From NCBI GenBank assembly GCA_000771265.1, contig JDUB01000011.1:1-64000 (forward strand): a DNA stretch of 64,000 nt, given 5' to 3'. Position 1 is the stretch's first letter. The number at the start of each line of letters is the position of its first letter. The position numbers were made by a program, and so were the translations under genes. The notes under the pieces are model-generated. The model had not been told where the DNA came from. It did no database searches and saw nothing but the letters and a program-made list of their open reading frames with translations. The stretch comes from Bifidobacterium thermophilum DSM 20210 (GTDB lineage: Bacteria; Actinomycetota; Actinomycetes; Actinomycetales; Bifidobacteriaceae). Of the stretch, positions 1-64,000 are shown one piece after another.

Positions 1-83
1 ACGTGCAGCTCGACGTGGCCGAGCAGCGGTGCCAGGACCGCAAGGAGTTCGAGAAACTCGTCCAATCCCGCGTCGCCTACTGA
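1..83 (+). CDS. C-terminal fragment of an unidentified protein
   Basis: An open frame enters from the left edge and ends at TGA 81-83. The last 26 residues are charged and helix-like, with alternating Glu, Lys, Arg and Gln, and end in RVAY. This is too short to assign a family. The frame is chosen because it is the only one of the three that both stays open from base 3 and gives a plausible soluble helix. The next gene converges on it from the other strand, and the gap between them carries palindromic repeats. Confidence 0.4.
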   Translation, partial: VQLDVAEQRCQDRKEFEKLVQSRVAY

Positions 84-212
84 GCGCAAGCGATCCGTTC
101 GGCCGGAACGTCTCCCGACCGAACGGATCGCCCCCAGCCGGATCGTCCCAAGACGAACGAATCGACCCAGGCGATCCCTCGTCCCGGTTCTGCCGGCCGG
201 TCATCCCCCTGT

Positions 213-303
213 TTCTGCCGACGCTGAGACACCTCTCACCGTCGGCAGAAGGTTTTCTACCTGCTTCCACCGACACTCACACACCACTCAGCGTCGGCAG
301 AAA
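213..303. repeat. Family A palindromic repeats, two copies
   Basis: Two neighbouring hairpins lie between convergent gene ends. The first pairs TTCTGCCGACGCTGAG (213-228) with CTCACCGTCGGCAGAA (235-250), 15 of 16 positions matching, over a 6-nt loop. The second runs from about 262 to 303 and ends in CTCAGCGTCGGCAGAA. The same unit occurs at 14277-14435 and 19444-19495. The position suggests a two-way terminator, but there is no clear U-tract. Confidence 0.8.
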
Positions 304-327
304 CAGAAAACCGGGCTCCTGCCGACT

Positions 328-2124
328 TCAGTTGATGTCGACATCAACAGTCAGCGTGTTCGGCGCTTCTTTGTGGAACACCTTGCGATACACATCCCTA
401 TGCATATACACACTGCATGTCGTAGCTTTGTACTGGTCTTTCCATGGGCGCACCAAATTCACATACTGCACCTCAATGTAATCAGCACGTTTGTATCCCA
501 ATTCATTAAAAAAGAACGGCTGGAATGACGTGAAATACAGAGCTGGCTCGCCTTCATTCTTCCACGTTTCGAGGTCTTTCTTGGCTTGTCCCGCCGGCTG
601 ATACCACAACAAGTAACTCGAATCATCCGGCGAGTTCGATATCAGATTCTTATTGAAATACGGGTTCGCAACAATCAAATCAGCCGGATACCATGTAGTG
701 AAATCAATGCAATTGTCACCGCCACCGCAGTATGCCCCCTGCCATTCTTGCTGTTGCTCTTTAGTCGCAGGCAGTCGCGACCATCCGGACATCATTCTTT
801 CGTTCTGCAGATTTCCCCGCTCAATCAGCGAAGCCAAGGCACGTGCCTGAGAATACGGATACAACACATCAGTGACACATGCATAGACATTCCAATACAC
901 GCTGATACTGAGCAGGAGCACTCCCACGAATTTACCGAGATTGATACACAGTGTGCGATCCCGATTACTCATGTGCGCAGATGCACGCACGCCCAAAGTC
1001 TTCATCCATGCCGGTACATCATTCATATTCAAAGGGCAGTCACGGCATAGGACACACAGCACCATAATGAAGAATCCTAGGATGATCCCTTCATGATGAG
1101 CAGCAAAATACCGTACTCCCAGCACACTCATCATCGCATACGGAATGATGAGAAGACCAAGTTCTCCGCGCCGATAGGCAAGATGGAAGAACACAGCCCA
1201 GACGAGACAGGAAAAGACGGCCATCATTGCCCACTCCCATGCCGATATGGAGGCAAAACACATCATGACGTCCGAGAACACCGATGTAAACATCATCTCC
1301 GAAGGCAGGCACAACCAGAAGCGAAGCACCATCTGCCAAGTACTCGGCAACGGGGAATCCACAAGCAAATCTAATCCACTATCGTACGTGTTGGGTCTCG
1401 GCCAGACGAGAGCGGTGATCCCCAGGCCAACAGCAAGCAACACCAACCAACCCGCCAGACGAGGTTTTGAGCCCATCAACACACCGCGTATTCCGTGTTG
1501 GCGCCATACGCGCCACACCCATACCATCGTGATGCTGCCGGCGAGCACGACACCATACGAACTGCACAAGCAGAGCAGCACCAACGATCCAATCAGCCGC
1601 CAAGGGTGGTCGTCGCGTTCACGCCATGACAGTCCTGCCAGCAGCATAGCAGCGTGCATCAGCGCGTAGGGGCGCGACGTCACTCCATCCTGAAAACACA
1701 CGAAATATGTGAACGGCAAGATGATACGCAGCACTTTCGGCAATCCTGAACGGAATATCAACAGCCATACAAAGAAAACCGCCGTCATCAATTGAATGCT
1801 CTTGATTCCCCACTCGTATGGCACGCCAAGACGCGCCGGAATCGCCAGCAACAGCCACCAGAACGGCGGATGCCCCTCGTAATGCGGGCGCACCAGCAAC
1901 AAATCATGCCATGAGCAGTCACGGGCCATCAGCCACGATTGCGCTTCGTCGAACCACGGTTCATGGAAGCACATCACCGTGATAACGACAGCGATATACG
2001 CCGTCAACACTCCAATATGAAGAAGATTCTTCGGAACGGCAAGCCACTTGCGGATGCGGTGCGTGCGACGCGCATCAGTAGACCGCCGCGAGACCGGTAC
2101 GCTTCCTTCAACAGCACTACTCAC
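328..2124 (-). CDS. Polytopic membrane protein, GT-C-type glycosyltransferase-like
   Basis: A 598-residue protein with a basic cytoplasmic N-terminus (residues 1-30) and then about ten hydrophobic segments. After the first membrane segment comes WFDEAQSW (residues 57-64), an acidic motif in the first outside loop. This is the usual arrangement in GT-C glycosyltransferases of the ArnT/PMT type, which use polyprenyl-phosphate sugars. The C-terminal ~170 residues are soluble-looking and probably extracytoplasmic. The start is GTG, preceded by GGAAGGAC, and overlaps the stop of the acyltransferase gene by four bases (GTGA), so the two are translationally coupled. A role in decorating a surface glycan is inferred from the fold and neighbour; donor and acceptor cannot be read from the sequence. 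Confidence 0.7.
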   Translation of the reverse strand: MSSAVEGSVPVSRRSTDARRTHRIRKWLAVPKNLLHIGVLTAYIAVVITVMCFHEPWFDEAQSWLMARDCSWHDLLLVRPHYEGHPPFWWLLLAIPARLGVPYEWGIKSIQLMTAVFFVWLLIFRSGLPKVLRIILPFTYFVCFQDGVTSRPYALMHAAMLLAGLSWRERDDHPWRLIGSLVLLCLCSSYGVVLAGSITMVWVWRVWRQHGIRGVLMGSKPRLAGWLVLLAVGLGITALVWPRPNTYDSGLDLLVDSPLPSTWQMVLRFWLCLPSEMMFTSVFSDVMMCFASISAWEWAMMAVFSCLVWAVFFHLAYRRGELGLLIIPYAMMSVLGVRYFAAHHEGIILGFFIMVLCVLCRDCPLNMNDVPAWMKTLGVRASAHMSNRDRTLCINLGKFVGVLLLSISVYWNVYACVTDVLYPYSQARALASLIERGNLQNERMMSGWSRLPATKEQQQEWQGAYCGGGDNCIDFTTWYPADLIVANPYFNKNLISNSPDDSSYLLWYQPAGQAKKDLETWKNEGEPALYFTSFQPFFFNELGYKRADYIEVQYVNLVRPWKDQYKATTCSVYMHRDVYRKVFHKEAPNTLTVDVDIN

Positions 2125-3407
2125 GATGCCCGTCCTTCCGTGTCGTGTACATCATGCATGATTCCCTTCACCGGTTGAAGCGACGCACGCAACCACTGCG
2201 CCACTTTACAGCTGCACAACCAGTCATAGACAGCATCAAACCAAGTGTTGTAATGCTTATCGATGGTCATCGCGAACAACAACTGACGAAGAATATCAAT
2301 GATTGTGCCGAACACGACAATACACGCAATGACAGCGATGAGCATGGCAATAGGAGCACGCCAGGTTCTAACCTGTTCCAAAGGGAACATCTCCGACCAC
2401 AACAGGTTGCGCAACACAGCATTTTCATGCAACACATAGACACCAAACATCGCCGATGCCACGGCGTTGATTCCGATAATGTGTCGATGACAACGAACAG
2501 CCAACGATACAAGGCCAAACGCCACCAGCAACACAGGAAGCTTTCCTTCCCCGGTCAAAAACAGATGATCGATGTTCGTATAACTGTGGTTTCCCGTATA
2601 TCGGAATGCAAGAACGCAAGAAGCGATATGGACAACAAAAATCAAACACCCTGCCGCAACCATCAGCCATGCCGTGGAAGGTGTTATCTCACGCAAATAC
2701 CAGCGATAATACGACAACAAGATGTATAAATATATGAAATATATGAAACTCCATGTCGGAAACTCCCACGTTGCATAACGCGTCAAGCCATATGCAATAC
2801 CCCAAACCGCAAACATCACCAATGCCAAACGAGCGTGCATACTCGGGCCGATAGCACGCAACGCCGCCGTGACAAACGGGTATAGCAGCAAGAACATGAT
2901 GTACGCCGTCGCATACCACAAAGCATTCGAAGAAATCGGGAACAGATTGCCTACGATATCGTCTACCGACAGCAAGGCGTTCGGCACGAGAATACGATAT
3001 TCTGCAAACAGAATAATGTTATACATCAGCACTTCAAGCTCAAGATAACAAGCTTTTCTCAATGACGAGCGGAACGTAGGCGCTTCACGTTCGCATAAAT
3101 ACCAGGCAGAGATGAGAAAGAAGATGGCAACACCGGTTTTCCCCAACGGACTCAGGGATAACGCCCAGAGATCAAACGCCGACGATCCAAGAGCAACGTT
3201 ATGTACTGCCGTACCATTCCAGCATGAGTGATACGCAACAATCATCACCATGGCGATGATGCGCAAACCTTCAACGCCCGACTCACGGTTTCTCCATCGT
3301 CGGACCACAGGACTGAACGGTGAAGCCGAAGCGGTATCGCGCGATGACGAACGCGGTTCTTTGCGCGTTGTGGCAGCGTGCATTTCAGTATGCGTTTCAG
3401 CATGCAT
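2121..3407 (-). CDS. Acyltransferase 3 family membrane protein (OafA-like)
   Basis: The 428-residue protein has a ~40-residue hydrophilic N-terminus followed by GVEGLRIIAMVMIVAYH (residues 44-60). This is the family signature at the first membrane segment, with the conserved His at its end. About ten membrane segments follow. Acyltransferase-3 proteins move acetyl or other acyl groups onto exported glycans or lipids. I start at ATG 3407 because GAGGA sits 7 nt upstream; an in-frame ATG at 3461 lacks a well-spaced ribosome site. The gene is coupled to the downstream GT-C gene by GTGA, so the pair probably builds and acylates one surface polymer. The acylated substrate is unknown. Confidence 0.8.
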   Translation of the reverse strand: MHAETHTEMHAATTRKEPRSSSRDTASASPFSPVVRRWRNRESGVEGLRIIAMVMIVAYHSCWNGTAVHNVALGSSAFDLWALSLSPLGKTGVAIFFLISAWYLCEREAPTFRSSLRKACYLELEVLMYNIILFAEYRILVPNALLSVDDIVGNLFPISSNALWYATAYIMFLLLYPFVTAALRAIGPSMHARLALVMFAVWGIAYGLTRYATWEFPTWSFIYFIYLYILLSYYRWYLREITPSTAWLMVAAGCLIFVVHIASCVLAFRYTGNHSYTNIDHLFLTGEGKLPVLLVAFGLVSLAVRCHRHIIGINAVASAMFGVYVLHENAVLRNLLWSEMFPLEQVRTWRAPIAMLIAVIACIVVFGTIIDILRQLLFAMTIDKHYNTWFDAVYDWLCSCKVAQWLRASLQPVKGIMHDVHDTEGRAS

Positions 3408-3702
3408 TGTGCAATCCTCGGATGCCTTCTTGTGCACATTGTCGGCCAGATTCAACGCCATGCCTTCTTCTCTCGTTCGCTCCCGCTCTCACGCTCTCCA
3501 GTACGGCACGCTCTACCACGTTGGAATCACGCGCCAAAACTGTGCCCAATGACAGCAATCCCGACATTAGGATGCAATCGTTGTCATTACTACACACTGT
3601 ACAACATGCCAACAACCGGCAAGCGCTGCGCGCCAGACACCATGGGAGCCGGAATACGCACCCGTGTCCACAGGCATTCCTACGATAGCTCCCATAATCC
3701 AA
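3408..3702. other. Divergent intergenic region, no gene seen
   Basis: This stretch separates the minus-strand acyltransferase/glycosyltransferase pair from the plus-strand thiamine operon and should hold both promoters. Short frames here lack ribosome sites and family features. I cannot place a convincing -35/-10 pair for either direction. Confidence 0.4.
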
Positions 3703-3789
3703 TGCAGGGGAGCCCAGCCGCAAGGTCGGGCTGAGAAAGGCAACGTGCCTGACCCTTAGAACCTGTTGGTTAGAACCAGCGTAGGGAGC
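3703..3789 (+). ncRNA. TPP riboswitch (THI box)
   Basis: The conserved parts appear in order: GGGGAGCC near 3707, GGGCTGAGA at 3728-3736, GACCCTTAGAACCTG at 3751-3765, and GGTTAGAACCAGCGTAGGGA near 3768-3787. These match the thiamine pyrophosphate aptamer, including the CTGAGA bulge and the helix-closing CGTAGGGA. The 3' strand of the closing helix, AGGGAG, is also the ribosome site of thiM, whose ATG follows at 3791. TPP binding should therefore hide the ribosome site directly, giving translational control without a separate expression platform. Confidence 0.95.
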
Positions 3790-3790
3790 A

Positions 3791-4756
3791 ATGATGAGCA
3801 CAGACGCATCACCAGACACCAGTAGCAGCTCGTCCATCGTTGACGACGCCAAGCGATTCGGCACACCTACCGAAGCCACGCCGCTCGCCGACGACGATCA
3901 CCAGCGCGAGCTGATCGCCCAAGCCGTGGACAAGGTGCGGGATACCACCCCGCTCGCCCAGTCATTCACGAATTTCGTGACCATCAACCTTGTCGCCAAC
4001 GCGCAGCTTGCCGCAGGAGGCACCGCGGCGATGAGCTACCTGCCGGACGATATCATCGACACCGCGGCAATCGCCAAGGCCACCTACATCAACGTCGGCA
4101 CCCTACTGCCATTCTTCAAAGACGCTCTGGGCAACATCGCACGTTCATTGCACGCCGCGCAACACCCATGGGTGCTCGACCCCGTGGCCGCCGGAATCGG
4201 CAGGACGCGTTCCGCCATTCTCTGGGCTTTCCGCTCCGCTCCCCCGACCATCGTGCGGGGTAACGCCTCGGAAATCATTGCGTTGGCGGGAATCTGGGAT
4301 CTCAACGTCCCGTCCGCCGGCGCTCACGCCGACACGACCAGACCGGCCGGCGTCGAGGCGGTAGATGATGTGGACAGCGCACGTGACGCGGCCGTCATTA
4401 TGGCTCGGTATTTGCGCGGATACGCTCCAAACCACCGTGCTGCGGTCGCCGTGTCCGGCGCAACCGACCTCGTGACCGATGGCGATACCGTCTACCGGTT
4501 GCCCGGCGGCAGCGAGATGATGACCAAAATCACCGGAGCGGGGTGCTCGCTCGGAGGCGTCACCGCCACCTATCTCGCCGTAACCGATCCGCTTACCGCC
4601 GCATTGACCGCGAGCGCCCTGTACAATCGCGCCAGTGAGGAAGCCGAGCGTGCCAGCCACGGTCCGGGCAGCTTCCAGACCGCATTCCTGGACACCCTGT
4701 GGAACACCACTGCGCAGACGGTTTCCCAGTCTCCGATCACCGCTGAAGCCGTCTGA
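3791..4756 (+). CDS. thiM: Hydroxyethylthiazole kinase ThiM
   Basis: ThiM phosphorylates 4-methyl-5-(2-hydroxyethyl)thiazole with ATP, so it salvages the thiazole half of thiamine. The 321-residue protein shows QSFTNFVTINLVANAQLAAG (residues 58-77), matching the family motif for substrate binding, and GAGCS (249-253), which carries the conserved catalytic-site Cys252. About 40 extra N-terminal residues, rich in Ser, Asp and Thr, precede the family core. Two ATGs are adjacent (3791 and 3794). Its ribosome site lies inside the TPP riboswitch. It is the first gene of the thiM, thiE-thiC, thiD, thiamine-binding-protein group; no thiazole synthesis genes (thiG, thiS, thiF) are in the window, which fits a thiazole-salvage lifestyle. 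Confidence 0.95.
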   Translation: MMSTDASPDTSSSSSIVDDAKRFGTPTEATPLADDDHQRELIAQAVDKVRDTTPLAQSFTNFVTINLVANAQLAAGGTAAMSYLPDDIIDTAAIAKATYINVGTLLPFFKDALGNIARSLHAAQHPWVLDPVAAGIGRTRSAILWAFRSAPPTIVRGNASEIIALAGIWDLNVPSAGAHADTTRPAGVEAVDDVDSARDAAVIMARYLRGYAPNHRAAVAVSGATDLVTDGDTVYRLPGGSEMMTKITGAGCSLGGVTATYLAVTDPLTAALTASALYNRASEEAERASHGPGSFQTAFLDTLWNTTAQTVSQSPITAEAV

Positions 4757-4848
4757 CCGGCTCGCTGCATCGCATCGAGACGTCTTGCAGATCGCCGGAG
4801 CGTACTGTCCGGCAGTTCATATGCAAACGTAACCATACCGCCGCGTGA

Positions 4849-8603
<3,755 letters not shown>

Positions 8604-8759
8604 CCTTGGTCCGCAGAACGCCGAGTGACTCGTCATCGTGACCGGCGATAATCAGAAAGTAACATCAGGTAACCCACCATGCAAGGCATCGACGGAGGGA
8701 TCCCGCGGATAGCACGGATGCCTCCTGAGCGGAGCCCAACAGAAAGGAACACTATCACT

Positions 8760-9143
8760 ATGACCCTCGATCGCAACGCGGAACGTCAGGAAGTGCCGGT
8801 CGACCCGGAAACCGGCAAGCCGTACATCAACACGGTCGCAGCCGTCGCCATCAGCCCGGCCGGAGCGAGCCCTGAGAAATCAACGTATGTGGCACAAGCG
8901 GTTGATGTGATTCGTCAGTCGGGACTGCCGAACGAGACCAACGCCATGTTCACCAACATCGAAGGCGATCTTGATCAGGTGCTCGCCACCATTCGCGATG
9001 CGACCATGAAGCTCGCGGGACAGGGCTTCCGCACCGACGTGGTCATCCGGCTGGATATTCGCCCTGGATTCAGCGGGCAGATTCACGCCAAGCAGGAGCT
9101 GGTCAACGAGATTCTCGACGGAAAGCAGGACCAAGGCAAGTGA
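8760..9143 (+). CDS. Thiamine-binding protein, MTH1187/YkoF-like (PF01910)
   Basis: A 127-residue soluble protein with the alpha/beta ferredoxin-like pattern of the MTH1187/YqgV family: an AVAISPAG strand near the start, KSTYVAQAVDVIRQSGL as the first helix, TNIEGDLDQVLATIRDA in the middle and DVVIRLDIRPG near the end. Members bind thiamine or HMP and may act as intracellular carriers. The start at 8760 is set by AGAAAGGA about 11 nt upstream; reading in from 8679 would add residues with no family match. A hairpin (AGGCATC 8684-8690 with GATGCCT 8717-8723) sits in the 156-nt gap after thiD. Its place at the end of the thiamine operon supports a thiamine role. Confidence 0.85.
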   Translation: MTLDRNAERQEVPVDPETGKPYINTVAAVAISPAGASPEKSTYVAQAVDVIRQSGLPNETNAMFTNIEGDLDQVLATIRDATMKLAGQGFRTDVVIRLDIRPGFSGQIHAKQELVNEILDGKQDQGK

Positions 9144-9171
9144 CGGCCAAGCGTCGGCGCCAGGAAGCCAT

Positions 9172-9357
9172 ATCCCGCTGTTGTGCGACGCCATAGTCGC
9201 GCCGCAATGAGATACCAACCCAACCAGCAACGTGACCGCAGGTATCCGCCCGTTGTGCGACACAAAAGTCACACAACGGCAAGACAGCAACGGCTCCGGC
9301 ACTTCACGGAAAGGTATCCACCCCGTGTGCGACGCCATAGTCGCACAACAGCGGGCC
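9172..9357. repeat. Family C palindromes around GTTGTGCGAC
   Basis: Three related palindromic units fill the gap before the LacI gene. CCCGCTGTTGTGCGAC near 9174 is matched by the inverted copy GTCGCACAACAGCGGG near 9341. Between them is a self-contained hairpin, CGTTGTGCGAC with GTCACACAACG, near 9250-9280. The inner sequence GCCATA recurs in both outer copies. The arms resemble those at 57665-57835 and 45005-45027. Confidence 0.75.
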
Positions 9358-9457
9358 ACCATCTGTGCCGGAGCGGGCAGGATGTCACAGGTCGTCCAAC
9401 ACGTGGTCATTATACGAAACTCCGCAGGATTCTCCATGCTCCCTCTCGGAATTTCAG

Positions 9458-9463
9458 TACAAT
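9458..9463 (+). promoter_or_regulatory. -10 hexamer TACAAT of a probably leaderless LacI-type gene
   Basis: TACAAT is followed by exactly six bases and then GTG 9470, so transcription would begin at the start codon. No Shine-Dalgarno sequence precedes the GTG. I do not see a good -35. Confidence 0.5.
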
Positions 9464-9469
9464 AGAACT

Positions 9470-10534
9470 GTGGTAACGATCAAAGATATCGCAGCAAAGA
9501 TGCACATATCGACATCGACGGTGTCGCTTGTGCTGAATCACCGCTACGACAAGCGCGTGCGGCCTGATCTGGCACGCGATATCCTACGCACTGCCGAGGA
9601 AATGGGATACCACTATAACGAACTCGCGGCGTCCCTACGCAAAGGTGCCACGCATACTATCGCCTTCATCAGCGATCAAGTCGCCACTACGCCGTACGCC
9701 GGCGAAATCATTCACGGAGCGCAAGATGCCGCACGCCAGCTCGGCTACATGATGTTTATCATCGACGCGGACGGTAAACGGAATCTCGAACAGGACCTCA
9801 GTCACATGCTCGGTTGGGGCGTCGGCGGATACATCTACGCGAAATTCGCAAACCGACTGGTATCCGTTCCCCATGCTCTCAACGACCGACCCGTGGTCGT
9901 TGTCAACGCTACGGAACGCAACGGCGCACATCCAAGCATCGCACCCGATGAGGTCGGCATCGGCTATAGCGCAACGAAATATCTACTCGACGCGGGTTGC
10001 CGGCGCATCGCCTACATCGGAGTCGGCGTCGGAACGCTTGCACAAACCGGTCGGATGACTGGCTACAAGAACGCGCTTCACGACGCGGGAATTCCGTTTG
10101 ACAATCGACTCATTGTCCGGGTATCGCAGGGCACGCCAGCGTTCGGGGCGGTCGAACGGCTGCTTGATGAGACCAAACCTGATGGCGTGTTCGCATTCAA
10201 CGATGCCCGGGCAGTGTACGTGTACGACTATGCGTTCAAACATGGACTCACCATCGGCAGCGACCTGTCAGTGATTGGTGTGGACAACCACGAAGTCATC
10301 TGTGACACCACGGTGCCTGCGTTGACCAGCGTGGAACTTCCCCACTACGAGATGGGGTTCTGGGGAGCTTGCAAAGTCATATCCATGATCGAAGGCGGCG
10401 ACCCGATTACCGAAAATCGCGCAACACCCGCTTACCATGCTGTCACCATCCCGACAATTAGCGGGGACAAATCGCCGGCGCTCATCCCCTGTGCAATCAT
10501 TGCCAAACAGTCGGTTGTCGGAGAAGTCTCGTAG
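9470..10534 (+). CDS. LacI-family transcriptional regulator
   Basis: A 354-residue LacI/GalR protein. Residues 2-22 (starting VTIKDIAAKM) form the N-terminal helix-turn-helix, followed by the hinge ending LAASLRKG near residue 58. The rest is a periplasmic-binding-protein-like effector domain with the family landmarks GVFAFNDARAVYVYDYA and LSVIGVDNHE. The start is GTG 9470, because the HTH must begin there; frame extension upstream to 9365 gives sequence without family character. No sugar gene lies beside it, so its targets are elsewhere or not obvious. It stands alone between the thiamine operon and uppS, and may bind the palindromes just upstream (untested). Confidence 0.9.
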   Translation: MVTIKDIAAKMHISTSTVSLVLNHRYDKRVRPDLARDILRTAEEMGYHYNELAASLRKGATHTIAFISDQVATTPYAGEIIHGAQDAARQLGYMMFIIDADGKRNLEQDLSHMLGWGVGGYIYAKFANRLVSVPHALNDRPVVVVNATERNGAHPSIAPDEVGIGYSATKYLLDAGCRRIAYIGVGVGTLAQTGRMTGYKNALHDAGIPFDNRLIVRVSQGTPAFGAVERLLDETKPDGVFAFNDARAVYVYDYAFKHGLTIGSDLSVIGVDNHEVICDTTVPALTSVELPHYEMGFWGACKVISMIEGGDPITENRATPAYHAVTIPTISGDKSPALIPCAIIAKQSVVGEVS

Positions 10535-10706
10535 GGCTTGGTTTTCTAAGGGTCTGAGGTGTCATACGGAAGTTTTGGATTTCCGGGGCACGTTGGCGAG
10601 AATTCCCGGAACCTCCAAATCGCGCGATCCGCCGGTCCCATATTCTCAACGATTCGACGAAATCACCGTTCCACGGCTTGCGCTCGATGCCCGACACACG
10701 CCCCTT

Positions 10707-10752
10707 CACAAACCAGCTACGCTCAGGCACCGCTTAACGTAACCAGTTTGTG
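10707..10752. repeat. Family B palindrome (CACAAACCAG / CTGGTTTGTG type)
   Basis: A 46-bp imperfect palindrome with CACAAACCAGCTACGCT at one end and ACGTAACCAGTTTGTG at the other, located between the convergent ends of the LacI gene and uppS. It is the same family as 19587-19632, 19691-19738, 30266-30321 and 60493-60538, and probably a two-way terminator. Confidence 0.75.
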
Positions 10753-10769
10753 AGAGAGAACGCCGCAGC

Positions 10770-11561
10770 TTACTTCTTTACCCCGCCGAACCGGCGATCG
10801 CGGTGGATGTAATGGTCGATTGACCGCCAGAACGCTTCACGCCCATAGTCCGGGAACAGTTCCGGCACAAAATCGTATTCCGCGTAAGCCGCCTGCCACG
10901 CCAAGAAATTCGAGGTGCGCTGCTCGCCCGACGTACGGATCACCAAATCACAATCCGGAATATCCGGGTTGTACAGGTGCTCGGCGATCATCTTCTCGGT
11001 GACGCGATCGCCCTTGATTTTACCGGCGCGCACCTCACGCGCGATATCCGCGCACGCATCAGCTATTTCTGCACGCCCGCCATAGTTGATACAGAACACC
11101 ACGTCGATGACCTTGTTGTTCTTCGTACGTTCCATGGCCATTTCAAGTTCGTCAATCACCGACTTCCACAGCCTCGGACGACGGCCGGCCCAACGCACAC
11201 GCACACCCCATTTGTCCATCTGGGCGACGCGGCGGTGGATGATGTCACGGGAGAAGCCCATGAGGAACCGCACTTCCTGCGGCGAGCGCTTCCAATTCTC
11301 CGTGGAGAACGTATACAGGCTCAGATACCGCACGCCGCATTCGATTGCAGCAGCGATGGTGTCAAATACCACCGGTTCGGCGGCCTGATGACCATCGGTG
11401 CGGATCAATCCGCGTTGTTTGGCCCAGCGGCCGTTGCCGTCCATGATCACGCCCACGTGACGCGGCACCTTGTCCTTCGGGAAATCCGGGATGATTGACG
11501 GGTCAGAGAATGGAGCCGCCGGCACATCCAGCGACTTGTAATCCACATGTTCGAAAGCCAT
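10770..11561 (-). CDS. uppS: Isoprenyl transferase / undecaprenyl diphosphate synthase UppS
   Basis: UppS adds isopentenyl units in cis to make the C55 carrier lipid for peptidoglycan and surface glycans. The 263-residue protein has GVIMDGNGRWAKQRG (residues 37-51) with the essential Asp41, the LYTFSTENWKR motif, and the C-terminal DLVIRTSGEQRTSNFLAWQ block that binds IPP. Its ATG is one base after the recO stop, so the genes are translationally coupled. It lies close to ispG and dxr, which make the IPP it consumes. It acts at the cytoplasmic membrane. Confidence 0.96.
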   Translation of the reverse strand: MAFEHVDYKSLDVPAAPFSDPSIIPDFPKDKVPRHVGVIMDGNGRWAKQRGLIRTDGHQAAEPVVFDTIAAAIECGVRYLSLYTFSTENWKRSPQEVRFLMGFSRDIIHRRVAQMDKWGVRVRWAGRRPRLWKSVIDELEMAMERTKNNKVIDVVFCINYGGRAEIADACADIAREVRAGKIKGDRVTEKMIAEHLYNPDIPDCDLVIRTSGEQRTSNFLAWQAAYAEYDFVPELFPDYGREAFWRSIDHYIHRDRRFGGVKK

Positions 11562-11562
11562 A

Positions 11563-12285
11563 TTACGAATCTAACAAGCGCAGCGAACGAATCGGCCGTT
11601 CCATATAGTATTCTCCCCATTCCTCGACAAGTTTGCGCGTGTCGGCACGCTCCGCAACGGTATCAAGAACCGCCCAATCGCCCTCCACCAATGCCTGAAG
11701 CTGTTCGCGGGTGTCGAGCGTAATCCGATGCGAGCCGGGGACATGGTCTTTCACACACATCACGCCGCCCGCGGGAACGGAGAAGAAATCCAGATTGTCA
11801 CGTTCACCGCACACGACGCACGCGTCAAGCCGCGGTGTCCAGCCCGCATGTGACAACGCACGCAGCACATACGAGTCACCGATGGCCGCGCACGGGTGCG
11901 CATGACGGGACAATGCGTTCAACGCCCCCGCCAGCAGCAGATACTGGGCGGGCGAAGGCTCATTTTCCGTGGAGATCAGGCGGTCCGCGGTCTCGACTAT
12001 CTCGCACGCCGCAGCATACGCCTCAAAATCGCCGACAATGCCGGCCGCATACGCTGAAATCGAAGCCGCCTGCGAAACGACATCAAGCGAACGGCCTTCA
12101 GCAATCAGCAGATCGTCGCGCATGAACGGCTCGAGTCTGCCGCCGAATCTTGATTTCACGCGACGGACACCCTTGGCTACCGCCCGAATCTTGCCGTGAT
12201 TACGCGTGAGGATGGTGACGATGCGGTCCGCCTCGCCGAGTTTGATAGTGCGCAACACCACGCCCTCGTCACGATACAGCGGCAT
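11563..12285 (-). CDS. recO: DNA repair protein RecO
   Basis: RecO loads RecA in gap repair together with RecR. The 240-residue protein begins with YRDEGVVLRTIKLGEADRIV, the OB-fold strand typical of the family, followed by the basic GKIRAVAKGVRRVKSRFGG stretch. The C-terminal half has CVVCG and a later GVMC, so three of the usual four zinc-site cysteines are visible. GAAAGGT precedes the ATG with good spacing. The recO-uppS order is common in Actinobacteria. Confidence 0.94.
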   Translation of the reverse strand: MPLYRDEGVVLRTIKLGEADRIVTILTRNHGKIRAVAKGVRRVKSRFGGRLEPFMRDDLLIAEGRSLDVVSQAASISAYAAGIVGDFEAYAAACEIVETADRLISTENEPSPAQYLLLAGALNALSRHAHPCAAIGDSYVLRALSHAGWTPRLDACVVCGERDNLDFFSVPAGGVMCVKDHVPGSHRITLDTREQLQALVEGDWAVLDTVAERADTRKLVEEWGEYYMERPIRSLRLLDS

Positions 12286-12359
12286 CTTGGCGACCTTTCA
12301 GCGTGCGGCAAGCGGCGCGCGCCCACCCGCTCGGGCGATAATCAGCAATCTGTGACATC

Positions 12360-14183
12360 TCAGTAGATGAACAGGCCCCAGAACGCGAAGAACAACAGCA
12401 CATGGAACATGGCGAACGCCGTCACCCAGAACAACACGCGCGCGAAACGCGTCGAGGCGAGCACCGGCTCACGACCGCTGACGACATCACCGATTGCGCC
12501 CTTGCGGGGCGGGAACTGGGCAAGACCGCGGGTTTGCATGACTTCGATAAGCCGCGTGAACACCCGGGACCACGCCCACACAACCAACGTACACACCACT
12601 TGGATGACCGGCCAACTCCAAAACATCATGCCCGGATTCTCCGCCGGAGCGCCGCCCCACGCGAGTTGCACAATACCCATCACCACTTGGCCCAAGCCGC
12701 CGCAGAACAGGAGGAATGTGGCCAGCGTAGTGATCGTCAGGCTCAGCAGCGCCCCGCCGAACCCGTATTTGAATCCTAGCGCCGGGCCTTTGCGGCGGAT
12801 CATGAACACGATTTTACGCACCAACGCCGCCAGAGCAATGATCAGTGTAAGCAGCAAGGTGATCAGCATCGCGATGTGAATCCATGCCCCGTAGATGGTC
12901 AGTCCGCGGTCAGCGTGCAGGTCTTTCGGCACCGCGATCGACTGGTACAGCATCGAACCGGCCGCCCGCTCGCTGGTCTGGTCAAGCCCGGCGGCGGTTC
13001 CGACCGCCCACGAGACCATATCGTTGACGTAATCGTCAGCGAATCCGGTGCCCGAATCTGCCTCGTTGCCTAATCGCAGCACATGGTTCGCCACAGGGTA
13101 GCTGCGGATGGTTACATCCCAATTGCCTGACTTATGTGCCAAATCAAGGATCTCGCGCGCGCCTTCGACCTGCGCGGTCATCACGTCCTTCGAACCGTAC
13201 GCGACGAAAGTGGGTATCGAATAGGCTGCGGGTTTCTCGATATCGAGGTCGAAATTCGTCAGCCCGAACACCGTGCCGTCCATATCGAAAACCCGGCGCA
13301 CAATCGACTGATACCCGTTATGCGCGCCCACCAGCGTGAAGTCCTGCGATGCGAGGAAGCCCAGCGACTGCCGCGGAGAGAACACCATCGGGCTGAGCAA
13401 CACCTGGAAGGCGATCTTCGGGTCCTGCTGCAGCAGATACGAGCTGATCCACGTACTTTCGGATGTCGCGTAAATCCCGACTTTGGCGGCATCGACCTGG
13501 TCGAGCGATCGCAGATAGTTGATGGTCTGGTCGTATATCTTCGCAGAAGCGGGATAATCCCTGGTGATGTCGGTTGTCGACCAGACGGGCTTGTCGATGA
13601 CGGCGGTCACAAAACCAGCCGATGACAGCGAATATGCTACATCGCCGAAGGAGTTGTCGCATGTGCCATAGCCGGCGCCATGCATGAACACAACCCCGGG
13701 ACGGTTTGACCCGGCGCCTTTCGGTTCGCGGATCAGCACGCGGATGTTCTGAATTTCACCGGTGGACAGCCGCTTCGCTTTGATGGTGATGTAGCGCTTG
13801 GTGACCTTGTAGGTGCCGACGGACGGCAGGGCTTTGCCTGTGGTGTTGTTGAAGGTGACCGATGTGTCGCTGGTCAGCATGGACATGGTTTGACCGATGG
13901 GCTGTATATTCGCGCTCACTGCGGTGATATGGGAAACGCCTACGAGAATGCCGAGAAGAATGATGAAAATGGGAACGCTGACGGCGAGACGATGCCCGCG
14001 GGACCATGCGACGGGCTCCTGCTTGGGCTGGCGGGCGCGCTCGGCGGTTGTATCGGTGGGTAGCGTGTCAGCGGGTAGTGTGCCGGTCTGGCGAGCAGTC
14101 GGTTCGGCGGCATGCATATCGGAGCGCTGGACGGCTTCTTGGCCGGTTTCGGGGCTGCTCTGGCGTTCTTCCTGATTCGACAC
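12360..14183 (-). CDS. Membrane-anchored alpha/beta hydrolase with C-terminal membrane domain
   Basis: A 607-residue protein in three parts: a basic, Glu/Gln-rich cytoplasmic tail with one membrane segment (about 64-84), an extracytoplasmic alpha/beta-hydrolase domain (about 130-400), and four membrane segments at the C-terminus. The hydrolase has an HGAGYGTC oxyanion loop, the nucleophile elbow ATSESTW (Ser ~241), GSKDVMT with the likely acid Asp, and ANHVLR with the likely His. The substrate is unknown; an ester or acyl group on an envelope component is possible. The start is taken as GTG 14183, which has TAGAAT seven bases upstream and no ribosome site; an in-frame ATG at 14207 is an alternative. 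It lies upstream of recO on the same strand. Confidence 0.7.
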   Translation of the reverse strand: MSNQEERQSSPETGQEAVQRSDMHAAEPTARQTGTLPADTLPTDTTAERARQPKQEPVAWSRGHRLAVSVPIFIILLGILVGVSHITAVSANIQPIGQTMSMLTSDTSVTFNNTTGKALPSVGTYKVTKRYITIKAKRLSTGEIQNIRVLIREPKGAGSNRPGVVFMHGAGYGTCDNSFGDVAYSLSSAGFVTAVIDKPVWSTTDITRDYPASAKIYDQTINYLRSLDQVDAAKVGIYATSESTWISSYLLQQDPKIAFQVLLSPMVFSPRQSLGFLASQDFTLVGAHNGYQSIVRRVFDMDGTVFGLTNFDLDIEKPAAYSIPTFVAYGSKDVMTAQVEGAREILDLAHKSGNWDVTIRSYPVANHVLRLGNEADSGTGFADDYVNDMVSWAVGTAAGLDQTSERAAGSMLYQSIAVPKDLHADRGLTIYGAWIHIAMLITLLLTLIIALAALVRKIVFMIRRKGPALGFKYGFGGALLSLTITTLATFLLFCGGLGQVVMGIVQLAWGGAPAENPGMMFWSWPVIQVVCTLVVWAWSRVFTRLIEVMQTRGLAQFPPRKGAIGDVVSGREPVLASTRFARVLFWVTAFAMFHVLLFFAFWGLFIY

Positions 14184-14190
14184 ATCGACT

Positions 14191-14196
14191 ATTCTA
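14191..14196 (-). promoter_or_regulatory. -10 hexamer TAGAAT before GTG 14183
   Basis: On the minus strand TAGAAT is followed by seven bases and the GTG of the membrane hydrolase. There is no Shine-Dalgarno. This is one of ten such arrangements in the window. Confidence 0.45.
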
Positions 14197-14276
14197 ACGA
14201 GGACCATGGCCGTTCAGCCGGTCGCAAGAACCAGACCGGAATCACCTAAATCGACAATCCCGCACTCCCCCTCAGC

Positions 14277-14435
14277 TTCTGCCGACGCTCAGCAGTGCCT
14301 CACCATCGGTAGAAGGTTCTACCGACGCTCGCCAACCCCTCAGCGTCAGCAAACCCCCTGCCGACGCTGACAAACAACTCAGCGTCGGCAGAACCCTCCA
14401 CCGACACTCACAACACTCTCACCGTCGGCAGAAGG
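14277..14435. repeat. Family A palindromes, four tandem copies
   Basis: Four hairpin units of about 36-40 bp follow each other, starting near 14277, 14317, 14356 and 14396. Each opens with a form of CTGCCGACGCTGA and closes with a form of TCAGCGTCGGCAGAA. Bases in one arm are often matched by compensating bases in the other. They lie between the minus-strand ispG stop and the start of the hydrolase gene. Confidence 0.85.
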
Positions 14436-14483
14436 TGGGGGGCCGACGGTGTGTTGGGTATGCGACCGGGACGCTCCATTCAC

Positions 14484-15734
14484 TTACGCGTTAGGGTGGG
14501 TCCCACCGGTAATCGGGACGACAACCGGGCCACTTTTCGCGACGGGCGTGCCGCTTGCCGCGCTTTCGCTCTCCATCCGTCCAGCGATCTCGCGCGCATG
14601 CTCGAGCAGCGTGGGAACAATCTGGTCTTCCGGTACGGTCTCGATGACCTTGCCTTTGATGAAAATCTGACCCTTGCCATTGCCGGAGGCCACGCCCAAA
14701 TCAGCCTCGCGCGCCTCCCCTGGGCCATTGACGATGCAGCCCATAACCGCGACACGAATCGGCGCCTTGATATCTTTCAGCCCTTCCGTCACCTGCTTGG
14801 CGAGCTCAATCACATCGACCTGCGCACGCCCGCAGCTCGGGCAGGAGATGATGTCGAAATGCCGTTGGCGAAGACCAAGATACTCAAGAATCTTGCAGCC
14901 AACCTTGACTTCCTCGACCGGAGGCGCGGACAGGGACACGCGAATCGTGTCCCCGATGCCTTCCGCGAGCAACGCACCGAACGCAAGGCACGACTTGATA
15001 GTGCCCTGCCACGCAGGTCCGGCCTCGGTCACGCCCAGATGCAGCGGCCAATCGCCCTTGCTGGCGAGCAGACGGTACGTCTGGACCATGGTGACCGGAT
15101 CATGGTGTTTGACGGAAATCTTGAAATCGTGGAAGCCAACGTCCTCGAACATGCGGGCTTCCTTCAACGCCGAAGCGACGAGGGCCTCAGGGGTCGGCCC
15201 GCCGTATTTCGCATACAGCTCCTTGTCGAGCGAGCCGGCGTTCACACCGATACGCAGTGAAATGCCTGCATCCGTGGCCGCCTTGCAAATCGAAGGCCCG
15301 ACCTCGTCGAACTTGCGGATATTGCCGGGGTTGACACGTACCGCGGCGCACCCGGCATCAATCGCCTGGAACACATACTTGCTTTGGAAATGGATGTCGG
15401 CAATCACCGGAAGCGGGGATTTCGCGACGATGGCGGGCAGCGCGTCCGCATCATCCTGACTGGGCACGGCGACGCGGACGATGTCGCAACCCGCCTGCGC
15501 GAGCTCACCGATCTGGCGCAACGTGGCGTTTACGTCCACCGTCGGGGTGTTGGTCATCGACTGCACGGAAATCGGGGCGCCGCCGCCGACGGGCACCGGA
15601 CCGACCATGATGCGGCGGGACTTGCGCCTCGGATGCAACGGGCTTTCGCTGATATCAGGGGCGCCTGTCTTGCGGAACCCCGTCTCGCCGCTTGCGGTCA
15701 ATTCATCGTCTTGAATGCTGATGCTTTCCTTCAC
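14484..15734 (-). CDS. ispG: 4-hydroxy-3-methylbut-2-enyl diphosphate synthase IspG
   Basis: IspG reduces MEcPP to HMBPP in the MEP isoprenoid pathway using a 4Fe-4S cluster. The 416-residue protein has the TIM-barrel part starting [12 protein letters not shown], with PVIADIHF and RVNPGNI strands, and the cluster domain with CPSCGR and GCIVNGPGE, which give the three Cys and the Glu ligand. The first ~45 residues are a variable extension. Its GTG start overlaps the dxr stop by four bases, so the two MEP enzymes are co-translated. Confidence 0.96.
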
Positions 15735-16918
15735 ACCTGCTTGTTTATCAAAACATCGGCACGTTGGCGCGCTTCATGCTCAACTTGCCCCATTTCCTCC
15801 ACGGATGCGAACAGCGGATCGCCGCGAAGCTCCGCATCCATCTGGTCGATCACCGCCTTGACCGTGTCCACAATGCCCAGATACGGCAACCGGCCGTCGA
15901 GGAACGCATGAACAGCCTGCTCATTCGCCGCGTTCAGCACCGCGGTGTGTTTCTCGGAGGCGGCAAGGCACTGCCGGGCAAGGTTCACCGCGGGGAACGC
16001 CTCGTTGTCAAGAGGTTCGAAAGTCCATTGCGCGGCTTGCGTCCAATCGCACGCAGCAGCCACGTTTCCGAGACGCTCGGGCGCGGACAGTCCGAGCGCA
16101 ATCGGCAGGCGCATGTCCGGCGGCGACGCCTGGCAAATGGTCGCGCCATCACAGAATTCGACCATGGAGTGCACGATGGACTGAGGGTGTACCGTCACCT
16201 CGATGCGTTCCGGCGGAATATCGAACAGCCGGCTCGCCTCAATGACTTCCAGGCCTTTGTTCATCAGGGTTGATGAATTGATTGTCACCACCGGGCCCAT
16301 ATGCCACGTGGGGTGGTTCAACGCCTGTTCAGGGGTGATTTCGGTCATATCCTCGCGGCGCATCCCGCGGAACGGCCCGCCTGAAGCGGTGACGATAAGC
16401 TTCGAGACTTCGCTGTGGCGCCCTGAACGCAACGACTGCCAGATTGCGGAATGCTCGGAATCAACCGGATTGATCTGCTGGTCACGCACCTGGGCGCTGA
16501 AGAGCAGATGACCGCCTGCGACCACAGATTCCTTGTTGGCCAACGCCAGTTGCGATCCCGCTTGCAACGCGGCGATGGACGGCTCAAGGCCGATGGATCC
16601 CGTGATGCCGTTGAGCACAGTATCGGCCCCGCACCCGGCAAGTGCAATAACCGCCTGACGCCCGGCGTGAATGGCCGTATTCGAGGCACCAGCCTGTTCG
16701 AGGGCTTCACGCAGCGCCCCGACCTTGGATTCGTCCGCAATCGCGACCTGCGGGACGTGGAATGCCGCCGCCTGCTTGGCCAACAGGTCGATATGACCAC
16801 CTCCTGCGGCAAGACCGGTCACCGTAAACCGGTCCGGATGACGGGCGATGACGTCAAGCCCCTGCGTGCCGATCGACCCTGTTGACCCTAGCACGATGAC
16901 AGTGGATTGTCTGATCAC
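15731..16918 (-). CDS. dxr: 1-deoxy-D-xylulose 5-phosphate reductoisomerase Dxr
   Basis: Dxr converts DXP to MEP with NADPH, the committed step of the pathway. The 395-residue protein starts with [18 protein letters not shown], the NADPH-binding loop, and carries [21 protein letters not shown] and the HPTWHMGP block with the catalytic loop, as well as STLMNKGLE for metal and substrate. The start codon is GTG with AGGAAG eight bases upstream. It is the first gene of the dxr-ispG pair. Confidence 0.96.
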
Positions 16919-17283
16919 AGTTGGTGCTTCCTACTCCTCATGACCGGCTCGAAGCTCCATGTTCGGCGCCAGCAGGTCGGTATTCGCCTCCGGGAGCGCA
17001 CGACTCCCCTACCGCTTCACATGATACACTCAGATGGCCATCAATCAAGGATTTCCAACGGCGGCACGAGATGATGGGCATGGGATTTCGAACAACGCAG
17101 TCAGTCCATCACCGCATGCAAACCAATCCAGGGACGTGTCGTTCCTGATGTTGTCGATCAGAATGTCCCATCCCTGATTGGCTCACGGTATCTCTGCAAT
17201 GCATCGCGGATCGCCTTCACTTCACTTGCGACGAATACGGATTCCTGCGCACCCGGTTCGATGAACGAATCCGGCGATTCTCG
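16919..17283. other. Intergenic region with an in-frame extension behind the DivIVA-like gene
   Basis: No complete gene is visible. On the minus strand the reading frame of the DivIVA-domain protein continues for 41 codons after its TAA (17283 down to 17161) to a TGA at 17158-17160, with protein-like composition including ASEVKAIRDALQRYREP. There is no start codon or ribosome site of its own. It could be a former C-terminus or chance. Confidence 0.35.
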
Positions 17284-19122
17284 TTACTCCTGCTTGCTTC
17301 CCGACTGGTCATCGTCACCCGAGGACGGGAACGACAAATCGGGGATATCGAAGCCGAAACCCGATGCAGGTGCAGTACCGTGGGAATTTTCTTCACCGGC
17401 ATCCGGGAACAGATTCACAGAAGGCGCAGGTGTCGCGGTTTCAGCATGGTCATCGGTTTGAGGCGCTCCAAACGATGCTGGAGTCCCAGCTGCGGGCGCC
17501 GCGGGAGTCTGTGTCGGGGCCGCAGCAGCGGTCGTCGCGGGTTCGAACGAGGAAGAAGGCGCGAATGAAGGCGCTGCCAACGCTGGTGTCGAAGCGGCTG
17601 CACCGAAGAACACACTCGGCTGTGCAACAGACTGCGATTGGGCTTCTGCTGAGAAATCCCCCACCGGGAAAGCCGGAATTGTGGAGGATGATGCACTTGC
17701 GGAAGCCGGGGCAGCGGCGGGAGCACCGCCGAAACCGGAGGCATTCCCGGATGGGAATATTGAGGGAGCCGGCGTGGGCTGTGCCGTCGGAACCGAACCG
17801 GCTGCAGCGGCATATGCATCAGACGGCTGGACAGAGCCAGAGGTCTGCTGGGCAAACTGATCCGCCAACGGCGACGTCGGTTGGAATGACGGCGGTACGA
17901 CTACCGGAGAATCGGCATATGCCGGTGCCGGATTACCCTGCTCGGCGGGCATCGCGGAAGGAATCGCCTGCTGCGTGTTCTGGGAAAAAATCGACTGGTT
18001 GCTGCTGGCCAACGCCGCCAGTGACGGGTTGCCTTGGGCGTTCACGGATGCAACGGCTTGAGACGCAGGGCTTGCCGTCGCACCGAACAACGAGCCGTTG
18101 GTCTGCTGCACGCCCGCCTGCTGCCCTGCACCGGCAGTGCCGAAGGATGATGCGCCGAATACCGGCAGATACTCCGTACCTGAATCGGCGAACGCGCCAC
18201 CGGCCGGGGTGTTCTGCTGGCCCTGAGGAGTGACCGGGGACACCGGTGTTGCCGATGCTCCCGCGCCGAAAGCCGGCTGATCAGTCTGGCTTGGGGCGAA
18301 AATAGCCTGTTCGGCCTCATGCAGCGCGTCAAACGACTGCGGGGTCGCGGACGCAGCGGCATATGCTGCGACGCCTGAGCCGGGGACGAATTGCGGCAGA
18401 GCGGCATCACCCTGCTGCGCGAACAACGGCTTGACTCCGCCATCAGAGCGCGGCGGGGCGGTCTGTTCTTCCGGCCCTCCCACATAATCCGCGACACGGG
18501 CATAGGATTCGATGCGGCTGAGAAGCTGAACGCACGCGTTGATGTAATAATCCACCTGTCGCTCGTCATACCCGCGCTTGCCGCGACGCTGGGTGAAAAT
18601 CACGTTCGCGACACGCTGGGCGTTCAAATCGATGTCTTTCTTGGACTGATCACGATCGGCGCCGTCAACGCCAAGCTCTGCAGCGGCTTTGTCAACGATC
18701 TGGTCGACCAGACGATCCACCTGCTTGCGGTCATAAGACGGCTGCTTGCCTTCCCCCGCAGCGAAACGTTTACGCTCAGGCCGCTGCGCATGCGTGGCAA
18801 TCTGGCGGTACAAATCTTCTGTCTGGGCTTTCCATGCCACACGACCATGCTGGGTGATTTCCCACGTCGTCTGCTTGTCCACAACCGCACGCTCAAGCCT
18901 CGCCAGCGCGGCGTCCACCTGGGCGATCGCATAGCCGCCCTTGCGCATTTCGAAGGATACGTTCTGAATGTCCTTCTGCGTCAGCTGCATGCCTTCACTG
19001 TCATACAGCTTGTGCGCACGCTCAAGAAACTCGTCGACCTGGGGCACGTCATAGCCCCACTTGCGCTTGCCTACGAGCGCAATACCTGACGCACCCTGTT
19101 CGGTTTCAGGTTTCTTAGCCAT
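17284..19122 (-). CDS. DivIVA-domain protein with long Ala/Pro/Ser/Gln-rich tail
   Basis: The 612-residue protein carries four copies of the short DivIVA-type (DivI1A) motif: GYDVPQVDEFLERA near residue 23, GGYAIAQVDAALARLE near 61, SYDRKQVDRLVDQ near 129 and GYDERQVDYYINA near 179. Helices link them. From about residue 220 the chain is low-complexity (Ala, Pro, Ser, Gln, Gly) to the acidic C-terminus. Such domains bind curved membrane or scaffold polar growth and division proteins; no DivIVA membrane-insertion loop is obvious, so a soluble adaptor is possible. AGGAGGT precedes the ATG. It lies upstream of dxr but separated by 365 bases. Confidence 0.7.
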   Translation of the reverse strand: MAKKPETEQGASGIALVGKRKWGYDVPQVDEFLERAHKLYDSEGMQLTQKDIQNVSFEMRKGGYAIAQVDAALARLERAVVDKQTTWEITQHGRVAWKAQTEDLYRQIATHAQRPERKRFAAGEGKQPSYDRKQVDRLVDQIVDKAAAELGVDGADRDQSKKDIDLNAQRVANVIFTQRRGKRGYDERQVDYYINACVQLLSRIESYARVADYVGGPEEQTAPPRSDGGVKPLFAQQGDAALPQFVPGSGVAAYAAASATPQSFDALHEAEQAIFAPSQTDQPAFGAGASATPVSPVTPQGQQNTPAGGAFADSGTEYLPVFGASSFGTAGAGQQAGVQQTNGSLFGATASPASQAVASVNAQGNPSLAALASSNQSIFSQNTQQAIPSAMPAEQGNPAPAYADSPVVVPPSFQPTSPLADQFAQQTSGSVQPSDAYAAAAGSVPTAQPTPAPSIFPSGNASGFGGAPAAAPASASASSSTIPAFPVGDFSAEAQSQSVAQPSVFFGAAASTPALAAPSFAPSSSFEPATTAAAAPTQTPAAPAAGTPASFGAPQTDDHAETATPAPSVNLFPDAGEENSHGTAPASGFGFDIPDLSFPSSGDDDQSGSKQE

Positions 19123-19311
19123 TGACTACCGACCTCCTAGACGTATATTCCTAGGCTCAACTGTACGTGATTGTTTAGACTCTTTTGCTGGGAAAACCCA
19201 TAAACCGTACCGAAAGCGCGTTGTTTCGGCACGCTCCCAACGGTGCGTCCGGACGGGAACACGCCGGGATGCGGCGCTCGCGGCGTGTCATGCAGTAGAG
19301 TGGAGATTTGC

Positions 19312-19385
19312 GGGCAATTAGCTCAGTTGGTTAGAGCGCCACCTTTACACGGTGGATGTCAGGGGTTCGAGTCCCTTATTGCCCA
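19312..19385 (+). tRNA. tRNA-Val (anticodon TAC)
   Basis: A complete 74-nt cloverleaf. The acceptor arms GGGCAAT (19312-19318) and ATTGCCC (19378-19384) pair, with A at the discriminator. The anticodon stem CCACC/GGTGG encloses TTTACAC, anticodon TAC, reading GUA and other Val codons. The T arm GGGGTTCGAGTCCC is intact. CCA is not encoded. Confidence 0.97.
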
Positions 19386-19443
19386 CTTTCCCGCAGCCAT
19401 TGCAAACATTGGGATTGCACGATATGCGGATTTCCGTCTCCCC

Positions 19444-19495
19444 GCGTCGGTAGAGCTTCTGCCGACGGTCAGAACGCCCTCAGCGTCGGTAGAAG
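19444..19495. repeat. Family A palindrome after tRNA-Val
   Basis: A half copy (GCGTCGGTAGAG) is followed by a full hairpin: CTTCTGCCGACGGTCAG pairs with CAGCGTCGGTAGAAG. It is the same family as 213-303 and 14277-14435 and lies about 60 bases downstream of the tRNA, where a terminator would be expected. Confidence 0.75.
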
Positions 19496-19586
19496 CATGA
19501 GGAGAGGCACGAGCAAGCGCCCGGCAACGTTCAGCTGACAAGCAATTCCAAGAGCAGGGCACACACCCACGCCTCATCCGCCACTT

Positions 19587-19632
19587 CCACAAATTAGCTA
19601 CGCTCAGGGCCTCACCAGCGTAACCAGTTTGG
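19587..19632. repeat. Family B palindrome, first of a pair
   Basis: CCACAAATTAGCTACGCT at the left and AGCGTAACCAGTTTGG at the right form an imperfect 46-bp palindrome. A second copy follows 100 bp later; both lie between the tRNA and the convergent DUF3052 gene. Confidence 0.75.
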
Positions 19633-19690
19633 ATATGACCACAAAACAATCACGCAACTCACGACCGCAGCGTCACCAGATTGTATGAAT

Positions 19691-19738
19691 CCACAAACCA
19701 GCTACGCTCAGGACCTCGCCAGCGTAACCAGTTTGTAG
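19691..19738. repeat. Family B palindrome, second of a pair
   Basis: CCACAAACCAGCTACGCT pairs with AGCGTAACCAGTTTGT over a short GGACCTCGCC-type loop. A further half-site (GAACCAGCTATGAC) follows at about 19746. Position and sequence fit a two-way terminator at a convergent junction. Confidence 0.75.
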
Positions 19739-19793
19739 AGGAGTACGAACCAGCTATGACTAAGACGCCGCTGGCGCAGTTGCTCGCTAGGGA

Positions 19794-20216
19794 TCAGTGG
19801 GAGGAACCTTTGCCGAAGGCACGCAGCTGAATGCCGTTCCAGTCCTTGCTGACCGTCAACGGAGTAGCGGCATTCATGCCCGCGGTCTGCGCGGCGGACT
19901 GCACCGTGCTTGCATTCGGAGCGCCTTCACGACCTGGCTTCGGGCACAGCACCCACATCGGGCCGTCGTCCCCCAGCACCGCGTACGCATCGACAATCGT
20001 GTCGGCGAGCTCGTCCTCGTCGTCACCGTCACGCCACCAGATGATGACCCCGTCAACCGCGGAATCATAATCCTCGTCAACGAGTTCCTCACCCGTCAAC
20101 TGTTCGATCTTCTCACGGATCGAATCGTCGACGTCATCATCCCACAGCCATTCCTGCACGATGTCCCCGGAACGGAACCCGAATTCTTCAGCGTTTTGAA
20201 ATGCCGTTTCAATCAC
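19794..20216 (-). CDS. DUF3052 family protein
   Basis: A 140-residue acidic, soluble actinobacterial protein. It has FGFRSGDIVQEWLWDDDVDD near the N-terminus, GEELVDEDYDSAVDGVIIWW in the middle and GPMWVLCPKPGREG towards the end, all hallmarks of DUF3052 (PF11253). The biochemical role is not established. GTG 20216 is chosen as start because TATATT with an upstream TGC (extended -10) lies seven bases before it and there is no ribosome site; TTG 20225 would add three residues. It converges with tRNA-Val across several palindromes. Confidence 0.85.
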   Translation of the reverse strand: MIETAFQNAEEFGFRSGDIVQEWLWDDDVDDSIREKIEQLTGEELVDEDYDSAVDGVIIWWRDGDDEDELADTIVDAYAVLGDDGPMWVLCPKPGREGAPNASTVQSAAQTAGMNAATPLTVSKDWNGIQLRAFGKGSSH

Positions 20217-20223
20217 GTTGCAC

Positions 20224-20229
20224 AATATA
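20224..20229 (-). promoter_or_regulatory. Extended -10 TGC-TATATT of the DUF3052 gene
   Basis: The minus strand reads TTGCTATATT, then seven bases, then GTG. This gives an extended -10 and a probable leaderless transcript. Confidence 0.5.
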
Positions 20230-20317
20230 GCAAGACACGCGAACTTATTGGTTACTTGCGGCTGTTTTTGGACACTTTACCTACCAAGTCACCTGCCATG
20301 TCACCGCACATCGCAGC

Positions 20318-21166
20318 TCACACCGTGCAATGCGGCAGGCTGTTCCCCTTGCCTTCACCGATGGCGACAAGCGCCTTGTACGCCTCGTCGAGCGTGGACA
20401 CCTTCACATCGCGCAGCCCCGACGGCACATGGCCGACGACCTCGTCACAGTTGGACGCGGGAGCAAGGAACCACGTGGCACCGTCACGCTTGGCACCCTG
20501 CATTTTCAGCCGGATTCCGCCAATAGCACCGACTTTGCCGTTACTTTCCATGGTCCCCGTCCCCGCGATTGTCTTGCCGCCCGTCTCATCGCGGGCTGTC
20601 AGCTTGCTGATTACACCGAGCGTATACATCATGCCGGCGGACGGACCGCCGATATCATCAATATGCATATCAACGTTGACGCCGGAAACATCCACACCGA
20701 GTTTCTTGGCATACGCGAGCGCCTGTTTTGTGGCCGCTTTCTGCGACGAGGACATCTCCTTATTAGCTTCCTTATCGTATTCCTCGGAGGTCTGGCCGGG
20801 AGTGAACACCGCCTCGCTTGGCAGCACGGTCGTGTCGGGGCGGAAATACATGACAAGCGTCGCGATATTGGGTACCGGATACCCCGGCACACCGGAAGCG
20901 TTGACCGTTACCATGAGTAGTTTGCCCGACTGCTTGTGTGTGCGAGCGCCGGATATCGCGATGATCTGCTTACCTGACGACGAACCGAGCACGTTGCGTG
21001 TAGGACCGGGCGTTTCAATCACATACGGACTGGGCATGAGCAGGACAAGCCCGCACAGCAGAACGCAGAACGCGCCTGCATAATAGCCGAGGCTGCGTCG
21101 GTCGAAATCGTTGCGTGCGCGACGCAGGAACGCTGCGGCGGCTTGGATGGCGCGTGAGAAACTCAT
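20318..21166 (-). CDS. YlbL-like membrane S16 (Lon-type) protease lacking a PDZ domain
   Basis: A 282-residue protein with one N-terminal membrane segment (28-44), then PSPYVIETPGPT, the family's extracytoplasmic start. A Lon-type protease domain follows: GGPSAGMMYTLG with nucleophile Ser176, then GGIRLKMQGAKRDGA with catalytic Lys221. YlbL proteins normally have a PDZ domain between the SQxAAT helix and the protease domain. Here SQKAATKQALAYAKKLGV is followed almost directly by the protease strand, so the PDZ domain is missing. The start is set at ATG 21166, just before the membrane segment; TAGTAT lies eight bases upstream. An upstream extension to 21298 has no family sequence. Confidence 0.85.
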   Translation of the reverse strand: MSFSRAIQAAAAFLRRARNDFDRRSLGYYAGAFCVLLCGLVLLMPSPYVIETPGPTRNVLGSSSGKQIIAISGARTHKQSGKLLMVTVNASGVPGYPVPNIATLVMYFRPDTTVLPSEAVFTPGQTSEEYDKEANKEMSSSQKAATKQALAYAKKLGVDVSGVNVDMHIDDIGGPSAGMMYTLGVISKLTARDETGGKTIAGTGTMESNGKVGAIGGIRLKMQGAKRDGATWFLAPASNCDEVVGHVPSGLRDVKVSTLDEAYKALVAIGEGKGNSLPHCTV

Positions 21167-21174
21167 ACCGCCAT

Positions 21175-21180
21175 ATACTA
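21175..21180 (-). promoter_or_regulatory. -10 hexamer TAGTAT before the YlbL-like gene
   Basis: TAGTAT, eight bases, then ATG 21166 on the minus strand. A GGCGG just before the ATG could serve weakly as a ribosome site, so the leaderless reading is less certain here. Confidence 0.35.
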
Positions 21181-21404
21181 GCCAGTCACCTGCCGTCATT
21201 GCCATATGCGAGCGGCATGGCAGGCAATTGCCATCACCAAACGCCGACCCCTCCACCGACCACCATGAATTGCTGTCCCACCGTCCGCATGGCGGCATTT
21301 CACAGCTCTCGCCGCAATCCGCTCACCATCAGCGAACAATGAGGCGGCTGACTGTATCATTAGGGGTACTTACGCGCCCACTCTCAACCGAAGGATGACA
21401 GGTC

Positions 21405-23087
21405 ATGGACGAACACGCGATACACCAGTGGCTCATCGATTGTTTTGGCCCGATCCAGGGAGAGATAGCTTGGCAGCAGCTTTCCCAACTACCGCAGGAG
21501 GTCCGGGACCAACTGGCGCAGCAGGATCCACAGAAGCTGCCGAAGCCTGACGAGGTGCGGGCGATGATGAAAGCCTTCACTGAAGGTGGGCTGAATTCTT
21601 TGGCTGAAATGCAGCAGACCGTAGAACGCGGCCCGATCAATGTGAAGCTCGCGGCAACCATCGCGCTCGACCGCGCCAATGACGAATCATCATGGCAATC
21701 CGTCAACGCGCAAGACGCCGCCAGCGTACGGCGTGCCGCCAGCGAGGCGAACCTGTGGCTGGACAGCGCCTGCGAATTCGACCCCGCTCCGGGCGAAACC
21801 GAAGTGCTCACTCGCGCCGACTGGGTCAACGGCACGCTTGATTCATGGGCGAAATTCGCCGGGCCGGTCGCATCCGCGATGAACGAGGCCCTGGCATCGG
21901 TGGTTTCCGAACGGCTCGGGGACGCGTTCGACGGCGATATCGCCGGTATTTACGCAGGCCCGATTCCGCTGCCCATCCCGGAGAATCTCAAGAATCCGTC
22001 ACAAATTGTCAAACTACTGGCGAATACGTCATTCGCCATGCAATTGGGCCATGCCGCCGGCGATTTGTCGCATGAAGTCCGCGGCAGTTTCGACCAGGGC
22101 GTGCCGCTGCTCAATAATCCGGCGGGCGGGTTGATTGCGCAAAACGCCATTGAATACGCGCGTTCGCTTGATATCGACCAAAGCGAGGTCCTCGCTTTCC
22201 TTGCGTTGCAGGAAGAAGCGCATGCCAGGCTGTTCGCTTCGGTTCCTTGGCTTATGCCTCGATTCGAGGCGCTGATCGGCAAGTATGCACGCGGAACGCG
22301 CATTGATTTGGACGCGATGGAAGAGCAGCTGCGCGATGCGGAAATCATGAACCCGGATTCCTTCTCCGGCGCGGTGAACCTCACCAACGTGGCCATCCCC
22401 GATACACCGGAGCAGCGTGAGGCGCTGGCAAGCCTCGAGGAGCTGCTGACGCTCGTGGAGGGCTGGACCGATTGCGTCACATGGAAGGCCGGCATGGCGC
22501 ACCTGCCGCATTTGGATCAATTGCGTGAAATGATGCGTCGCGAGCGTGCGGTCGGTGGGCCGGCGCAACGGACTTTCGAATCGCTGCTGGGATTGCAGTT
22601 GCGCCCCAAGCGCATCAGGGAAGCGGCGGATCTGTGGGCGCGAATCGACGCGGATTTCGGTATGGAACGCCGTGACGCGAAGTGGTCGCACCCTGATCTG
22701 CTGCCGAAACTGCCCGGCGAGCATGCCGGCGACGAAGTTACGTCGGGTGCCACGGCTTCCGGCGCTGATGCGGATGCTGCAGGACAGACGGGTGCTCAAG
22801 GAGCTGAGAGCACAGGAATCGATTGGGATGCGGAACTGTCCAAACTGTTGGATGAGGACGCGCGCAGCCAGAACCAATCCGAAGCGGGGTCGGACGCGGA
22901 ATCCGCCCAGAACAATCAGCACAGCCCAAATGGCGAGGATGGCCAGAATCCGGGGCATCCGGCCCAGGACAGCGGCAATCACGTGGATGGTGCCGGCGAG
23001 GGCAACACTGCTCAAGGCGGTGATGCTCAAAGCGGTACCGCTCAAGGCGGCGCCGACAATGGGAATGGTACCGGCGAGGACGACTAA
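21405..23087 (+). CDS. Zincin_2/DUF2342-family protein with altered zinc motif
   Basis: The 560-residue protein matches the actinobacterial family often annotated as zinc-dependent metalloprotease or putative hydrolase. Features are WVNGTLDSWAKFAGPVASAMNEA in the N-terminal third, the LALQEEAHARLFASVPWL helix (residues 267-282), and WTDCVTWKAGMAHLPHL later. The place where a zincin HExxH would sit reads QEEAH (269-273), so one expected His is Gln and protease activity is doubtful. The C-terminal ~120 residues are acidic, rich in Gly, Ala, Gln and Asn, and probably disordered. It converges with the helicase gene. Confidence 0.75.
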   Translation: MDEHAIHQWLIDCFGPIQGEIAWQQLSQLPQEVRDQLAQQDPQKLPKPDEVRAMMKAFTEGGLNSLAEMQQTVERGPINVKLAATIALDRANDESSWQSVNAQDAASVRRAASEANLWLDSACEFDPAPGETEVLTRADWVNGTLDSWAKFAGPVASAMNEALASVVSERLGDAFDGDIAGIYAGPIPLPIPENLKNPSQIVKLLANTSFAMQLGHAAGDLSHEVRGSFDQGVPLLNNPAGGLIAQNAIEYARSLDIDQSEVLAFLALQEEAHARLFASVPWLMPRFEALIGKYARGTRIDLDAMEEQLRDAEIMNPDSFSGAVNLTNVAIPDTPEQREALASLEELLTLVEGWTDCVTWKAGMAHLPHLDQLREMMRRERAVGGPAQRTFESLLGLQLRPKRIREAADLWARIDADFGMERRDAKWSHPDLLPKLPGEHAGDEVTSGATASGADADAAGQTGAQGAESTGIDWDAELSKLLDEDARSQNQSEAGSDAESAQNNQHSPNGEDGQNPGHPAQDSGNHVDGAGEGNTAQGGDAQSGTAQGGADNGNGTGEDD

Positions 23088-23116
23088 TTCCTAAGACTCC
23101 GACGACCATAACGATA

Positions 23117-23182
23117 GACGGGATGATGTTGCCACTTGCGGTCACGGCCCACCGCTTGACCGTTCGGCGGCATCATCCCGTC
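23117..23182. terminator. Nested hairpin between convergent genes
   Basis: GACGGGATGATG (23117-23128) pairs perfectly with CATCATCCCGTC (23171-23182). Inside, CGGTCA (23139-23144) pairs with TGACCG (23157-23162). It lies between the stops of the DUF2342 gene and the helicase gene. There is no long U-tract, so it may be a two-way terminator or a transcript-end stabiliser. Confidence 0.6.
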
Positions 23183-23258
23183 AAACTTTGAGGCGTCATC
23201 AACCCTTACCTGACGCAGCTGGTCAGCCCCCGTTCGTCTAAATCCAGACGCGCGGCAG

Positions 23259-24776
23259 TCACACCAGAAAACGGCTCGGGCGTCGCCGCGCACCCGTATC
23301 GCTCGACTGCCGGGCTGCAAACGACAAGTGCAATGTATCCTCAGCACGAGTGACCCCCACGTACATCAACCGGCGTTCCTCCTCAAGCGCTTCTCCGGGC
23401 GCCGGAGACCCGTACGGCAACAGCCCCTCCGAGCAGCCGACAATGAACACGTGCGGGAATTCCAAACCCTTCGACGCATGAATCGTGGACACCGTTACAG
23501 CAGAGGAATCCTTCACAATCCCCTTGGCCTCAAGCAGCGCCGCTTGTTCCTGCGTTTCATCGGCAAGCGGTGACGACTGCCAACCGGCATCACGACGCAC
23601 ACGGAACCGCAATCCTTGCCCTCGCAACGCGGCACATACATGCTGCTGTTGGGCGTTGATGCGCGTCAGCACCGCGATATCAGATGCCGACACGCCTTGC
23701 GCTACAAGCCTCGCAATCCGGGCGGCGATACCCTGGGCTTCCTGCTCGTCGTCATCGTATTGGGTGCGAACCACGCGCACCCCCGCACCACGGCCGGATT
23801 CCAGACGCAAGTAGTGCTCGCGTTCGGGAGAAGCAGCAAGAATCCGGTTCGCATACCCCACAATCTGCGGTGTCGAGCGATAATCAGTGCGCAAACTGAT
23901 ATCCGCAGCGACAGGCGAGAATTCCTCGGTGAAATGCAACAGGTCATAGCTGCTCGCCCCGGCGAACGAGTAGATGGTCTGCGCCGGGTCCCCCACCACG
24001 CAGATGTTCCGGTTGTCGCCCAGCCAACGGGTCAGCAGACGATGCTGAAGCGGCGAAACATCCTGATATTCGTCAACGGTCAGCCACCGGATCGAACGGC
24101 GGATGGCACGCGCGGCATCCGCATCATCGTCAATCACATGACACGCCATGAGCAGAATGTCATTGAAATCAATATGCCCTGTCGCCGATTTCTCCTGTTC
24201 ATACGCTGTATATACGTCAGCGAAACGGTCAGGTTCCAAGCCGATAGGCGGCTGCCGGTGAGTGGCGGCGCAAACCCTGCCATAATCGTCGGGTGCGATG
24301 AGCTGCACCTTGCACCAGTTGATTTCAGCGAGCACATCGCGTACTGCGGGCAATCCGGTCTGGGTGGGGTCAAGACCTTCCGGATTCACCGTGCGACGCA
24401 ACGCCCGCGCGGTAAGCTCCTGCGGGCGGTCGGTGACATGAGGGAACGGCGCGCCGCAGACATCCGGCCATACGCGACGAAGCTGGTGGAGGGCAGCGGA
24501 ATGGAATGTCGCCGCGGTCACGTCATCGCCGACACCAAGCGTGCCGAGCCGGGCACGCATCTCGGCGGCGGCTTTCACGGAGAAGGTGACGGCGAGGACT
24601 CCTCGGGCATCCCAAGCGCCCGTTCGGCAGCCGTAGGCGATGCGCCGCGTGATGGTGCGCGTTTTACCGGCGCCTGCACACGCCACAATCCGCACCGGGC
24701 CATCCAACGCCGTGGCGGCTTCGCGTTGCGCATCATCGAGGCCTGCGAGCACATCATCCTCAACCGAACCATTCAT
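23259..24776 (-). CDS. UvrD/PcrA-like superfamily 1 DNA helicase, short form
   Basis: The protein unwinds DNA with ATP, moving 3' to 5' if it follows the family. Motifs appear in order: LDDAQREAA (Q motif), ACAGAGKTRT (Walker A, GAGKT 35-39), VTFSVKAAAEMR, WLTVDEYQDVSPLQ (motif II), VVGDPAQTIYSFAGA (motif III), LRTDYRST (IV), STIHASKGLEFPHVF (V) and RRLMYVGVTRAED (VI). At 505 residues it is much shorter than PcrA (~720), with a reduced 2B domain and no C-terminal tail, resembling UvrD2-type actinobacterial proteins. CACAAT lies eight bases before the ATG. Its divergent neighbour is the phosphotransferase-like gene. Confidence 0.88.
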   Translation of the reverse strand: MNGSVEDDVLAGLDDAQREAATALDGPVRIVACAGAGKTRTITRRIAYGCRTGAWDARGVLAVTFSVKAAAEMRARLGTLGVGDDVTAATFHSAALHQLRRVWPDVCGAPFPHVTDRPQELTARALRRTVNPEGLDPTQTGLPAVRDVLAEINWCKVQLIAPDDYGRVCAATHRQPPIGLEPDRFADVYTAYEQEKSATGHIDFNDILLMACHVIDDDADAARAIRRSIRWLTVDEYQDVSPLQHRLLTRWLGDNRNICVVGDPAQTIYSFAGASSYDLLHFTEEFSPVAADISLRTDYRSTPQIVGYANRILAASPEREHYLRLESGRGAGVRVVRTQYDDDEQEAQGIAARIARLVAQGVSASDIAVLTRINAQQQHVCAALRGQGLRFRVRRDAGWQSSPLADETQEQAALLEAKGIVKDSSAVTVSTIHASKGLEFPHVFIVGCSEGLLPYGSPAPGEALEEERRLMYVGVTRAEDTLHLSFAARQSSDTGARRRPSRFLV

Positions 24777-24784
24777 ACCTCGCT

Positions 24785-24790
24785 ATTGTG
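24785..24790 (-). promoter_or_regulatory. -10-like CACAAT before the helicase gene
   Basis: CACAAT, eight bases, then ATG on the minus strand. GAGGT abuts the ATG too closely to act well as a ribosome site. Confidence 0.3.
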
Positions 24791-24933
24791 TCAGTCGGCA
24801 CGACCGCGTGCAAACTTGACACGGATGGCGGGATGGTGGATGGTGTCCCTGCTTGGCGTTGCGCATGGCGATTGCGAGTTGGCGCACGGCGGGCGGTGGG
24901 AGCCAAGAGTTGAAGCGGCGCTCAGTTGGAATC

Positions 24934-25247
24934 TTGGACTATACCCGTTGTCGAATGTCAATCAGCGATTCAGTCCGGGCAACAGGGCGCAAATCGTCGG
25001 ATATGGGAGCGCCGACCCCCAGGAAATGGCGGAATACCAAGAGACGAGATCCACCGGCTATTCCATGCTAGGACATGCGCCAGGACCAAACCCGAAATCG
25101 AGGCTCGAATATGAATCCAGTCCGAGAGACCCGCGGACACGGGAGTACAGGACCGTAAGGAATGGCGGAATACCAACACGGCTATTCCATGCTAGGACAT
25201 GCGCCAGGACCAAATCCGAAATCGGCGGCCGAACATGAATCCAGTCC
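24934..25247. repeat. Family F: 41-bp units with inverted GGAC..GTCC ends, three copies
   Basis: Units at 24934-24976, 25083-25123 and 25207-25247 each begin with a form of GGACCAAATCCGAAAT and end with a form of GAATCCAGTCC, so each is an imperfect palindrome. The last two are exactly 41 bp and are preceded by a shared leader containing GGCTATTCCATGCTAGGACA, making a larger direct repeat (25024-25123 and 25160-25247). The family recurs at 54808-55463. No gene is seen in this 740-bp gap. Confidence 0.8.
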
Positions 25248-25506
25248 ACAGAAACAGAACGGAACCCATACATGTAAGGCATCCGACTTGAAAAAAGCCG
25301 GAATACCTAGGAAAAGCCCAGTCGAATGACCATCATCGATGCATACCCGGCCGAGCCGGCAGACCGCAATTGAGCCATACCACGCCAAACTGGACTTTAC
25401 CGACAATCGCCATCAAGTCATTCCATCCATGCCGCGCCCGTATTCCTGTACACGGTTTTTCCGCCCAACATGCCGAATCCTGCTCGATTCAGGCGATTGC
25501 CTGTAT

Positions 25507-25512
25507 TACTGT
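25507..25512 (+). promoter_or_regulatory. -10-like TACTGT before GTG 25519
   Basis: TACTGT, six bases (GGAACT), then GTG. The LacI gene has the same GAACTGTG at its start. No ribosome site is present. Confidence 0.4.
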
Positions 25513-25518
25513 GGAACT

Positions 25519-27723
25519 GTGAATCAGCGAAGCGATTTTATGCTGGCGGCCTTGGCGTCGGCCGTCATGCCGGACATTTCCGTGGCAGGCGTACGCGCAA
25601 GCAACCAAGGCAACGCCACCGACGAAGCCCGAGGCATCGACCATGCCGTCGTACAGGACTCCTCAGGACGCCTGTATGACGTGCATGCCAGCGACACCGA
25701 AGCGGGCCGCAAGCATCTGCGCGGGCGTATCAAGGCCGCCCAGGCGCTGCAGCGGGCGAAGGAGCCTGCTGCGCTCGGTTTCGCCGTCGACCGTGTACTC
25801 GCCAGTTCCGACGGGGACGACGAGCATGGCCCGACCGGCACGACCGCGGTCATGGTTTCGCCGCATTTCGATGGCATGTCACGGCCACTTGACCTGCTGA
25901 CCTTGGATGATTGCGCCAGCGTCGGCACGGCGATCGGCGCGATTCACCGGCTCAATCCGGCGTTCATTCCGCAAGAGCATTATCCAGCGTATGCAACCGG
26001 CCAAATCAGGGCGCAACTGGTCGCATGGATCAAGCGTCTCAGGCAAGCCGGGCATATCCCCCAGGAAATCACGTCAAGCTGGACGGCGGTACTCGACACG
26101 GATGGCCTGTGGTCGTTCTCGACATGCCTGGTGCATGGTGGATTCCATGACGGTGACATTCTGTTCTCAGGCTCGACGATCACCTCGATCGTCAACTGGC
26201 AGGATATGCAAATCAACGATCCGGCACGCGATCTTGCATGGATTTTCGGCAAACTTGACGAACCGCACCGCAATGCGGTGTTGGCGGCATACGGACGGAT
26301 GCTCGGTTCGCGTCTGGACAGCCTGATCATGTTGCGGGCCAATCTGTGGCTGCAAATGGAGCAGGTCGGCGAATTCATTCAGGCGCTCAGCGATGCAGAC
26401 AGCCAGAAAATCATCCAGTTCAAGGCTCAAGTCGAACGGCTCGCCCACCAGCTGAGCCTTGCGACCGGATCGCGGTCCCCTGCCGCATCAATCCACCGTT
26501 CCGACGGCAAGCCGCCGAGCACCATCACAGTCGGCACTCTGCTGGATGCCGGGGAGCGGCGTGACGCGATGCTGCGCGAGGAAGCCCGACGCAAGGCGGC
26601 TGCGCAGGAAGCGGACAACACCAATGATGCTTCGGCACAAGCCGGGAACGCCGGCAGCGGTGAGCCGAGCGACCAGACCAATGAGACCGACCGCACCGGT
26701 TCGGCGCAAATCGCGCGTGCGACCATCAAACGCGACGAGACATCGGACAGCACGAAATCTTCACCGGTACACGCCGGAAGCGCCGGGAACGCCAGAAACA
26801 GTAGCGAAGACACCGGCGACAGCACGGCAAGCCGCCCTGTTACCAACCCGCACAGCGAGGCGCCGACGATTGCCATCAAACCGCCGAGCTTCGCAATTCG
26901 CGGCATCCAGGTGAATAACGCGTCGGGCACCATCCAGACCATCGACGACGACACACGCAGCGAGACAATCACGGTTGCAAACGCTCAGGGCACGCAAAGC
27001 GTTGCTCGAAACGAAATCCAAGGCGGAACTGCACACCAGACGAACGATGGCGGCACTGATGTAGCCCGCCCGGAGGAAGGTCATGGAGGGCAGTCGGCGC
27101 AGCCCTCCGCACGCAGTGCGCAATCAGCGCAGTTCCAAGTGCAGGAAGCGACCCGGCACATTGGGCAGAACGGCAATGTGATCAGCGAAACGCAGTCGTA
27201 TGTTTCCGCTCGCGTCCGCGTGCGCAAAGACAGTGATGCCAACGCGGAAGGGTTCGCCGACAGCGACGCCGAAACCGTGGCGTTCCGGGCCGCCGAGCAG
27301 CAGTCCAACGGGCAGGATGGCAGGCAGAACGGGCAGTCCGGCGACGATGAGCATGCTCCGGAAACCATTCTCATCCCCCTGCTTGAGCGTGAGGAGCGCG
27401 CGATGCGGGACGCCCGGGAAAGCCTTGAGGCCGCGTCCCGTCAGCAACACCACCGCGACGAAGCATCCGATGCTTCCAACAATCCGCAAGATGCCGGCAA
27501 TCAGGTGTCTGATGGGCGATCGAATGCTCACGCCAACGGTGACGGTCACAGCGAACCCGTTATTTCAAGCGGCACAGACGACAGCCATGGCCAGGCAGAC
27601 AAAGCTGATCAGGCCGAGCAGGAACAGCGCGATCAGCAAGACCGCCCAGCCGGGCAACCGACCGATGCCAACCATGGAGAAGAGGCTGCCACCGGGCAGT
27701 CCGACACCACGCCGAAAGCGTAA
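25519..27723 (+). CDS. Phosphotransferase-fold protein (APH-like), probable pseudokinase, with long disordered tail
   Basis: Residues ~1-350 follow the aminoglycoside/macrolide phosphotransferase fold, ending in LVHGGFHDGDIL (204-215) and IVNWQDMQINDPARDLAWIF (224-243). In active members these read HGDxHxxN and hhDW. Here the catalytic Asp is Gly208, the metal-binding Asn is Asp213 and the second metal Asp is Asn226, so catalysis is doubtful. Residues ~380-734 are low-complexity, rich in Ala, Gln, Asn, Ser, Asp and Glu, and probably disordered. GTG 25519 is taken as start because the family region begins there; upstream in-frame sequence to 25339 looks non-coding. DUF3107 follows on the same strand. 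A role as a binding or regulatory protein is inference. Confidence 0.75.
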   Translation: MNQRSDFMLAALASAVMPDISVAGVRASNQGNATDEARGIDHAVVQDSSGRLYDVHASDTEAGRKHLRGRIKAAQALQRAKEPAALGFAVDRVLASSDGDDEHGPTGTTAVMVSPHFDGMSRPLDLLTLDDCASVGTAIGAIHRLNPAFIPQEHYPAYATGQIRAQLVAWIKRLRQAGHIPQEITSSWTAVLDTDGLWSFSTCLVHGGFHDGDILFSGSTITSIVNWQDMQINDPARDLAWIFGKLDEPHRNAVLAAYGRMLGSRLDSLIMLRANLWLQMEQVGEFIQALSDADSQKIIQFKAQVERLAHQLSLATGSRSPAASIHRSDGKPPSTITVGTLLDAGERRDAMLREEARRKAAAQEADNTNDASAQAGNAGSGEPSDQTNETDRTGSAQIARATIKRDETSDSTKSSPVHAGSAGNARNSSEDTGDSTASRPVTNPHSEAPTIAIKPPSFAIRGIQVNNASGTIQTIDDDTRSETITVANAQGTQSVARNEIQGGTAHQTNDGGTDVARPEEGHGGQSAQPSARSAQSAQFQVQEATRHIGQNGNVISETQSYVSARVRVRKDSDANAEGFADSDAETVAFRAAEQQSNGQDGRQNGQSGDDEHAPETILIPLLEREERAMRDARESLEAASRQQHHRDEASDASNNPQDAGNQVSDGRSNAHANGDGHSEPVISSGTDDSHGQADKADQAEQEQRDQQDRPAGQPTDANHGEEAATGQSDTTPKA

Positions 27724-27838
27724 CCGCACGCCAACGGGCACAATAGAACACAAGAATCACAGGACATAGCCGCACGACACCCCGGTTTCCTTCCGGGAAG
27801 GCACAGGATGGGCGCGCGGATCAACGACAGGAGCAGAC

Positions 27839-28063
27839 ATGGACATCGAACTGGGCATCCAGAACGTGGCACGGCCGGTGAGCTTCACTTCCGATGACAC
27901 CGCCGAGCATATCAGCGCGATCATCGACGACGCGGTCGCCAATGGCAAGATCATCGACCTCGTGGACACCAAGGGCCGGCATATCGTGGTTCCGGGCGCG
28001 GCGCTCGGCTATGCGCTGATCGGTTCCGAGACCAAGCACGCGGTCGGTTTCGGCGCGCTGTGA
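27839..28063 (+). CDS. DUF3107 family protein
   Basis: A 74-residue actinobacterial protein beginning MDIELGIQNVARPVSF and ending IGSETKHAVGFGAL, with DTKGRHIVVPGAALGYALIG between. These are the conserved blocks of DUF3107. It is small, with no membrane segment, and its function is unknown. AGGAG lies seven bases before the ATG. Actinobacterial genomes often keep this gene near UvrD2-type helicases, as here. Confidence 0.85.
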   Translation: MDIELGIQNVARPVSFTSDDTAEHISAIIDDAVANGKIIDLVDTKGRHIVVPGAALGYALIGSETKHAVGFGAL

Positions 28064-28275
28064 CTTCGCTCCGAGGCATGCGGCGCGCGCGTAGTTTCTG
28101 GATGTACGTGAGCTGTGCAATGCACGTGATCGCACAATTCACGTAGGCATAAGGTACGCATCTTCTGTGTGGCTGGGCTGCTGCTGCAGGGCCTGTGCGG
28201 GGCTTCGCGGATTGTGTTATGCGACCCCCGTTGCGCGGACGGTATTGCGCAGACCGTGGTCGCACAGCAACGACA

Positions 28276-28313
28276 ACAATGCCCGACTTCCTCACCGGGA
28301 GGCCGGGCATTGT
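28276..28313. terminator. Hairpin between DUF3107 and PHP genes
   Basis: ACAATGCCCG (28276-28285) pairs with CGGGCATTGT (28304-28313), with an inner CTCC/GGAG pairing in the loop. It lies between convergent genes and fits a two-way terminator. The rest of the 28064-28447 gap shows nothing I can name. Confidence 0.65.
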
Positions 28314-28447
28314 CATTACCGTACGTTGTCGCCTCGCATCATTGCGTTACGTCGTTGTTTTCCCGCCATCCTGCCGTCGGGACGTTGGACTTGGGTCGCC
28401 ACGGACACAGACACGCCGCCATTGCCCCTGACACTCTGGGCCACGAA

Positions 28448-29332
28448 TCAAATCAACGGAATCGCGCCTCGCTCAACGATGCTCCTGACTGTTTCATCAT
28501 CGGTCAGGTTCTCCCCCAATCGGTTCGGTTTGCCACCTTGCCCGTGCCAATCGGAGCCGCCGGTGACAAGCAGATGGTGGCGTGAGGCGATATCCAGCAG
28601 GCGCCGACGCTGCTGGGGCGGATTGCCGCGATGCCACACTTCAAGCCCGTCCAGTCCGGCATCGATAAGCTGCCCGATTTGGTCGTCCGACAACAGCACG
28701 GGATTACGACTGGGATCGCCGGCATGAGCGATGACACTGACTCCCCCAGCTTGCTTGACGGCACGAACCACATCGACGGCATCCGGCGACGGAGTGGGAA
28801 TGTAGTAAGGGCTGCGCGAACCGACAGCGCCGTCGAACGCCGCCGAGCGATCCGGATACGCCCCCGCAGCGACCAACGCATCCGCGATATGCGGCCGGCC
28901 GACTGTCGTCTCATCGCCTTCGCGAATCTGAGCGAGCACATCATCCCAAGTAATCGGGTAATCCTTGGAAATCAGCTCGACCATACGCTTCGTGCGCTCA
29001 AGTCTGGCTCGACGAAGTTTGGCGAACAATCCGCTGATTTCGCGATTGTGTGGATCGTACTGGTATGCGAGCATATGCACCGACACGCCATCCGCATCCG
29101 CCGTCACTTCAGTGCCCCGCACCAGATGCAGGCCGTACTCCGTGGCAGCCGTTGCCGCATCATTCCAACCTGCGGTGGTGTCATGATCAGTGATCGCAAC
29201 CCCGTGCAGCCCCAATGCGCACGCTTCACGGACCATATCCGCAGGTGTCTGCCGACCGTCGGAGAAGACGGTGTGACAGTGCAAATCCCACCCCTCGGAT
29301 GGCGGATTATCAGCGATATGTGCAAGAGTCAT
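28448..29332 (-). CDS. PHP-domain phosphoesterase (YciV/TrpH-like)
   Basis: The 294-residue protein has the PHP metal sites: DLHCHTVFSDG (16-26, His18 and His20), VAITDHDTT (Asp49, His50, Asp51), EVTAD, VIAHAGDP and GGSDWHGQ near the C-terminus. Relatives hydrolyse 3',5'-nucleoside bisphosphate and trim RNA 5' ends. An insertion of ~60 residues follows the HMLAYQYD strand, as in that group. ATG 29332 is chosen because the family begins there; TACGAT sits six bases before it and no ribosome site is present. It is divergent from the VKOR gene. Confidence 0.87.
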   Translation of the reverse strand: MTLAHIADNPPSEGWDLHCHTVFSDGRQTPADMVREACALGLHGVAITDHDTTAGWNDAATAATEYGLHLVRGTEVTADADGVSVHMLAYQYDPHNREISGLFAKLRRARLERTKRMVELISKDYPITWDDVLAQIREGDETTVGRPHIADALVAAGAYPDRSAAFDGAVGSRSPYYIPTPSPDAVDVVRAVKQAGGVSVIAHAGDPSRNPVLLSDDQIGQLIDAGLDGLEVWHRGNPPQQRRRLLDIASRHHLLVTGGSDWHGQGGKPNRLGENLTDDETVRSIVERGAIPLI

Positions 29333-29338
29333 ATCACC

Positions 29339-29344
29339 ATCGTA
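29339..29344 (-). promoter_or_regulatory. -10 hexamer TACGAT before the PHP gene
   Basis: On the minus strand TACGAT, six bases, ATG. This is the leaderless spacing seen at other genes here. Confidence 0.4.
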
Positions 29345-29437
29345 AGCTGGATATTCGCAACCGGCCAACGACACGCGCAGAAGCGCGGCGCGCACGGCAC
29401 ATCGGTAATCAGCGTAACCAGCGAGGAAGGCGGCATC

Positions 29438-30115
29438 GTGAGCGAACAGACGACACCAAAGCCACAACAGCAGCGGAATTCGAGCGCTTCGGCAGAGCAG
29501 GATGCGGTGATTCCCGGCTGGCGACACGGCAGCACATGGACGTATCTGATCATGCTGCTCGCTTCTGCGGCGGCTCTGTTTGTTTCGTTCATGCTGTCCG
29601 CCGAGACGCTTCGACTCGCACGCCGGCCGAATCAGCTGCTCGCCTGCGATATCAACAATGTGGTTTCCTGCTCGCAGGTCGCGCAATCCTGGCAGGCGGA
29701 GCTGGTGAAACTGGGTGATTTGAGCTTCCCGAACGCCTTCTTCGGCATTGCGGCGGAAAGCGTGTTCGTGACCATAGCAGTGATTGGTCTGGCTCGTGTG
29801 CGCGTGCCGCGCTGGTTCGCAACTTGCACGTGGCTCGGCGGGCTTGCCGCGCTGCTGTTCTCCTACTGGCTGACCACGCAGTCGTTGTTCGTGATCCACG
29901 CGTTGTGCCCGTGGTGCTTGGCTCTGATGTTCTCGACGACCATCCAGTTCATGGCGTTGAGTCATGCGACGGTTACGGTGCAGGATATTCCCCATGGCAA
30001 ACGCGGTTTGCGCACCTATTACCGTCTGAATTATGACCTGATGGCGGATGTCGTGTGGGTGCTGGCGATTATCGCGCTGATTTTGGTGAAGGACGGCAGC
30101 GCAATTTTCAGGTGA
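29438..30115 (+). CDS. Vitamin K epoxide reductase (VKOR) family membrane protein
   Basis: Bacterial VKOR reoxidises a DsbA-like thiol oxidase using quinone, supporting disulfide formation outside the cell. The 225-residue protein has a hydrophilic N-terminus (1-32), four to five membrane segments, the loop pair Cys70 and Cys78 in ACDINNVVSCSQ, and the redox pair CPWC (157-160). Length fits a stand-alone VKOR without a fused Trx domain. The start is GTG 29438 with GAGGAAGG seven bases upstream. No DsbA partner is in the window. Confidence 0.93.
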   Translation: MSEQTTPKPQQQRNSSASAEQDAVIPGWRHGSTWTYLIMLLASAAALFVSFMLSAETLRLARRPNQLLACDINNVVSCSQVAQSWQAELVKLGDLSFPNAFFGIAAESVFVTIAVIGLARVRVPRWFATCTWLGGLAALLFSYWLTTQSLFVIHALCPWCLALMFSTTIQFMALSHATVTVQDIPHGKRGLRTYYRLNYDLMADVVWVLAIIALILVKDGSAIFR

Positions 30116-30265
30116 GCTGAGCCGCATTCGGCAGTATCGCACGGTAGGTGGGCGCATTGCACGAGTGCGAACGGCCCCGGCTGTTTTCGGCTGGGCTTGT
30201 CCGCGCAAAATTGTCGCTAGCGGTACCGTATCAACAGCCTCGTCGCCACTGCCTTGAGCGATTTC

Positions 30266-30321
30266 TCTTATACAAACTGGTTACGCTCAGCGCCCGCTGA
30301 GCGTAACCAGTTTGTATAAGA
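30266..30321. repeat. Family B palindrome, perfect 26-bp hairpin
   Basis: The arm 30266-30291 (starting TCTTATACAAACTGG) is perfectly repeated inverted at 30296-30321, with only GCCC as loop. It lies between the convergent VKOR and dapF genes and ends in TATAAGA, giving a short U-containing tail on each transcript. It is the best-preserved copy of the family and very likely a two-way terminator. Confidence 0.85.
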
Positions 30322-30427
30322 AAGGGTTGGCGTGCACACGGGCTGCCCCAATCTCAAGCGTGCGCGCTGAATGCGCCCTATGATTGCGTCCGCTCGTTGC
30401 GAGGATTAGAGGAGCACACCAGGCGAG

Positions 30428-31327
30428 TTACAGCAGATCGATGCGACCGACCAGTGTCGCCGAACCGGTGAGGAACACCCGGTCGTCGCGGACATCAACT
30501 TGCAGGGTGCCGCCGCGAACGGTAATCGTCCAATGGTGGATGCCGGTTTTGGCCAACAAAGTGATGCCCGTGGCACACAACCCGGTTCCACATGACAGGG
30601 TCTCCCCTACTCCACGCTCGTTGACACGCATTGTAGCCTTGCCAGTATCCGTACCGGCGTCTTGGGAATCGATGCGGACGAATTCAGCGTTCTGATCGGA
30701 CTCAAGTACCGGAGCCACCTCTGGTTTGGTTACAAGATTCAGCGCTTCAACCGCCGGCAGGGTGGATTCCCCGTCTTCAAGCACGCTGACCACGTGCGGA
30801 TTGCCCATATCCACGAATGTTCCGCGGGCGGACCCGTCAGTCCCCGGAATCGTCACGTTGAAAGCATCCGTCTCCCCGCGTTTCCACGGGCCCATGTCCA
30901 CACGGAACACATCGTGACCGCATGGGGCCATATCGCCGAGCGAGACGAGCGTTTTCACCCCAGCACGGGTTCCCAGACGAAATGGCTCGCCACCTACACC
31001 TTGCGCATATCCGAGCCGTTGCGCGAACAAGGCCGTGGCACGCGTACCGTTGCCGCACATTTCAGCAAGGGAACCATCCGCGTTGCGGTAGTCCATAAAC
31101 CATTCAGCGCCTTGGGCATGAAGGTCTGCGGCGGTATCAGCGGAAACGTCTCTCACATGCTCGGGGTGGGTCAGGCGCAGCAGGCCGTCTCCACCGATGC
31201 CGAAATGCCGGTCGCACAGAAAACGGACCTCGTCTGCCGTCGGCTCGAATTCACCGTCGGGATCGGCGTATATAACGAAATCATTGCCGGTGGCGTGCGC
31301 TTTGTATACCGTGTGTGGAATGCTCAT
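30428..31327 (-). CDS. dapF: Diaminopimelate epimerase DapF
   Basis: DapF converts LL- to meso-diaminopimelate, for lysine and, in some species, peptidoglycan. The 299-residue protein has the two catalytic-cysteine regions, EMCGNGTRA (Cys91) and SCGTGLCATG (Cys246), plus GNDFVIYAD and IGGDGLL. Start ATG 31327 has TACAGT six bases upstream and no ribosome site; the frame extends further upstream without family sequence. The neighbouring murI also serves peptidoglycan precursor supply. Confidence 0.95.
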   Translation of the reverse strand: MSIPHTVYKAHATGNDFVIYADPDGEFEPTADEVRFLCDRHFGIGGDGLLRLTHPEHVRDVSADTAADLHAQGAEWFMDYRNADGSLAEMCGNGTRATALFAQRLGYAQGVGGEPFRLGTRAGVKTLVSLGDMAPCGHDVFRVDMGPWKRGETDAFNVTIPGTDGSARGTFVDMGNPHVVSVLEDGESTLPAVEALNLVTKPEVAPVLESDQNAEFVRIDSQDAGTDTGKATMRVNERGVGETLSCGTGLCATGITLLAKTGIHHWTITVRGGTLQVDVRDDRVFLTGSATLVGRIDLL

Positions 31328-31333
31328 GCCATC

Positions 31334-31339
31334 ACTGTA
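31334..31339 (-). promoter_or_regulatory. -10 hexamer TACAGT before dapF
   Basis: TACAGT, six bases, ATG on the minus strand, with no ribosome site. Confidence 0.4.
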
Positions 31340-31569
31340 GCGTTTCGACGCGAGGATTGCTGACAGCGCATCGCATGGCGGGCGATGGGGATGTTTGATG
31401 AGCATAGGCAGACGAGAAGCATTGCAGCGTCGGCTGTCACAACGGTTGCCGGTCGGTAATCTCGGATGACGTGAATTTCATTCGCAGTCCCTGTGCCCCA
31501 CGCCCATCGCAATGGTTGCCACAATCCAACAATCGAGAAGCGAACAACTCAAGGAATACGACATACCGC

Positions 31570-32154
31570 TTATTCATGGTTGGCAAGTTTCGCCTTGAAT
31601 TTGTACACAATCATGACGACTTCGGTGGCGCCTGCCGCAGTGACAGTCATCGCCGTGCCGTCCGGGAACAGCGAGGCAGGCAACCCGGTCGCCTGGACAC
31701 CTTCGACGCACCAGTCCTCCTGGAGAATGGTATGACTGGAGCCATTGGCGTCCTCCACCCCGATGCTCACCGGCTTGTTCATGGTCTGTTTGCACATGAA
31801 CACCGCGTAATACATTTCATCGTCGGCAACATCTTGCGAAAATCTAATGGAACCGCTGCCCCGAAACTTGCGCGAACCGAGTTCGGTGTGCGGACGATAC
31901 TCGGTCATCATCTTACTTTCCGCATAGCTGCGTAACCCGGGAACAGTGAAGTCCGCATAGGTTTTCAGATAATCCGGCTGCACCGGTTCCGACGAGGAAA
32001 CGCCAGCAGGCGCGGACGCGGTACCGTCCGCGGACGTGGCTCCGCCCGGACCGCATGCCGTGGAGCACAACACCATGCAGAGGCAGCTTGCCACCACCAC
32101 AATGATCTTCAGGACGTGCATGATTACCGACCGGTAGGCTCCATTGCTATTCAT
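31570..32154 (-). CDS. Secreted lipoprotein of unknown function
   Basis: The 194-residue protein has a hydrophobic signal (residues ~14-30) and lipobox CSTAC with lipidated Cys34, followed by a Ser/Ala/Gly linker. The mature part (~60-194) looks like a compact beta-rich domain with two further cysteines that could pair (FMCKQ and DWCVEG). I do not recognise the family. AAGGAGG sits six bases before the ATG, a strong site. It does not share a transcript obviously with dapF (240-base gap) or with the LAKTG protein (408-base gap). Confidence 0.75.
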   Translation of the reverse strand: MNSNGAYRSVIMHVLKIIVVVASCLCMVLCSTACGPGGATSADGTASAPAGVSSSEPVQPDYLKTYADFTVPGLRSYAESKMMTEYRPHTELGSRKFRGSGSIRFSQDVADDEMYYAVFMCKQTMNKPVSIGVEDANGSSHTILQEDWCVEGVQATGLPASLFPDGTAMTVTAAGATEVVMIVYKFKAKLANHE

Positions 32155-32562
32155 AACAACCTCCTTGTCGTCGGACGACATCTTGAAATGCCCCTGTTGA
32201 AATCCCGCGATAATCCTCGGTGATTTCCGCGATACCACTCAGGATAATCCGCGGTATTACGCCATGCAAGCCCCACCGGTAGCAGTTCCCACCGATATAA
32301 CTTGACTGGTAGAACTTGTCCGGCATGGAACCGAATCCGAGCACACAACCGCAAGCCGGTAAACCGGACATCCGGGTTCGCGGCTCTCAGTCGACAGCCA
32401 GTATTTCCACCGTTCCGGCGGTCCGGCGAACGCCGCATACCGACAGGCCATGCTGCCGAGCTCTACAATCGTCGAGTTCTGGCCACAGCAGTTCCACGAC
32501 AGTGGTAAGAACAAAATGCACCAGAACCCCTGTGAGCAGACGGTCTAGCGGTCATACCACAG
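32155..32562. other. 408-bp gap upstream of the lipoprotein gene; possible decayed gene
   Basis: On the minus strand, stretches in two frames look protein-like: GSMACRYAAFAGPPERWKYW around 32400-32460 and KFYQSSYIGGNCYRWGLHG around 32260-32320. Neither has a proper start with a ribosome site, and they are out of frame with each other. This could be a frameshifted remnant or chance. GATAATCC occurs twice near 32213 and 32253. Confidence 0.3.
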
Positions 32563-33639
32563 TCACGCGTGTTTGAGCTCGCCATGCTCCTTGCTTTGCG
32601 CGTACATCGCACCGATCTTGCGCGCGTACCAGATGAGTGCAACCGCGCCGGCGAGCGCTACAACAATCAGCACCAGCACTGATGCACTGATACCAGTTTT
32701 CGCCAAAACCCCTGCGACGCCACCGGGCGTTGATGTGGCAGTCTTCTTGGCAGCGGAAGACACAGCACTTCTCTTGCCGTTGCTTGTTGTGGCGGACGAC
32801 GGAGCAGCCGTCGCAGCGGCGCTCACTGTGCCTTTCGATGATGTCTTATTGTTTGGCGCGTTTTCGCGATTGACCATCGCGTCAGCGGCGATCTTGTTTG
32901 TCGCCGCTTGGGCGAGCGCGGCTTTGGCTTTCGCCAACTGTTCCTTGCTCTGCGCTAATGTCGCAGCACTCTTGACAAGCTTGGCATCGGCATCGGCCTT
33001 TGCTTTGGTGGCATCGGCCAATTCAGCTGCTGCCGCACGCAGCGCGGGTGCGTCGGCGTCCCTCTGGCTGTCCGCAGCGCGCTTGGCAGCCAGTGCCGCA
33101 TCATTGGCGGCTTGTGCGGAATCACGATTCTGCGTTGCCTGCTGCAATTGGGTATCCGCCTGCTTGACGGCATCGCTGTCCGCGGGATTGTTCCGCCTGA
33201 CTGCGGCATCATTGGCCAAAGCCCTCGCATACGCGGCTTCGGCACTTTGTAATGCTGCAGCCGCGCTTGCCAACGACACCGCGGCTGCGGCGGCTTGCCT
33301 CTGCCCTGCGCTCGCGCTGGCAACCGCTTTTGATGCGGCAGTCACACGCTGTTGCGCGGCATCTGCGGCTTGTTTCGCATTCTTGTTGTCAGTAACTGCT
33401 TGATCATAGGCGCTCTGGGCCTCGGTTAAGTCATGTTTCGCAGATTCATAGGCGCTGTCCGCGGCTTTGGCGTTGCTCTTCGCATCTGATGACTTGCTCT
33501 CCGACGACACACTCGATGACGGCTGAACTGCAGAGGTTCCCTTGCTTGCCTTCTCTCCGAATCCCGCTGCGAACGCAGTTCCCGGCAGCATGCACGCCAT
33601 GGCCGCGACAACCGCGATAACGTACCTGATATGCTTCAT
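32563..33639 (-). CDS. Ala-rich coiled-coil surface protein with LAKTG sortase signal
   Basis: A 358-residue exported protein. Residues 1-24 are a signal peptide ending TAFA. Residues ~50-240 are a long Ala/Lys/Gln/Asp-rich heptad-like helix predicted to form a coiled coil, and ~250-305 is a Ser/Thr/Ala/Lys linker. The C-terminus has LAKTG (312-316), a variant of the LPxTG sortase motif, then a ~20-residue membrane segment and a basic tail. The cytoplasmic tail after the membrane segment is unusually long (~18 residues). It would be a cell-wall-anchored stalk. AGGGGGA is the ribosome site for ATG 33639. The binding partner is unknown. Confidence 0.8.
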   Translation of the reverse strand: MKHIRYVIAVVAAMACMLPGTAFAAGFGEKASKGTSAVQPSSSVSSESKSSDAKSNAKAADSAYESAKHDLTEAQSAYDQAVTDNKNAKQAADAAQQRVTAASKAVASASAGQRQAAAAAVSLASAAAALQSAEAAYARALANDAAVRRNNPADSDAVKQADTQLQQATQNRDSAQAANDAALAAKRAADSQRDADAPALRAAAAELADATKAKADADAKLVKSAATLAQSKEQLAKAKAALAQAATNKIAADAMVNRENAPNNKTSSKGTVSAAATAAPSSATTSNGKRSAVSSAAKKTATSTPGGVAGVLAKTGISASVLVLIVVALAGAVALIWYARKIGAMYAQSKEHGELKHA

Positions 33640-33992
33640 CTTTCCCCCTATCACTTGCCGGCGAGAATGTCTTCACCCGGCAATGTCCTGCTCTGTCACC
33701 AATTATGGCCCGGATACGACGACATCCGAAAGCCGATAATTCGACATTATCAATGCGACACGCCCAGAGTTGCACTTGTATCGAAGGTATTCTCGCTACA
33801 TGCGAAGCCGGGTTCACCTATCTGCGCATATTCATGCGCTTTTGTACCGAGCGGCACCGTTCAATCCACCCATATCATCAGACGTCAATTACAACACGCC
33901 GTTGGGGAACGATGCTACTATCTGCGGTAGCGCGTGCAGTTCGGATTGCGGACACGCGGCATCGTCGTTGAATGAATCGTTGAGGAGGAACC
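33640..33992. other. Divergent promoter region between the LAKTG gene and murI
   Basis: No gene or repeat is seen. TACTAT at 33916-33921 is a possible -10 for murI, giving a leader of about 70 nt; no matching -35 is evident. Confidence 0.35.
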
Positions 33993-34769
33993 ATGACTTC
34001 CACTGCACCGATCGGCGTGTTCGATTCCGGGTTGGGCGGCATCACGGTTGTGCGTGAAATCGCGAAAGACCTGCCAAATGAGCAAGTCCTGTATTTCGGC
34101 GATTCCGCGAACGCCCCGTACGGCACGAAAACTCCCGAACAAGTGCGGAAACTCGCATTCGCCATTGTCAACAACTTCGTTCGCGAAGGCGTCAAAGCCG
34201 TGGTCATCGCCTGCAATACGGCGACATCCGCCGCGGTCGATGCGCTGCGGGAACAGTTCACCATCCCGATTATCGGCATGGAACCGGCGTTGAAGGTCGC
34301 ATGCGACCGTGGACACGGCGTCCCTCAGCATGTCATCGTTGCCGCCACCCCACTGACCTTGCGTGAACAGAAGTTCGCCAAACTCATGGCTCGGTTCAAC
34401 TCAACCAACGTCATTTACAAACAGCCTTGCCCGGCGCTGGTGGAGATTGTGGAGCACGGGCAGCTTGACGACAGCGAGCTGGTCGAGCGCACGCTGCACG
34501 GGTATTTTGACGGCTATGACCTCGAGACGATTGATTCCGTGGTGCTCGGCTGCACGCATTTCCCGTTCTTCCGCGATTACTTCCGTCGGCTCATGCCCAG
34601 CAGCACGGCGATCATCGACGGAAACGTGGGAACCGTGAACCATTTGCGCGTGGTGCTCGAAGCGCTCGGCCAGCTCGCCCCCGAAGACGCGGAAGGCACA
34701 ATCGTGCTGTCCAATTCGGACCCAAGCGAACGGATGACCACGTTGATGCATCAACTGTTGACACGGTAA
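33993..34769 (+). CDS. murI: Glutamate racemase MurI
   Basis: MurI makes D-glutamate for peptidoglycan. The 258-residue protein has [17 protein letters not shown] at the N-terminus, [11 protein letters not shown], and the two catalytic cysteines in IACNTATS (Cys74) and LGCTHFP (near residue 187). Length is typical. GGAGG lies four to five bases before the ATG. It is a single gene, divergent from the LAKTG protein. Confidence 0.96.
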
Positions 34770-35207
34770 TCATAACCGACGAGCCACATTGCGGCCGGAT
34801 GGCCGGATGGCCGGGGCAGTTTCCCAGTCGTATCGGACGGGCAGCGACAGCTGTCTGTCTGCTGAACGAAGCATCTGTCCGCTATGCGATCCGGCAGTCG
34901 CACCATGGGCAGATAGCCCGGGCAATCGACGAAACTGCCGCCATATCACCCGGCCGTGCAACCGCGCAGCCGCACCACAAGCAGATAAGCGGCGACACCA
35001 GCCGCGACACCGTGGTCATCAGTCGGCCCACCACATACATCCCGATGCACCACGTGCACCTCCATGCGCCCCTATGCGACACTTCAGTATCATCTGCGCG
35101 GTTTCCGCCATCGGTCGCCACTTTGTCCACGCTTCACCCGTAAGCTCGCATTATGCGCGCATGTCAGGCATGCGTCCGGTGAGATTACCAGGTGTGAGGG
35201 AGACGAA
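34770..35207. other. Gap between murI and the patatin gene
   Basis: No gene is supported. Two related stretches of GGCAGTCGCACCA-type sequence occur about 72 bp apart (near 34893 and 34965), each followed by GCAGATA; their meaning is unknown. Confidence 0.35.
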
Positions 35208-36053
35208 ATGGCAAAAACGGCGCTTATCGATGTCGGCGGAGGGTATCGTGCGATTTTCGGGGCAGGCGTCATGGACCGGCTCATGGAAATGCACATCGAC
35301 TTCGACCACTGCTACGGCGTCTCCGCGGGAAGCGCCAACATGGTCGGGTACATCGCGCGCCAGCCCTACCGCAGCCACAAGTTCTACACCGAGTACGCCA
35401 ATCGCAAGGAATACGCAAGCGTTCAAAACTTCAGGAAGAACCATAATTTCGTCGGACTTGACTACGTGTACGGCACGCTGTCGAACCATGACGGCGAGTA
35501 TCCAGTGGATTTCGAAGCGTTCGAGGCGAACCCGACGGGTTTCACCGTCGTCGCATGCAACGCCGAAACCGGTCAGCCCAAGTATTTCGACAAGTCCGAT
35601 GTCCATTTCGATGATTTCGACATCATGAAGGCCTCTTCTGCCGTGCCTGTGGCCTGCGAACCGTACGTGATCGACGGGGTCCCCTATTTTGACGGCGGCA
35701 TCGCCGACCCCATCCCCATGCAGAAAGCCATCGACGACGGGTGCGACCGGGTTGTGGTGATTCTCACCCGGCTCAAGGATGTGCTGCGCGAGCAGAAGAA
35801 AGACATCATGCCCTCGCGCATCCTGGAACGCACCTACCCGGCCGCAGCCGACCGGCTGCTCAACCGGTACCAGACGTATAACGACGAGGTTGCGCTGGCC
35901 AAACGGTACGAGCAGGAGGGCAAGGCGCTGATCATCGCGCCGGGATCCTTGTACGGGCTGTCCACGCTGACCAAGAAATTCGAGGGGCTGGAACGCATGT
36001 ACCGTGCCGGGTATGCCGCCGCCGAGGCGATTCCGGCGTTCCTGGAGAGCTGA
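35208..36053 (+). CDS. Patatin-like phospholipase
   Basis: A 281-residue protein of the bacterial patatin group (RssA/YjjU-like). It has DVGGGYRAIFGAGVMD (8-23), the oxyanion-hole glycines; GVSAGS with nucleophile Ser39; and YFDGGIADPIP with the dyad Asp. These are acyl hydrolases with a Ser-Asp dyad; the lipid substrate is not known. Start ATG 35208 follows GAGGGAGACGAA and is where the family begins. It is transcribed away from murI and towards the SPFH gene. Confidence 0.9.
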   Translation: MAKTALIDVGGGYRAIFGAGVMDRLMEMHIDFDHCYGVSAGSANMVGYIARQPYRSHKFYTEYANRKEYASVQNFRKNHNFVGLDYVYGTLSNHDGEYPVDFEAFEANPTGFTVVACNAETGQPKYFDKSDVHFDDFDIMKASSAVPVACEPYVIDGVPYFDGGIADPIPMQKAIDDGCDRVVVILTRLKDVLREQKKDIMPSRILERTYPAAADRLLNRYQTYNDEVALAKRYEQEGKALIIAPGSLYGLSTLTKKFEGLERMYRAGYAAAEAIPAFLES

Positions 36054-36282
36054 GCGCTGCGAATCCTGATCACGCACGGTTGCTGGAGGCCGATTTGGCG
36101 AGTTGATGACGAAAAATCCTGACAACCCGCCAGCGCAATCTGGAAGGTGAGGCGCCGGAATCAACAACCACGGAATCGGCCGCCCCGCAATCAGCTGACC
36201 CGAAATAGGCGCGAGCGAGATGCCGAGTCTGACGCGGCACACGCCGGCACACACCGGCACACATGAATCGGCACACATAACA

Positions 36283-36325
36283 AGTGGCGGGTTCCAGACA
36301 TCACAAACGTCCGGAACCCGCCACT
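36283..36325. terminator. Strong bidirectional terminator hairpin
   Basis: AGTGGCGGGTTCC (36283-36295) pairs perfectly with GGAACCCGCCACT (36313-36325); inner GAC/GTC extends it. It lies between the convergent patatin and SPFH genes. Confidence 0.75.
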
Positions 36326-36384
36326 GGCAAGAAATCCGCGTCGCGCCCGAATTTGAGCGAGGGCACGGACATCCGTGCTCTGTA

Positions 36385-37341
36385 CTAATTGCGCGGAGCC
36401 ATACCAGTCGGACGCGCGGAAGCCGCCGCCGTGGACGCAGCAGCAGCCGCATCGGACGGGACTTCGCTGGCGGTGAGCATGGCCTTGGTGACCTGCTCAT
36501 ACAGATCCTGATACCCGCCAGGCGTGGAGGCGGGCAGCACCACGGTCTTCGCGTTGCGGGACTCGGACAGCGAGCGCATCACGTCGAGGTACTGGTTGAA
36601 CAGGACCACATTGTTGACATCGGCGATATTCATGCCGACGGCCTGCAGGCTCTTGATCTGGTCGACGATGCCGTTGGCGATTTCACGGCGGTAGTTCGCC
36701 TGGCCCTCGCCCTGCAGGCGGGTCTTCTCGGCTTCTGCTGCGGCCTGGGTTTCGATCTGGATGCGCTGTGCTTCGGCGCGCTGGCGGGTGGCTTCCTTCT
36801 CACGCTGGGCGGCGTTAATGGAGTCCATCGCGTTCTTGACCTGCGGGCTCGGGTCAATCGCGGTGATGAGGGTCTTGACGACGGTGAAGCCGAAACGGCT
36901 CATTTCCGTGCCGACGGTCTTCTGCACGTCGGCGGCGACATCGTCCTTGCGGGCGAATGCGTCATCAAGGGTGAGCGCCGGAATTGCGGAACGCAGGGCG
37001 TCCTCCATGTAGCTGCGCAGCTGGCCGGCCGGATCCTGCAGCTCATAGTATGCCGTGGCGACGGATTCCGGAGCCACGCGGAACTGTGTGGAGGCGACCA
37101 CGGTGACGAACACGTTGTCAAGGGTCTTGGTTTCCAGCTTCACATTCAGCTGGCTGACCCGCATATTCGTTTTCATGGCGATGCGGTCGACAAACGGGAT
37201 TTTCATACGCAGGCCCGCATACTGCACCTTATGGAACTTACCGAATCGTTCGATGATATAGGCCTGCTGCTGCGGGACCACGTACAGCGCCGAGCACAGC
37301 AAAAGCAGCACGATGACAATCAAAGCGATAGCAAACGGCAT
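36385..37341 (-). CDS. SPFH/Band 7 (stomatin/prohibitin-like) membrane protein
   Basis: The 318-residue protein has an N-terminal membrane anchor (3-22), then VPQQQAYIIERFGKFHKV, the start of the SPFH domain, and a helical EAQRIQIETQAAAEAEKTR stretch (~195-215) that forms the oligomeric coiled coil. A low-complexity Ala/Ser tail closes it. Such proteins form membrane microdomain rings and often regulate membrane proteases. No NfeD partner gene is adjacent. GAAAGGAA precedes the ATG. Confidence 0.92.
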   Translation of the reverse strand: MPFAIALIVIVLLLLCSALYVVPQQQAYIIERFGKFHKVQYAGLRMKIPFVDRIAMKTNMRVSQLNVKLETKTLDNVFVTVVASTQFRVAPESVATAYYELQDPAGQLRSYMEDALRSAIPALTLDDAFARKDDVAADVQKTVGTEMSRFGFTVVKTLITAIDPSPQVKNAMDSINAAQREKEATRQRAEAQRIQIETQAAAEAEKTRLQGEGQANYRREIANGIVDQIKSLQAVGMNIADVNNVVLFNQYLDVMRSLSESRNAKTVVLPASTPGGYQDLYEQVTKAMLTASEVPSDAAAAASTAAASARPTGMAPRN

Positions 37342-37656
37342 GGGGGATTCCTTTCATCCGATTCCGCGCAATCTTTGCGCGAACAGCCGTCTCCATCGTA
37401 TCAGAAACTGAACAGAATGCCGGAATCCGGCCATTTTCAAGACACGCTTCCCAAAAGCTGAGAGCCGGCTATCGATTTTTGCGAACGCAACGCCACCACA
37501 CGAAAGCGTGCAGGTTGTTAGGGTCAAAGACAATCAACGCATTCACACTGGCTGCAGCCATCTGCGGTCACACAGCCATACCGCACTGCCGGATGCGGCG
37601 CGCACAACCGCGCCGCGACACCGGCACGCCGCATGTCCCATCCAAGGAGGTTCCGC
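37342..37656. other. Divergent region upstream of the hydroxy/keto acid cluster
   Basis: Promoters for the SPFH gene and for the 37.6-41.8 kb cluster should lie here. I see no clear -35/-10 pair, and no copy of the sulfur-type box found at 50394-50412. Confidence 0.35.
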
Positions 37657-38865
37657 ATGCCACGTATCTTCCAGGTCAGCGTTCCGTCCCTGCGGGTCAC
37701 GCTGTCCTCCATTTTCCGCAAGCAAGGCTTCAATTCGACTGACGCCTTGTATCTGGCCGGCACGCTCATCGACGCCGACCAGAGGGGGATCAGCTCGCAC
37801 GGCACGCAGCGCATGGCCATGTACGACGCGAAAATCAGACATCGGATCATTGACCCGCACGCACGCCCCGGCATCGTGCGCAGCAAAGGGGCTAGCCTGC
37901 TCATCGACGCCCACGCGGCCATGGGGCAGCTCGCCATGCGTGAGGCAACCAATCTGGCCATCGGACTGGCGCAATCGCACGGTGTAGGCCTGGTGACCGT
38001 GCGCAATTCAAACCATTTCGGCACCGCCGGGCAATACGCGCGCAAAGCCGCCGATTCCGGATTCATTGGCATCGTCTCGACGAATTCCAACCCGATTGTC
38101 GCGCCAACACACACCGCAGTTCCCGCACTGGGCAGCAACCCAATCGCCGTGGCCGCCGGATACGGGGACGACCAGCTGGATTACGACGCGGCGACCAGCA
38201 CGGTGTCGCTCGGCAAAGTCGAGGTGCATGAAAAGACCGGCACGCTCATCGACGCCGACTGGGCGGTCGACGCGCGCGGAACCGTATCTCACGATCCGGC
38301 GGCAATCATGAACGGCATACGTTCCAATCCACGCCGGGCTGCTTTGACCCCGCTCGGCGGGCCAGGCGAAAACGGCGGCGGATACAAAGGGTACGGGCTC
38401 GGCTTGGCTGTGGAACTGCTCACCGGACTGCTCGGAGACGCGCCCGCATCCATCGACTTGAAGGGCACTCACATCAGCCACAGCATCCTCGTGATTTCCC
38501 CAGAAGCCTACGGCGGCAGCGATGCGCTCGCCGCGCGAGTCTCCCAACTCGCCAAACGCCTGCGTTCCCTGCCCTCCAGTGACGGGCATCCCGTGCTGTT
38601 CCCCGGCGACAAGGAACGCGCCGCAATCGCCCAGCACCACGACAGTGTTCCGATCGACGACGTGACCTACCGGCAGGTGCGGGATATCGCGTGGGGGCTG
38701 GATATCGACGAACCGCAGATTGTGCGGGTTGAGGGGGCGGATGGGGATGGTTACCCCACCACCGACAGTGGGATAACCATCGCGAACGAAACCGAAGACA
38801 CCGGCACAACAGGCGATCCTACGCACCACAGCAGCGAGACCGCAACCGCATGGACAACGAGGTAA
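37657..38865 (+). CDS. Ldh2-family (malate/L-lactate/sulfolactate-type) 2-hydroxyacid dehydrogenase
   Basis: A 402-residue NAD(P)-dependent enzyme of the PF02615 family, which includes malate/L-lactate, ComC-type sulfolactate, ureidoglycolate and keto-gulonate reductases. Landmarks are SSHGTQRM near residue 47, the VRNSNHFGTAGQYARKA segment near 110-126 with the catalytic His, and GGYKGYGLGLAVELLTGLLGD near 247-267. The last ~45 residues are a Gly/Asp/Thr-rich extension. AAGGAGG six bases upstream fixes ATG 37657. It is followed two bases later by an aminotransferase and then a D-2-hydroxyacid dehydrogenase, a combination that could interconvert both hydroxyacid isomers, the keto acid and the amino acid. 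The substrate is not determinable. Confidence 0.87.
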   Translation: MPRIFQVSVPSLRVTLSSIFRKQGFNSTDALYLAGTLIDADQRGISSHGTQRMAMYDAKIRHRIIDPHARPGIVRSKGASLLIDAHAAMGQLAMREATNLAIGLAQSHGVGLVTVRNSNHFGTAGQYARKAADSGFIGIVSTNSNPIVAPTHTAVPALGSNPIAVAAGYGDDQLDYDAATSTVSLGKVEVHEKTGTLIDADWAVDARGTVSHDPAAIMNGIRSNPRRAALTPLGGPGENGGGYKGYGLGLAVELLTGLLGDAPASIDLKGTHISHSILVISPEAYGGSDALAARVSQLAKRLRSLPSSDGHPVLFPGDKERAAIAQHHDSVPIDDVTYRQVRDIAWGLDIDEPQIVRVEGADGDGYPTTDSGITIANETEDTGTTGDPTHHSSETATAWTTR

Positions 38866-38867
38866 CG

Positions 38868-40205
38868 ATGAGCACACCAACGACGACGGCAACCTTCGCT
38901 CACGACGAAGCAAATCCCGCACATCCAGATGGCCCCGCCAATCCAACCAAGCTCCCCGACCTCACCAGTCATACCGGGGAGATTCTTAGCCACCCGTCCC
39001 CCGACCGGGTCATTCCGCAGGCCATCGCGCATCTCGCCCCATCCGCGATTCGCGCCTTCGATGCGGAAGTCTCCCGGATTCCGGACATCATCAAGCTCAC
39101 ATTGGGTGAACCGGATTTCCCCACCCCGCAGTTCATCAAGCAGGCTGCCGTGCGCGCATTGGAAGCCAACCGCACCCACTACGCGCCAAACGCGGGAACC
39201 GAAGGCTTGCGAACAGCCATCAGCGCTTACCTCTCAAGGCGCCGCGGGTTTGACGTCCTTCCGGATCGCATCATTGTGACCACAGGGGCAAGCGAAGCCC
39301 TCAGCAGCACACTCGGCACACTCCTGGAAGCGCCGGGGGCAGAACTCATCGAGTTCACGCCGGCATTCGGTCAGTATGCGTCACTCGCCCGCATCCACGG
39401 GGCGAAACTCACTGCTATCGACACTGCCAGCAACGAGTTCCGACCTGATTCTGCAGCCCTTGACCGGGTACTCAGCCAGACCCGTGGGTCTGCGGTTGTT
39501 ATTCTCAATTCGCCGTCGAACCCGACAGGCACAGTCCTGAACGAAGATGAGCTACGCGATCTTGCGCGTGTCATCGACCGTCATGACGCCATCGTGGTCA
39601 GCGACGAAGTCTACGCGGAAATCAGTTTTGAAAACCGGCCGGCGCCTTCCATCGCCAAATTCATTCCGGAACGCACCGTCGTCATCGACAGTACTTCGAA
39701 AACCTACGCGATGACCGGCTGGCGCCTAGGCTGGCTCGCCGCGCCGGAATGGCTCGCACCGGCAATACTCAAGTACCATCAGCTCGCGGTCTCCTGCGCG
39801 GCCACGTTCAGCATGGACGCCGCTCAGGAAGCTTACAAACATGGGGACGACGCCATTGATGAGATGGTTGAGGAATACCGCCGTCGCCGGGACTTCCTTG
39901 CCGGGGCGCTCAACGCCGCCGGATACCGGACCGTAAACCCTCAAGGCGCGCTCTACCTTTACGTGAGAGCGCCTGAACGGTATGCCAACGGTCTGGAATT
40001 CGCCCGTGATCTTGCCGAACGTGCCAAAGTCGCCGCGATTCCCGGCACAGCCTTCGCCGCCGGCCCCTCACCATATGTGCGATTCAGCTATGCGGCAAGC
40101 CTGGACACCCTGCATCAGGCTGCGGACAGGATTCGCGCGTTCGCCGATAGGCAGGACAACAACCGCCAGACCGCTGACCCGACACACCGGTCCGTACACT
40201 CCTGA
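38868..40205 (+). CDS. Class I/II PLP aminotransferase
   Basis: The 445-residue enzyme follows aspartate/aromatic-type (fold I) aminotransferases: LTLGEPDFPTPQFIKQA, HYAPNAGTEGLRTAIS, the NSPSNPTG cofactor loop, VVSDEVYAEI, and STSKTYAMTGWRLGW with the PLP-binding Lys. About 60 N-terminal residues precede the family core. ATG 38868 has GAGGT five bases upstream and begins two bases after the dehydrogenase stop, so the pair is one operon; the in-frame ATG 38850 overlaps that gene. The keto acid partner is probably shared with the flanking dehydrogenases. Confidence 0.9.
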   Translation: MSTPTTTATFAHDEANPAHPDGPANPTKLPDLTSHTGEILSHPSPDRVIPQAIAHLAPSAIRAFDAEVSRIPDIIKLTLGEPDFPTPQFIKQAAVRALEANRTHYAPNAGTEGLRTAISAYLSRRRGFDVLPDRIIVTTGASEALSSTLGTLLEAPGAELIEFTPAFGQYASLARIHGAKLTAIDTASNEFRPDSAALDRVLSQTRGSAVVILNSPSNPTGTVLNEDELRDLARVIDRHDAIVVSDEVYAEISFENRPAPSIAKFIPERTVVIDSTSKTYAMTGWRLGWLAAPEWLAPAILKYHQLAVSCAATFSMDAAQEAYKHGDDAIDEMVEEYRRRRDFLAGALNAAGYRTVNPQGALYLYVRAPERYANGLEFARDLAERAKVAAIPGTAFAAGPSPYVRFSYAASLDTLHQAADRIRAFADRQDNNRQTADPTHRSVHS

Positions 40206-40271
40206 CCCGGCAATCGCCACACGGCAACACGCCACATTACGTACATATCAACCTCATACCGAAAGATCATC

Positions 40272-41279
40272 ATGACATCCATCGCTTTCTACCACACCCT
40301 GCCTGAAGAGCAGCCGTTTGCCGAACAGTGGGCCGAGGAGCACCACGTTGACGTCACCTGCTTCCCGTTCGAGCTGACCGATGAAACGCTGCATACCGTC
40401 GATGGCTTCGACGGAATCTCCTATAAACAACGCTTCCGTCCCAGCAACAACCCCGATTTCTATCGCAAGCTGCACGATGACTACGGTATACGCCAAATCG
40501 CGCTGCGCTCCGCCGGTATCGACTCCATCGACGTGAAAGCCGCCAACGAGCACGGTATCCGCATCACCAACGTCCCCTCATACTCCCCCAGCGCGGTCGC
40601 TCAGCTTGCACTCACCCACATCCTGCAACTGCTCAGACATATCCCCCAATACCGTGAGCGCAATACGCACCAGGATTTCGCAGCCACCGGTCTCATGTCC
40701 CGGGAACTGAGCGAATTGACGGTCGGTATCATCGGTGTCGGTCGCATCGGTTCGACACTCGCACGGATGCTCCACGCGCTCGGCGTGACCGTACTTGGCA
40801 ACGATATCCGCGAACGAAACGACCTTGACGGCATCGTCACCTTCACTAGCAAGGACGATCTGCTGGCACGAGCCGACGTGGTCAGCATGCACACGTACCT
40901 TGACGAGACCACCTACCATCTCATGGACGCGCACAGGTTCGCCCAGATGAAGCCGACGGCGATTTTCATCAATGCCTCGCGCGGACCCATCGTGGATACG
41001 CAGGCGTTGATTGACGCCCTGCAACGCCATGAAATCGCAGCAGCCGGGCTGGACGTGATCGAAGGCGAGGCGACACTGTTCGGGCATACGCTCAAACCGG
41101 GCGAGCCGACCGGGAATCCGGCGTATGACACGCTCGCCGCGATGCCGAACGTCGCCATCACCCCGCATATTGCGTTCTTCACCGACATCGCCGTACGCAA
41201 TATGGCCCAGCAGTCGCTCAACGACGCGCTCACCATCATTCAAGGCGGCACCAGCGAACACGAAATCCACCTCGACTGA
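40272..41279 (+). CDS. D-2-hydroxyacid dehydrogenase (D-lactate/D-hydroxyisocaproate type)
   Basis: A 335-residue NAD-dependent enzyme reducing 2-keto acids to D-2-hydroxy acids or the reverse. It has ALRSAGIDSIDVKAANEHGI, the cofactor loop VGIIGVGRIGSTLARML, NASRGPIVDTQALIDAL with the catalytic Arg, GLDVIEGEATLF with the Glu, and TPHIAFFTDIAVRNM with the His. The GLDVxEGE and PHIAFxT blocks place it with D-LDH and D-hydroxyisocaproate dehydrogenases rather than phosphoglycerate dehydrogenases. GAAAG precedes the ATG. It follows the aminotransferase after 66 bases. Confidence 0.92.
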   Translation: MTSIAFYHTLPEEQPFAEQWAEEHHVDVTCFPFELTDETLHTVDGFDGISYKQRFRPSNNPDFYRKLHDDYGIRQIALRSAGIDSIDVKAANEHGIRITNVPSYSPSAVAQLALTHILQLLRHIPQYRERNTHQDFAATGLMSRELSELTVGIIGVGRIGSTLARMLHALGVTVLGNDIRERNDLDGIVTFTSKDDLLARADVVSMHTYLDETTYHLMDAHRFAQMKPTAIFINASRGPIVDTQALIDALQRHEIAAAGLDVIEGEATLFGHTLKPGEPTGNPAYDTLAAMPNVAITPHIAFFTDIAVRNMAQQSLNDALTIIQGGTSEHEIHLD

Positions 41280-41344
41280 CCTTCAACACAACCCGGACAT
41301 ATACACGGGCAACATCCATATCCAGCAATGGGAAAGAGAGCACG

Positions 41345-41800
41345 ATGACCGACACCGCACATTCCAAGAACGACACAACATGGCGGATCCGCCGTATGAC
41401 ACCTGAAGACTACGACGACGCATACGCGCTGTGGGATCGCACGCCCGGCATGCATCTGCACTCGCTAAACAACACCTACGGGGGCATCGTGCGTTTACTT
41501 GATGCCAATCCCAACACCTGTCTGGTAGCGGTCGACGGGAATGACTCCATCGTCGCGACCGCCCTCGGGGCTACCGACGGGCGAAAAGGGTACCTGTACC
41601 ACATCGCCGTCGACGAGCAATGGCGCGGCCAAGGCATCGGCAGCACGCTCGTCCACCGTATCGAGGACGCGTTCCAAGCGGTCGGCATCGTCAAAGTCGG
41701 TATTCTCGTCGTCGCCGACAATGAGGACGGCAAGCGGTTCTGGAAACATCAGGGCTGGAAGACACGTCCGGACGTGGTGTATTTCGACCACGATCTGTGA
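41345..41800 (+). CDS. GNAT-family N-acetyltransferase
   Basis: The 151-residue protein has the acetyl-CoA site HIAVDEQWRGQGIGSTLVHRI (V/I-x-x-x-x-RGQGIG) and a C-terminal YFDHDL strand. N-terminal IRRMTPEDYDDAYALWDRT is typical. Its acceptor is unknown; because it ends the keto/hydroxy acid cluster and precedes metNIQ, an amino acid acceptor is a reasonable guess. AAAGAGAG precedes the ATG. Confidence 0.88.
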   Translation: MTDTAHSKNDTTWRIRRMTPEDYDDAYALWDRTPGMHLHSLNNTYGGIVRLLDANPNTCLVAVDGNDSIVATALGATDGRKGYLYHIAVDEQWRGQGIGSTLVHRIEDAFQAVGIVKVGILVVADNEDGKRFWKHQGWKTRPDVVYFDHDL

Positions 41801-41853
41801 GCTGAGCAACCCGCAAGCAACCAGTGGCACAACTGCTCATCCGCGAACGCTTC

Positions 41854-41903
41854 AGGAAAGGGTGGCGATTACCGACAACTGCCGGGGTTCGCCACCCTTT
41901 CCT
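41854..41903 (+). terminator. Terminator hairpin after the GNAT gene
   Basis: AGGAAAGGGTGGCGA (41854-41868) pairs perfectly with TCGCCACCCTTTCCT (41889-41903), followed by TGTCTGT. It separates the cluster from metNIQ. Direct repeats of GTGGCACAA (41824 and 41909) flank it. Confidence 0.8.
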
Positions 41904-42044
41904 TGTCTGTGGCACAAGTTCATTATCCGTGTCCCTCGGCGTGCCACGTGATATGCCCGCGATAACCACCGTTGATATCCCTCAGTTACTTACTGCCGCA
42001 CCACACTGTAACCGGCGATAACCGACACCGATAGCAAACCCGCG

Positions 42045-42065
42045 ATTGGCCTGCGATGAGCCAAT
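42045..42065 (+). promoter_or_regulatory. Inverted repeat ATTGGC-N9-GCCAAT upstream of metN
   Basis: ATTGGC (42045-42050) and GCCAAT (42060-42065) flank nine bases and overlap a possible -10 (AATAGACT). It may be an operator for metNIQ. It does not resemble the box shared by the NitT/TauT importer and gamma-synthase promoters. Confidence 0.35.
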
Positions 42066-42164
42066 AGACTCGCAGCAATACATCATCAACAGCGCCACAG
42101 CAATGCAACACCACAGCACTGCCAGTGCCGTGACGCTCTCCACCAAGCCGCGAAGGAGGTACCC

Positions 42165-43298
42165 GTGGGCAACGCGATCATCGAAATCACCCAACTGAGC
42201 AAACGCTATGACACCCCCGAAGGCGCATACACCGCACTGCATGACGTCAACCTGAGCATCGAAGAAGGAACGATTTTCGGAATCATCGGACTGAGCGGAG
42301 CCGGAAAATCAACGCTCGTCAGATGCATCAACGGACTTGAACCCATCTCCGGTGGGACAGTCAACGTGCTCGGCCAATCCGTCCCTGACCTGCCAGCCAA
42401 GCAGCTGCGGCAACTGCGCAAATCCATCGGCATGGTCTTTCAGCAGTACAATCTCATGCCATCACGCACTGTGGAAGGCAATGTGGCACTTGCCTTGCGC
42501 CATTCGGGGCTCAGCTCCGCGGAAAAGCGCGACAAGACACGCAAACTGCTCAGCCTGGTCGGACTCGAGCAGCACGCCGAATCCCACCCATCACAACTGT
42601 CCGGAGGACAGCAGCAGCGAGTCGCCATCGCCCGCGCGCTCGCCAACAACCCGCGTATCCTGCTGCTTGACGAGGCGACCAGCGCACTCGACCCGGACAC
42701 CACCAAAACGATTCTCAAACTTGTCAAACGGCTGAATCGTGAGCTGCATCTGACTATCATCGTCGTCACCCACCAGATGGATGTCGTCAAATCCATCTGC
42801 TCGCATGTCGCCGTCATCGATCACGGGACCATCGTCGAACAGGGTGAAGCCTTTGACGTATTCGCCAATCCACAAGCCGAACTCACCCGTCGTTTCGTCG
42901 GCGACTACACCGGGCTCAACCATGTCATCGAAACCCTACGCTCGCAGGGCACGACGGCGGGGATTGACCCAAACGGCCAGCTTATCCACATGAGCTACGC
43001 GAACAAGACCGTCGCCGAAGGCCTGGTCTCCGCGGTCACCGAACGATTCCACGTCATCGTCAACATCCTGTTCGCATCGCTGGATATCGTCGATGGCTAT
43101 CCGCTCGGCAGCATCGTCGCCCAATATTCCGGCGATCCGGAACATATCCGCCAGGCTCTGGACTACTTGCGAGACAAAGGAATACGCATCACCGTCGTCC
43201 AAACCGATAGCGAAGAGAACACCGTCGAGAGCGCAGCCACAACCACGGATGCAGCCTCAAACACAACAGCATCCACCCCGAAGGAGCATATCGCATGA
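42165..43298 (+). CDS. metN: Methionine ABC transporter ATP-binding protein MetN
   Basis: MetN powers import of L- and D-methionine and derivatives. The 377-residue protein has Walker A GLSGAGKST (42-50), the LSGGQQQRVAIARAL signature, LLLDEATSALD Walker B, and a C-terminal NIL domain (from ~residue 265, ending with the ACT-like IRITVVQ strand), the regulatory methionine-binding domain typical of MetN. The last ~35 residues are Thr/Ala-rich. Start is GTG 42165 with AAGGAGG. The stop overlaps metI by ATGA. Confidence 0.93.
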   Translation: MGNAIIEITQLSKRYDTPEGAYTALHDVNLSIEEGTIFGIIGLSGAGKSTLVRCINGLEPISGGTVNVLGQSVPDLPAKQLRQLRKSIGMVFQQYNLMPSRTVEGNVALALRHSGLSSAEKRDKTRKLLSLVGLEQHAESHPSQLSGGQQQRVAIARALANNPRILLLDEATSALDPDTTKTILKLVKRLNRELHLTIIVVTHQMDVVKSICSHVAVIDHGTIVEQGEAFDVFANPQAELTRRFVGDYTGLNHVIETLRSQGTTAGIDPNGQLIHMSYANKTVAEGLVSAVTERFHVIVNILFASLDIVDGYPLGSIVAQYSGDPEHIRQALDYLRDKGIRITVVQTDSEENTVESAATTTDAASNTTASTPKEHIA

Positions 43299-43972
43299 CC
43301 ATATTCGAGCAATTGTTCCCACACGTTTTCGAAAATCCGGATGTCTTCGTCCAATCCATTCTCGAAACCCTGCAGATGTTCCTCATTGCGACCCCGGAAT
43401 GGTTCATTCTCGGCATCGTCTTCGGACTGACGCTCGCACTGACCAAGCCCGGCGGCATGTGGGAGAACCGGGCGGTCTTCCAGTTTCTCGACAAGCTGAC
43501 GAATCTGTGCCGATCCATCCCGTTCGTCATCATGATCGCGCTGCTGTTCCCACTGACCCGGCTGATCAGCGGCACTGCGATCGGCGTCAGGGGCGCGATT
43601 TTCCCGCTCATCGTCGGCATCACCCCATTCTTCTCCAGACAAGTCGAATCCGTGTTCAACGGGCTCAACCCCATGCTCATCGAGTCCGCGCAGGCGATGG
43701 GACTCGGGCCGTGGTCGATCATCTGGAGCATCTACCTGCGTGAGAGTATCTCCGCACTCGCACGGGTTACCACCATCACCTGCATTAGCTTCAACTCCGA
43801 AATCGCCGTCATCGGCGCAATCGGGGCGGGAGGGCTCGGCGACTACGCCAACCGGTATGGATTCGAGCGCAATCAGCTCGACATCACCGTCGCCGCCGTC
43901 ATCACGCTGCTGGTCTTCATCACCATCATCCAGACCATCGGCACCATCATAGGGAGGAAGAATGAACACTGA
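43295..43972 (+). CDS. metI: Methionine ABC transporter permease MetI
   Basis: The 225-residue membrane protein has five hydrophobic segments and the permease coupling loop ESAQAMGLGPWSIIWSIYLRE (near 130-150). AIGAGGLGDYANRYGFER is a MetI hallmark. AAGGAG precedes the ATG inside metN. It overlaps metQ by 11 bases. Confidence 0.93.
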   Translation: MTIFEQLFPHVFENPDVFVQSILETLQMFLIATPEWFILGIVFGLTLALTKPGGMWENRAVFQFLDKLTNLCRSIPFVIMIALLFPLTRLISGTAIGVRGAIFPLIVGITPFFSRQVESVFNGLNPMLIESAQAMGLGPWSIIWSIYLRESISALARVTTITCISFNSEIAVIGAIGAGGLGDYANRYGFERNQLDITVAAVITLLVFITIIQTIGTIIGRKNEH

Positions 43973-44828
43973 ACACCGTATCCGCCGCAAGGCAATCGCC
44001 GCGATTCTCGCTGTAGTCTCCGCTGCTGGCCTGGTCGTTTCCACAAGTGCTTGCGGATCGTCGTCCGCGGGCACCACGACCGTCAAAGTCGCGTTGACCA
44101 CCGCCACCGATGAACCACTGTGGAAGCTGGTCAACCAGAATCTTGAAAAAGCCGGATCGAAAGTCCGCGTGAAGACCGTGGCCATGAAAAGCGCGGTGCT
44201 CGGCAATCAAGCCCTTTCCTCGGGCGACGTGGATCTGAGCGCCCAGCAGCATTATGCCTTCCTCAACGGTGAAATCAAAGAGAAAAAATACAAGTTCACG
44301 GTGATTGGCGAATCATATATCAGCCCGCTAAATATCTATTCGAATTCCATCAAGAAGATCTCACAGCTGAAGAAGGGCGACAAGGTGCTCATTCCCAATG
44401 ACGTCACCAATGGCGGCAGGGCGCTTATTGTGCTCCAGGAAGCGGGAGTGATCAAGATTGACCCGAAGAAGAACGATCCGGCGAATGGTGTGTATCCTGC
44501 CGAGGAAGATATCACATCGAACCCGAAGAACATCCAAATCGTACCCACCGACCGCAACCTGATCATGAGCTCACTGGATGACGCGGCCGCGGGCATCGCG
44601 AACGCGAACGCCGTCGTGGATTACGGCAAGAGCATCAGTGACGCGATTTTCGCTGTGAATCCGGATCCGAAGAAAACGGTCAACAAGCCGTGGATCAACG
44701 TAATCGTCGCCCGGACCGCTGACAAGGACAACGCGAATTACAAGGCGATTATCAAGGCCTACCAGCAGGCGAACGTGCGGTCTTATATGAAGAAGGACTC
44801 CAAGGGAGCTGAAATCCCGGTGTGGTGA
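43962..44828 (+). CDS. metQ: Methionine-binding lipoprotein MetQ (NlpA family)
   Basis: The 288-residue lipoprotein has a signal ending in lipobox STSAC (Cys31), then the NlpA fold: the VKVALTTATDEPLWK start, SGDVDLSAQQHYAFLN, and VLIPNDVTNGGRALIVLQEAGVIK. The DVDLSAQQH motif is the methionine-pocket region (often NxDVNxFQH). GGGAGG lies before the ATG. Completing metN-metI-metQ, it captures the ligand outside the membrane. Confidence 0.93.
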   Translation: MNTEHRIRRKAIAAILAVVSAAGLVVSTSACGSSSAGTTTVKVALTTATDEPLWKLVNQNLEKAGSKVRVKTVAMKSAVLGNQALSSGDVDLSAQQHYAFLNGEIKEKKYKFTVIGESYISPLNIYSNSIKKISQLKKGDKVLIPNDVTNGGRALIVLQEAGVIKIDPKKNDPANGVYPAEEDITSNPKNIQIVPTDRNLIMSSLDDAAAGIANANAVVDYGKSISDAIFAVNPDPKKTVNKPWINVIVARTADKDNANYKAIIKAYQQANVRSYMKKDSKGAEIPVW

Positions 44829-44858
44829 GCCGCGATAAAGACTCTTGAAGCGCAAGAC

Positions 44859-44898
44859 GCGGGGGTGTCGCTGAGGTTGAACTCGGCGACACCCCCGC
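44859..44898 (+). terminator. Rho-independent-type terminator after metQ
   Basis: GCGGGGGTGTCGC (44859-44871) pairs perfectly with GCGACACCCCCGC (44886-44898), followed by GTTGTTGGTG. It sits 30 bases after the metQ stop. Confidence 0.8.
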
Positions 44899-45004
44899 GT
44901 TGTTGGTGTGATGGCAGTGGCCATGCCCGCGACAGCTTTGGCTACGGCGGGCAGGGTTCTGTGTTCTGCCTTTGGTACGCGACAGATGGCATGAGGGAGC
45001 ACGA

Positions 45005-45027
45005 TGTGAGGATTGGCTCACACAACG
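45005..45027. repeat. Single copy related to the family C/D palindromes
   Basis: TGTGAG-GATTGG-CTCACACAACG forms a small hairpin like those at 57665-57835. It lies between metQ and the convergent lipoprotein gene. Confidence 0.55.
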
Positions 45028-45169
45028 ACAGACTTGACCACTTGACCCGTCCGGCAGACAGATTGGCCGAATCCGCCACCGGCGATGATGCACCACTCTC
45101 TCCTCCTCAGCACACACCCGTTCGCGACACGCAAACCTCACGTCCCGCACTCATCTGGTTTGACATATA

Positions 45170-45224
45170 CGAAACCCCACATCCGGCTCGACGTATCAAT
45201 CCGTAGCGTTGGATGCGGGGTTCG
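45170..45224. terminator. Hairpin upstream of the convergent lipoprotein end
   Basis: CGAAACCCCACATCC (45170-45184) pairs imperfectly with GGATGCGGGGTTCG (45211-45224). It probably terminates minus-strand transcription from the lipoprotein gene. Confidence 0.5.
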
Positions 45225-45255
45225 AGATTGGACTAGGTGCTTATGCCTCCCCTGT

Positions 45256-45687
45256 TCAGTGGTGGCAGCAATCACCGTCCATATCCATCGATGATGACGA
45301 GGACGACGGTGACGGGGAAGCAGAAGTATCAGACGACGTGCCGGCGGAAGTCCCTTGGTCGTTGCCATTGCCGCTGTCTGTGTTGCTGTCCATCGTCATA
45401 TCGTCCATCGAGTTGCCCGAAGTATCAGCCGCGTCATCGGAATCCGAGGAATCCGCAGAATCGGTGGTATCGCCCGAGCCATGCGCATTCTTCGTGGTCG
45501 ACTGGCTCGTCGAACCACCCGCATTCCTGTCCACGATGACGGCGCTATCCGCAGAACCGCAGCCTGCTGCAACCGCCAGTGCCATCACGCACACCACCGA
45601 TGCGAGCGCCCGCGTCGCCCATCTGAGCCCGACTGCACGCGGCTTCTGTGACATCGCCCGCTGTCGCATTCCCGATACTGTTCCCAT
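45256..45687 (-). CDS. Small Ser/Asp-rich lipoprotein with Met/Cys/His-rich C-terminus
   Basis: A 143-residue lipoprotein with a signal (about 24-42) and lipobox VAAGC (Cys43). The mature part is almost entirely Ser, Asp, Thr and Gly, with two patches of possible metal ligands: SMDDMTMDS in the middle and MDMDGDCCHH as the last ten residues. The clustering of Met, Asp, Cys-Cys and His-His suggests copper, zinc or another soft metal, but this is inference. ATG 45687 has GGAGAAG upstream; ATG 45699 and ATG 45654 are alternatives. It lies just after the M20 gene of the NitT/TauT-type importer, separated by a hairpin. Confidence 0.65.
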   Translation of the reverse strand: MGTVSGMRQRAMSQKPRAVGLRWATRALASVVCVMALAVAAGCGSADSAVIVDRNAGGSTSQSTTKNAHGSGDTTDSADSSDSDDAADTSGNSMDDMTMDSNTDSGNGNDQGTSAGTSSDTSASPSPSSSSSSMDMDGDCCHH

Positions 45688-45741
45688 ATTCTTCTCCATT
45701 CCCTATTCAATCCCATTCATTCTCATGACAACACGCGCACC

Positions 45742-45771
45742 CGCACATGCCATCGACACCACGCATGTGCG
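45742..45771 (-). terminator. Hairpin between the M20 gene and the small lipoprotein
   Basis: CGCACATGC (45742-45750) pairs perfectly with GCATGTGCG (45763-45771), just downstream of the M20 stop on the minus strand. It may partly end the importer transcript. Confidence 0.5.
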
Positions 45772-45783
45772 CACACAAGCCGG

Positions 45784-47127
45784 CTAGAACGTGGTGATGA
45801 ACCGCCGCAGCACGTCCTGCCCGAACTTGAGGGCATCAACCGGCACATGCTCATCGACACCATGGAAATTCCCGATGACATCGAATCCCTGCGGCACCCG
45901 CAACGGGATGAACCCGCACACTTCGATATCCGGATTGATCTTCAACACCGCCTTGCTATCCGTACCGCCCGACGACAGGAACGGCACGATCACGGCGTCT
46001 GGATCGACTTGGCTCAGCGTACGCTCAATCGCCGTGAACAGCTCGCCATGCACATCCGTGACATAGCCGCGGCTTCGATGAATCTTTTCCACACTCACTT
46101 CAGGACCTGCGAGTTCATGCAAGCGTTCCAGCAGCGTGTCCTCCTGCCCTGGCAACGCCCTGCCGTCAATCAGTGCGCTCGCCTTCGCCGGAACGATATT
46201 GACTGTGCTGTCTGCATCAATTGATGTGACGTTGAACGTGTTGCGCACCGAGGAAGCGACCCACGGCTTGGCCGGACCGGTCCGGTCGATGAGTGCTGCC
46301 GTGTCGTATTTCGCCTGTTGTCCTTCCTCTTGACGGACGATATCTTGCAGACGATTCACCAGCAATTGCCCGACTTGCCCGGCATCAGCAGGCCAAGAAT
46401 AGTCGGCGATCCGGGCGGCAGCTTTCGCGATCTTCACCACCGCATTGTCCCTGTTAATCTGCGAACCGTGCGATTGGGTTCCTTGCGCGTTGAGCCGGAA
46501 CCATTGCGTGCCTTTCTCACCTGCCTGCACGTAATAGACGCGGCGCCCATCCACGTATCCGCCAAATCCGCCGGTTTCGCTGATGATGGCACCGACGTGA
46601 TCAAACCATTCGGGATGATGCTGCGCAATCCATTCGGATCCTTTGAATCCTCCGGCCTCCTCATCAGCGAACAGGATGAAACGCACCGACCGATGCGGCT
46701 TTCCTCCGGAACGCAGAATCGCGCGCAACGCAGCCAATGACATGCCGACCATATCCTTCATATCGATGGCGCCGCGCCCCCAGACGCATTCGACTCCATC
46801 GGCATCCGGGTGAATGTCTCCCCCGAGTGGATCGACGCTCCAGTCCTCGAGACGCGCAGGCACCGTATCCAAATGCCCATGAATCAACAAGACTGGCAGA
46901 TCAGGGTTTTCTCCCGGAATATCCGCAATGAGATTCGTGCGTCCGGGGGCACTGTCCACCAGCGTGGAACGGATGCCCACTTCTGCGAGTCGGTCCGCGA
47001 CCCATTGCGCGGCTTCAGTTTCGCGCGCCCGGTTGTCGCCTGCGTTCTGCGTGTCGAACTGAATCAGCCGCGAAGTGAATTCCACTGCCTCCAGTTGTGC
47101 TTGAATGTCTGTCGCGTCCTCGGCCAT
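45784..47127 (-). CDS. M20-family metallo-peptidase/deacylase
   Basis: A 447-residue dinuclear zinc hydrolase. It has LLIHGHLDTVP (His85, Asp87), GRGAIDMKD (Asp122, bridging), ADEEAGG (Glu156 general base, Glu157 ligand), and the C-terminal GNFHGVDEHVP with the last ligand His. The middle carries the M20 dimerisation domain. Members remove amino acids from dipeptides or deacylate N-acyl amino acids; YlmB of thiamine salvage is one. AAGGAGG sits six bases before ATG 47127, and the gene begins one base after the importer ATPase. Cotranscription suggests it processes the imported compound. Confidence 0.9.
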   Translation of the reverse strand: MAEDATDIQAQLEAVEFTSRLIQFDTQNAGDNRARETEAAQWVADRLAEVGIRSTLVDSAPGRTNLIADIPGENPDLPVLLIHGHLDTVPARLEDWSVDPLGGDIHPDADGVECVWGRGAIDMKDMVGMSLAALRAILRSGGKPHRSVRFILFADEEAGGFKGSEWIAQHHPEWFDHVGAIISETGGFGGYVDGRRVYYVQAGEKGTQWFRLNAQGTQSHGSQINRDNAVVKIAKAAARIADYSWPADAGQVGQLLVNRLQDIVRQEEGQQAKYDTAALIDRTGPAKPWVASSVRNTFNVTSIDADSTVNIVPAKASALIDGRALPGQEDTLLERLHELAGPEVSVEKIHRSRGYVTDVHGELFTAIERTLSQVDPDAVIVPFLSSGGTDSKAVLKINPDIEVCGFIPLRVPQGFDVIGNFHGVDEHVPVDALKFGQDVLRRFITTF

Positions 47128-47128
47128 A

Positions 47129-48031
47129 TCAATCCTCCTTGTCCGCTGGTGTCTCGTTTGCCAACAGTTCCTGCGCGTCCCCCACAAAGGCATCCCCCGC
47201 GTGCTCCTCATGCGCATCAAAATGCAGTTTCGTCAGCAATTGCTTGCGGTAGGCGGCGAATTCGTCGGACACACGATCTCTCGCATCAAGATTGATTGGC
47301 ACGATTTCCTTAATCCGCCCCGGTCGAGGTGTCATGATTACCACGCGGCTGCCAAGATAAATCGCCTCGTCCACGTCATGCGTCACCAAAATCATCGTCA
47401 TGTGGTACTGCTCCCAGATATCGAGCAGCCGGTCCTGCAAATCCGCGCGGGTGAACGAATCCAATGCACCCATCGGCTCATCAAGCAACAGCACATCGGG
47501 ATGGTCGATCAGCGCACGAACAATCGCCACACGTTGGGCCATGCCGCCGGAAATCTGATGCGGATACGCCTGCTCGAAACCATGCAAACCGACCATCTCG
47601 ATATACCGGGCAACATCGGCCTTATGCTCCTTATAAATGCCCTGTGCTTTCAGGCCGAACGCGATATTCTCTTCCACGGTCAGCCACGGAAACAGGCTTC
47701 CCTGCTGGAACACATAGCCCCGCTTGGGATTCGACCCCTCAATCGGTTCACCAGCAAGGCTCAAGGTTCCGCTCTGCGGATGGTCAAGCCCCGCGATAAG
47801 GCGAAGCAGCGTAGTCTTTCCACACCCGGACGGCCCGATAATCGACACAAGCTCGCCCGGATAGATGGACAGGCTGACATCCGACAGTGCATGAACGACA
47901 CTTCCATCAGGAGCCGTGAATTCACGGGACACATGCTCAATGGACAGCTCAGGATTTACACCTGCGGGCACATCCGCCAGTGTCTGCCTGCCACTTGCGA
48001 CGGCGAGATGGTCAAGTTCAGTGTCGCTCAT
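47129..48031 (-). CDS. NitT/TauT-type ABC transporter ATP-binding protein
   Basis: A 300-residue ATPase with Walker A GPSGCGKTT, VFQQGSLFPWLTVEENIAFGL (Q loop and helical region typical of TauB/SsuB/NrtD), signature ISGGMAQRVAIVRAL, and Walker B LLLDEPMGALD. It carries a ~40-residue N-terminal extension and a ~40-residue acidic C-terminus. AGAAAGGA precedes ATG 48031. The ATG overlaps the permease stop by four bases. The substrate class cannot be told from the ATPase. Confidence 0.9.
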   Translation of the reverse strand: MSDTELDHLAVASGRQTLADVPAGVNPELSIEHVSREFTAPDGSVVHALSDVSLSIYPGELVSIIGPSGCGKTTLLRLIAGLDHPQSGTLSLAGEPIEGSNPKRGYVFQQGSLFPWLTVEENIAFGLKAQGIYKEHKADVARYIEMVGLHGFEQAYPHQISGGMAQRVAIVRALIDHPDVLLLDEPMGALDSFTRADLQDRLLDIWEQYHMTMILVTHDVDEAIYLGSRVVIMTPRPGRIKEIVPINLDARDRVSDEFAAYRKQLLTKLHFDAHEEHAGDAFVGDAQELLANETPADKED

Positions 48032-49131
48032 CGTACGAGTCCTTTCTGCCAACGCAGCACACGGCCGCGAACCACTTCGATGATCTTCATGATCAGCGAG
48101 AACAGGATTGCCATCACCACAATCGCCGCGAGAATCTTGTAATAGGAGGACCATGCCTTCGCCTGGTCGATGTAATAGCCCAAGCCACCGGGCTGCCCCA
48201 TCATCTCGGAAATCACCAAGGTCAAGAACGACAGGCTGTTCGCCATGCCGATACCGGTGAAAATGCTCGGCGTCGCATTTGGAATGGCCACATGGAACAG
48301 GATGTACGGAGTGGATGCGCCGAGCGTACGGGCGGCTTCAACCAGCATTTTCGGCGTTCCCTTGATGCCTTGTGCGGTCAGGAACGCAACAGGGAACCAC
48401 GAGGCGATGACCAGCAGGAACACGGCTGCGGCGAAAGGCGTAGGCATCAGCGTCAATGCGAACGGCATCCATGCGACCGGCGGGATGACACCGGTGATTT
48501 TCAACACCGGAAACACCCAATAATACGCCTTGTCGAACCAGCCGATCAGCACGCCGGTAACCACGCCGAGCACCACGCCGACAATGAATCCGGCGATGAA
48601 CAGACGTGTCGAATACAAGGTGTTGAGCACGATATACCCGCCATCGGTGACAAATGCCTCCATCACCTTCGCGGGACCCGGGAAGAACGGCTGTGGCAGC
48701 GTCTGCAATTTGGTGCCTGCGATATCCCACAAGGCGAGCGCCACGCCCATCGCGAAGCGGAACGGCGCCCGGCTGCGATAGTACTCGCGTTTGTCAGCCG
48801 CATGCAGATCAACGATGCCGGCAATCGCATAGACAACAGCCAGATTGACCAGCAGCGCGCGGTAGGCTTCCTGCCCGGTGAGCAAGAAAATCCACAACTG
48901 CCCTTGCGGGAAGCTCACGTGGGCGATTTGCGGGAAGGACAGACTCACCAACTCGGCGATGATGAAACCTGCGACGGTGAACACGATGGTCATCGGATAC
49001 GGCACGGTGGCAATGCGTGGATTTTCCGCGGATCGACGCCGCGTGCCGTGTGCATCCGCAGCCTCGCGTGTCGTCAGTCGGGTCGCCCGTACTGCCGGTG
49101 GCACAGTCAGGTCTGTTATCAAACTACTCAT
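48028..49131 (-). CDS. NitT/TauT-type ABC permease with extra N-terminal membrane segments
   Basis: The C-terminal ~250 residues are a TauC/SsuC-type permease with the coupling loop EAARTLGASTPYILFHVAIPN and SLSFLTLVISEM. The protein is 367 residues, about 100 longer than usual; the extra N-terminal part includes two or three membrane segments (about 45-125) and a basic loop. AAGGAAAG precedes the ATG. It lies 107 bases after the binding-protein gene, with a hairpin between. Confidence 0.9.
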   Translation of the reverse strand: MSSLITDLTVPPAVRATRLTTREAADAHGTRRRSAENPRIATVPYPMTIVFTVAGFIIAELVSLSFPQIAHVSFPQGQLWIFLLTGQEAYRALLVNLAVVYAIAGIVDLHAADKREYYRSRAPFRFAMGVALALWDIAGTKLQTLPQPFFPGPAKVMEAFVTDGGYIVLNTLYSTRLFIAGFIVGVVLGVVTGVLIGWFDKAYYWVFPVLKITGVIPPVAWMPFALTLMPTPFAAAVFLLVIASWFPVAFLTAQGIKGTPKMLVEAARTLGASTPYILFHVAIPNATPSIFTGIGMANSLSFLTLVISEMMGQPGGLGYYIDQAKAWSSYYKILAAIVVMAILFSLIMKIIEVVRGRVLRWQKGLVR

Positions 49132-49198
49132 GGGTCTTCTTTCCTTGCATGATTGAGCATGCGAACCGGTTTGTCCTGGGAACTTCCGGGGCCGGCGA

Positions 49199-49230
49199 CG
49201 CGGCCGACCTCCTTACGGGGGTCGGCCTGC
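49199..49230 (-). terminator. Intra-operon hairpin after the binding-protein gene
   Basis: GGCCGACC (49202-49209) and GGTCGGCC (49220-49227) form a strong stem just past the binding-protein stop. There is no U-tract, so it probably raises binding-protein mRNA over permease mRNA rather than stopping all transcription. Confidence 0.55.
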
Positions 49231-49238
49231 GCCTAGGT

Positions 49239-50288
49239 TTACAGGTCGATCTTCTGGTAGATCGTGTCCGCCAGCTTGGTGGTGTCGTTGGTCTTAAGGA
49301 AGCCGATGTTCTTGAGCTGATCAGTGAAATACTGCACATCGCTCTTGATCGCCGCATCCTCGTTATCCTGGACCTTGTAGTCGTAGTCCTTGAACAGCTT
49401 GGTGGCGAGCGAGACATCGGTAATCGAGGAGTATTTCTTCTCGGCGATGATTTTCGCCGCCTGCTGCGGATGCGCCGCGATATAGTTGCGGGCCTTATTC
49501 AACGCGCGCAGGATGGCAGCCATCTCCTCGGGCTTCTCCTTGATGATCTTGTTCGAGCCGTACAGGAAGCAGCAGAAGTGCTTGGCGAAAGTCGGGTCGG
49601 AACCGAGGTCGAAGATGATGTCGACCGTGCCCTTCTGTTCCTCGACGGTAGGCAGCGGATCCCACAATGCCGCTGCATCGATATCGCCGTTCTGCAACGC
49701 CTGGAATTCCAAGCTCGAATCGTCATATGGCAGATAGGTCACATCACTGTTGTTCTTGTCGACGTTGAGACCCGCCTGGCCGAGCCACATATTCGCTGCC
49801 ATGTACGGGGTGCCACCGATTTCGTCGACACCGATTTTCTTGCCTTTCAGATCCTTCGCGGTCTTGATGCTGGACCCCTTCTTCACGGCAATCTTGATGC
49901 AGCCCTTATGCAGTGCGCCCACCACACTGGCGGACACGCCTTCCTCAATCGATGGGAAGAACTGGAAATCGCCGTTCGTGACCGGGAAGCGCCCGGAGTT
50001 CAGGCCGACCTTGCGGGTTTCCGCATCGGCGGTCACCAATTTCGCGTTGATGCCTTCGGCCTTGAAATACCCGAGTTCCAAGGCGATGGCGATCGGCGAG
50101 CTGCACAGCGAGCTCGACTTCGGGAACTCGATGGTCCCGTACTTGTACGTAGTGCTTATGGTTTTCGAGTCGCCGCTTGCCGACGACGACCCGGACGTCT
50201 TGACACTGCATGCGTCAAAGGCGAATACGGCGATCAACGTGCATAGGATCGCCGCGCCTTTGACGACGCGTCCGTGGATGTTCAACAT
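49239..50288 (-). CDS. NitT/TauT-type (NMT1/SsuA-like) substrate-binding lipoprotein
   Basis: A 349-residue exported binding protein. The signal ends at Cys27 in the unusual lipobox FDAC. The mature part follows COG0715: SPIAIALELGYFKAEGINAKL, the NGDFQFFPSIEEG pocket, DLKGKKIGVDEIGGTPY and AALWDPLPTVEEQ. HFCCFLYGS in the C-terminal lobe carries a Cys pair. The ligand may be a sulfonate, a sulfur compound or a pyrimidine; the promoter it shares with the gamma-synthase gene favours sulfur. CAAGGAGA precedes ATG 50288. It is the first gene of the importer operon. Confidence 0.88.
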   Translation of the reverse strand: MLNIHGRVVKGAAILCTLIAVFAFDACSVKTSGSSSASGDSKTISTTYKYGTIEFPKSSSLCSSPIAIALELGYFKAEGINAKLVTADAETRKVGLNSGRFPVTNGDFQFFPSIEEGVSASVVGALHKGCIKIAVKKGSSIKTAKDLKGKKIGVDEIGGTPYMAANMWLGQAGLNVDKNNSDVTYLPYDDSSLEFQALQNGDIDAAALWDPLPTVEEQKGTVDIIFDLGSDPTFAKHFCCFLYGSNKIIKEKPEEMAAILRALNKARNYIAAHPQQAAKIIAEKKYSSITDVSLATKLFKDYDYKVQDNEDAAIKSDVQYFTDQLKNIGFLKTNDTTKLADTIYQKIDL

Positions 50289-50354
50289 ATGTTCTCCTTG
50301 ATTCTCCGCTGCGGCAGATTCGGCTGTGATGGTGTGGCCGTTCCGCATTAGCCT

Positions 50355-50412
50355 CGAACCTAATCGCACGCCGTGTGTGAAAGCAAGGATGACGGCATAC
50401 AAGATGCTTATA
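50355..50412 (-). promoter_or_regulatory. Sulfur-type operator and promoter of the importer operon
   Basis: Read on the minus strand: TATAAGCATCTTGTATGCC (50412-50394), seven bases, TTGCTT, 18 bases, TAGGTT (-10, 50362-50357), then TTCG. The same layout with exact spacing occurs at 57080-57137 before the gamma-synthase gene. The box sits just upstream of -35, the position of an activator site. This gap also holds the divergent start of the MetY-like gene. Confidence 0.7.
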
Positions 50413-50629
50413 GGAAGTTCAAAAAGCGTTGCCGTCCGCGCGCAGACACCCCGCTATAGAGCCGGGTTATGGAATCGCACAACAAACGTGTTGAACCCGT
50501 AATATGCGTGTCTGCCGATTTGGCGCATACCGTTGAGGACAACTCTGCGACAGATCAGCTCGCAGCATCAAGCGCAACCGACCGGGCAAAGCATCCGATC
50601 GGCAAGGAGACCAAATTTAAGGAGACCGT

Positions 50630-52069
50630 ATGGGAAACATCAATGAAATCACCGATAATCCCACTTTGGCAGGCGACGGCGTCGCAGGCGGTGAGGGACG
50701 CGAAGAGAGTGAAGGAGATGAAGGATTCGCCACCCGGCAGCTGCATGCCGGCTATGACGCCCCTCGGCATCTGGATTCCAGTTCAGTGCCAATCTACGCA
50801 ACCGCGGGATACGACCTGCACAATGCAGCCCGCGGATCGCGTGCGGCCAACGGTTTGGAACCGGGCGCGCACCTGTACTCCAGGGTGGGCAACCCCACAC
50901 CGGAAGTCCTTGAGGGGCGTCTTGCCTCGCTGGACGGCGGGGTCGCCGCCGTAGCCTTCTCCTCCGGTATGGCGGCCATCAGTTCCACGATCCTCAATCT
51001 CGCCGACCACGGTGGACGAATCGTCTCAACCCGCGACCTGTACGGCGGCACCTTCGATTTCATCAACAATCTGCTCCCCGCGCTCGGTGTAGGAGTGGAT
51101 TATGTGGATACAGTCGATGACGAACAGCAGCTTGAAGCGGCAATCGGCCCCGACACCCGCCTTGTCTTCCTGGAAAGCGTGTCGAACCCGACCACGCGGA
51201 TTACCGATCTCGATCTGGTCGCCCGCGTCGCTCATCGGCACGGTGTCGCCGTCGTCGTGGACAACACCCTACCCACGCCATACCTGTTCAGACCAATCGA
51301 GCATGGCGCGGATATTGTCGTCTATTCCACCACGAAAGCAATCAATGGGCATGGCAATGCCGTAGGCGGTGCGGTAGTGGATGCTGGGAAACTCGACTAC
51401 GGGCCGGATAACCATGTCGATGACGAGGAACGCTTCCCCCAGGGAAGCGTGGAACCACGCTACCCGCAGTTCAACTCCTTCGTGCATAACATCAGCGATG
51501 AAGCGCACGGGCAGCGCCGAAGCTTCGTGGATGCCTACGGACGCAAGGCGTTCATCCAACGGCTACGGCTGAAATACCTGCGGCTGCTCGGTGCCGAGCC
51601 CGGCCCGTTCGAAAGCTATCTGACCTTGCAAGGCTTGGAAACGCTTGATGTCAGGCTCGACCGGGCGGTGTCAAACACCCTCACCATCGCACGTTTCCTT
51701 GATGCGCATCCGCACGTCACGCGCGTAGATTACGCCGGTTTGCCGAACTCACCCGACCATGCGCTCGCGGAACGTGATTATCCGCGCGGCGTCGGTACAG
51801 TGCTCGCCTTCACACTCGAAGGTGGTGTCGAACAGGCGAACGCATTTATTGACGCGACGCAGGTGTTCACGTATCTGACAAATATCGGGGATTCCAAGTC
51901 GTTGATTGTCGATCCTGCGCGAACCACCCACCGCGAGTTCAACGCGGATCAACAGCGCGCCATCGGTGTGGAACCAACCACAATCCGCCTGTCCATCGGA
52001 TTGGAAGACTCCCGAGATCTCATCGCCGACCTGGAACGTGGATTCCGGGCGGCGTATGGGCAGGCGTGA
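50630..52069 (+). CDS. O-acetylhomoserine sulfhydrylase-like PLP enzyme (MetY type)
   Basis: A 479-residue Cys/Met-metabolism PLP enzyme. It has FATRQLHAGYDAP, YSRVGNPTPEVLEGRLASLDGG, AFSSGMAAISS, VVVDNTLPTPYLFRPIEHGADIV, and YSTTKAINGHG with PLP Lys236. The long chain and the FNSFVHNISD insertion match MetY-type O-acetyl-homoserine sulfhydrylases, which make homocysteine from sulfide (or methionine from methanethiol), rather than the ~390-residue gamma-synthases. A ~30-residue acidic N-terminus precedes the core. AAGGAG sets ATG 50630. It is divergent from the importer operon. Confidence 0.87.
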   Translation: MGNINEITDNPTLAGDGVAGGEGREESEGDEGFATRQLHAGYDAPRHLDSSSVPIYATAGYDLHNAARGSRAANGLEPGAHLYSRVGNPTPEVLEGRLASLDGGVAAVAFSSGMAAISSTILNLADHGGRIVSTRDLYGGTFDFINNLLPALGVGVDYVDTVDDEQQLEAAIGPDTRLVFLESVSNPTTRITDLDLVARVAHRHGVAVVVDNTLPTPYLFRPIEHGADIVVYSTTKAINGHGNAVGGAVVDAGKLDYGPDNHVDDEERFPQGSVEPRYPQFNSFVHNISDEAHGQRRSFVDAYGRKAFIQRLRLKYLRLLGAEPGPFESYLTLQGLETLDVRLDRAVSNTLTIARFLDAHPHVTRVDYAGLPNSPDHALAERDYPRGVGTVLAFTLEGGVEQANAFIDATQVFTYLTNIGDSKSLIVDPARTTHREFNADQQRAIGVEPTTIRLSIGLEDSRDLIADLERGFRAAYGQA

Positions 52070-52278
52070 CGTCTCGACAGGGCTTGGGTCGGCCGGCGGG
52101 AAGGTCTGTGAATTCCGTACTGTCCCGCCGGCGGGAGTCTTCTTACCTGCCAATACGCGATTGTGAGTCAACAGCTCATCTTTCAATTCAATGATCCGCT
52201 CATTCACCAATACATCAGTACACATTCAACCAATATGTCAACCATCCAATAATCCATCAACAACAAGGAGAGAGAACC

Positions 52279-53031
52279 ATGAGCACAACCGAACCACAGG
52301 AAGACCTGTACGCCGGCTATGACACCGTCCTCGACGACACGCAACGACTGCGCCCCAACATCTACGAATCCCGGCTGCGACTACTGCACAAAGCCCTGAC
52401 CACCACGCCCGACGGCGAGGACGCCGACCCTGGGGCCATCCTGTCCATCGGCGTGGGCAGCGGGATCTTCGAAACCCTGCTCGCCGAACGCTATGGCATT
52501 CGCGTCAGACAAGCTATTGAACCATCACCTGCGCTCGGGGCGCAGGCACGCGCGAAAGGCCTCGACATCGTCGCCACGACCGCACAGGAATTCGATTACA
52601 GTCAAGCGCCGTACGACACCATCGTGTACAACGGCTCATCATTCGGATTCATCCCAGATGATGAGATCATCCCCACATTCCGGCGCAATCGCGAAGCACT
52701 CGCGCCGAATGGGCGGATTGTGCTTACCGATGTGCCAGCGGAATCGGCGCTCGGCATCGTGCTGCGTCTGCGTCAGGCCGCAGGATTGGACGATTCGCTC
52801 GTCAAGCCGTTGCTGGAGGGCACAGCATTCTTCAATGTGGACACGCATATCTACAAGCCATACTGGCATGAAATCCCCTGGTATGACAAGGCTCTGCGCG
52901 CGGCTGGATTCTCCCGCATATCCCACTGGCAGACATTGCTGGAGAACCTGCCGTACCACAATGATGAACCACATGATCCGGTACCCGGTTATCAGAGCGG
53001 CAACTATGTCGCTATTATCGCCGAGGCATGA
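52279..53031 (+). CDS. Class I SAM-dependent methyltransferase
   Basis: The 250-residue protein has the SAM-binding motif I AILSIGVGSGIFETLLAERYG (near 53-73), an acidic end of strand 2 (AIEPSPALG), and motif IV-like PYDTIVYNGSSFGFIPD. I do not recognise the acceptor. It stands immediately upstream of a SAM synthetase, so it may use or recycle SAM. GGAGAGAG precedes the ATG after a G-poor leader. Confidence 0.8.
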   Translation: MSTTEPQEDLYAGYDTVLDDTQRLRPNIYESRLRLLHKALTTTPDGEDADPGAILSIGVGSGIFETLLAERYGIRVRQAIEPSPALGAQARAKGLDIVATTAQEFDYSQAPYDTIVYNGSSFGFIPDDEIIPTFRRNREALAPNGRIVLTDVPAESALGIVLRLRQAAGLDDSLVKPLLEGTAFFNVDTHIYKPYWHEIPWYDKALRAAGFSRISHWQTLLENLPYHNDEPHDPVPGYQSGNYVAIIAEA

Positions 53032-53205
53032 GCCGGGCGCAACGACACTCAATCGGAACTGAGCAATATTCCTGCTTTGACGTGGCAGCACACACGACAA
53101 TTCCATCCACTATCCATTCAACATCGCCATCCAACATCACCATCCATCAATCGGCATACCGGGACCCAGAAGTCCCGCAGTCAATCCAATGAAAGGAACC
53201 CATCC

Positions 53206-54393
53206 ATGGCACGATTCTTCTCCTCGGAAGCAGTGACCGAAGGCCACCCAGACAAAGTCTGCGACATCATCTCCGATTCCATCCTCGATGCATATCTCAC
53301 GCTGGACCCGGATTCCCGTGTCGCCGTCGAAACCACCGCAAAAGACGGGCTCGTCGTCGTCGAAGGCGAAGTAAGCGTCCCGCGCGTCCTCGACCATGTG
53401 GCCATCGTGCGCCAGGCACTGCACGATATCGGCTACACCACAGCGGAATCCGGCATTGACCCGGATGGTTGCGGCATCATCAACAACATCCGGCCACGCG
53501 TGTTCGACAATCCGCAAGGCGACTACGGTGACACCGACAAAATCGCTGACAAGGAAACCGCATACGACACCTTCGGCGGCGACCAAGGCATCATGATCGG
53601 GTACGCGAACGATGATACGGACGCGCTCATGCCACTGCCCGCATACGCGTCCAACCGAATCGCCGAACGGCTCGCGTGGGTGCGTAAGAACGGCGTTATT
53701 CCTCAGCTCAGGCCGGACGGCAAAGTGCTCGTCACCGTGGAATACACCGACGATCTGCGACCGGTCGCCTTCCGGCATGTGCTGATTTCGACCCAGCATT
53801 CGCCTGAGATCTCTGTAGAAGAGGTGCGCCGCCAAGTGCGCGAACAGGTACTCGACCCCGTGCTCAAAACCTTCCCGAATATCGCGGCGGATGACATCGA
53901 CGTCGTCATCAACGCCTCGCCGTTCCACACCGGCGGGCCGAAAGCCGATTCGGGACTGACTGGGCGCAAAATCATCGTGGATACGTACGGCGGGTTCGCC
54001 GCTCACGGCGGCGGCGCGTTCTCCGGCAAGGACCCGCGCAAGCCCGACCGTTCCGCGGCATACGCGGCACGCTGGGTGGCCAAAACCATCGTGGCCGCAG
54101 GACTTGCGCGGCGCGTGCAGGTTTCGCTCGGATACTTCCGCAATGTCGCCGCTCCGGTCAACATCGACGTGGAAACTTACGGAACCGAGACCGTTGCGCG
54201 CGAAGCGATCCAGAAGGCTGTGGAGCAGGTGTTCGATTTGCGTCAGCTCGCCATCATCGACGAGCTGAACCTGCGCCGACCAATCTACCGTAAAACCGCA
54301 GCATACGGGCATTTCGGTCGGACTGGCGAGGAATTCACCTGGGAACGCACCGATAAGGCGGACGCGCTGCGGGATGCCGTGCTGGCGAAGTAG
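53206..54393 (+). CDS. metK: S-adenosylmethionine synthetase MetK
   Basis: MetK makes SAM from methionine and ATP. The 395-residue protein has SSEAVTEGHPDKVCD (ATP and metal residues), GGDQGIMIGYA, GLTGRKIIVDTYGGFAAHGGG and FSGKDPRKPDRSAAYAARWV, all catalytic blocks. One normally strict loop differs: most MetK read INPTGRFVxGGPxGDAGLTG, here INASPFHTGGPKADSG, and the C-terminal third is divergent, so this may be a second MetK. GAAAGGAA sets ATG 53206 after a G-poor leader. It follows the methyltransferase by 174 bases. Confidence 0.93.
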   Translation: MARFFSSEAVTEGHPDKVCDIISDSILDAYLTLDPDSRVAVETTAKDGLVVVEGEVSVPRVLDHVAIVRQALHDIGYTTAESGIDPDGCGIINNIRPRVFDNPQGDYGDTDKIADKETAYDTFGGDQGIMIGYANDDTDALMPLPAYASNRIAERLAWVRKNGVIPQLRPDGKVLVTVEYTDDLRPVAFRHVLISTQHSPEISVEEVRRQVREQVLDPVLKTFPNIAADDIDVVINASPFHTGGPKADSGLTGRKIIVDTYGGFAAHGGGAFSGKDPRKPDRSAAYAARWVAKTIVAAGLARRVQVSLGYFRNVAAPVNIDVETYGTETVAREAIQKAVEQVFDLRQLAIIDELNLRRPIYRKTAAYGHFGRTGEEFTWERTDKADALRDAVLAK

Positions 54394-54408
54394 GCGGGAG
54401 TAGATGAT

Positions 54409-54495
54409 AGCAAGCACCGTGTCATGCGCACATCCGTTGCAGAGGCCAGAACCACTGTAGTAGTGAATGTGTGCATGACACGGCGCCGGTTGCTA
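54409..54495. repeat. Large hairpin after metK
   Basis: The 17-nt arm 54417-54433 (CCGTGTCATGCGCACAT) pairs with 54467-54483 with one G-T mismatch, extended by TAGCAA (54409-54414) and TTGCTA (54490-54495). The apex holds CACT-GTAGT-AGTG. It lies 16 bases after the metK stop. Confidence 0.7.
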
Positions 54496-54508
54496 TAGCT
54501 GCGTGATG

Positions 54509-54566
54509 ATGTTCCCGGAATGATTGGATACTTGGGATCCGACCGTTCCGGGAGCATTGCTTTGTT
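54509..54566 (+). terminator. Terminator of metK
   Basis: ATG-T-TCCCGGAA (54509-54520) pairs with TTCCGGGA-G-CAT (54546-54557), followed by TGCTTTGTT. A second GC stem with a TCTTTTT tail sits at about 54609-54636. Confidence 0.6.
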
Positions 54567-54642
54567 AGCTGAGGTGACCGGCATTCTGGGACGATTGACC
54601 GATTCTATGACCTAGGCGTGGCGCGCAGGTCTTTTTAGGTCG

Positions 54643-54711
54643 TTGCCCTTGACCCAAACCGTACAACGATGGTCGATATCGGATTCAGGGCAAGAGCATG
54701 TGTTGTACGGT
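54643..54711. other. Interleaved inverted repeats (possible pseudoknot)
   Basis: TTGCCCT (54643-54649) can pair with AGGGCAA (54687-54693), and ACCGTACAAC (54658-54667) with GTTGTACGGT (54702-54711). The two stems interleave, as in an H-type pseudoknot, with equal 15-base offsets. Confidence 0.5.
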
Positions 54712-54807
54712 CTGCCTATTCAAGAACAGAGGCGCTCCGTAGTATTCCGTGATATTCCAATCAACGCGAATATATCCTTCCACGCTGATTGCTGGACGCG
54801 CTGACGG

Positions 54808-55463
54808 GTCTGAATCGGGAATTGGGCGACGAAATCCGATTCAGTTCACAACACGGTACGCAACGACTCGCCCAGCCTATCAGGAGGGTTTAGAATTCCG
54901 CCAATGTACGTCATATCATGCGTGCGTCCGGACACTGTTGTCGTCTGTCACGCGGACCGAACCGGAAATTGGACACCGGAATCGGATCTAGTCCAATAAG
55001 CGGCGGTGGAATTGGCTGCACACCCGGTAGCTGGAATCATGGAAACCTTGGTACTCCGCCATTTTCATACAGATGCAGGTGTATATCGTCTGCCGCGGAT
55101 GCTCCTGTTATGCACCAAATCGGAGATTGGGCTACGGAATCGCATTCAGCCCAATGGATTACACCGGAACCGGCGTGCGACCAAGCGCCCCGAATTCCGT
55201 ATGCCTTGGCAATCGGCCATTTTCACACACATGCGGGTTTATTCCGTTTTCCGCGGATGCTCCTGTTATGGACCAAATCGGAAATTACAGCGCCGGATTG
55301 GATTTGGTCTGTGCCTAGTACCAGCGGTGAGTTGGAAGGCAACTCTCTCTCGGTTTCTGGAACCGATAAATTCCGCCATTGCTGGTGTCGCACGAGCATT
55401 GCATATCCACTACGCTGCCGCTTGCTCGGACTGAATCGGAAATCAAGCGCGAAAGTCCGATTA
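54808..55463. repeat. Family F: five more 41-bp units
   Basis: Units lie at 54808-54847, 54954-54994, 55112-55152, 55270-55310 and 55428-55463, spaced 146-158 bp. Each starts with a form of GGACCAAATCGGAAATT and ends with a form of CGGATTCAGTCC. A longer direct repeat, CCATTTTCA through GCTCCTGTTATG, precedes the third and fourth. The 54.4-55.7 kb stretch has no gene I can support. Confidence 0.8.
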
Positions 55464-55706
55464 GGCAACGTGCAATACGATGCGTGCGATTGTCTGTCTT
55501 TCAGAAACCGTTGGCTTCCAGCGCAGACAGCACCGCACGAGTTGCACAATGATGCCGGATTCCGTTCATGAAATCACAAGTTTTTCGGCGGAGGCAACCC
55601 GGCCGACAGAACAGCAATCGGCCTGGCGGCAGATGGTAATGTACCATGCGTCACCAGGCAGATCTGATGTCCGGCTGATTCTGGGCGTTTCCCTATTCCG
55701 CCCAGC

Positions 55707-56924
55707 CTACCGCGCCACCTGCACGAACTGAGGCTGTGCCGCCTTCGCCGCGACCGCAAACGCCTGGTCGAGGTCCTCGATAAGGTCGTTCACGTCTTCG
55801 ATGCCGATGGACAGGCGGATGAGCTCGTCGGTGATGCCGACTTTGAGGCGCTCCTCGCGTGGTAGTTCGAAATGCGTCATGCGACACGGCAGTTCGGCGA
55901 GGCTTTCGACCGCTCCGAGGCTGACGGCGAGCCGGAACAGGTGCAGGTTGTCGAGGATTTCCGCCGGGTCGATGCCTTTGACGACTTCGAAGCTGAGCAC
56001 GCCGCCGAAGCCTTTGAGCCCCTTCTCGGTGTCGCCGGGCTGGCGACCGCCTTCGACGCCCGGATAGTGGACGGTCGCGACGAGCGGGTTCTCCAGCAGC
56101 CAGTTCGCGATGGCGACGGCGTTGCTCTGCTGGCGTTCGATGCGCAGGCCGAGCGTCTGGATACCACGACGCACTGAGTCGGATTCAGCCGGCGGTAGGA
56201 TGCCTCCCAGCCGGTTCTGCGCATAGTACACACGCTCGCCCAGCTTGTCGTCACGCACGACGGCGAGACCGGCGATGACATCCGAATGCCCTGCCAGATA
56301 CTTGGTCGCCGAATGCAGGACGATATCCGCCCCCAGATCCAGCGGCTGCTGCAGATACGGGGTCACGAAGGTGTTGTCCACAATCACGATGGCACCGTAC
56401 TTGTGGGCGATGCGCGCGATTGCGGCGACATCGTTGACTTGCAGCAGCGGGTTGGTCAGGGTTTCGAAGTAGACGGCCTTGGCGGGTTCACTGGCACCGT
56501 CCTCGTCACCGGCGACGCCGACGCCGCTGATCGCCGCCTCGAGCGCCTCGTAATCATTGGTGTCCACGGGCTGGCTGACCAATCCCCAACGGGTGAAATG
56601 CTCGTTGAACTGCGAGTAGGTGCCGCCGTAAACGTTGCTGCCGACGACGATCCGGTCGCCCGGCTTGAAAATCGAAAGAACCGCGTGGATGGCGGCGAGC
56701 CCGGACGCGAACGCGAAACCGCGAGTGCCGTGTTCGAGCTGCGCAATCTGGCGCTCAAGGAAGTCACGGGTCGGGTTGCCGCTGCGCGCGTAATCCCAGC
56801 GGGGCATGGACTCGACCGATTCGAAAGCATACGTGGATGAGTTGTAGATAGGCGGATTCACGGCTCCGGTCGTGTTATCGTTCACCGGCAGTCCGTGGAC
56901 CAGCTGAGTGTTGAACCTCGTCAT
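55707..56924 (-). CDS. Cystathionine gamma-synthase/lyase
   Basis: A 405-residue transsulfuration PLP enzyme. It has FNTQLVHG, YARSGNPTRDFLERQIAQLEHG, AFASGLAAIHAV, VIVDNTFVTPYLQQPLDLGADIV, HSATKYLAGHSD with PLP Lys208, and SLGAVESLAELPCRMTH. Gamma-synthase and gamma-lyase activities cannot be separated by eye. A small insertion (residues ~135-148, Gly/Asp/Ala-rich) is unusual. GGGGGT precedes ATG 56924. Its leader contains a 60-nt stretch with only A and C, and its promoter matches the importer's. Confidence 0.9.
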   Translation of the reverse strand: MTRFNTQLVHGLPVNDNTTGAVNPPIYNSSTYAFESVESMPRWDYARSGNPTRDFLERQIAQLEHGTRGFAFASGLAAIHAVLSIFKPGDRIVVGSNVYGGTYSQFNEHFTRWGLVSQPVDTNDYEALEAAISGVGVAGDEDGASEPAKAVYFETLTNPLLQVNDVAAIARIAHKYGAIVIVDNTFVTPYLQQPLDLGADIVLHSATKYLAGHSDVIAGLAVVRDDKLGERVYYAQNRLGGILPPAESDSVRRGIQTLGLRIERQQSNAVAIANWLLENPLVATVHYPGVEGGRQPGDTEKGLKGFGGVLSFEVVKGIDPAEILDNLHLFRLAVSLGAVESLAELPCRMTHFELPREERLKVGITDELIRLSIGIEDVNDLIEDLDQAFAVAAKAAQPQFVQVAR

Positions 56925-56973
56925 AGTGCACCCCCTAAGTAGTGTCGCAAGCGCCGCGGGTGGGCCGGGCGGA

Positions 56974-57033
56974 TGGTTGGTTTGGTTGTTGGGTTGTTGT
57001 TTGGTTTGGTTTTTGTTGTGTTGTTGTGTTGTG
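56974..57033 (-). other. 60-nt A/C-only leader segment of the gamma-synthase mRNA
   Basis: The plus strand from 56974 to 57033 contains only G and T, so the minus-strand mRNA here is only A and C, mostly CAA and ACC steps. It lies 50-110 nt upstream of ATG 56924 within the predicted leader and must be unstructured. Confidence 0.7.
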
Positions 57034-57079
57034 CTTGTCGTGTTGCCGGCGGCGGGACCTTTCGGCCTCGCGTTGGTTA

Positions 57080-57137
57080 CGAACCTAATCCCGCAAGGCT
57101 CGCAGATACAAGCCGCAAGGCATACGGGATACTTATA
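57080..57137 (-). promoter_or_regulatory. Sulfur-type operator and promoter of the gamma-synthase gene
   Basis: Read on the minus strand: TATAAGTATCCCGTATGCC (57137-57119), seven bases, TTGTAT, 18 bases, TAGGTT (57087-57082), then TTCG. The box differs from the importer copy at only 3 of 19 positions, with all spacings equal. The leader to ATG 56924 is about 150 nt. Confidence 0.7.
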
Positions 57138-57419
57138 TGCGGCTAACAACCGTTGCGGCGATTGGGGTTTTGCCGCTTGACGGGCGGAGTCCGGCGAGCG
57201 CGACACGCGGGAGGCGAGTGGCGATTCACCACGAGAAGACAGTGCTGCGACATGCGGGCGGCGGGCGCGACACAAGGGGGGGCAGCGTGCACGACACGCA
57301 GGCAGCGGGCGCCGCGGAGCGAGGGAGCGACGCTGCAGCCGAAGGACAATCGGGGACAATCGGCACCGGTGATGGCGGGTCTGTTTGGGCACAGCACACA
57401 ACTACTGGGTGCGCACTGA

Positions 57420-57600
57420 CTGCGCATGCGCCGACATACACAACTCACCACATCACCGCTAAACCATCAGACTCCCGGGATGAAAACAGTGATTACGTAC
57501 GCCTCAGCATACGAAACTCACCACACCGTCATTGAATTGCTTGACCACCCGATGATATTTACCGATTGCGCATGCCCCGACATACACAATTCGTCATGCT
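57420..57600. repeat. Degenerate direct repeats with CGACATACACAA
   Basis: GCGCATGCGCCGACATACAC near 57423 recurs as GCGCATGCCCCGACATACAC near 57567, about 144 bp apart; a weaker copy (CATACGAAACTCACCACAC) lies near 57507. No gene is supported in 57140-57660. Confidence 0.5.
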
Positions 57601-57664
57601 TCGGCTCACTGGATGGCGTCATCTCCAGTGCATTCAGCGAAGGGACATATTGATGCGGTTCATC

Positions 57665-57835
57665 GTGTGAGTCAATCCTCACACAACGGGCCCCTGACCA
57701 GCTCAATCAGCTGATTCCGACCAACGGACCGGTCAGTATGTGAGCCGATCCTCACAAACCCGCACCTCCAGCCGCCGAATCCGGCGACACCAGCCTCCTG
57801 ACCAGTCACTGTGCGAGCAAATCCTCACACAACGG
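57665..57835. repeat. Family D: three ~73-bp tandem units with TGTGAG hairpins
   Basis: Hairpins TGTGAG-N5-CCTCACA occur at 57665-57688, 57739-57760 and 57810-57835. Between them CTGACCAG or its inverse recurs, giving a tandem period near 73 bp. They lie just past the glycerate kinase stop. Confidence 0.75.
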
Positions 57836-57867
57836 CACCTCACAGCGAAGGAGCCCGCAGCGAGCCC

Positions 57868-59220
57868 TCACCGGTCTGTGTCCGCCACAGCGGCGAGCAA
57901 CCGCGCGACGTTTGCTGCGGTGGCGGCGAGGTTGCCGGCGGTCTCGCGGCACGCGTCTGCAAGGGATTGCGGTTCGCGGATGATCGGGAATACCGCATCG
58001 ATGCCGCACGCGTACAGATCCGCGGATGCCGAATAATCGGCATCATCCTGAGGAATAGTCCGAGCGGCTGAGCCATCGGCATACCCATCCGCACCCCGGC
58101 TCCCGGCAACCGTCTGCGGCACGGCGGCGACACCGCGGGCGACCGCTCCGGCGAGCGCCACGACCATGATGCGCGGATTGGCTCGTTTGACGATGTGGGC
58201 GACACCGGCCGGGGTTTTGCCGTAGGCGGTCTGCCCGTCGATACGCCCTTCCCCGGTGATGCACACGTCCGCCGTCCACGCACGGCCCGCAAGCCGCGAG
58301 GCTGTTGCGACAAGCTGGATGCCGGGTTCGATGGTCGCGTTCGTGAAGGCGAGCAGTCCCGCCCCGGTTCCGCCACCGGCACCGGCTCCGGGAACCGCGG
58401 CGACGGAACGTCCCAGATCGCGTTCGATGACCTGTGCGAATCGGCCGAGCGCATCATCAAGCTGCCTGACCATACCAGGGGTCGCGCCCTTTTGCGGCCC
58501 GAATACCGCGGATGCGCCGGTCGGCCCGGTCAGCGGATTGGTGACATCAGTGGCGATGCGGACCTCTGTATGCGCGAGTCGCGGGTCCATGCGGGCGGTG
58601 TCGATATGGTCGAGTCGCGCGAGCGCCGCACCGCCCGGTTCCAAGTCCCGCCCGGTCGCATCCAGTAATCGAGCGCCAAGCGCCTGAGCGATGCCGGCGC
58701 CACCATCGTTGGTCGCGCTGCCGCCGAGCGTAACGATAATCGTGCGCGCCCCGTCATCGAGCGCGTGCCTAATCAGCTCGCCAGTGCCGAACGTGCTGGC
58801 ATGCAGCGGGTCGTGCGTATGCTCATCCACGTATTGCAGGCCGCTGGCACGCGCCATCTCTACCACGGCGACACGCCCGGGCTCGGCCTCCGCCTTGCGA
58901 TTCGCGTTCCTGGCGTTTCGCACACCAGCGAATCCCCGTGCACCCGCGGTTCCCCGTACACCGCCGATATTCTGCGCATCCAACAGCCCGTACTCCGCGC
59001 GGACCGGCCGCATCAGCGGATCGTGGACCATCGCACTGCAGCGCCGCCCACCAACGGAAGCCAGCAGCGCATCCAGCGTGCCTTCTCCCCCATCAGCCAT
59101 CGGCGCGATATCGCAACACGCCGTCGGGCAAACGGCCTTCACCCCGCGCACGACCGCACGACATGCCTCCACGGCATCAAGCGACCCTTTGAACGAATCC
59201 ATCGCAATGAGAAACCTCAC
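57868..59220 (-). CDS. glxK: Glycerate kinase (GlxK/GarK family)
   Basis: The enzyme phosphorylates glycerate with ATP. The 450-residue protein has IAMDSFKGSLDAVEACRAVV at the N-terminus, PMADGGEGTLDALL, VTLGGSATNDGGAGIAQALG, ATDVTNPLTGPTGASAVFGPQKGA and CITGEGRIDGQTAYGKTPAGVA. It is ~70 residues longer than usual owing to two low-complexity insertions (about 86-115 and 375-405). Start is GTG 59220: TAGGCT lies six bases upstream and GGAG is too close to act well. It is divergent from the aldo/keto reductase. Confidence 0.93.
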   Translation of the reverse strand: MRFLIAMDSFKGSLDAVEACRAVVRGVKAVCPTACCDIAPMADGGEGTLDALLASVGGRRCSAMVHDPLMRPVRAEYGLLDAQNIGGVRGTAGARGFAGVRNARNANRKAEAEPGRVAVVEMARASGLQYVDEHTHDPLHASTFGTGELIRHALDDGARTIIVTLGGSATNDGGAGIAQALGARLLDATGRDLEPGGAALARLDHIDTARMDPRLAHTEVRIATDVTNPLTGPTGASAVFGPQKGATPGMVRQLDDALGRFAQVIERDLGRSVAAVPGAGAGGGTGAGLLAFTNATIEPGIQLVATASRLAGRAWTADVCITGEGRIDGQTAYGKTPAGVAHIVKRANPRIMVVALAGAVARGVAAVPQTVAGSRGADGYADGSAARTIPQDDADYSASADLYACGIDAVFPIIREPQSLADACRETAGNLAATAANVARLLAAVADTDR

Positions 59221-59226
59221 GGCTCC

Positions 59227-59232
59227 AGCCTA
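59227..59232 (-). promoter_or_regulatory. -10 hexamer TAGGCT before glxK
   Basis: TAGGCT, six bases, GTG on the minus strand; leaderless spacing. Confidence 0.4.
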
Positions 59233-59351
59233 TGATGAGGACGCAACCAGCGGCACGACACGACACGGTCAGGCATTCGCAACCGAACGCCAGCCGCCCG
59301 CCCACCGCACGCCGCACACCACGCACGAACCCCAGCACGCAGGAGGCAACG

Positions 59352-60380
59352 ATGCCATCATCAACCAACACCACCGGTATCAGCGCATACACGCCATCCC
59401 TCGACCGGTACGAGACCATGCCCTACCGGCGAAGCGGCCGCAGCGGTTTGAAACTGCCCGCCATCAGCCTCGGCTTTTGGCATAATTTCGGCGATTTCTC
59501 GTCATACGACACGATGAAACAGCTGTGTTTCACCGCATTCGACCACGGCATCACGCATTTCGACCTCGCCAACAATTACGGGCCGGAACCAGGCAGCGCC
59601 GAACGCAACGCCGGCAAGATCCTCCACGACTATTTCGGCGCGCACCGCGACGAACTGGTCATCAGCACCAAAGCCGGTTTTGACATGTGGCCCGGCCCGT
59701 ACGGCGACCACGGCAGCCGCAAATACCTGCTCGCCAGCCTCGACCAGAGCCTGACGCGACTCGGCCTCGACTACGTCGACATCTTCTACCACCACTGCCC
59801 CGACCCGGACACGCCGCTCGAGGAAACCATGGGCGCTCTCGCGCAGGCGGTCACAAGCGGCAAAGCGCTGTACGTGGGCCTGTCGAACTATGACGGGCAA
59901 CGGCTCGAAGCGGCCGCCGCGATTCTTGACGAACTGCATGTGCCGTTCATCATCGCGCAGAACCGCTACAACATCCTTGACCGGACCGTGGAGCACAACG
60001 GCCTGCTCGAAGCCGTCAGCCGTCTGGGCAAAGGGCTGATCACATACAGCCCGCTCGACCAGGGACTGCTCACCGACCGGTATCTGGACGGGATTCCAGC
60101 GGATTCGCGCGTGGCCAGGGACGGCCGGTTCCTCACCGAAGCCGACGTGGCACGCACGCATGACGCTATTGTCGCGTTGAATACGATTGCCGCTGCGCGC
60201 GGGCAGAGTCTCGCGGATATGGCGCTCGCTTGGCTGCTGCGCAAGAGCGAAGTGACCAGTGTGCTCGTGGGCGCGTCCCGACCTCAGCAGCTGCTCGACA
60301 GCCTCGGCGCGTTGAACGGGCCTGATTTCACCGATGACGAGCTCGCCGCCATAGACCGGATCGCGGGCGACGGGCGGTAA
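59352..60380 (+). CDS. Aldo/keto reductase (YghZ-like)
   Basis: A 342-residue NADPH-dependent carbonyl reductase. The catalytic tetrad is visible: Asp and Tyr in HFDLANNYGPEPGSAE, Lys in ISTKAGFDMW, and His in DIFYHHCPD. VLVGASRPQQLLDSLGAL is the cofactor-phosphate region. The sequence best fits the L-glyceraldehyde 3-phosphate reductase (YghZ) group. GGAGG sets ATG 59352; extension to 59232 would overlap the divergent promoter. With glycerate kinase next to it, a C3-sugar or glycerate role is possible. Confidence 0.9.
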   Translation: MPSSTNTTGISAYTPSLDRYETMPYRRSGRSGLKLPAISLGFWHNFGDFSSYDTMKQLCFTAFDHGITHFDLANNYGPEPGSAERNAGKILHDYFGAHRDELVISTKAGFDMWPGPYGDHGSRKYLLASLDQSLTRLGLDYVDIFYHHCPDPDTPLEETMGALAQAVTSGKALYVGLSNYDGQRLEAAAAILDELHVPFIIAQNRYNILDRTVEHNGLLEAVSRLGKGLITYSPLDQGLLTDRYLDGIPADSRVARDGRFLTEADVARTHDAIVALNTIAAARGQSLADMALAWLLRKSEVTSVLVGASRPQQLLDSLGALNGPDFTDDELAAIDRIAGDGR

Positions 60381-60492
60381 CCGTCTGTGGTGGGCTCGCA
60401 ACGATTGCGGTTGCGGATGAGCCGGTTGCAGATAATCCGGATGCGGTGCCGCTGCGGAAGACCAGCTGCAATCAGTACGACAGCCCAGCCTT

Positions 60493-60538
60493 CACAAACT
60501 CGCTGCGCTGACGAATCGCCCAGCATAACCAGTTTGTG
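60493..60538. repeat. Family B palindrome after the aldo/keto reductase
   Basis: CACAAACTCGCTGCGCTGA at the left and AGCATAACCAGTTTGTG at the right. A further half-site (GCAAACCGGCTACGATGG) follows near 60546. Confidence 0.7.
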
Positions 60539-60616
60539 GAGGCGCGCAAACCGGCTACGATGGCAGTCCTGCTGCGTCGCCGACGCGCGCGACGACAGCC
60601 AGAACGGGAAAAGAGA

Positions 60617-60638
60617 AGGGCCCGGAAGACCGGGCCCT
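60617..60638. terminator. GC-rich hairpin AGGGCCCGG-aaga-CCGGGCCCT
   Basis: A perfect 9-bp stem with a four-base loop, followed on the plus strand by a purine-only run (60639-60666) rather than U's. On the minus strand it is followed by TTCTCTTTT. It may be the end of an RNA or the leader of the small frame downstream. Confidence 0.5.
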
Positions 60639-60673
60639 GAAAGGAGAGAAAAAAAGAGAGAAGGGATTGAATT

Positions 60674-60721
60674 ATGGGATTCAAGAGGAGAACCCCATCA
60701 GCTTTTGCTGACATCATTTAG
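60674..60721 (+). CDS. Possible 15-residue small protein
   Basis: ATG 60674 opens MGFKRRTPSAFADII and stops at TAG 60719-60721. It has GAGAAGGGA seven bases upstream and a strong hairpin before that. The peptide is basic at its N-terminus. The layout (hairpin, purine-rich ribosome site, short frame) resembles a leader peptide or small-protein gene, but nothing identifies it. Confidence 0.25.
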   Translation: MGFKRRTPSAFADII

Positions 60722-60981
60722 GATACGGACGTCACCTTGGGTTCACAATATGTTTCCCTGTGAATACTCTGAGATTCGCTCAGGCAACGTCCAGCCTGAT
60801 GTGCAAGCAGTCATCCCCGTCAAGCCGATTATCCACGCCTGCCCCTTCGCGACACCGTTCATAGCCCATCCGACCGCGCTCACCCAATCACGCCCTGCCA
60901 ACCGTCTCCACCCAACCTCATCCGACCGCGTCATGCTCACCCAACCGCACCTGACCAATCAACCATGTCACCCGCGCCATG

Positions 60982-60987
60982 CACAAT
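60982..60987 (+). promoter_or_regulatory. -10-like CACAAT before the YccF gene
   Basis: CACAAT, seven bases, ATG 60995, no ribosome site. It is the same hexamer as at the helicase gene. Confidence 0.35.
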
Positions 60988-60994
60988 GGGCGGC

Positions 60995-61354
60995 ATGAAT
61001 ACGTTGGGCAATATCCTGTGGCTGATTCTCGGCGGGCTCGGACTGGCTGTGGCATGGGCGATCATCGGCATCGTGCTGTGCATCACCATCGTCGGCATCC
61101 CACTCGGCATCCAAGCGTTCAAAATGGCTGGCCTGACACTTACCCCGTTCGGCAAGTCCGTGGTGTATGGCGGTGGCGTCGGCTCACTGCTCGCCAACAT
61201 CATCTGGGTGGTGTTGGTCGGCATCTGGATGGCAATCGGCTACGTGATTGCAGGCGTACTCAACTGCATCACCATCATCGGCGTGCCGTTCGGCATCCAG
61301 TCGTTCAAGATGGCGAAGCTCGCGTTGTGGCCGTTCGGCGCGCAGGTTCAATGA
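60995..61354 (+). CDS. YccF-domain inner-membrane protein
   Basis: A 119-residue protein with two copies of the YccF unit: GIPLGIQAFKMAGLTLTPFG in the first half and GVPFGIQSFKMAKLALWPFG in the second, each after hydrophobic segments, giving about three to four membrane spans. The function of YccF proteins is not known. ATG 60995 is used because the family begins there; ATG 60965 would add ten residues without a ribosome site. Confidence 0.88.
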   Translation: MNTLGNILWLILGGLGLAVAWAIIGIVLCITIVGIPLGIQAFKMAGLTLTPFGKSVVYGGGVGSLLANIIWVVLVGIWMAIGYVIAGVLNCITIIGVPFGIQSFKMAKLALWPFGAQVQ

Positions 61355-61479
61355 TTACCGGTTCATGATCGATGCAATCGCAAAGCATGCCGTCAAACTG
61401 CCAGACGAATCCGGAATATCGGATGTTTCACGATGACGGCAGGCTTGATTTACTGGATTGGCTGAGGAGATGCCGTCAG

Positions 61480-61805
61480 ACTGGCGGGAGTTCGGCCCGG
61501 AACGGTCTGTCAGGCGCCGCTCTCCCGGGAGAACTCGAGTGGTTCCGCAATCTGCCATTGAACTCCCGCACGCGACGTGGGAGTTCAGCCCAATCCGGCA
61601 CTTCCACGGAAGATCTCCCAACAGAAACGTTGAAATCTTGCGATTCTGAAAAATCGGCCCTGAAGCCGTTTCTGGGAGAAAAAGCACCAAAATCGTATTT
61701 CGCAATAAACTCCCGCAACAAACAGGGAGATCATCCCTCTAATCGGCAGCGAGGATGTTCTCCCGCTTCACAGGAGAGCACACGGCCAGGAGAACACCAG
61801 GATCG
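61480..61805. repeat. Family E: cluster of inverted GGGAG / CTCCC motifs
   Basis: GGGAG or CTCCC occurs about nine times in this 326-bp gap, mostly as inverted pairs. The clearest are AACTCCCGC with GTGGGAGTT (61561-61586), AACTCCCGC with CAGGGAGAT (61709-61733), TCTCCCGGGAGA (61529-61540) and TTCTCCCGC with AGGAGAG (61759-61778). No gene is seen. Confidence 0.65.
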
Positions 61806-61980
61806 GAGCACCTGATAACCGGGCGTCGGCAGCGAGAAATCCCCCTGCCGCCCATGATCAATCACTTCACGGTAGGCCCCCAGAAAGTCCGCTCCCGCAA
61901 GGGCGAACCCGTGTCATCACCGTCTACCCCTATCATCGCGATTCCACCGATTCCGCCGGCCGCAATAACCACCGACCCTG

Positions 61981-64000
61981 CTACGCCTGCTGCCACGCGA
62001 ACGGCAGATGCATGAACTCCGGCACTTTGTACCATTTGACCGGATACCCGGCACCATGCGCGCAGAACACCGAATCCGGAGTGTTCTCCAGATCGGATTC
62101 GGGATCATACTCGGCTGCAGCGATGACCGCGTCCTCGTCGTGGCACGGTCGGTAGCCTGCCGACACGCAGGTCAGCGACCCGCGTCCATGCGTGTACGCG
62201 TTGACATCCATCGCGTAATCACGCATGCCTTCGACGGGCGCCTCGCCCTCCAGCACCGCCGTCGTGCCGTCATTTTCGGGCGGGTCGAACGTACCACTCA
62301 TCCGCTGGATATCAGCCATCGCATGCCCCACCTGGTCGGCGGGCAACTCCAGACGGAAGCGGTACCACGGTTCAAGCACATGGCAATGCCCGCCCTGACG
62401 CGCCTGCATAAGTCCTTCGCGGATTGCGCGATACGTCGCCTGGCGGAAATCCCCGCCTTCCGTGTGCTTGTCATGCGCCCGACCGGTCAGCAACGTAATC
62501 CGCATATCGGTGATTGGCGCGCCGATAAGCACGCCCAGATGCTCGCGTTCGCGCATATGCGTCATAATCAGGCGCTGCCAGTTGCGGTCGAGCACATCCA
62601 AACTGCAATCGCTGGCGAATTGGAGTCCGCGGCCACGCTCGAGCGGCTCCAGCAGCAGGTGGACTTCCGCGTAGTGCCGCAACGGTTCGAAATGACCCAC
62701 CCCTTCGACCGGCGTGTCTATAGTCTCGTGGTATACGATGCCCCCGCGATCGAACGTGACTTCGATGCCGAAGCGCGTGCGCAGCAGTTCCTGCACGATT
62801 TCTAGCTGGACAGCGCCCATGAGCTGGATGTGAATCTCCTCAAGACGCTCGACCCACCGCACGTGCAACAGCGGTTCCTCGTCCTCGAGTTCACGTAGCG
62901 CACCCAACAGCTTGTGCGTATCCGTGCCATCGGTGGCCGTGACCGTGTAGGTGAGCACCGGTTCAAGCAGCGGATGCGAGGCGTCCGTCTGCATGCCGAG
63001 TCCCTGACCTGGCACCGTGCCTTCCAGACCGGTCACCGCACAAACTGTTCCGGCGGGGGCGGATTGCAGGATATCGTATTTTGCGCCGGAATATCGCCTG
63101 ATTTGGTCGATTTTTCCGTACGGTTCAATCTCGCTTTTCACTGGCAATTCGCCGCCGGTCACTTTCAGCCAAGTGAGCCGGTTGTGCTGGGCGTCATGCG
63201 AAATGCGGAACACGCGGGCGCCGAAATCCTTGCCATTGCTGCGATCACCACTGTTATCGGCGTTATCTTTGCCATGATTGACGGAAGTGTTGTCGGAAGA
63301 GTTGTCGCCGTATCCGTCATAGCGCGGCTCAGGAGCGTACGCGGCAAGCGCATCCAGCAGATAGCGGATGCCTTGCAATTGCAGCGCTGACGTCCACATA
63401 CACGGGACGAGCTTGCGTTGCGCGATCATCCGGCTGATGGTCGCCGGGCAGATCCGGCCGGTGTCGCAGTATTCGTCGAGCGCGGATTCGTCGAGCGCGG
63501 CAACATCCTCATCGTGTTCCATTCGGGAACCGGCGGAAATCTGGGCGTGGGCGGACGAGCCGCCGGCAATCATGCCAGTTGACGCGCCCGTGGCTGCATG
63601 GGCGTCTGCGGTAACTGAAGCATCCGAAGGTACGGGGATGTCCGCAGTGACCGGGGTATCCGCATTCTCAGCGATATCGGCAGAATTCTGCGGCAATCCG
63701 GCATCCACGCACACCTCGCCAAATCGCTTGCAGATGCCGGCGAGCACGTCATCGCGCGAAATGCCGGGAGCGAGCGCGTCGATTTTATTGATGACGATGA
63801 AGGTCGGCACATGATAGCGCTCCAGCAATCGCCACAGAGTCTCGGTATGACCTTGCACGCCGTCGACGGCTGAAATGACGAGCAGAGCGACATCGAGCAC
63901 ACCCAGTGTGCGTTCCATATCGGCGGCGAAATCCACGTGCCCGGGCGTGTCGAGCAGGGTCAAGCGCATACCCGGATAGTCAATGATCGCGTCTTTTGAA
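61981..64000 (-). CDS. TetM-like translational GTPase, 5' end outside the window
   Basis: The 672 visible residues start inside the G domain: LDTPGHVDF (G3) and VINKIDAL (G4); the P-loop lies beyond the edge. EF-G-like domains II-V follow, with LHVRWVERLEEIHIQLMGAVQLEIV and FRLELPADQVGHAMADIQRMSGTFDPP, the TetM/TetO layout. Two acidic low-complexity insertions (about 100-170, and an Asn/Asp-rich one near 220-250 in visible numbering) are unlike mobile tet genes, which lack them. It is probably a chromosomal relative; tetracycline protection cannot be assumed. Confidence 0.85.
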   Translation of the reverse strand, partial: SKDAIIDYPGMRLTLLDTPGHVDFAADMERTLGVLDVALLVISAVDGVQGHTETLWRLLERYHVPTFIVINKIDALAPGISRDDVLAGICKRFGEVCVDAGLPQNSADIAENADTPVTADIPVPSDASVTADAHAATGASTGMIAGGSSAHAQISAGSRMEHDEDVAALDESALDEYCDTGRICPATISRMIAQRKLVPCMWTSALQLQGIRYLLDALAAYAPEPRYDGYGDNSSDNTSVNHGKDNADNSGDRSNGKDFGARVFRISHDAQHNRLTWLKVTGGELPVKSEIEPYGKIDQIRRYSGAKYDILQSAPAGTVCAVTGLEGTVPGQGLGMQTDASHPLLEPVLTYTVTATDGTDTHKLLGALRELEDEEPLLHVRWVERLEEIHIQLMGAVQLEIVQELLRTRFGIEVTFDRGGIVYHETIDTPVEGVGHFEPLRHYAEVHLLLEPLERGRGLQFASDCSLDVLDRNWQRLIMTHMREREHLGVLIGAPITDMRITLLTGRAHDKHTEGGDFRQATYRAIREGLMQARQGGHCHVLEPWYRFRLELPADQVGHAMADIQRMSGTFDPPENDGTTAVLEGEAPVEGMRDYAMDVNAYTHGRGSLTCVSAGYRPCHDEDAVIAAAEYDPESDLENTPDSVFCAHGAGYPVKWYKVPEFMHLPFAWQQA

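Follow-up and report, generated by a model that had tools for sequence, protein, structure and literature searches.

The importer operon of Bifidobacterium thermophilum analysed here serves, with a probability of about 0.5, an accessory methionine/SAM island of Bifidobacterium as its uptake arm; the candidate ligand of the importer is a sulfur compound, and the accompanying M20 hydrolase would act on N-acyl or peptide forms of methionine. We studied the operon within a window of 64,000 nucleotides (the whole stretch of DNA that was analysed) and in a sample of 112 genomes of the genus, in which genomes encoding the binding protein at ≥68% identity were counted as carriers. There were 10 carriers, and in all of them the importer lies in an accessory methionine/SAM island together with an O-acetylhomoserine sulfhydrylase-like enzyme, one or more methyltransferases and a diverged second SAM synthetase (MetK2), with the island gene order kept in relatives. 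A first-pass annotation had proposed that importer and M20 hydrolase form a salvage system for an N-acylated sulfur compound or a thiamine breakdown product, with sulfur favoured. The conserved island bears out the sulfur context and the importer's place in it strengthens that preference, but the idea of one dedicated unit on the ThiXYZ-YlmB plan was not supported.

Sulfur supply limits many bifidobacteria, and cysteine auxotrophy is described as widespread in the genus in a growth survey (PMC4656816). The locus adds a candidate importer for sulfur whose binding protein is unusual in its four cysteines. A second SAM synthetase and a methyltransferase accompany this importer. The identity of its ligand would show the purpose of the extra SAM branch, and the island turns attention to a second SAM synthetase making methyl donor in a gut bacterium. 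For M20, a limited panel of methionine and cysteine derivatives offers itself as test substrates.

Operon and methionine/SAM island

Gene calls agree with the earlier description of binding protein, permease, ATPase and M20 hydrolase genes in one order on the minus strand (Table 1). The one-base spacing reported between the last two is exact (the M20 ATG is at 47127 and the sole intervening base is 47128), and the permease and ATPase genes overlap by 4 bases (48028–48031). The predicted RNA stem between the binding protein and permease genes (z −4.0; equally stable in 1 of 200 shuffles) has no T run. A promoter and terminator scan gave no excess over shuffles, and alignment by eye of the region 5′ of the binding protein gene from ten genomes revealed no obvious common motif. 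The interval described in the first-pass annotation, which starts at 45256, also covers a small lipoprotein-like ORF that was left unnamed there. Among the 112 genomes a clear homologue (E = 8.6e-30; elsewhere ≥1.6e-5) is present only in B. boum, where it likewise lies behind M20.

Table 1 Features of the importer operon and the surrounding island.
Feature	Position	Strand	Remarks
Ldh_2-type dehydrogenase, class I aminotransferase, D-2-hydroxyacid dehydrogenase, GNAT acetyltransferase	37633..41800	+	
MetN-MetI-MetQ methionine importer	42165..44828	+	
Small lipoprotein-like ORF	45256..45699	-	3′ of M20; C-terminal end MDMDGDCCHH
M20 metallo-hydrolase, PRK07906 subfamily	45784..47127	-	Peptidase_M20
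ABC ATPase	47129..48031	-	ABC_tran (Pfam); 4-base overlap with permease gene
ABC permease, additional N-terminal membrane segments	48028..49131	-	BPD_transp_1 (Pfam)
Binding protein–permease intergenic gap	49132..49238	-	Strong predicted RNA stem
Solute-binding lipoprotein, NMT1/SsuA superfamily	49239..50288	-	Four invariant cysteines C62, C130, C239, C240
O-acetylhomoserine sulfhydrylase-like PLP enzyme	50630..52069	+	Divergent from binding protein gene
SAM-dependent methyltransferase (MT)	52279..53031	+	
Second, diverged SAM synthetase (MetK2)	53212..54393	+	TIGR01034
Cystathionine lyase/synthase-like PLP enzyme	55707..56924	-	

The divergent neighbour of the operon had been read as a cystathionine gamma-synthase; its best match is instead O-acetylhomoserine sulfhydrylase (TIGR01326), at 451.4 bits and below the curated cut-off of 495.1. 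This gene is divergent from the importer only here and in B. boum (convergent in all eight other carriers), and it is not specific to carriers, given that 105 of the 112 genomes have a match at E 1e-80. MetK2 scored 442.8 bits against methionine adenosyltransferase TIGR01034, above the cut-off of 309.4 (housekeeping copy, 562.2 bits). An extra MetK copy (≥61%) was found in all 10 carriers compared with 4 of the 102 other genomes (hypergeometric probability 1.8e-11, with shared ancestry ignored). B. longum is described as making methionine from O-acetylhomoserine both via cystathionine and via direct sulfhydrylation (PMC11540073). The growth survey includes three carriers, and B. boum is the only one of them on its list of cysteine-independent growth; B. 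subtile and B. reuteri appear in its strain table and are absent from that list (PMC4656816), and the cysteine-growth phenotype was therefore not used as support.

In this reading, the ligand captured by the binding protein would be a sulfur compound, and most likely a thiol or a molecule derived from one; it would be held at the cysteines or close to them, possibly by way of a bound metal, and import would fall to the permease and ATPase. The sulfhydrylase-like and cystathionine-type PLP enzymes could then pass the sulfur on to homocysteine and methionine, MetK2 would convert methionine to SAM for the partner methyltransferase(s), and M20 would most likely free methionine, or a different sulfur amino acid, from N-acyl derivatives or short peptides. 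A further step, in which the island is a dedicated methionine-analogue pathway, is very improbable: here the four-cysteine protein would bring in a thiol, selenol or metal-thiolate of an unusual kind, which the sulfhydrylase-like enzyme would join to O-acetylhomoserine; MetK2 would turn the product into a SAM analogue, and this would serve the methyltransferases as an alternative donor of groups.

Importer families and the four cysteines

The binding protein is a member of the NMT1 family (PF09084; 73.1 bits, gathering cut-off 20.5). Its best NCBIfam match is SsuA_fam TIGR01728 (116.9 bits, below the curated cut-off of 163.5), followed by SaoX NF040735 (64.6 bits, cut-off 300). The permease and ATPase match SaoP (93.7 bits, cut-off 295) and SaoA (250.9 bits, cut-off 360) best among NCBIfam families. 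With all three components under their cut-offs, membership in the SAO (Sec-assisted organometallic) system was rejected; the importer also differs from SAO in having no selenoprotein partner among its annotated neighbours. Component families and fold are those of the SsuABC and TauABC sulfonate importers (TIGR01728 family), from which the importer differs in its sub-threshold score, four conserved cysteines, longer permease and the lack of a monooxygenase among annotated neighbours. The additional N-terminal permease segments noted earlier are supported: BPD_transp_1 begins only at residue 185, hydropathy segments lie near residues 40–58 and 89–107, and a hydropathy scan found counterparts in two family members.

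The four cysteines are invariant in all 16 aligned members of the binding-protein family (the 19-sequence alignment was hand-picked). In a control set of 48 distinct non-family relatives, taken from loci up to L059, the same columns hold cysteine in 1, 0, 2 and 2 sequences, respectively; 41 carry no cysteine at, or up to two positions away from, any of these columns, 7 carry one close to C239/C240, and in a single relative (L032) three or more of the four columns have a cysteine no further than two positions off. Searches of open-licence papers yielded no account of this importer. Distant family members occur in Gordonibacter and relatives, where none of the methionine genes searched for was found beside them and four of seven loci have a BioB-like radical SAM gene on their upstream side, suggesting that the ligand class may differ.

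The cysteines also admit a soft-metal or metalloid importer, in which the cargo bound by them would be iron, copper, arsenic, selenium or a metal-thiolate, to be handled by the CCHH lipoprotein and the methyltransferases. The CCCFC motif of the THI5/NMT1 HMP synthase, which is reported as iron-binding (PMC10512395), lines up with C239-C240-F241, and the fold is common to both proteins; the sequence here is FCCFL, however, with only two of the motif's four cysteines, and the protein is a lipoprotein of secreted type that is paired with an ABC permease and ATPase. The Sao matches point in the same direction, the SAO system being named for organometallics (PMC13188914), as does the CCHH end of the lipoprotein, which B. 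boum keeps. All three Sao scores fall short of their cut-offs, the annotated island genes are of methionine type with no known metal-resistance genes among them, and no lipoprotein homologue was detected at 1e-5 in the fetched islands of carriers other than B. boum; we consider metal import quite unlikely.

Thiamine salvage

The ThiXYZ-YlmB system likewise places an NMT1-type importer beside an M20 hydrolase and is typically under TPP riboswitch control. Salvage of formylaminopyrimidine, a thiamine breakdown product, would fit this layout, the NMT1/THI5 superfamily of the binding protein and the presence of TenA in the genome studied here. The predicted fold is SsuA/ThiY-like, close to ThiY (3ix1, Z 25.2) and a thiamin-bound protein (4nmy, Z 25.1). 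CmpA (Z 26.6) and SsuA (26.1; 21–26 across SsuA structures) score equally high, and with CmpA, SsuA, NrtA, ThiY and the thiamin-binding protein all at Z 25–27, the fold does not separate ligand classes. A scan of the window for TPP riboswitches gave a single match, at 3696–3804 ahead of the thi genes, and none at the importer operon. TenA occurs in 6 of 10 carriers compared with 70 of 102 other genomes (p = 0.72), indicating no association; carriers G003, G068, G097 (82% complete) and G111 gave no match. The importer's conserved neighbours are methionine genes and M20 is not its fixed partner. The thiamine option that had been kept open is therefore unsupported, and thiamine salvage by this operon is disfavoured as extremely improbable.

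The M20 hydrolase and its partners

The hydrolase scored 495.2 bits against the PRK07906 subfamily (NF005913; curated cut-off 382), and H85, D87, D122, E156, E157, E184 and H422, which we take to be metal ligands and the catalytic glutamate, are invariant in 10 of 10 orthologues. Salvage of N-acetylated cysteine derivatives by an importer plus M20 deacylase is known from the YxeMNO-YxeP type, the deacetylase of which belongs to M20D/TIGR01891. TIGR01891 is not among the 25 listed of the 46 family matches of M20, both the importer family and the M20 subfamily here presumably differ from those of YxeMNO-YxeP, and there is no monooxygenase partner among the annotated neighbours.

Orthologues of M20 (E 1e-80) occur in 10 of 112 Bifidobacterium genomes and inside the methionine/SAM island in 9 of these. 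Eight genomes have both M20 and the binding protein (10 carriers of each; 4e-9, with shared ancestry ignored). Such co-occurrence, the one-base spacing and the island GNAT gene, which could produce the acyl form, speak for a strict unit of importer and M20 taking up and deacylating an N-acylated cysteine or methionine derivative. Of the 10 carriers, however, only the genome studied here and B. boum have M20 adjoining the ATPase; in 6 it lies past a convergent gene, beside a SAM synthetase gene, and in the remaining two (G099 and G111) no orthologue was detected. Conversely, G070 and G009 have M20 without the four-cysteine importer. The strict unit is therefore unlikely, and the earlier view of importer and M20 as a dedicated pair was not supported.

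It is decidedly doubtful that M20 is an actinomycete housekeeping peptidase placed beside the importer by accident. PRK07906-type M20 proteins are common in the class without this importer (31 of 31 same-order or same-class genomes in a 346-genome sample), and the location of M20 varies among Bifidobacterium genomes; the sparse distribution within the genus, almost wholly inside the island, and the overlap with binding protein carriers argue against a housekeeping role.

Within the methionine/SAM island, the module of GNAT, aminotransferase, hydroxyacid dehydrogenase and MetNIQ would have at least as strong a claim on M20 as the importer has. The aminotransferase, like M20, occurs in 10 of 112 genomes, 8 of them common to both, so that by counts alone importer and aminotransferase are equal partners of M20 (8 of 10 each). 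In G005 and G010 the aminotransferase is present and M20 is not. Three settings place M20 next to an importer: beside the importer described here, within metN-M20-metI-metQ in G070, and by an oligopeptide-type transporter in G009, which has neither an extra MetK nor the aminotransferase. In the three island genomes in which M20 and importer disagree, M20 tracks the aminotransferase, both being present in G070 and both absent from G099 and G111.

Operon structure and the pairing of importer and M20 hydrolase

The genes for the binding protein (SBP), permease, ATPase and M20 hydrolase lie in that order on the minus strand within 45256-50288, as the first-pass annotation had described, and the sequence confirms its one-base spacing between the ATPase stop and the M20 start; the permease and ATPase genes overlap by 4 bases. 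The predicted RNA stem between the SBP and permease genes is strong (z -4.0), lacks a subsequent T run and may set the expression of SBP relative to permease. The terminal small ORF is rich in serine and aspartate, and its tail (MDGDCCHH) also occurs in B. boum (full-length identity, about 41-51%).

Features of the window discussed in this section
Feature	Positions	Strand	Remarks
TPP riboswitch match	3696-3804		thi locus
TPP riboswitch, then thi genes	3696-8603		about 37 kb from the operon
Ldh_2-type dehydrogenase, aminotransferase, D-2-hydroxyacid dehydrogenase, GNAT acetyltransferase	37633-41800	plus	second module
Second-module genes and MetNIQ	37633-44828	plus	conserved with the island in relatives
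Small lipoprotein-like ORF	45256-45699	minus	last in transcription order
M20 hydrolase	45784-47127	minus	Peptidase_M20; fourth
ABC ATPase	47129-48031	minus	ABC_tran; third
ABC permease	48028-49131	minus	BPD_transp_1; second
SBP-permease gap	49132-49238		predicted RNA stem
Binding lipoprotein (SBP)	49239-50288	minus	NMT1 family; first
Second SAM synthetase (MetK2)	53212-54393

Among 112 Bifidobacterium genomes, 10 carry the SBP at ≥68% identity (remaining listed matches, ≤35%). Those with a species name are B. boum (of the named genomes found, the nearest; SBP 97% identical), vespertilionis, aerophilum, subtile, felsineum, cebidarum, colobi and reuteri, and one uncultured genome also has it. 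An M20 ortholog (E at most 1e-80) likewise occurs in 10/112 genomes, 8 of which have both. The M20 subfamily itself is ordinary: in a 346-genome sample it was matched in 31/31 genomes listed as same order or class, and none of these groups appeared among the 20 listed of the 285 genomes without a match.

The ATPase gene is directly followed by the M20 gene in the window and in B. boum. In five other carriers (G003, G021, G024, G032 and G068), M20 lies beyond a sulfhydrylase-like gene convergent with the importer, adjoining a SAM synthetase gene; the fragmentary G097 has the same order, with permease, ATPase and M20 on one contig and the SBP gene on another. Two carriers (G099 and G111) yielded no M20 ortholog at this threshold. 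G070 has no importer, and its M20 lies within metN-M20-metI-metQ (L122: 4091-8080), an arrangement that is new as far as the literature searched shows. The importer and M20, previously annotated as one unit, are thus not a fixed pair. In G009, M20 precedes an oligopeptide-type ABC transporter (L121: 9059-17620), a stretch that also holds a second, amidohydrolase-type M20 gene.

By count, the aminotransferase of the second module and the importer are tied as M20 partners (8/10 each). Where M20 and importer disagree (three island genomes, in which the module's other three genes were sought within the fetched stretches), M20 follows the aminotransferase: both are present in G070 and both absent from G099 and G111. 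Exceptions are G009 (M20 alone) and G005 and G010 (aminotransferase alone); the G097 assembly is too broken up for a verdict. The module is retained in G003, G014, G021, G024, G032, G068 and G070, and with MetNIQ it looks like a set for converting methionine to and from its hydroxy, keto or acetyl derivatives.

A second SAM synthetase accompanies the importer

The usual MetK (matched in 110/112 genomes) is 52-59% identical to MetK2, which scores above the MetK cut-off (442.8 versus 309.4 bits; housekeeping copy, 562.2). An additional copy (≥61% identity) was present in 10/10 importer carriers versus 4/102 non-carriers (G030, G060, G070 and G096), a co-occurrence of 1.8e-11 by a hypergeometric test that ignores shared descent. 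All 8 aligned second copies replace the QSxEINQG segment of housekeeping copies and shorten GAGDQG by one residue to FGGDQG. These segments lie at the active site and the loop that gates it. With them altered, MetK2 possibly has a changed substrate, and this enzyme may repay study more than the importer.

A methyltransferase gene (E 1e-30) lies near MetK2 in 9/10 carriers (the G097 contig ends inside it), and seven carriers have a second one. The island also contains the sulfhydrylase-like gene and, in most carriers, cystathionine-type genes; within the stretches read, MetNIQ was found in the window, G003, G014 and G068. Further pairs of methyltransferase and extra SAM synthetase genes occur without an adjacent importer in G096, G030, G070, G060 and G111 (L151-L155), some close to MetQ, MetN or a sulfhydrylase-like gene.

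Binding protein, distant relatives and probable function

The SBP model (mean pLDDT 80) matches both ThiY and SsuA, as well as CmpA, NrtA and a thiamin-binding protein, at Z 25-27, too close to rank, so the proposed structural comparison does not separate the candidates. Four cysteines (C62, C130, C239 and C240) are invariant in 16/16 aligned family members, seven of which, from Gordonibacter and related Coriobacteria, are only 24-28% identical. Among 48 other relatives, cysteine occupies these columns in 1, 0, 2 and 2 cases. In 41 of them no cysteine comes within two positions of any column, whereas L032 alone carries three or more of the four within that distance. C239-C240-F241 aligns to CCCFC of THI5, reported to be an iron-binding motif (PMC10512395). 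Judging by the literature searched, both this four-cysteine subfamily and its link with a second SAM synthetase are new; importer, M20 and island components are each of a known type.

Four of the seven Coriobacterial loci (L089-L095), namely L089, L090, L091 and L093, have a BioB-like radical SAM gene upstream of the importer. The methionine genes searched for there (sulfhydrylase, MetK, methyltransferase and M20) were not reported among the ORFs of any of the seven, so the ligand may differ from that in Bifidobacterium. A MacB-like permease gene lies downstream in L089, L090, L092 and L094.

The most economical reading is that the importer takes up a sulfur compound feeding methionine and SAM synthesis, and that M20 would free methionine, or an amino acid related to it, from N-acyl derivatives or peptides. 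The genes present and their linkage are direct observations, whereas ligand, M20 substrate and methyl acceptor are inferred. Thiamine salvage, the other option first raised, is compatible with gene content in the B. thermophilum genome, which has TenA, but we consider it less likely: the window has a single TPP riboswitch match, which belongs to the thi locus, and TenA occurs in 6/10 carriers versus 70/102 other genomes. The ORFs behind that riboswitch are presumably thiM, a fused thiE-thiC and a thiD-like gene.
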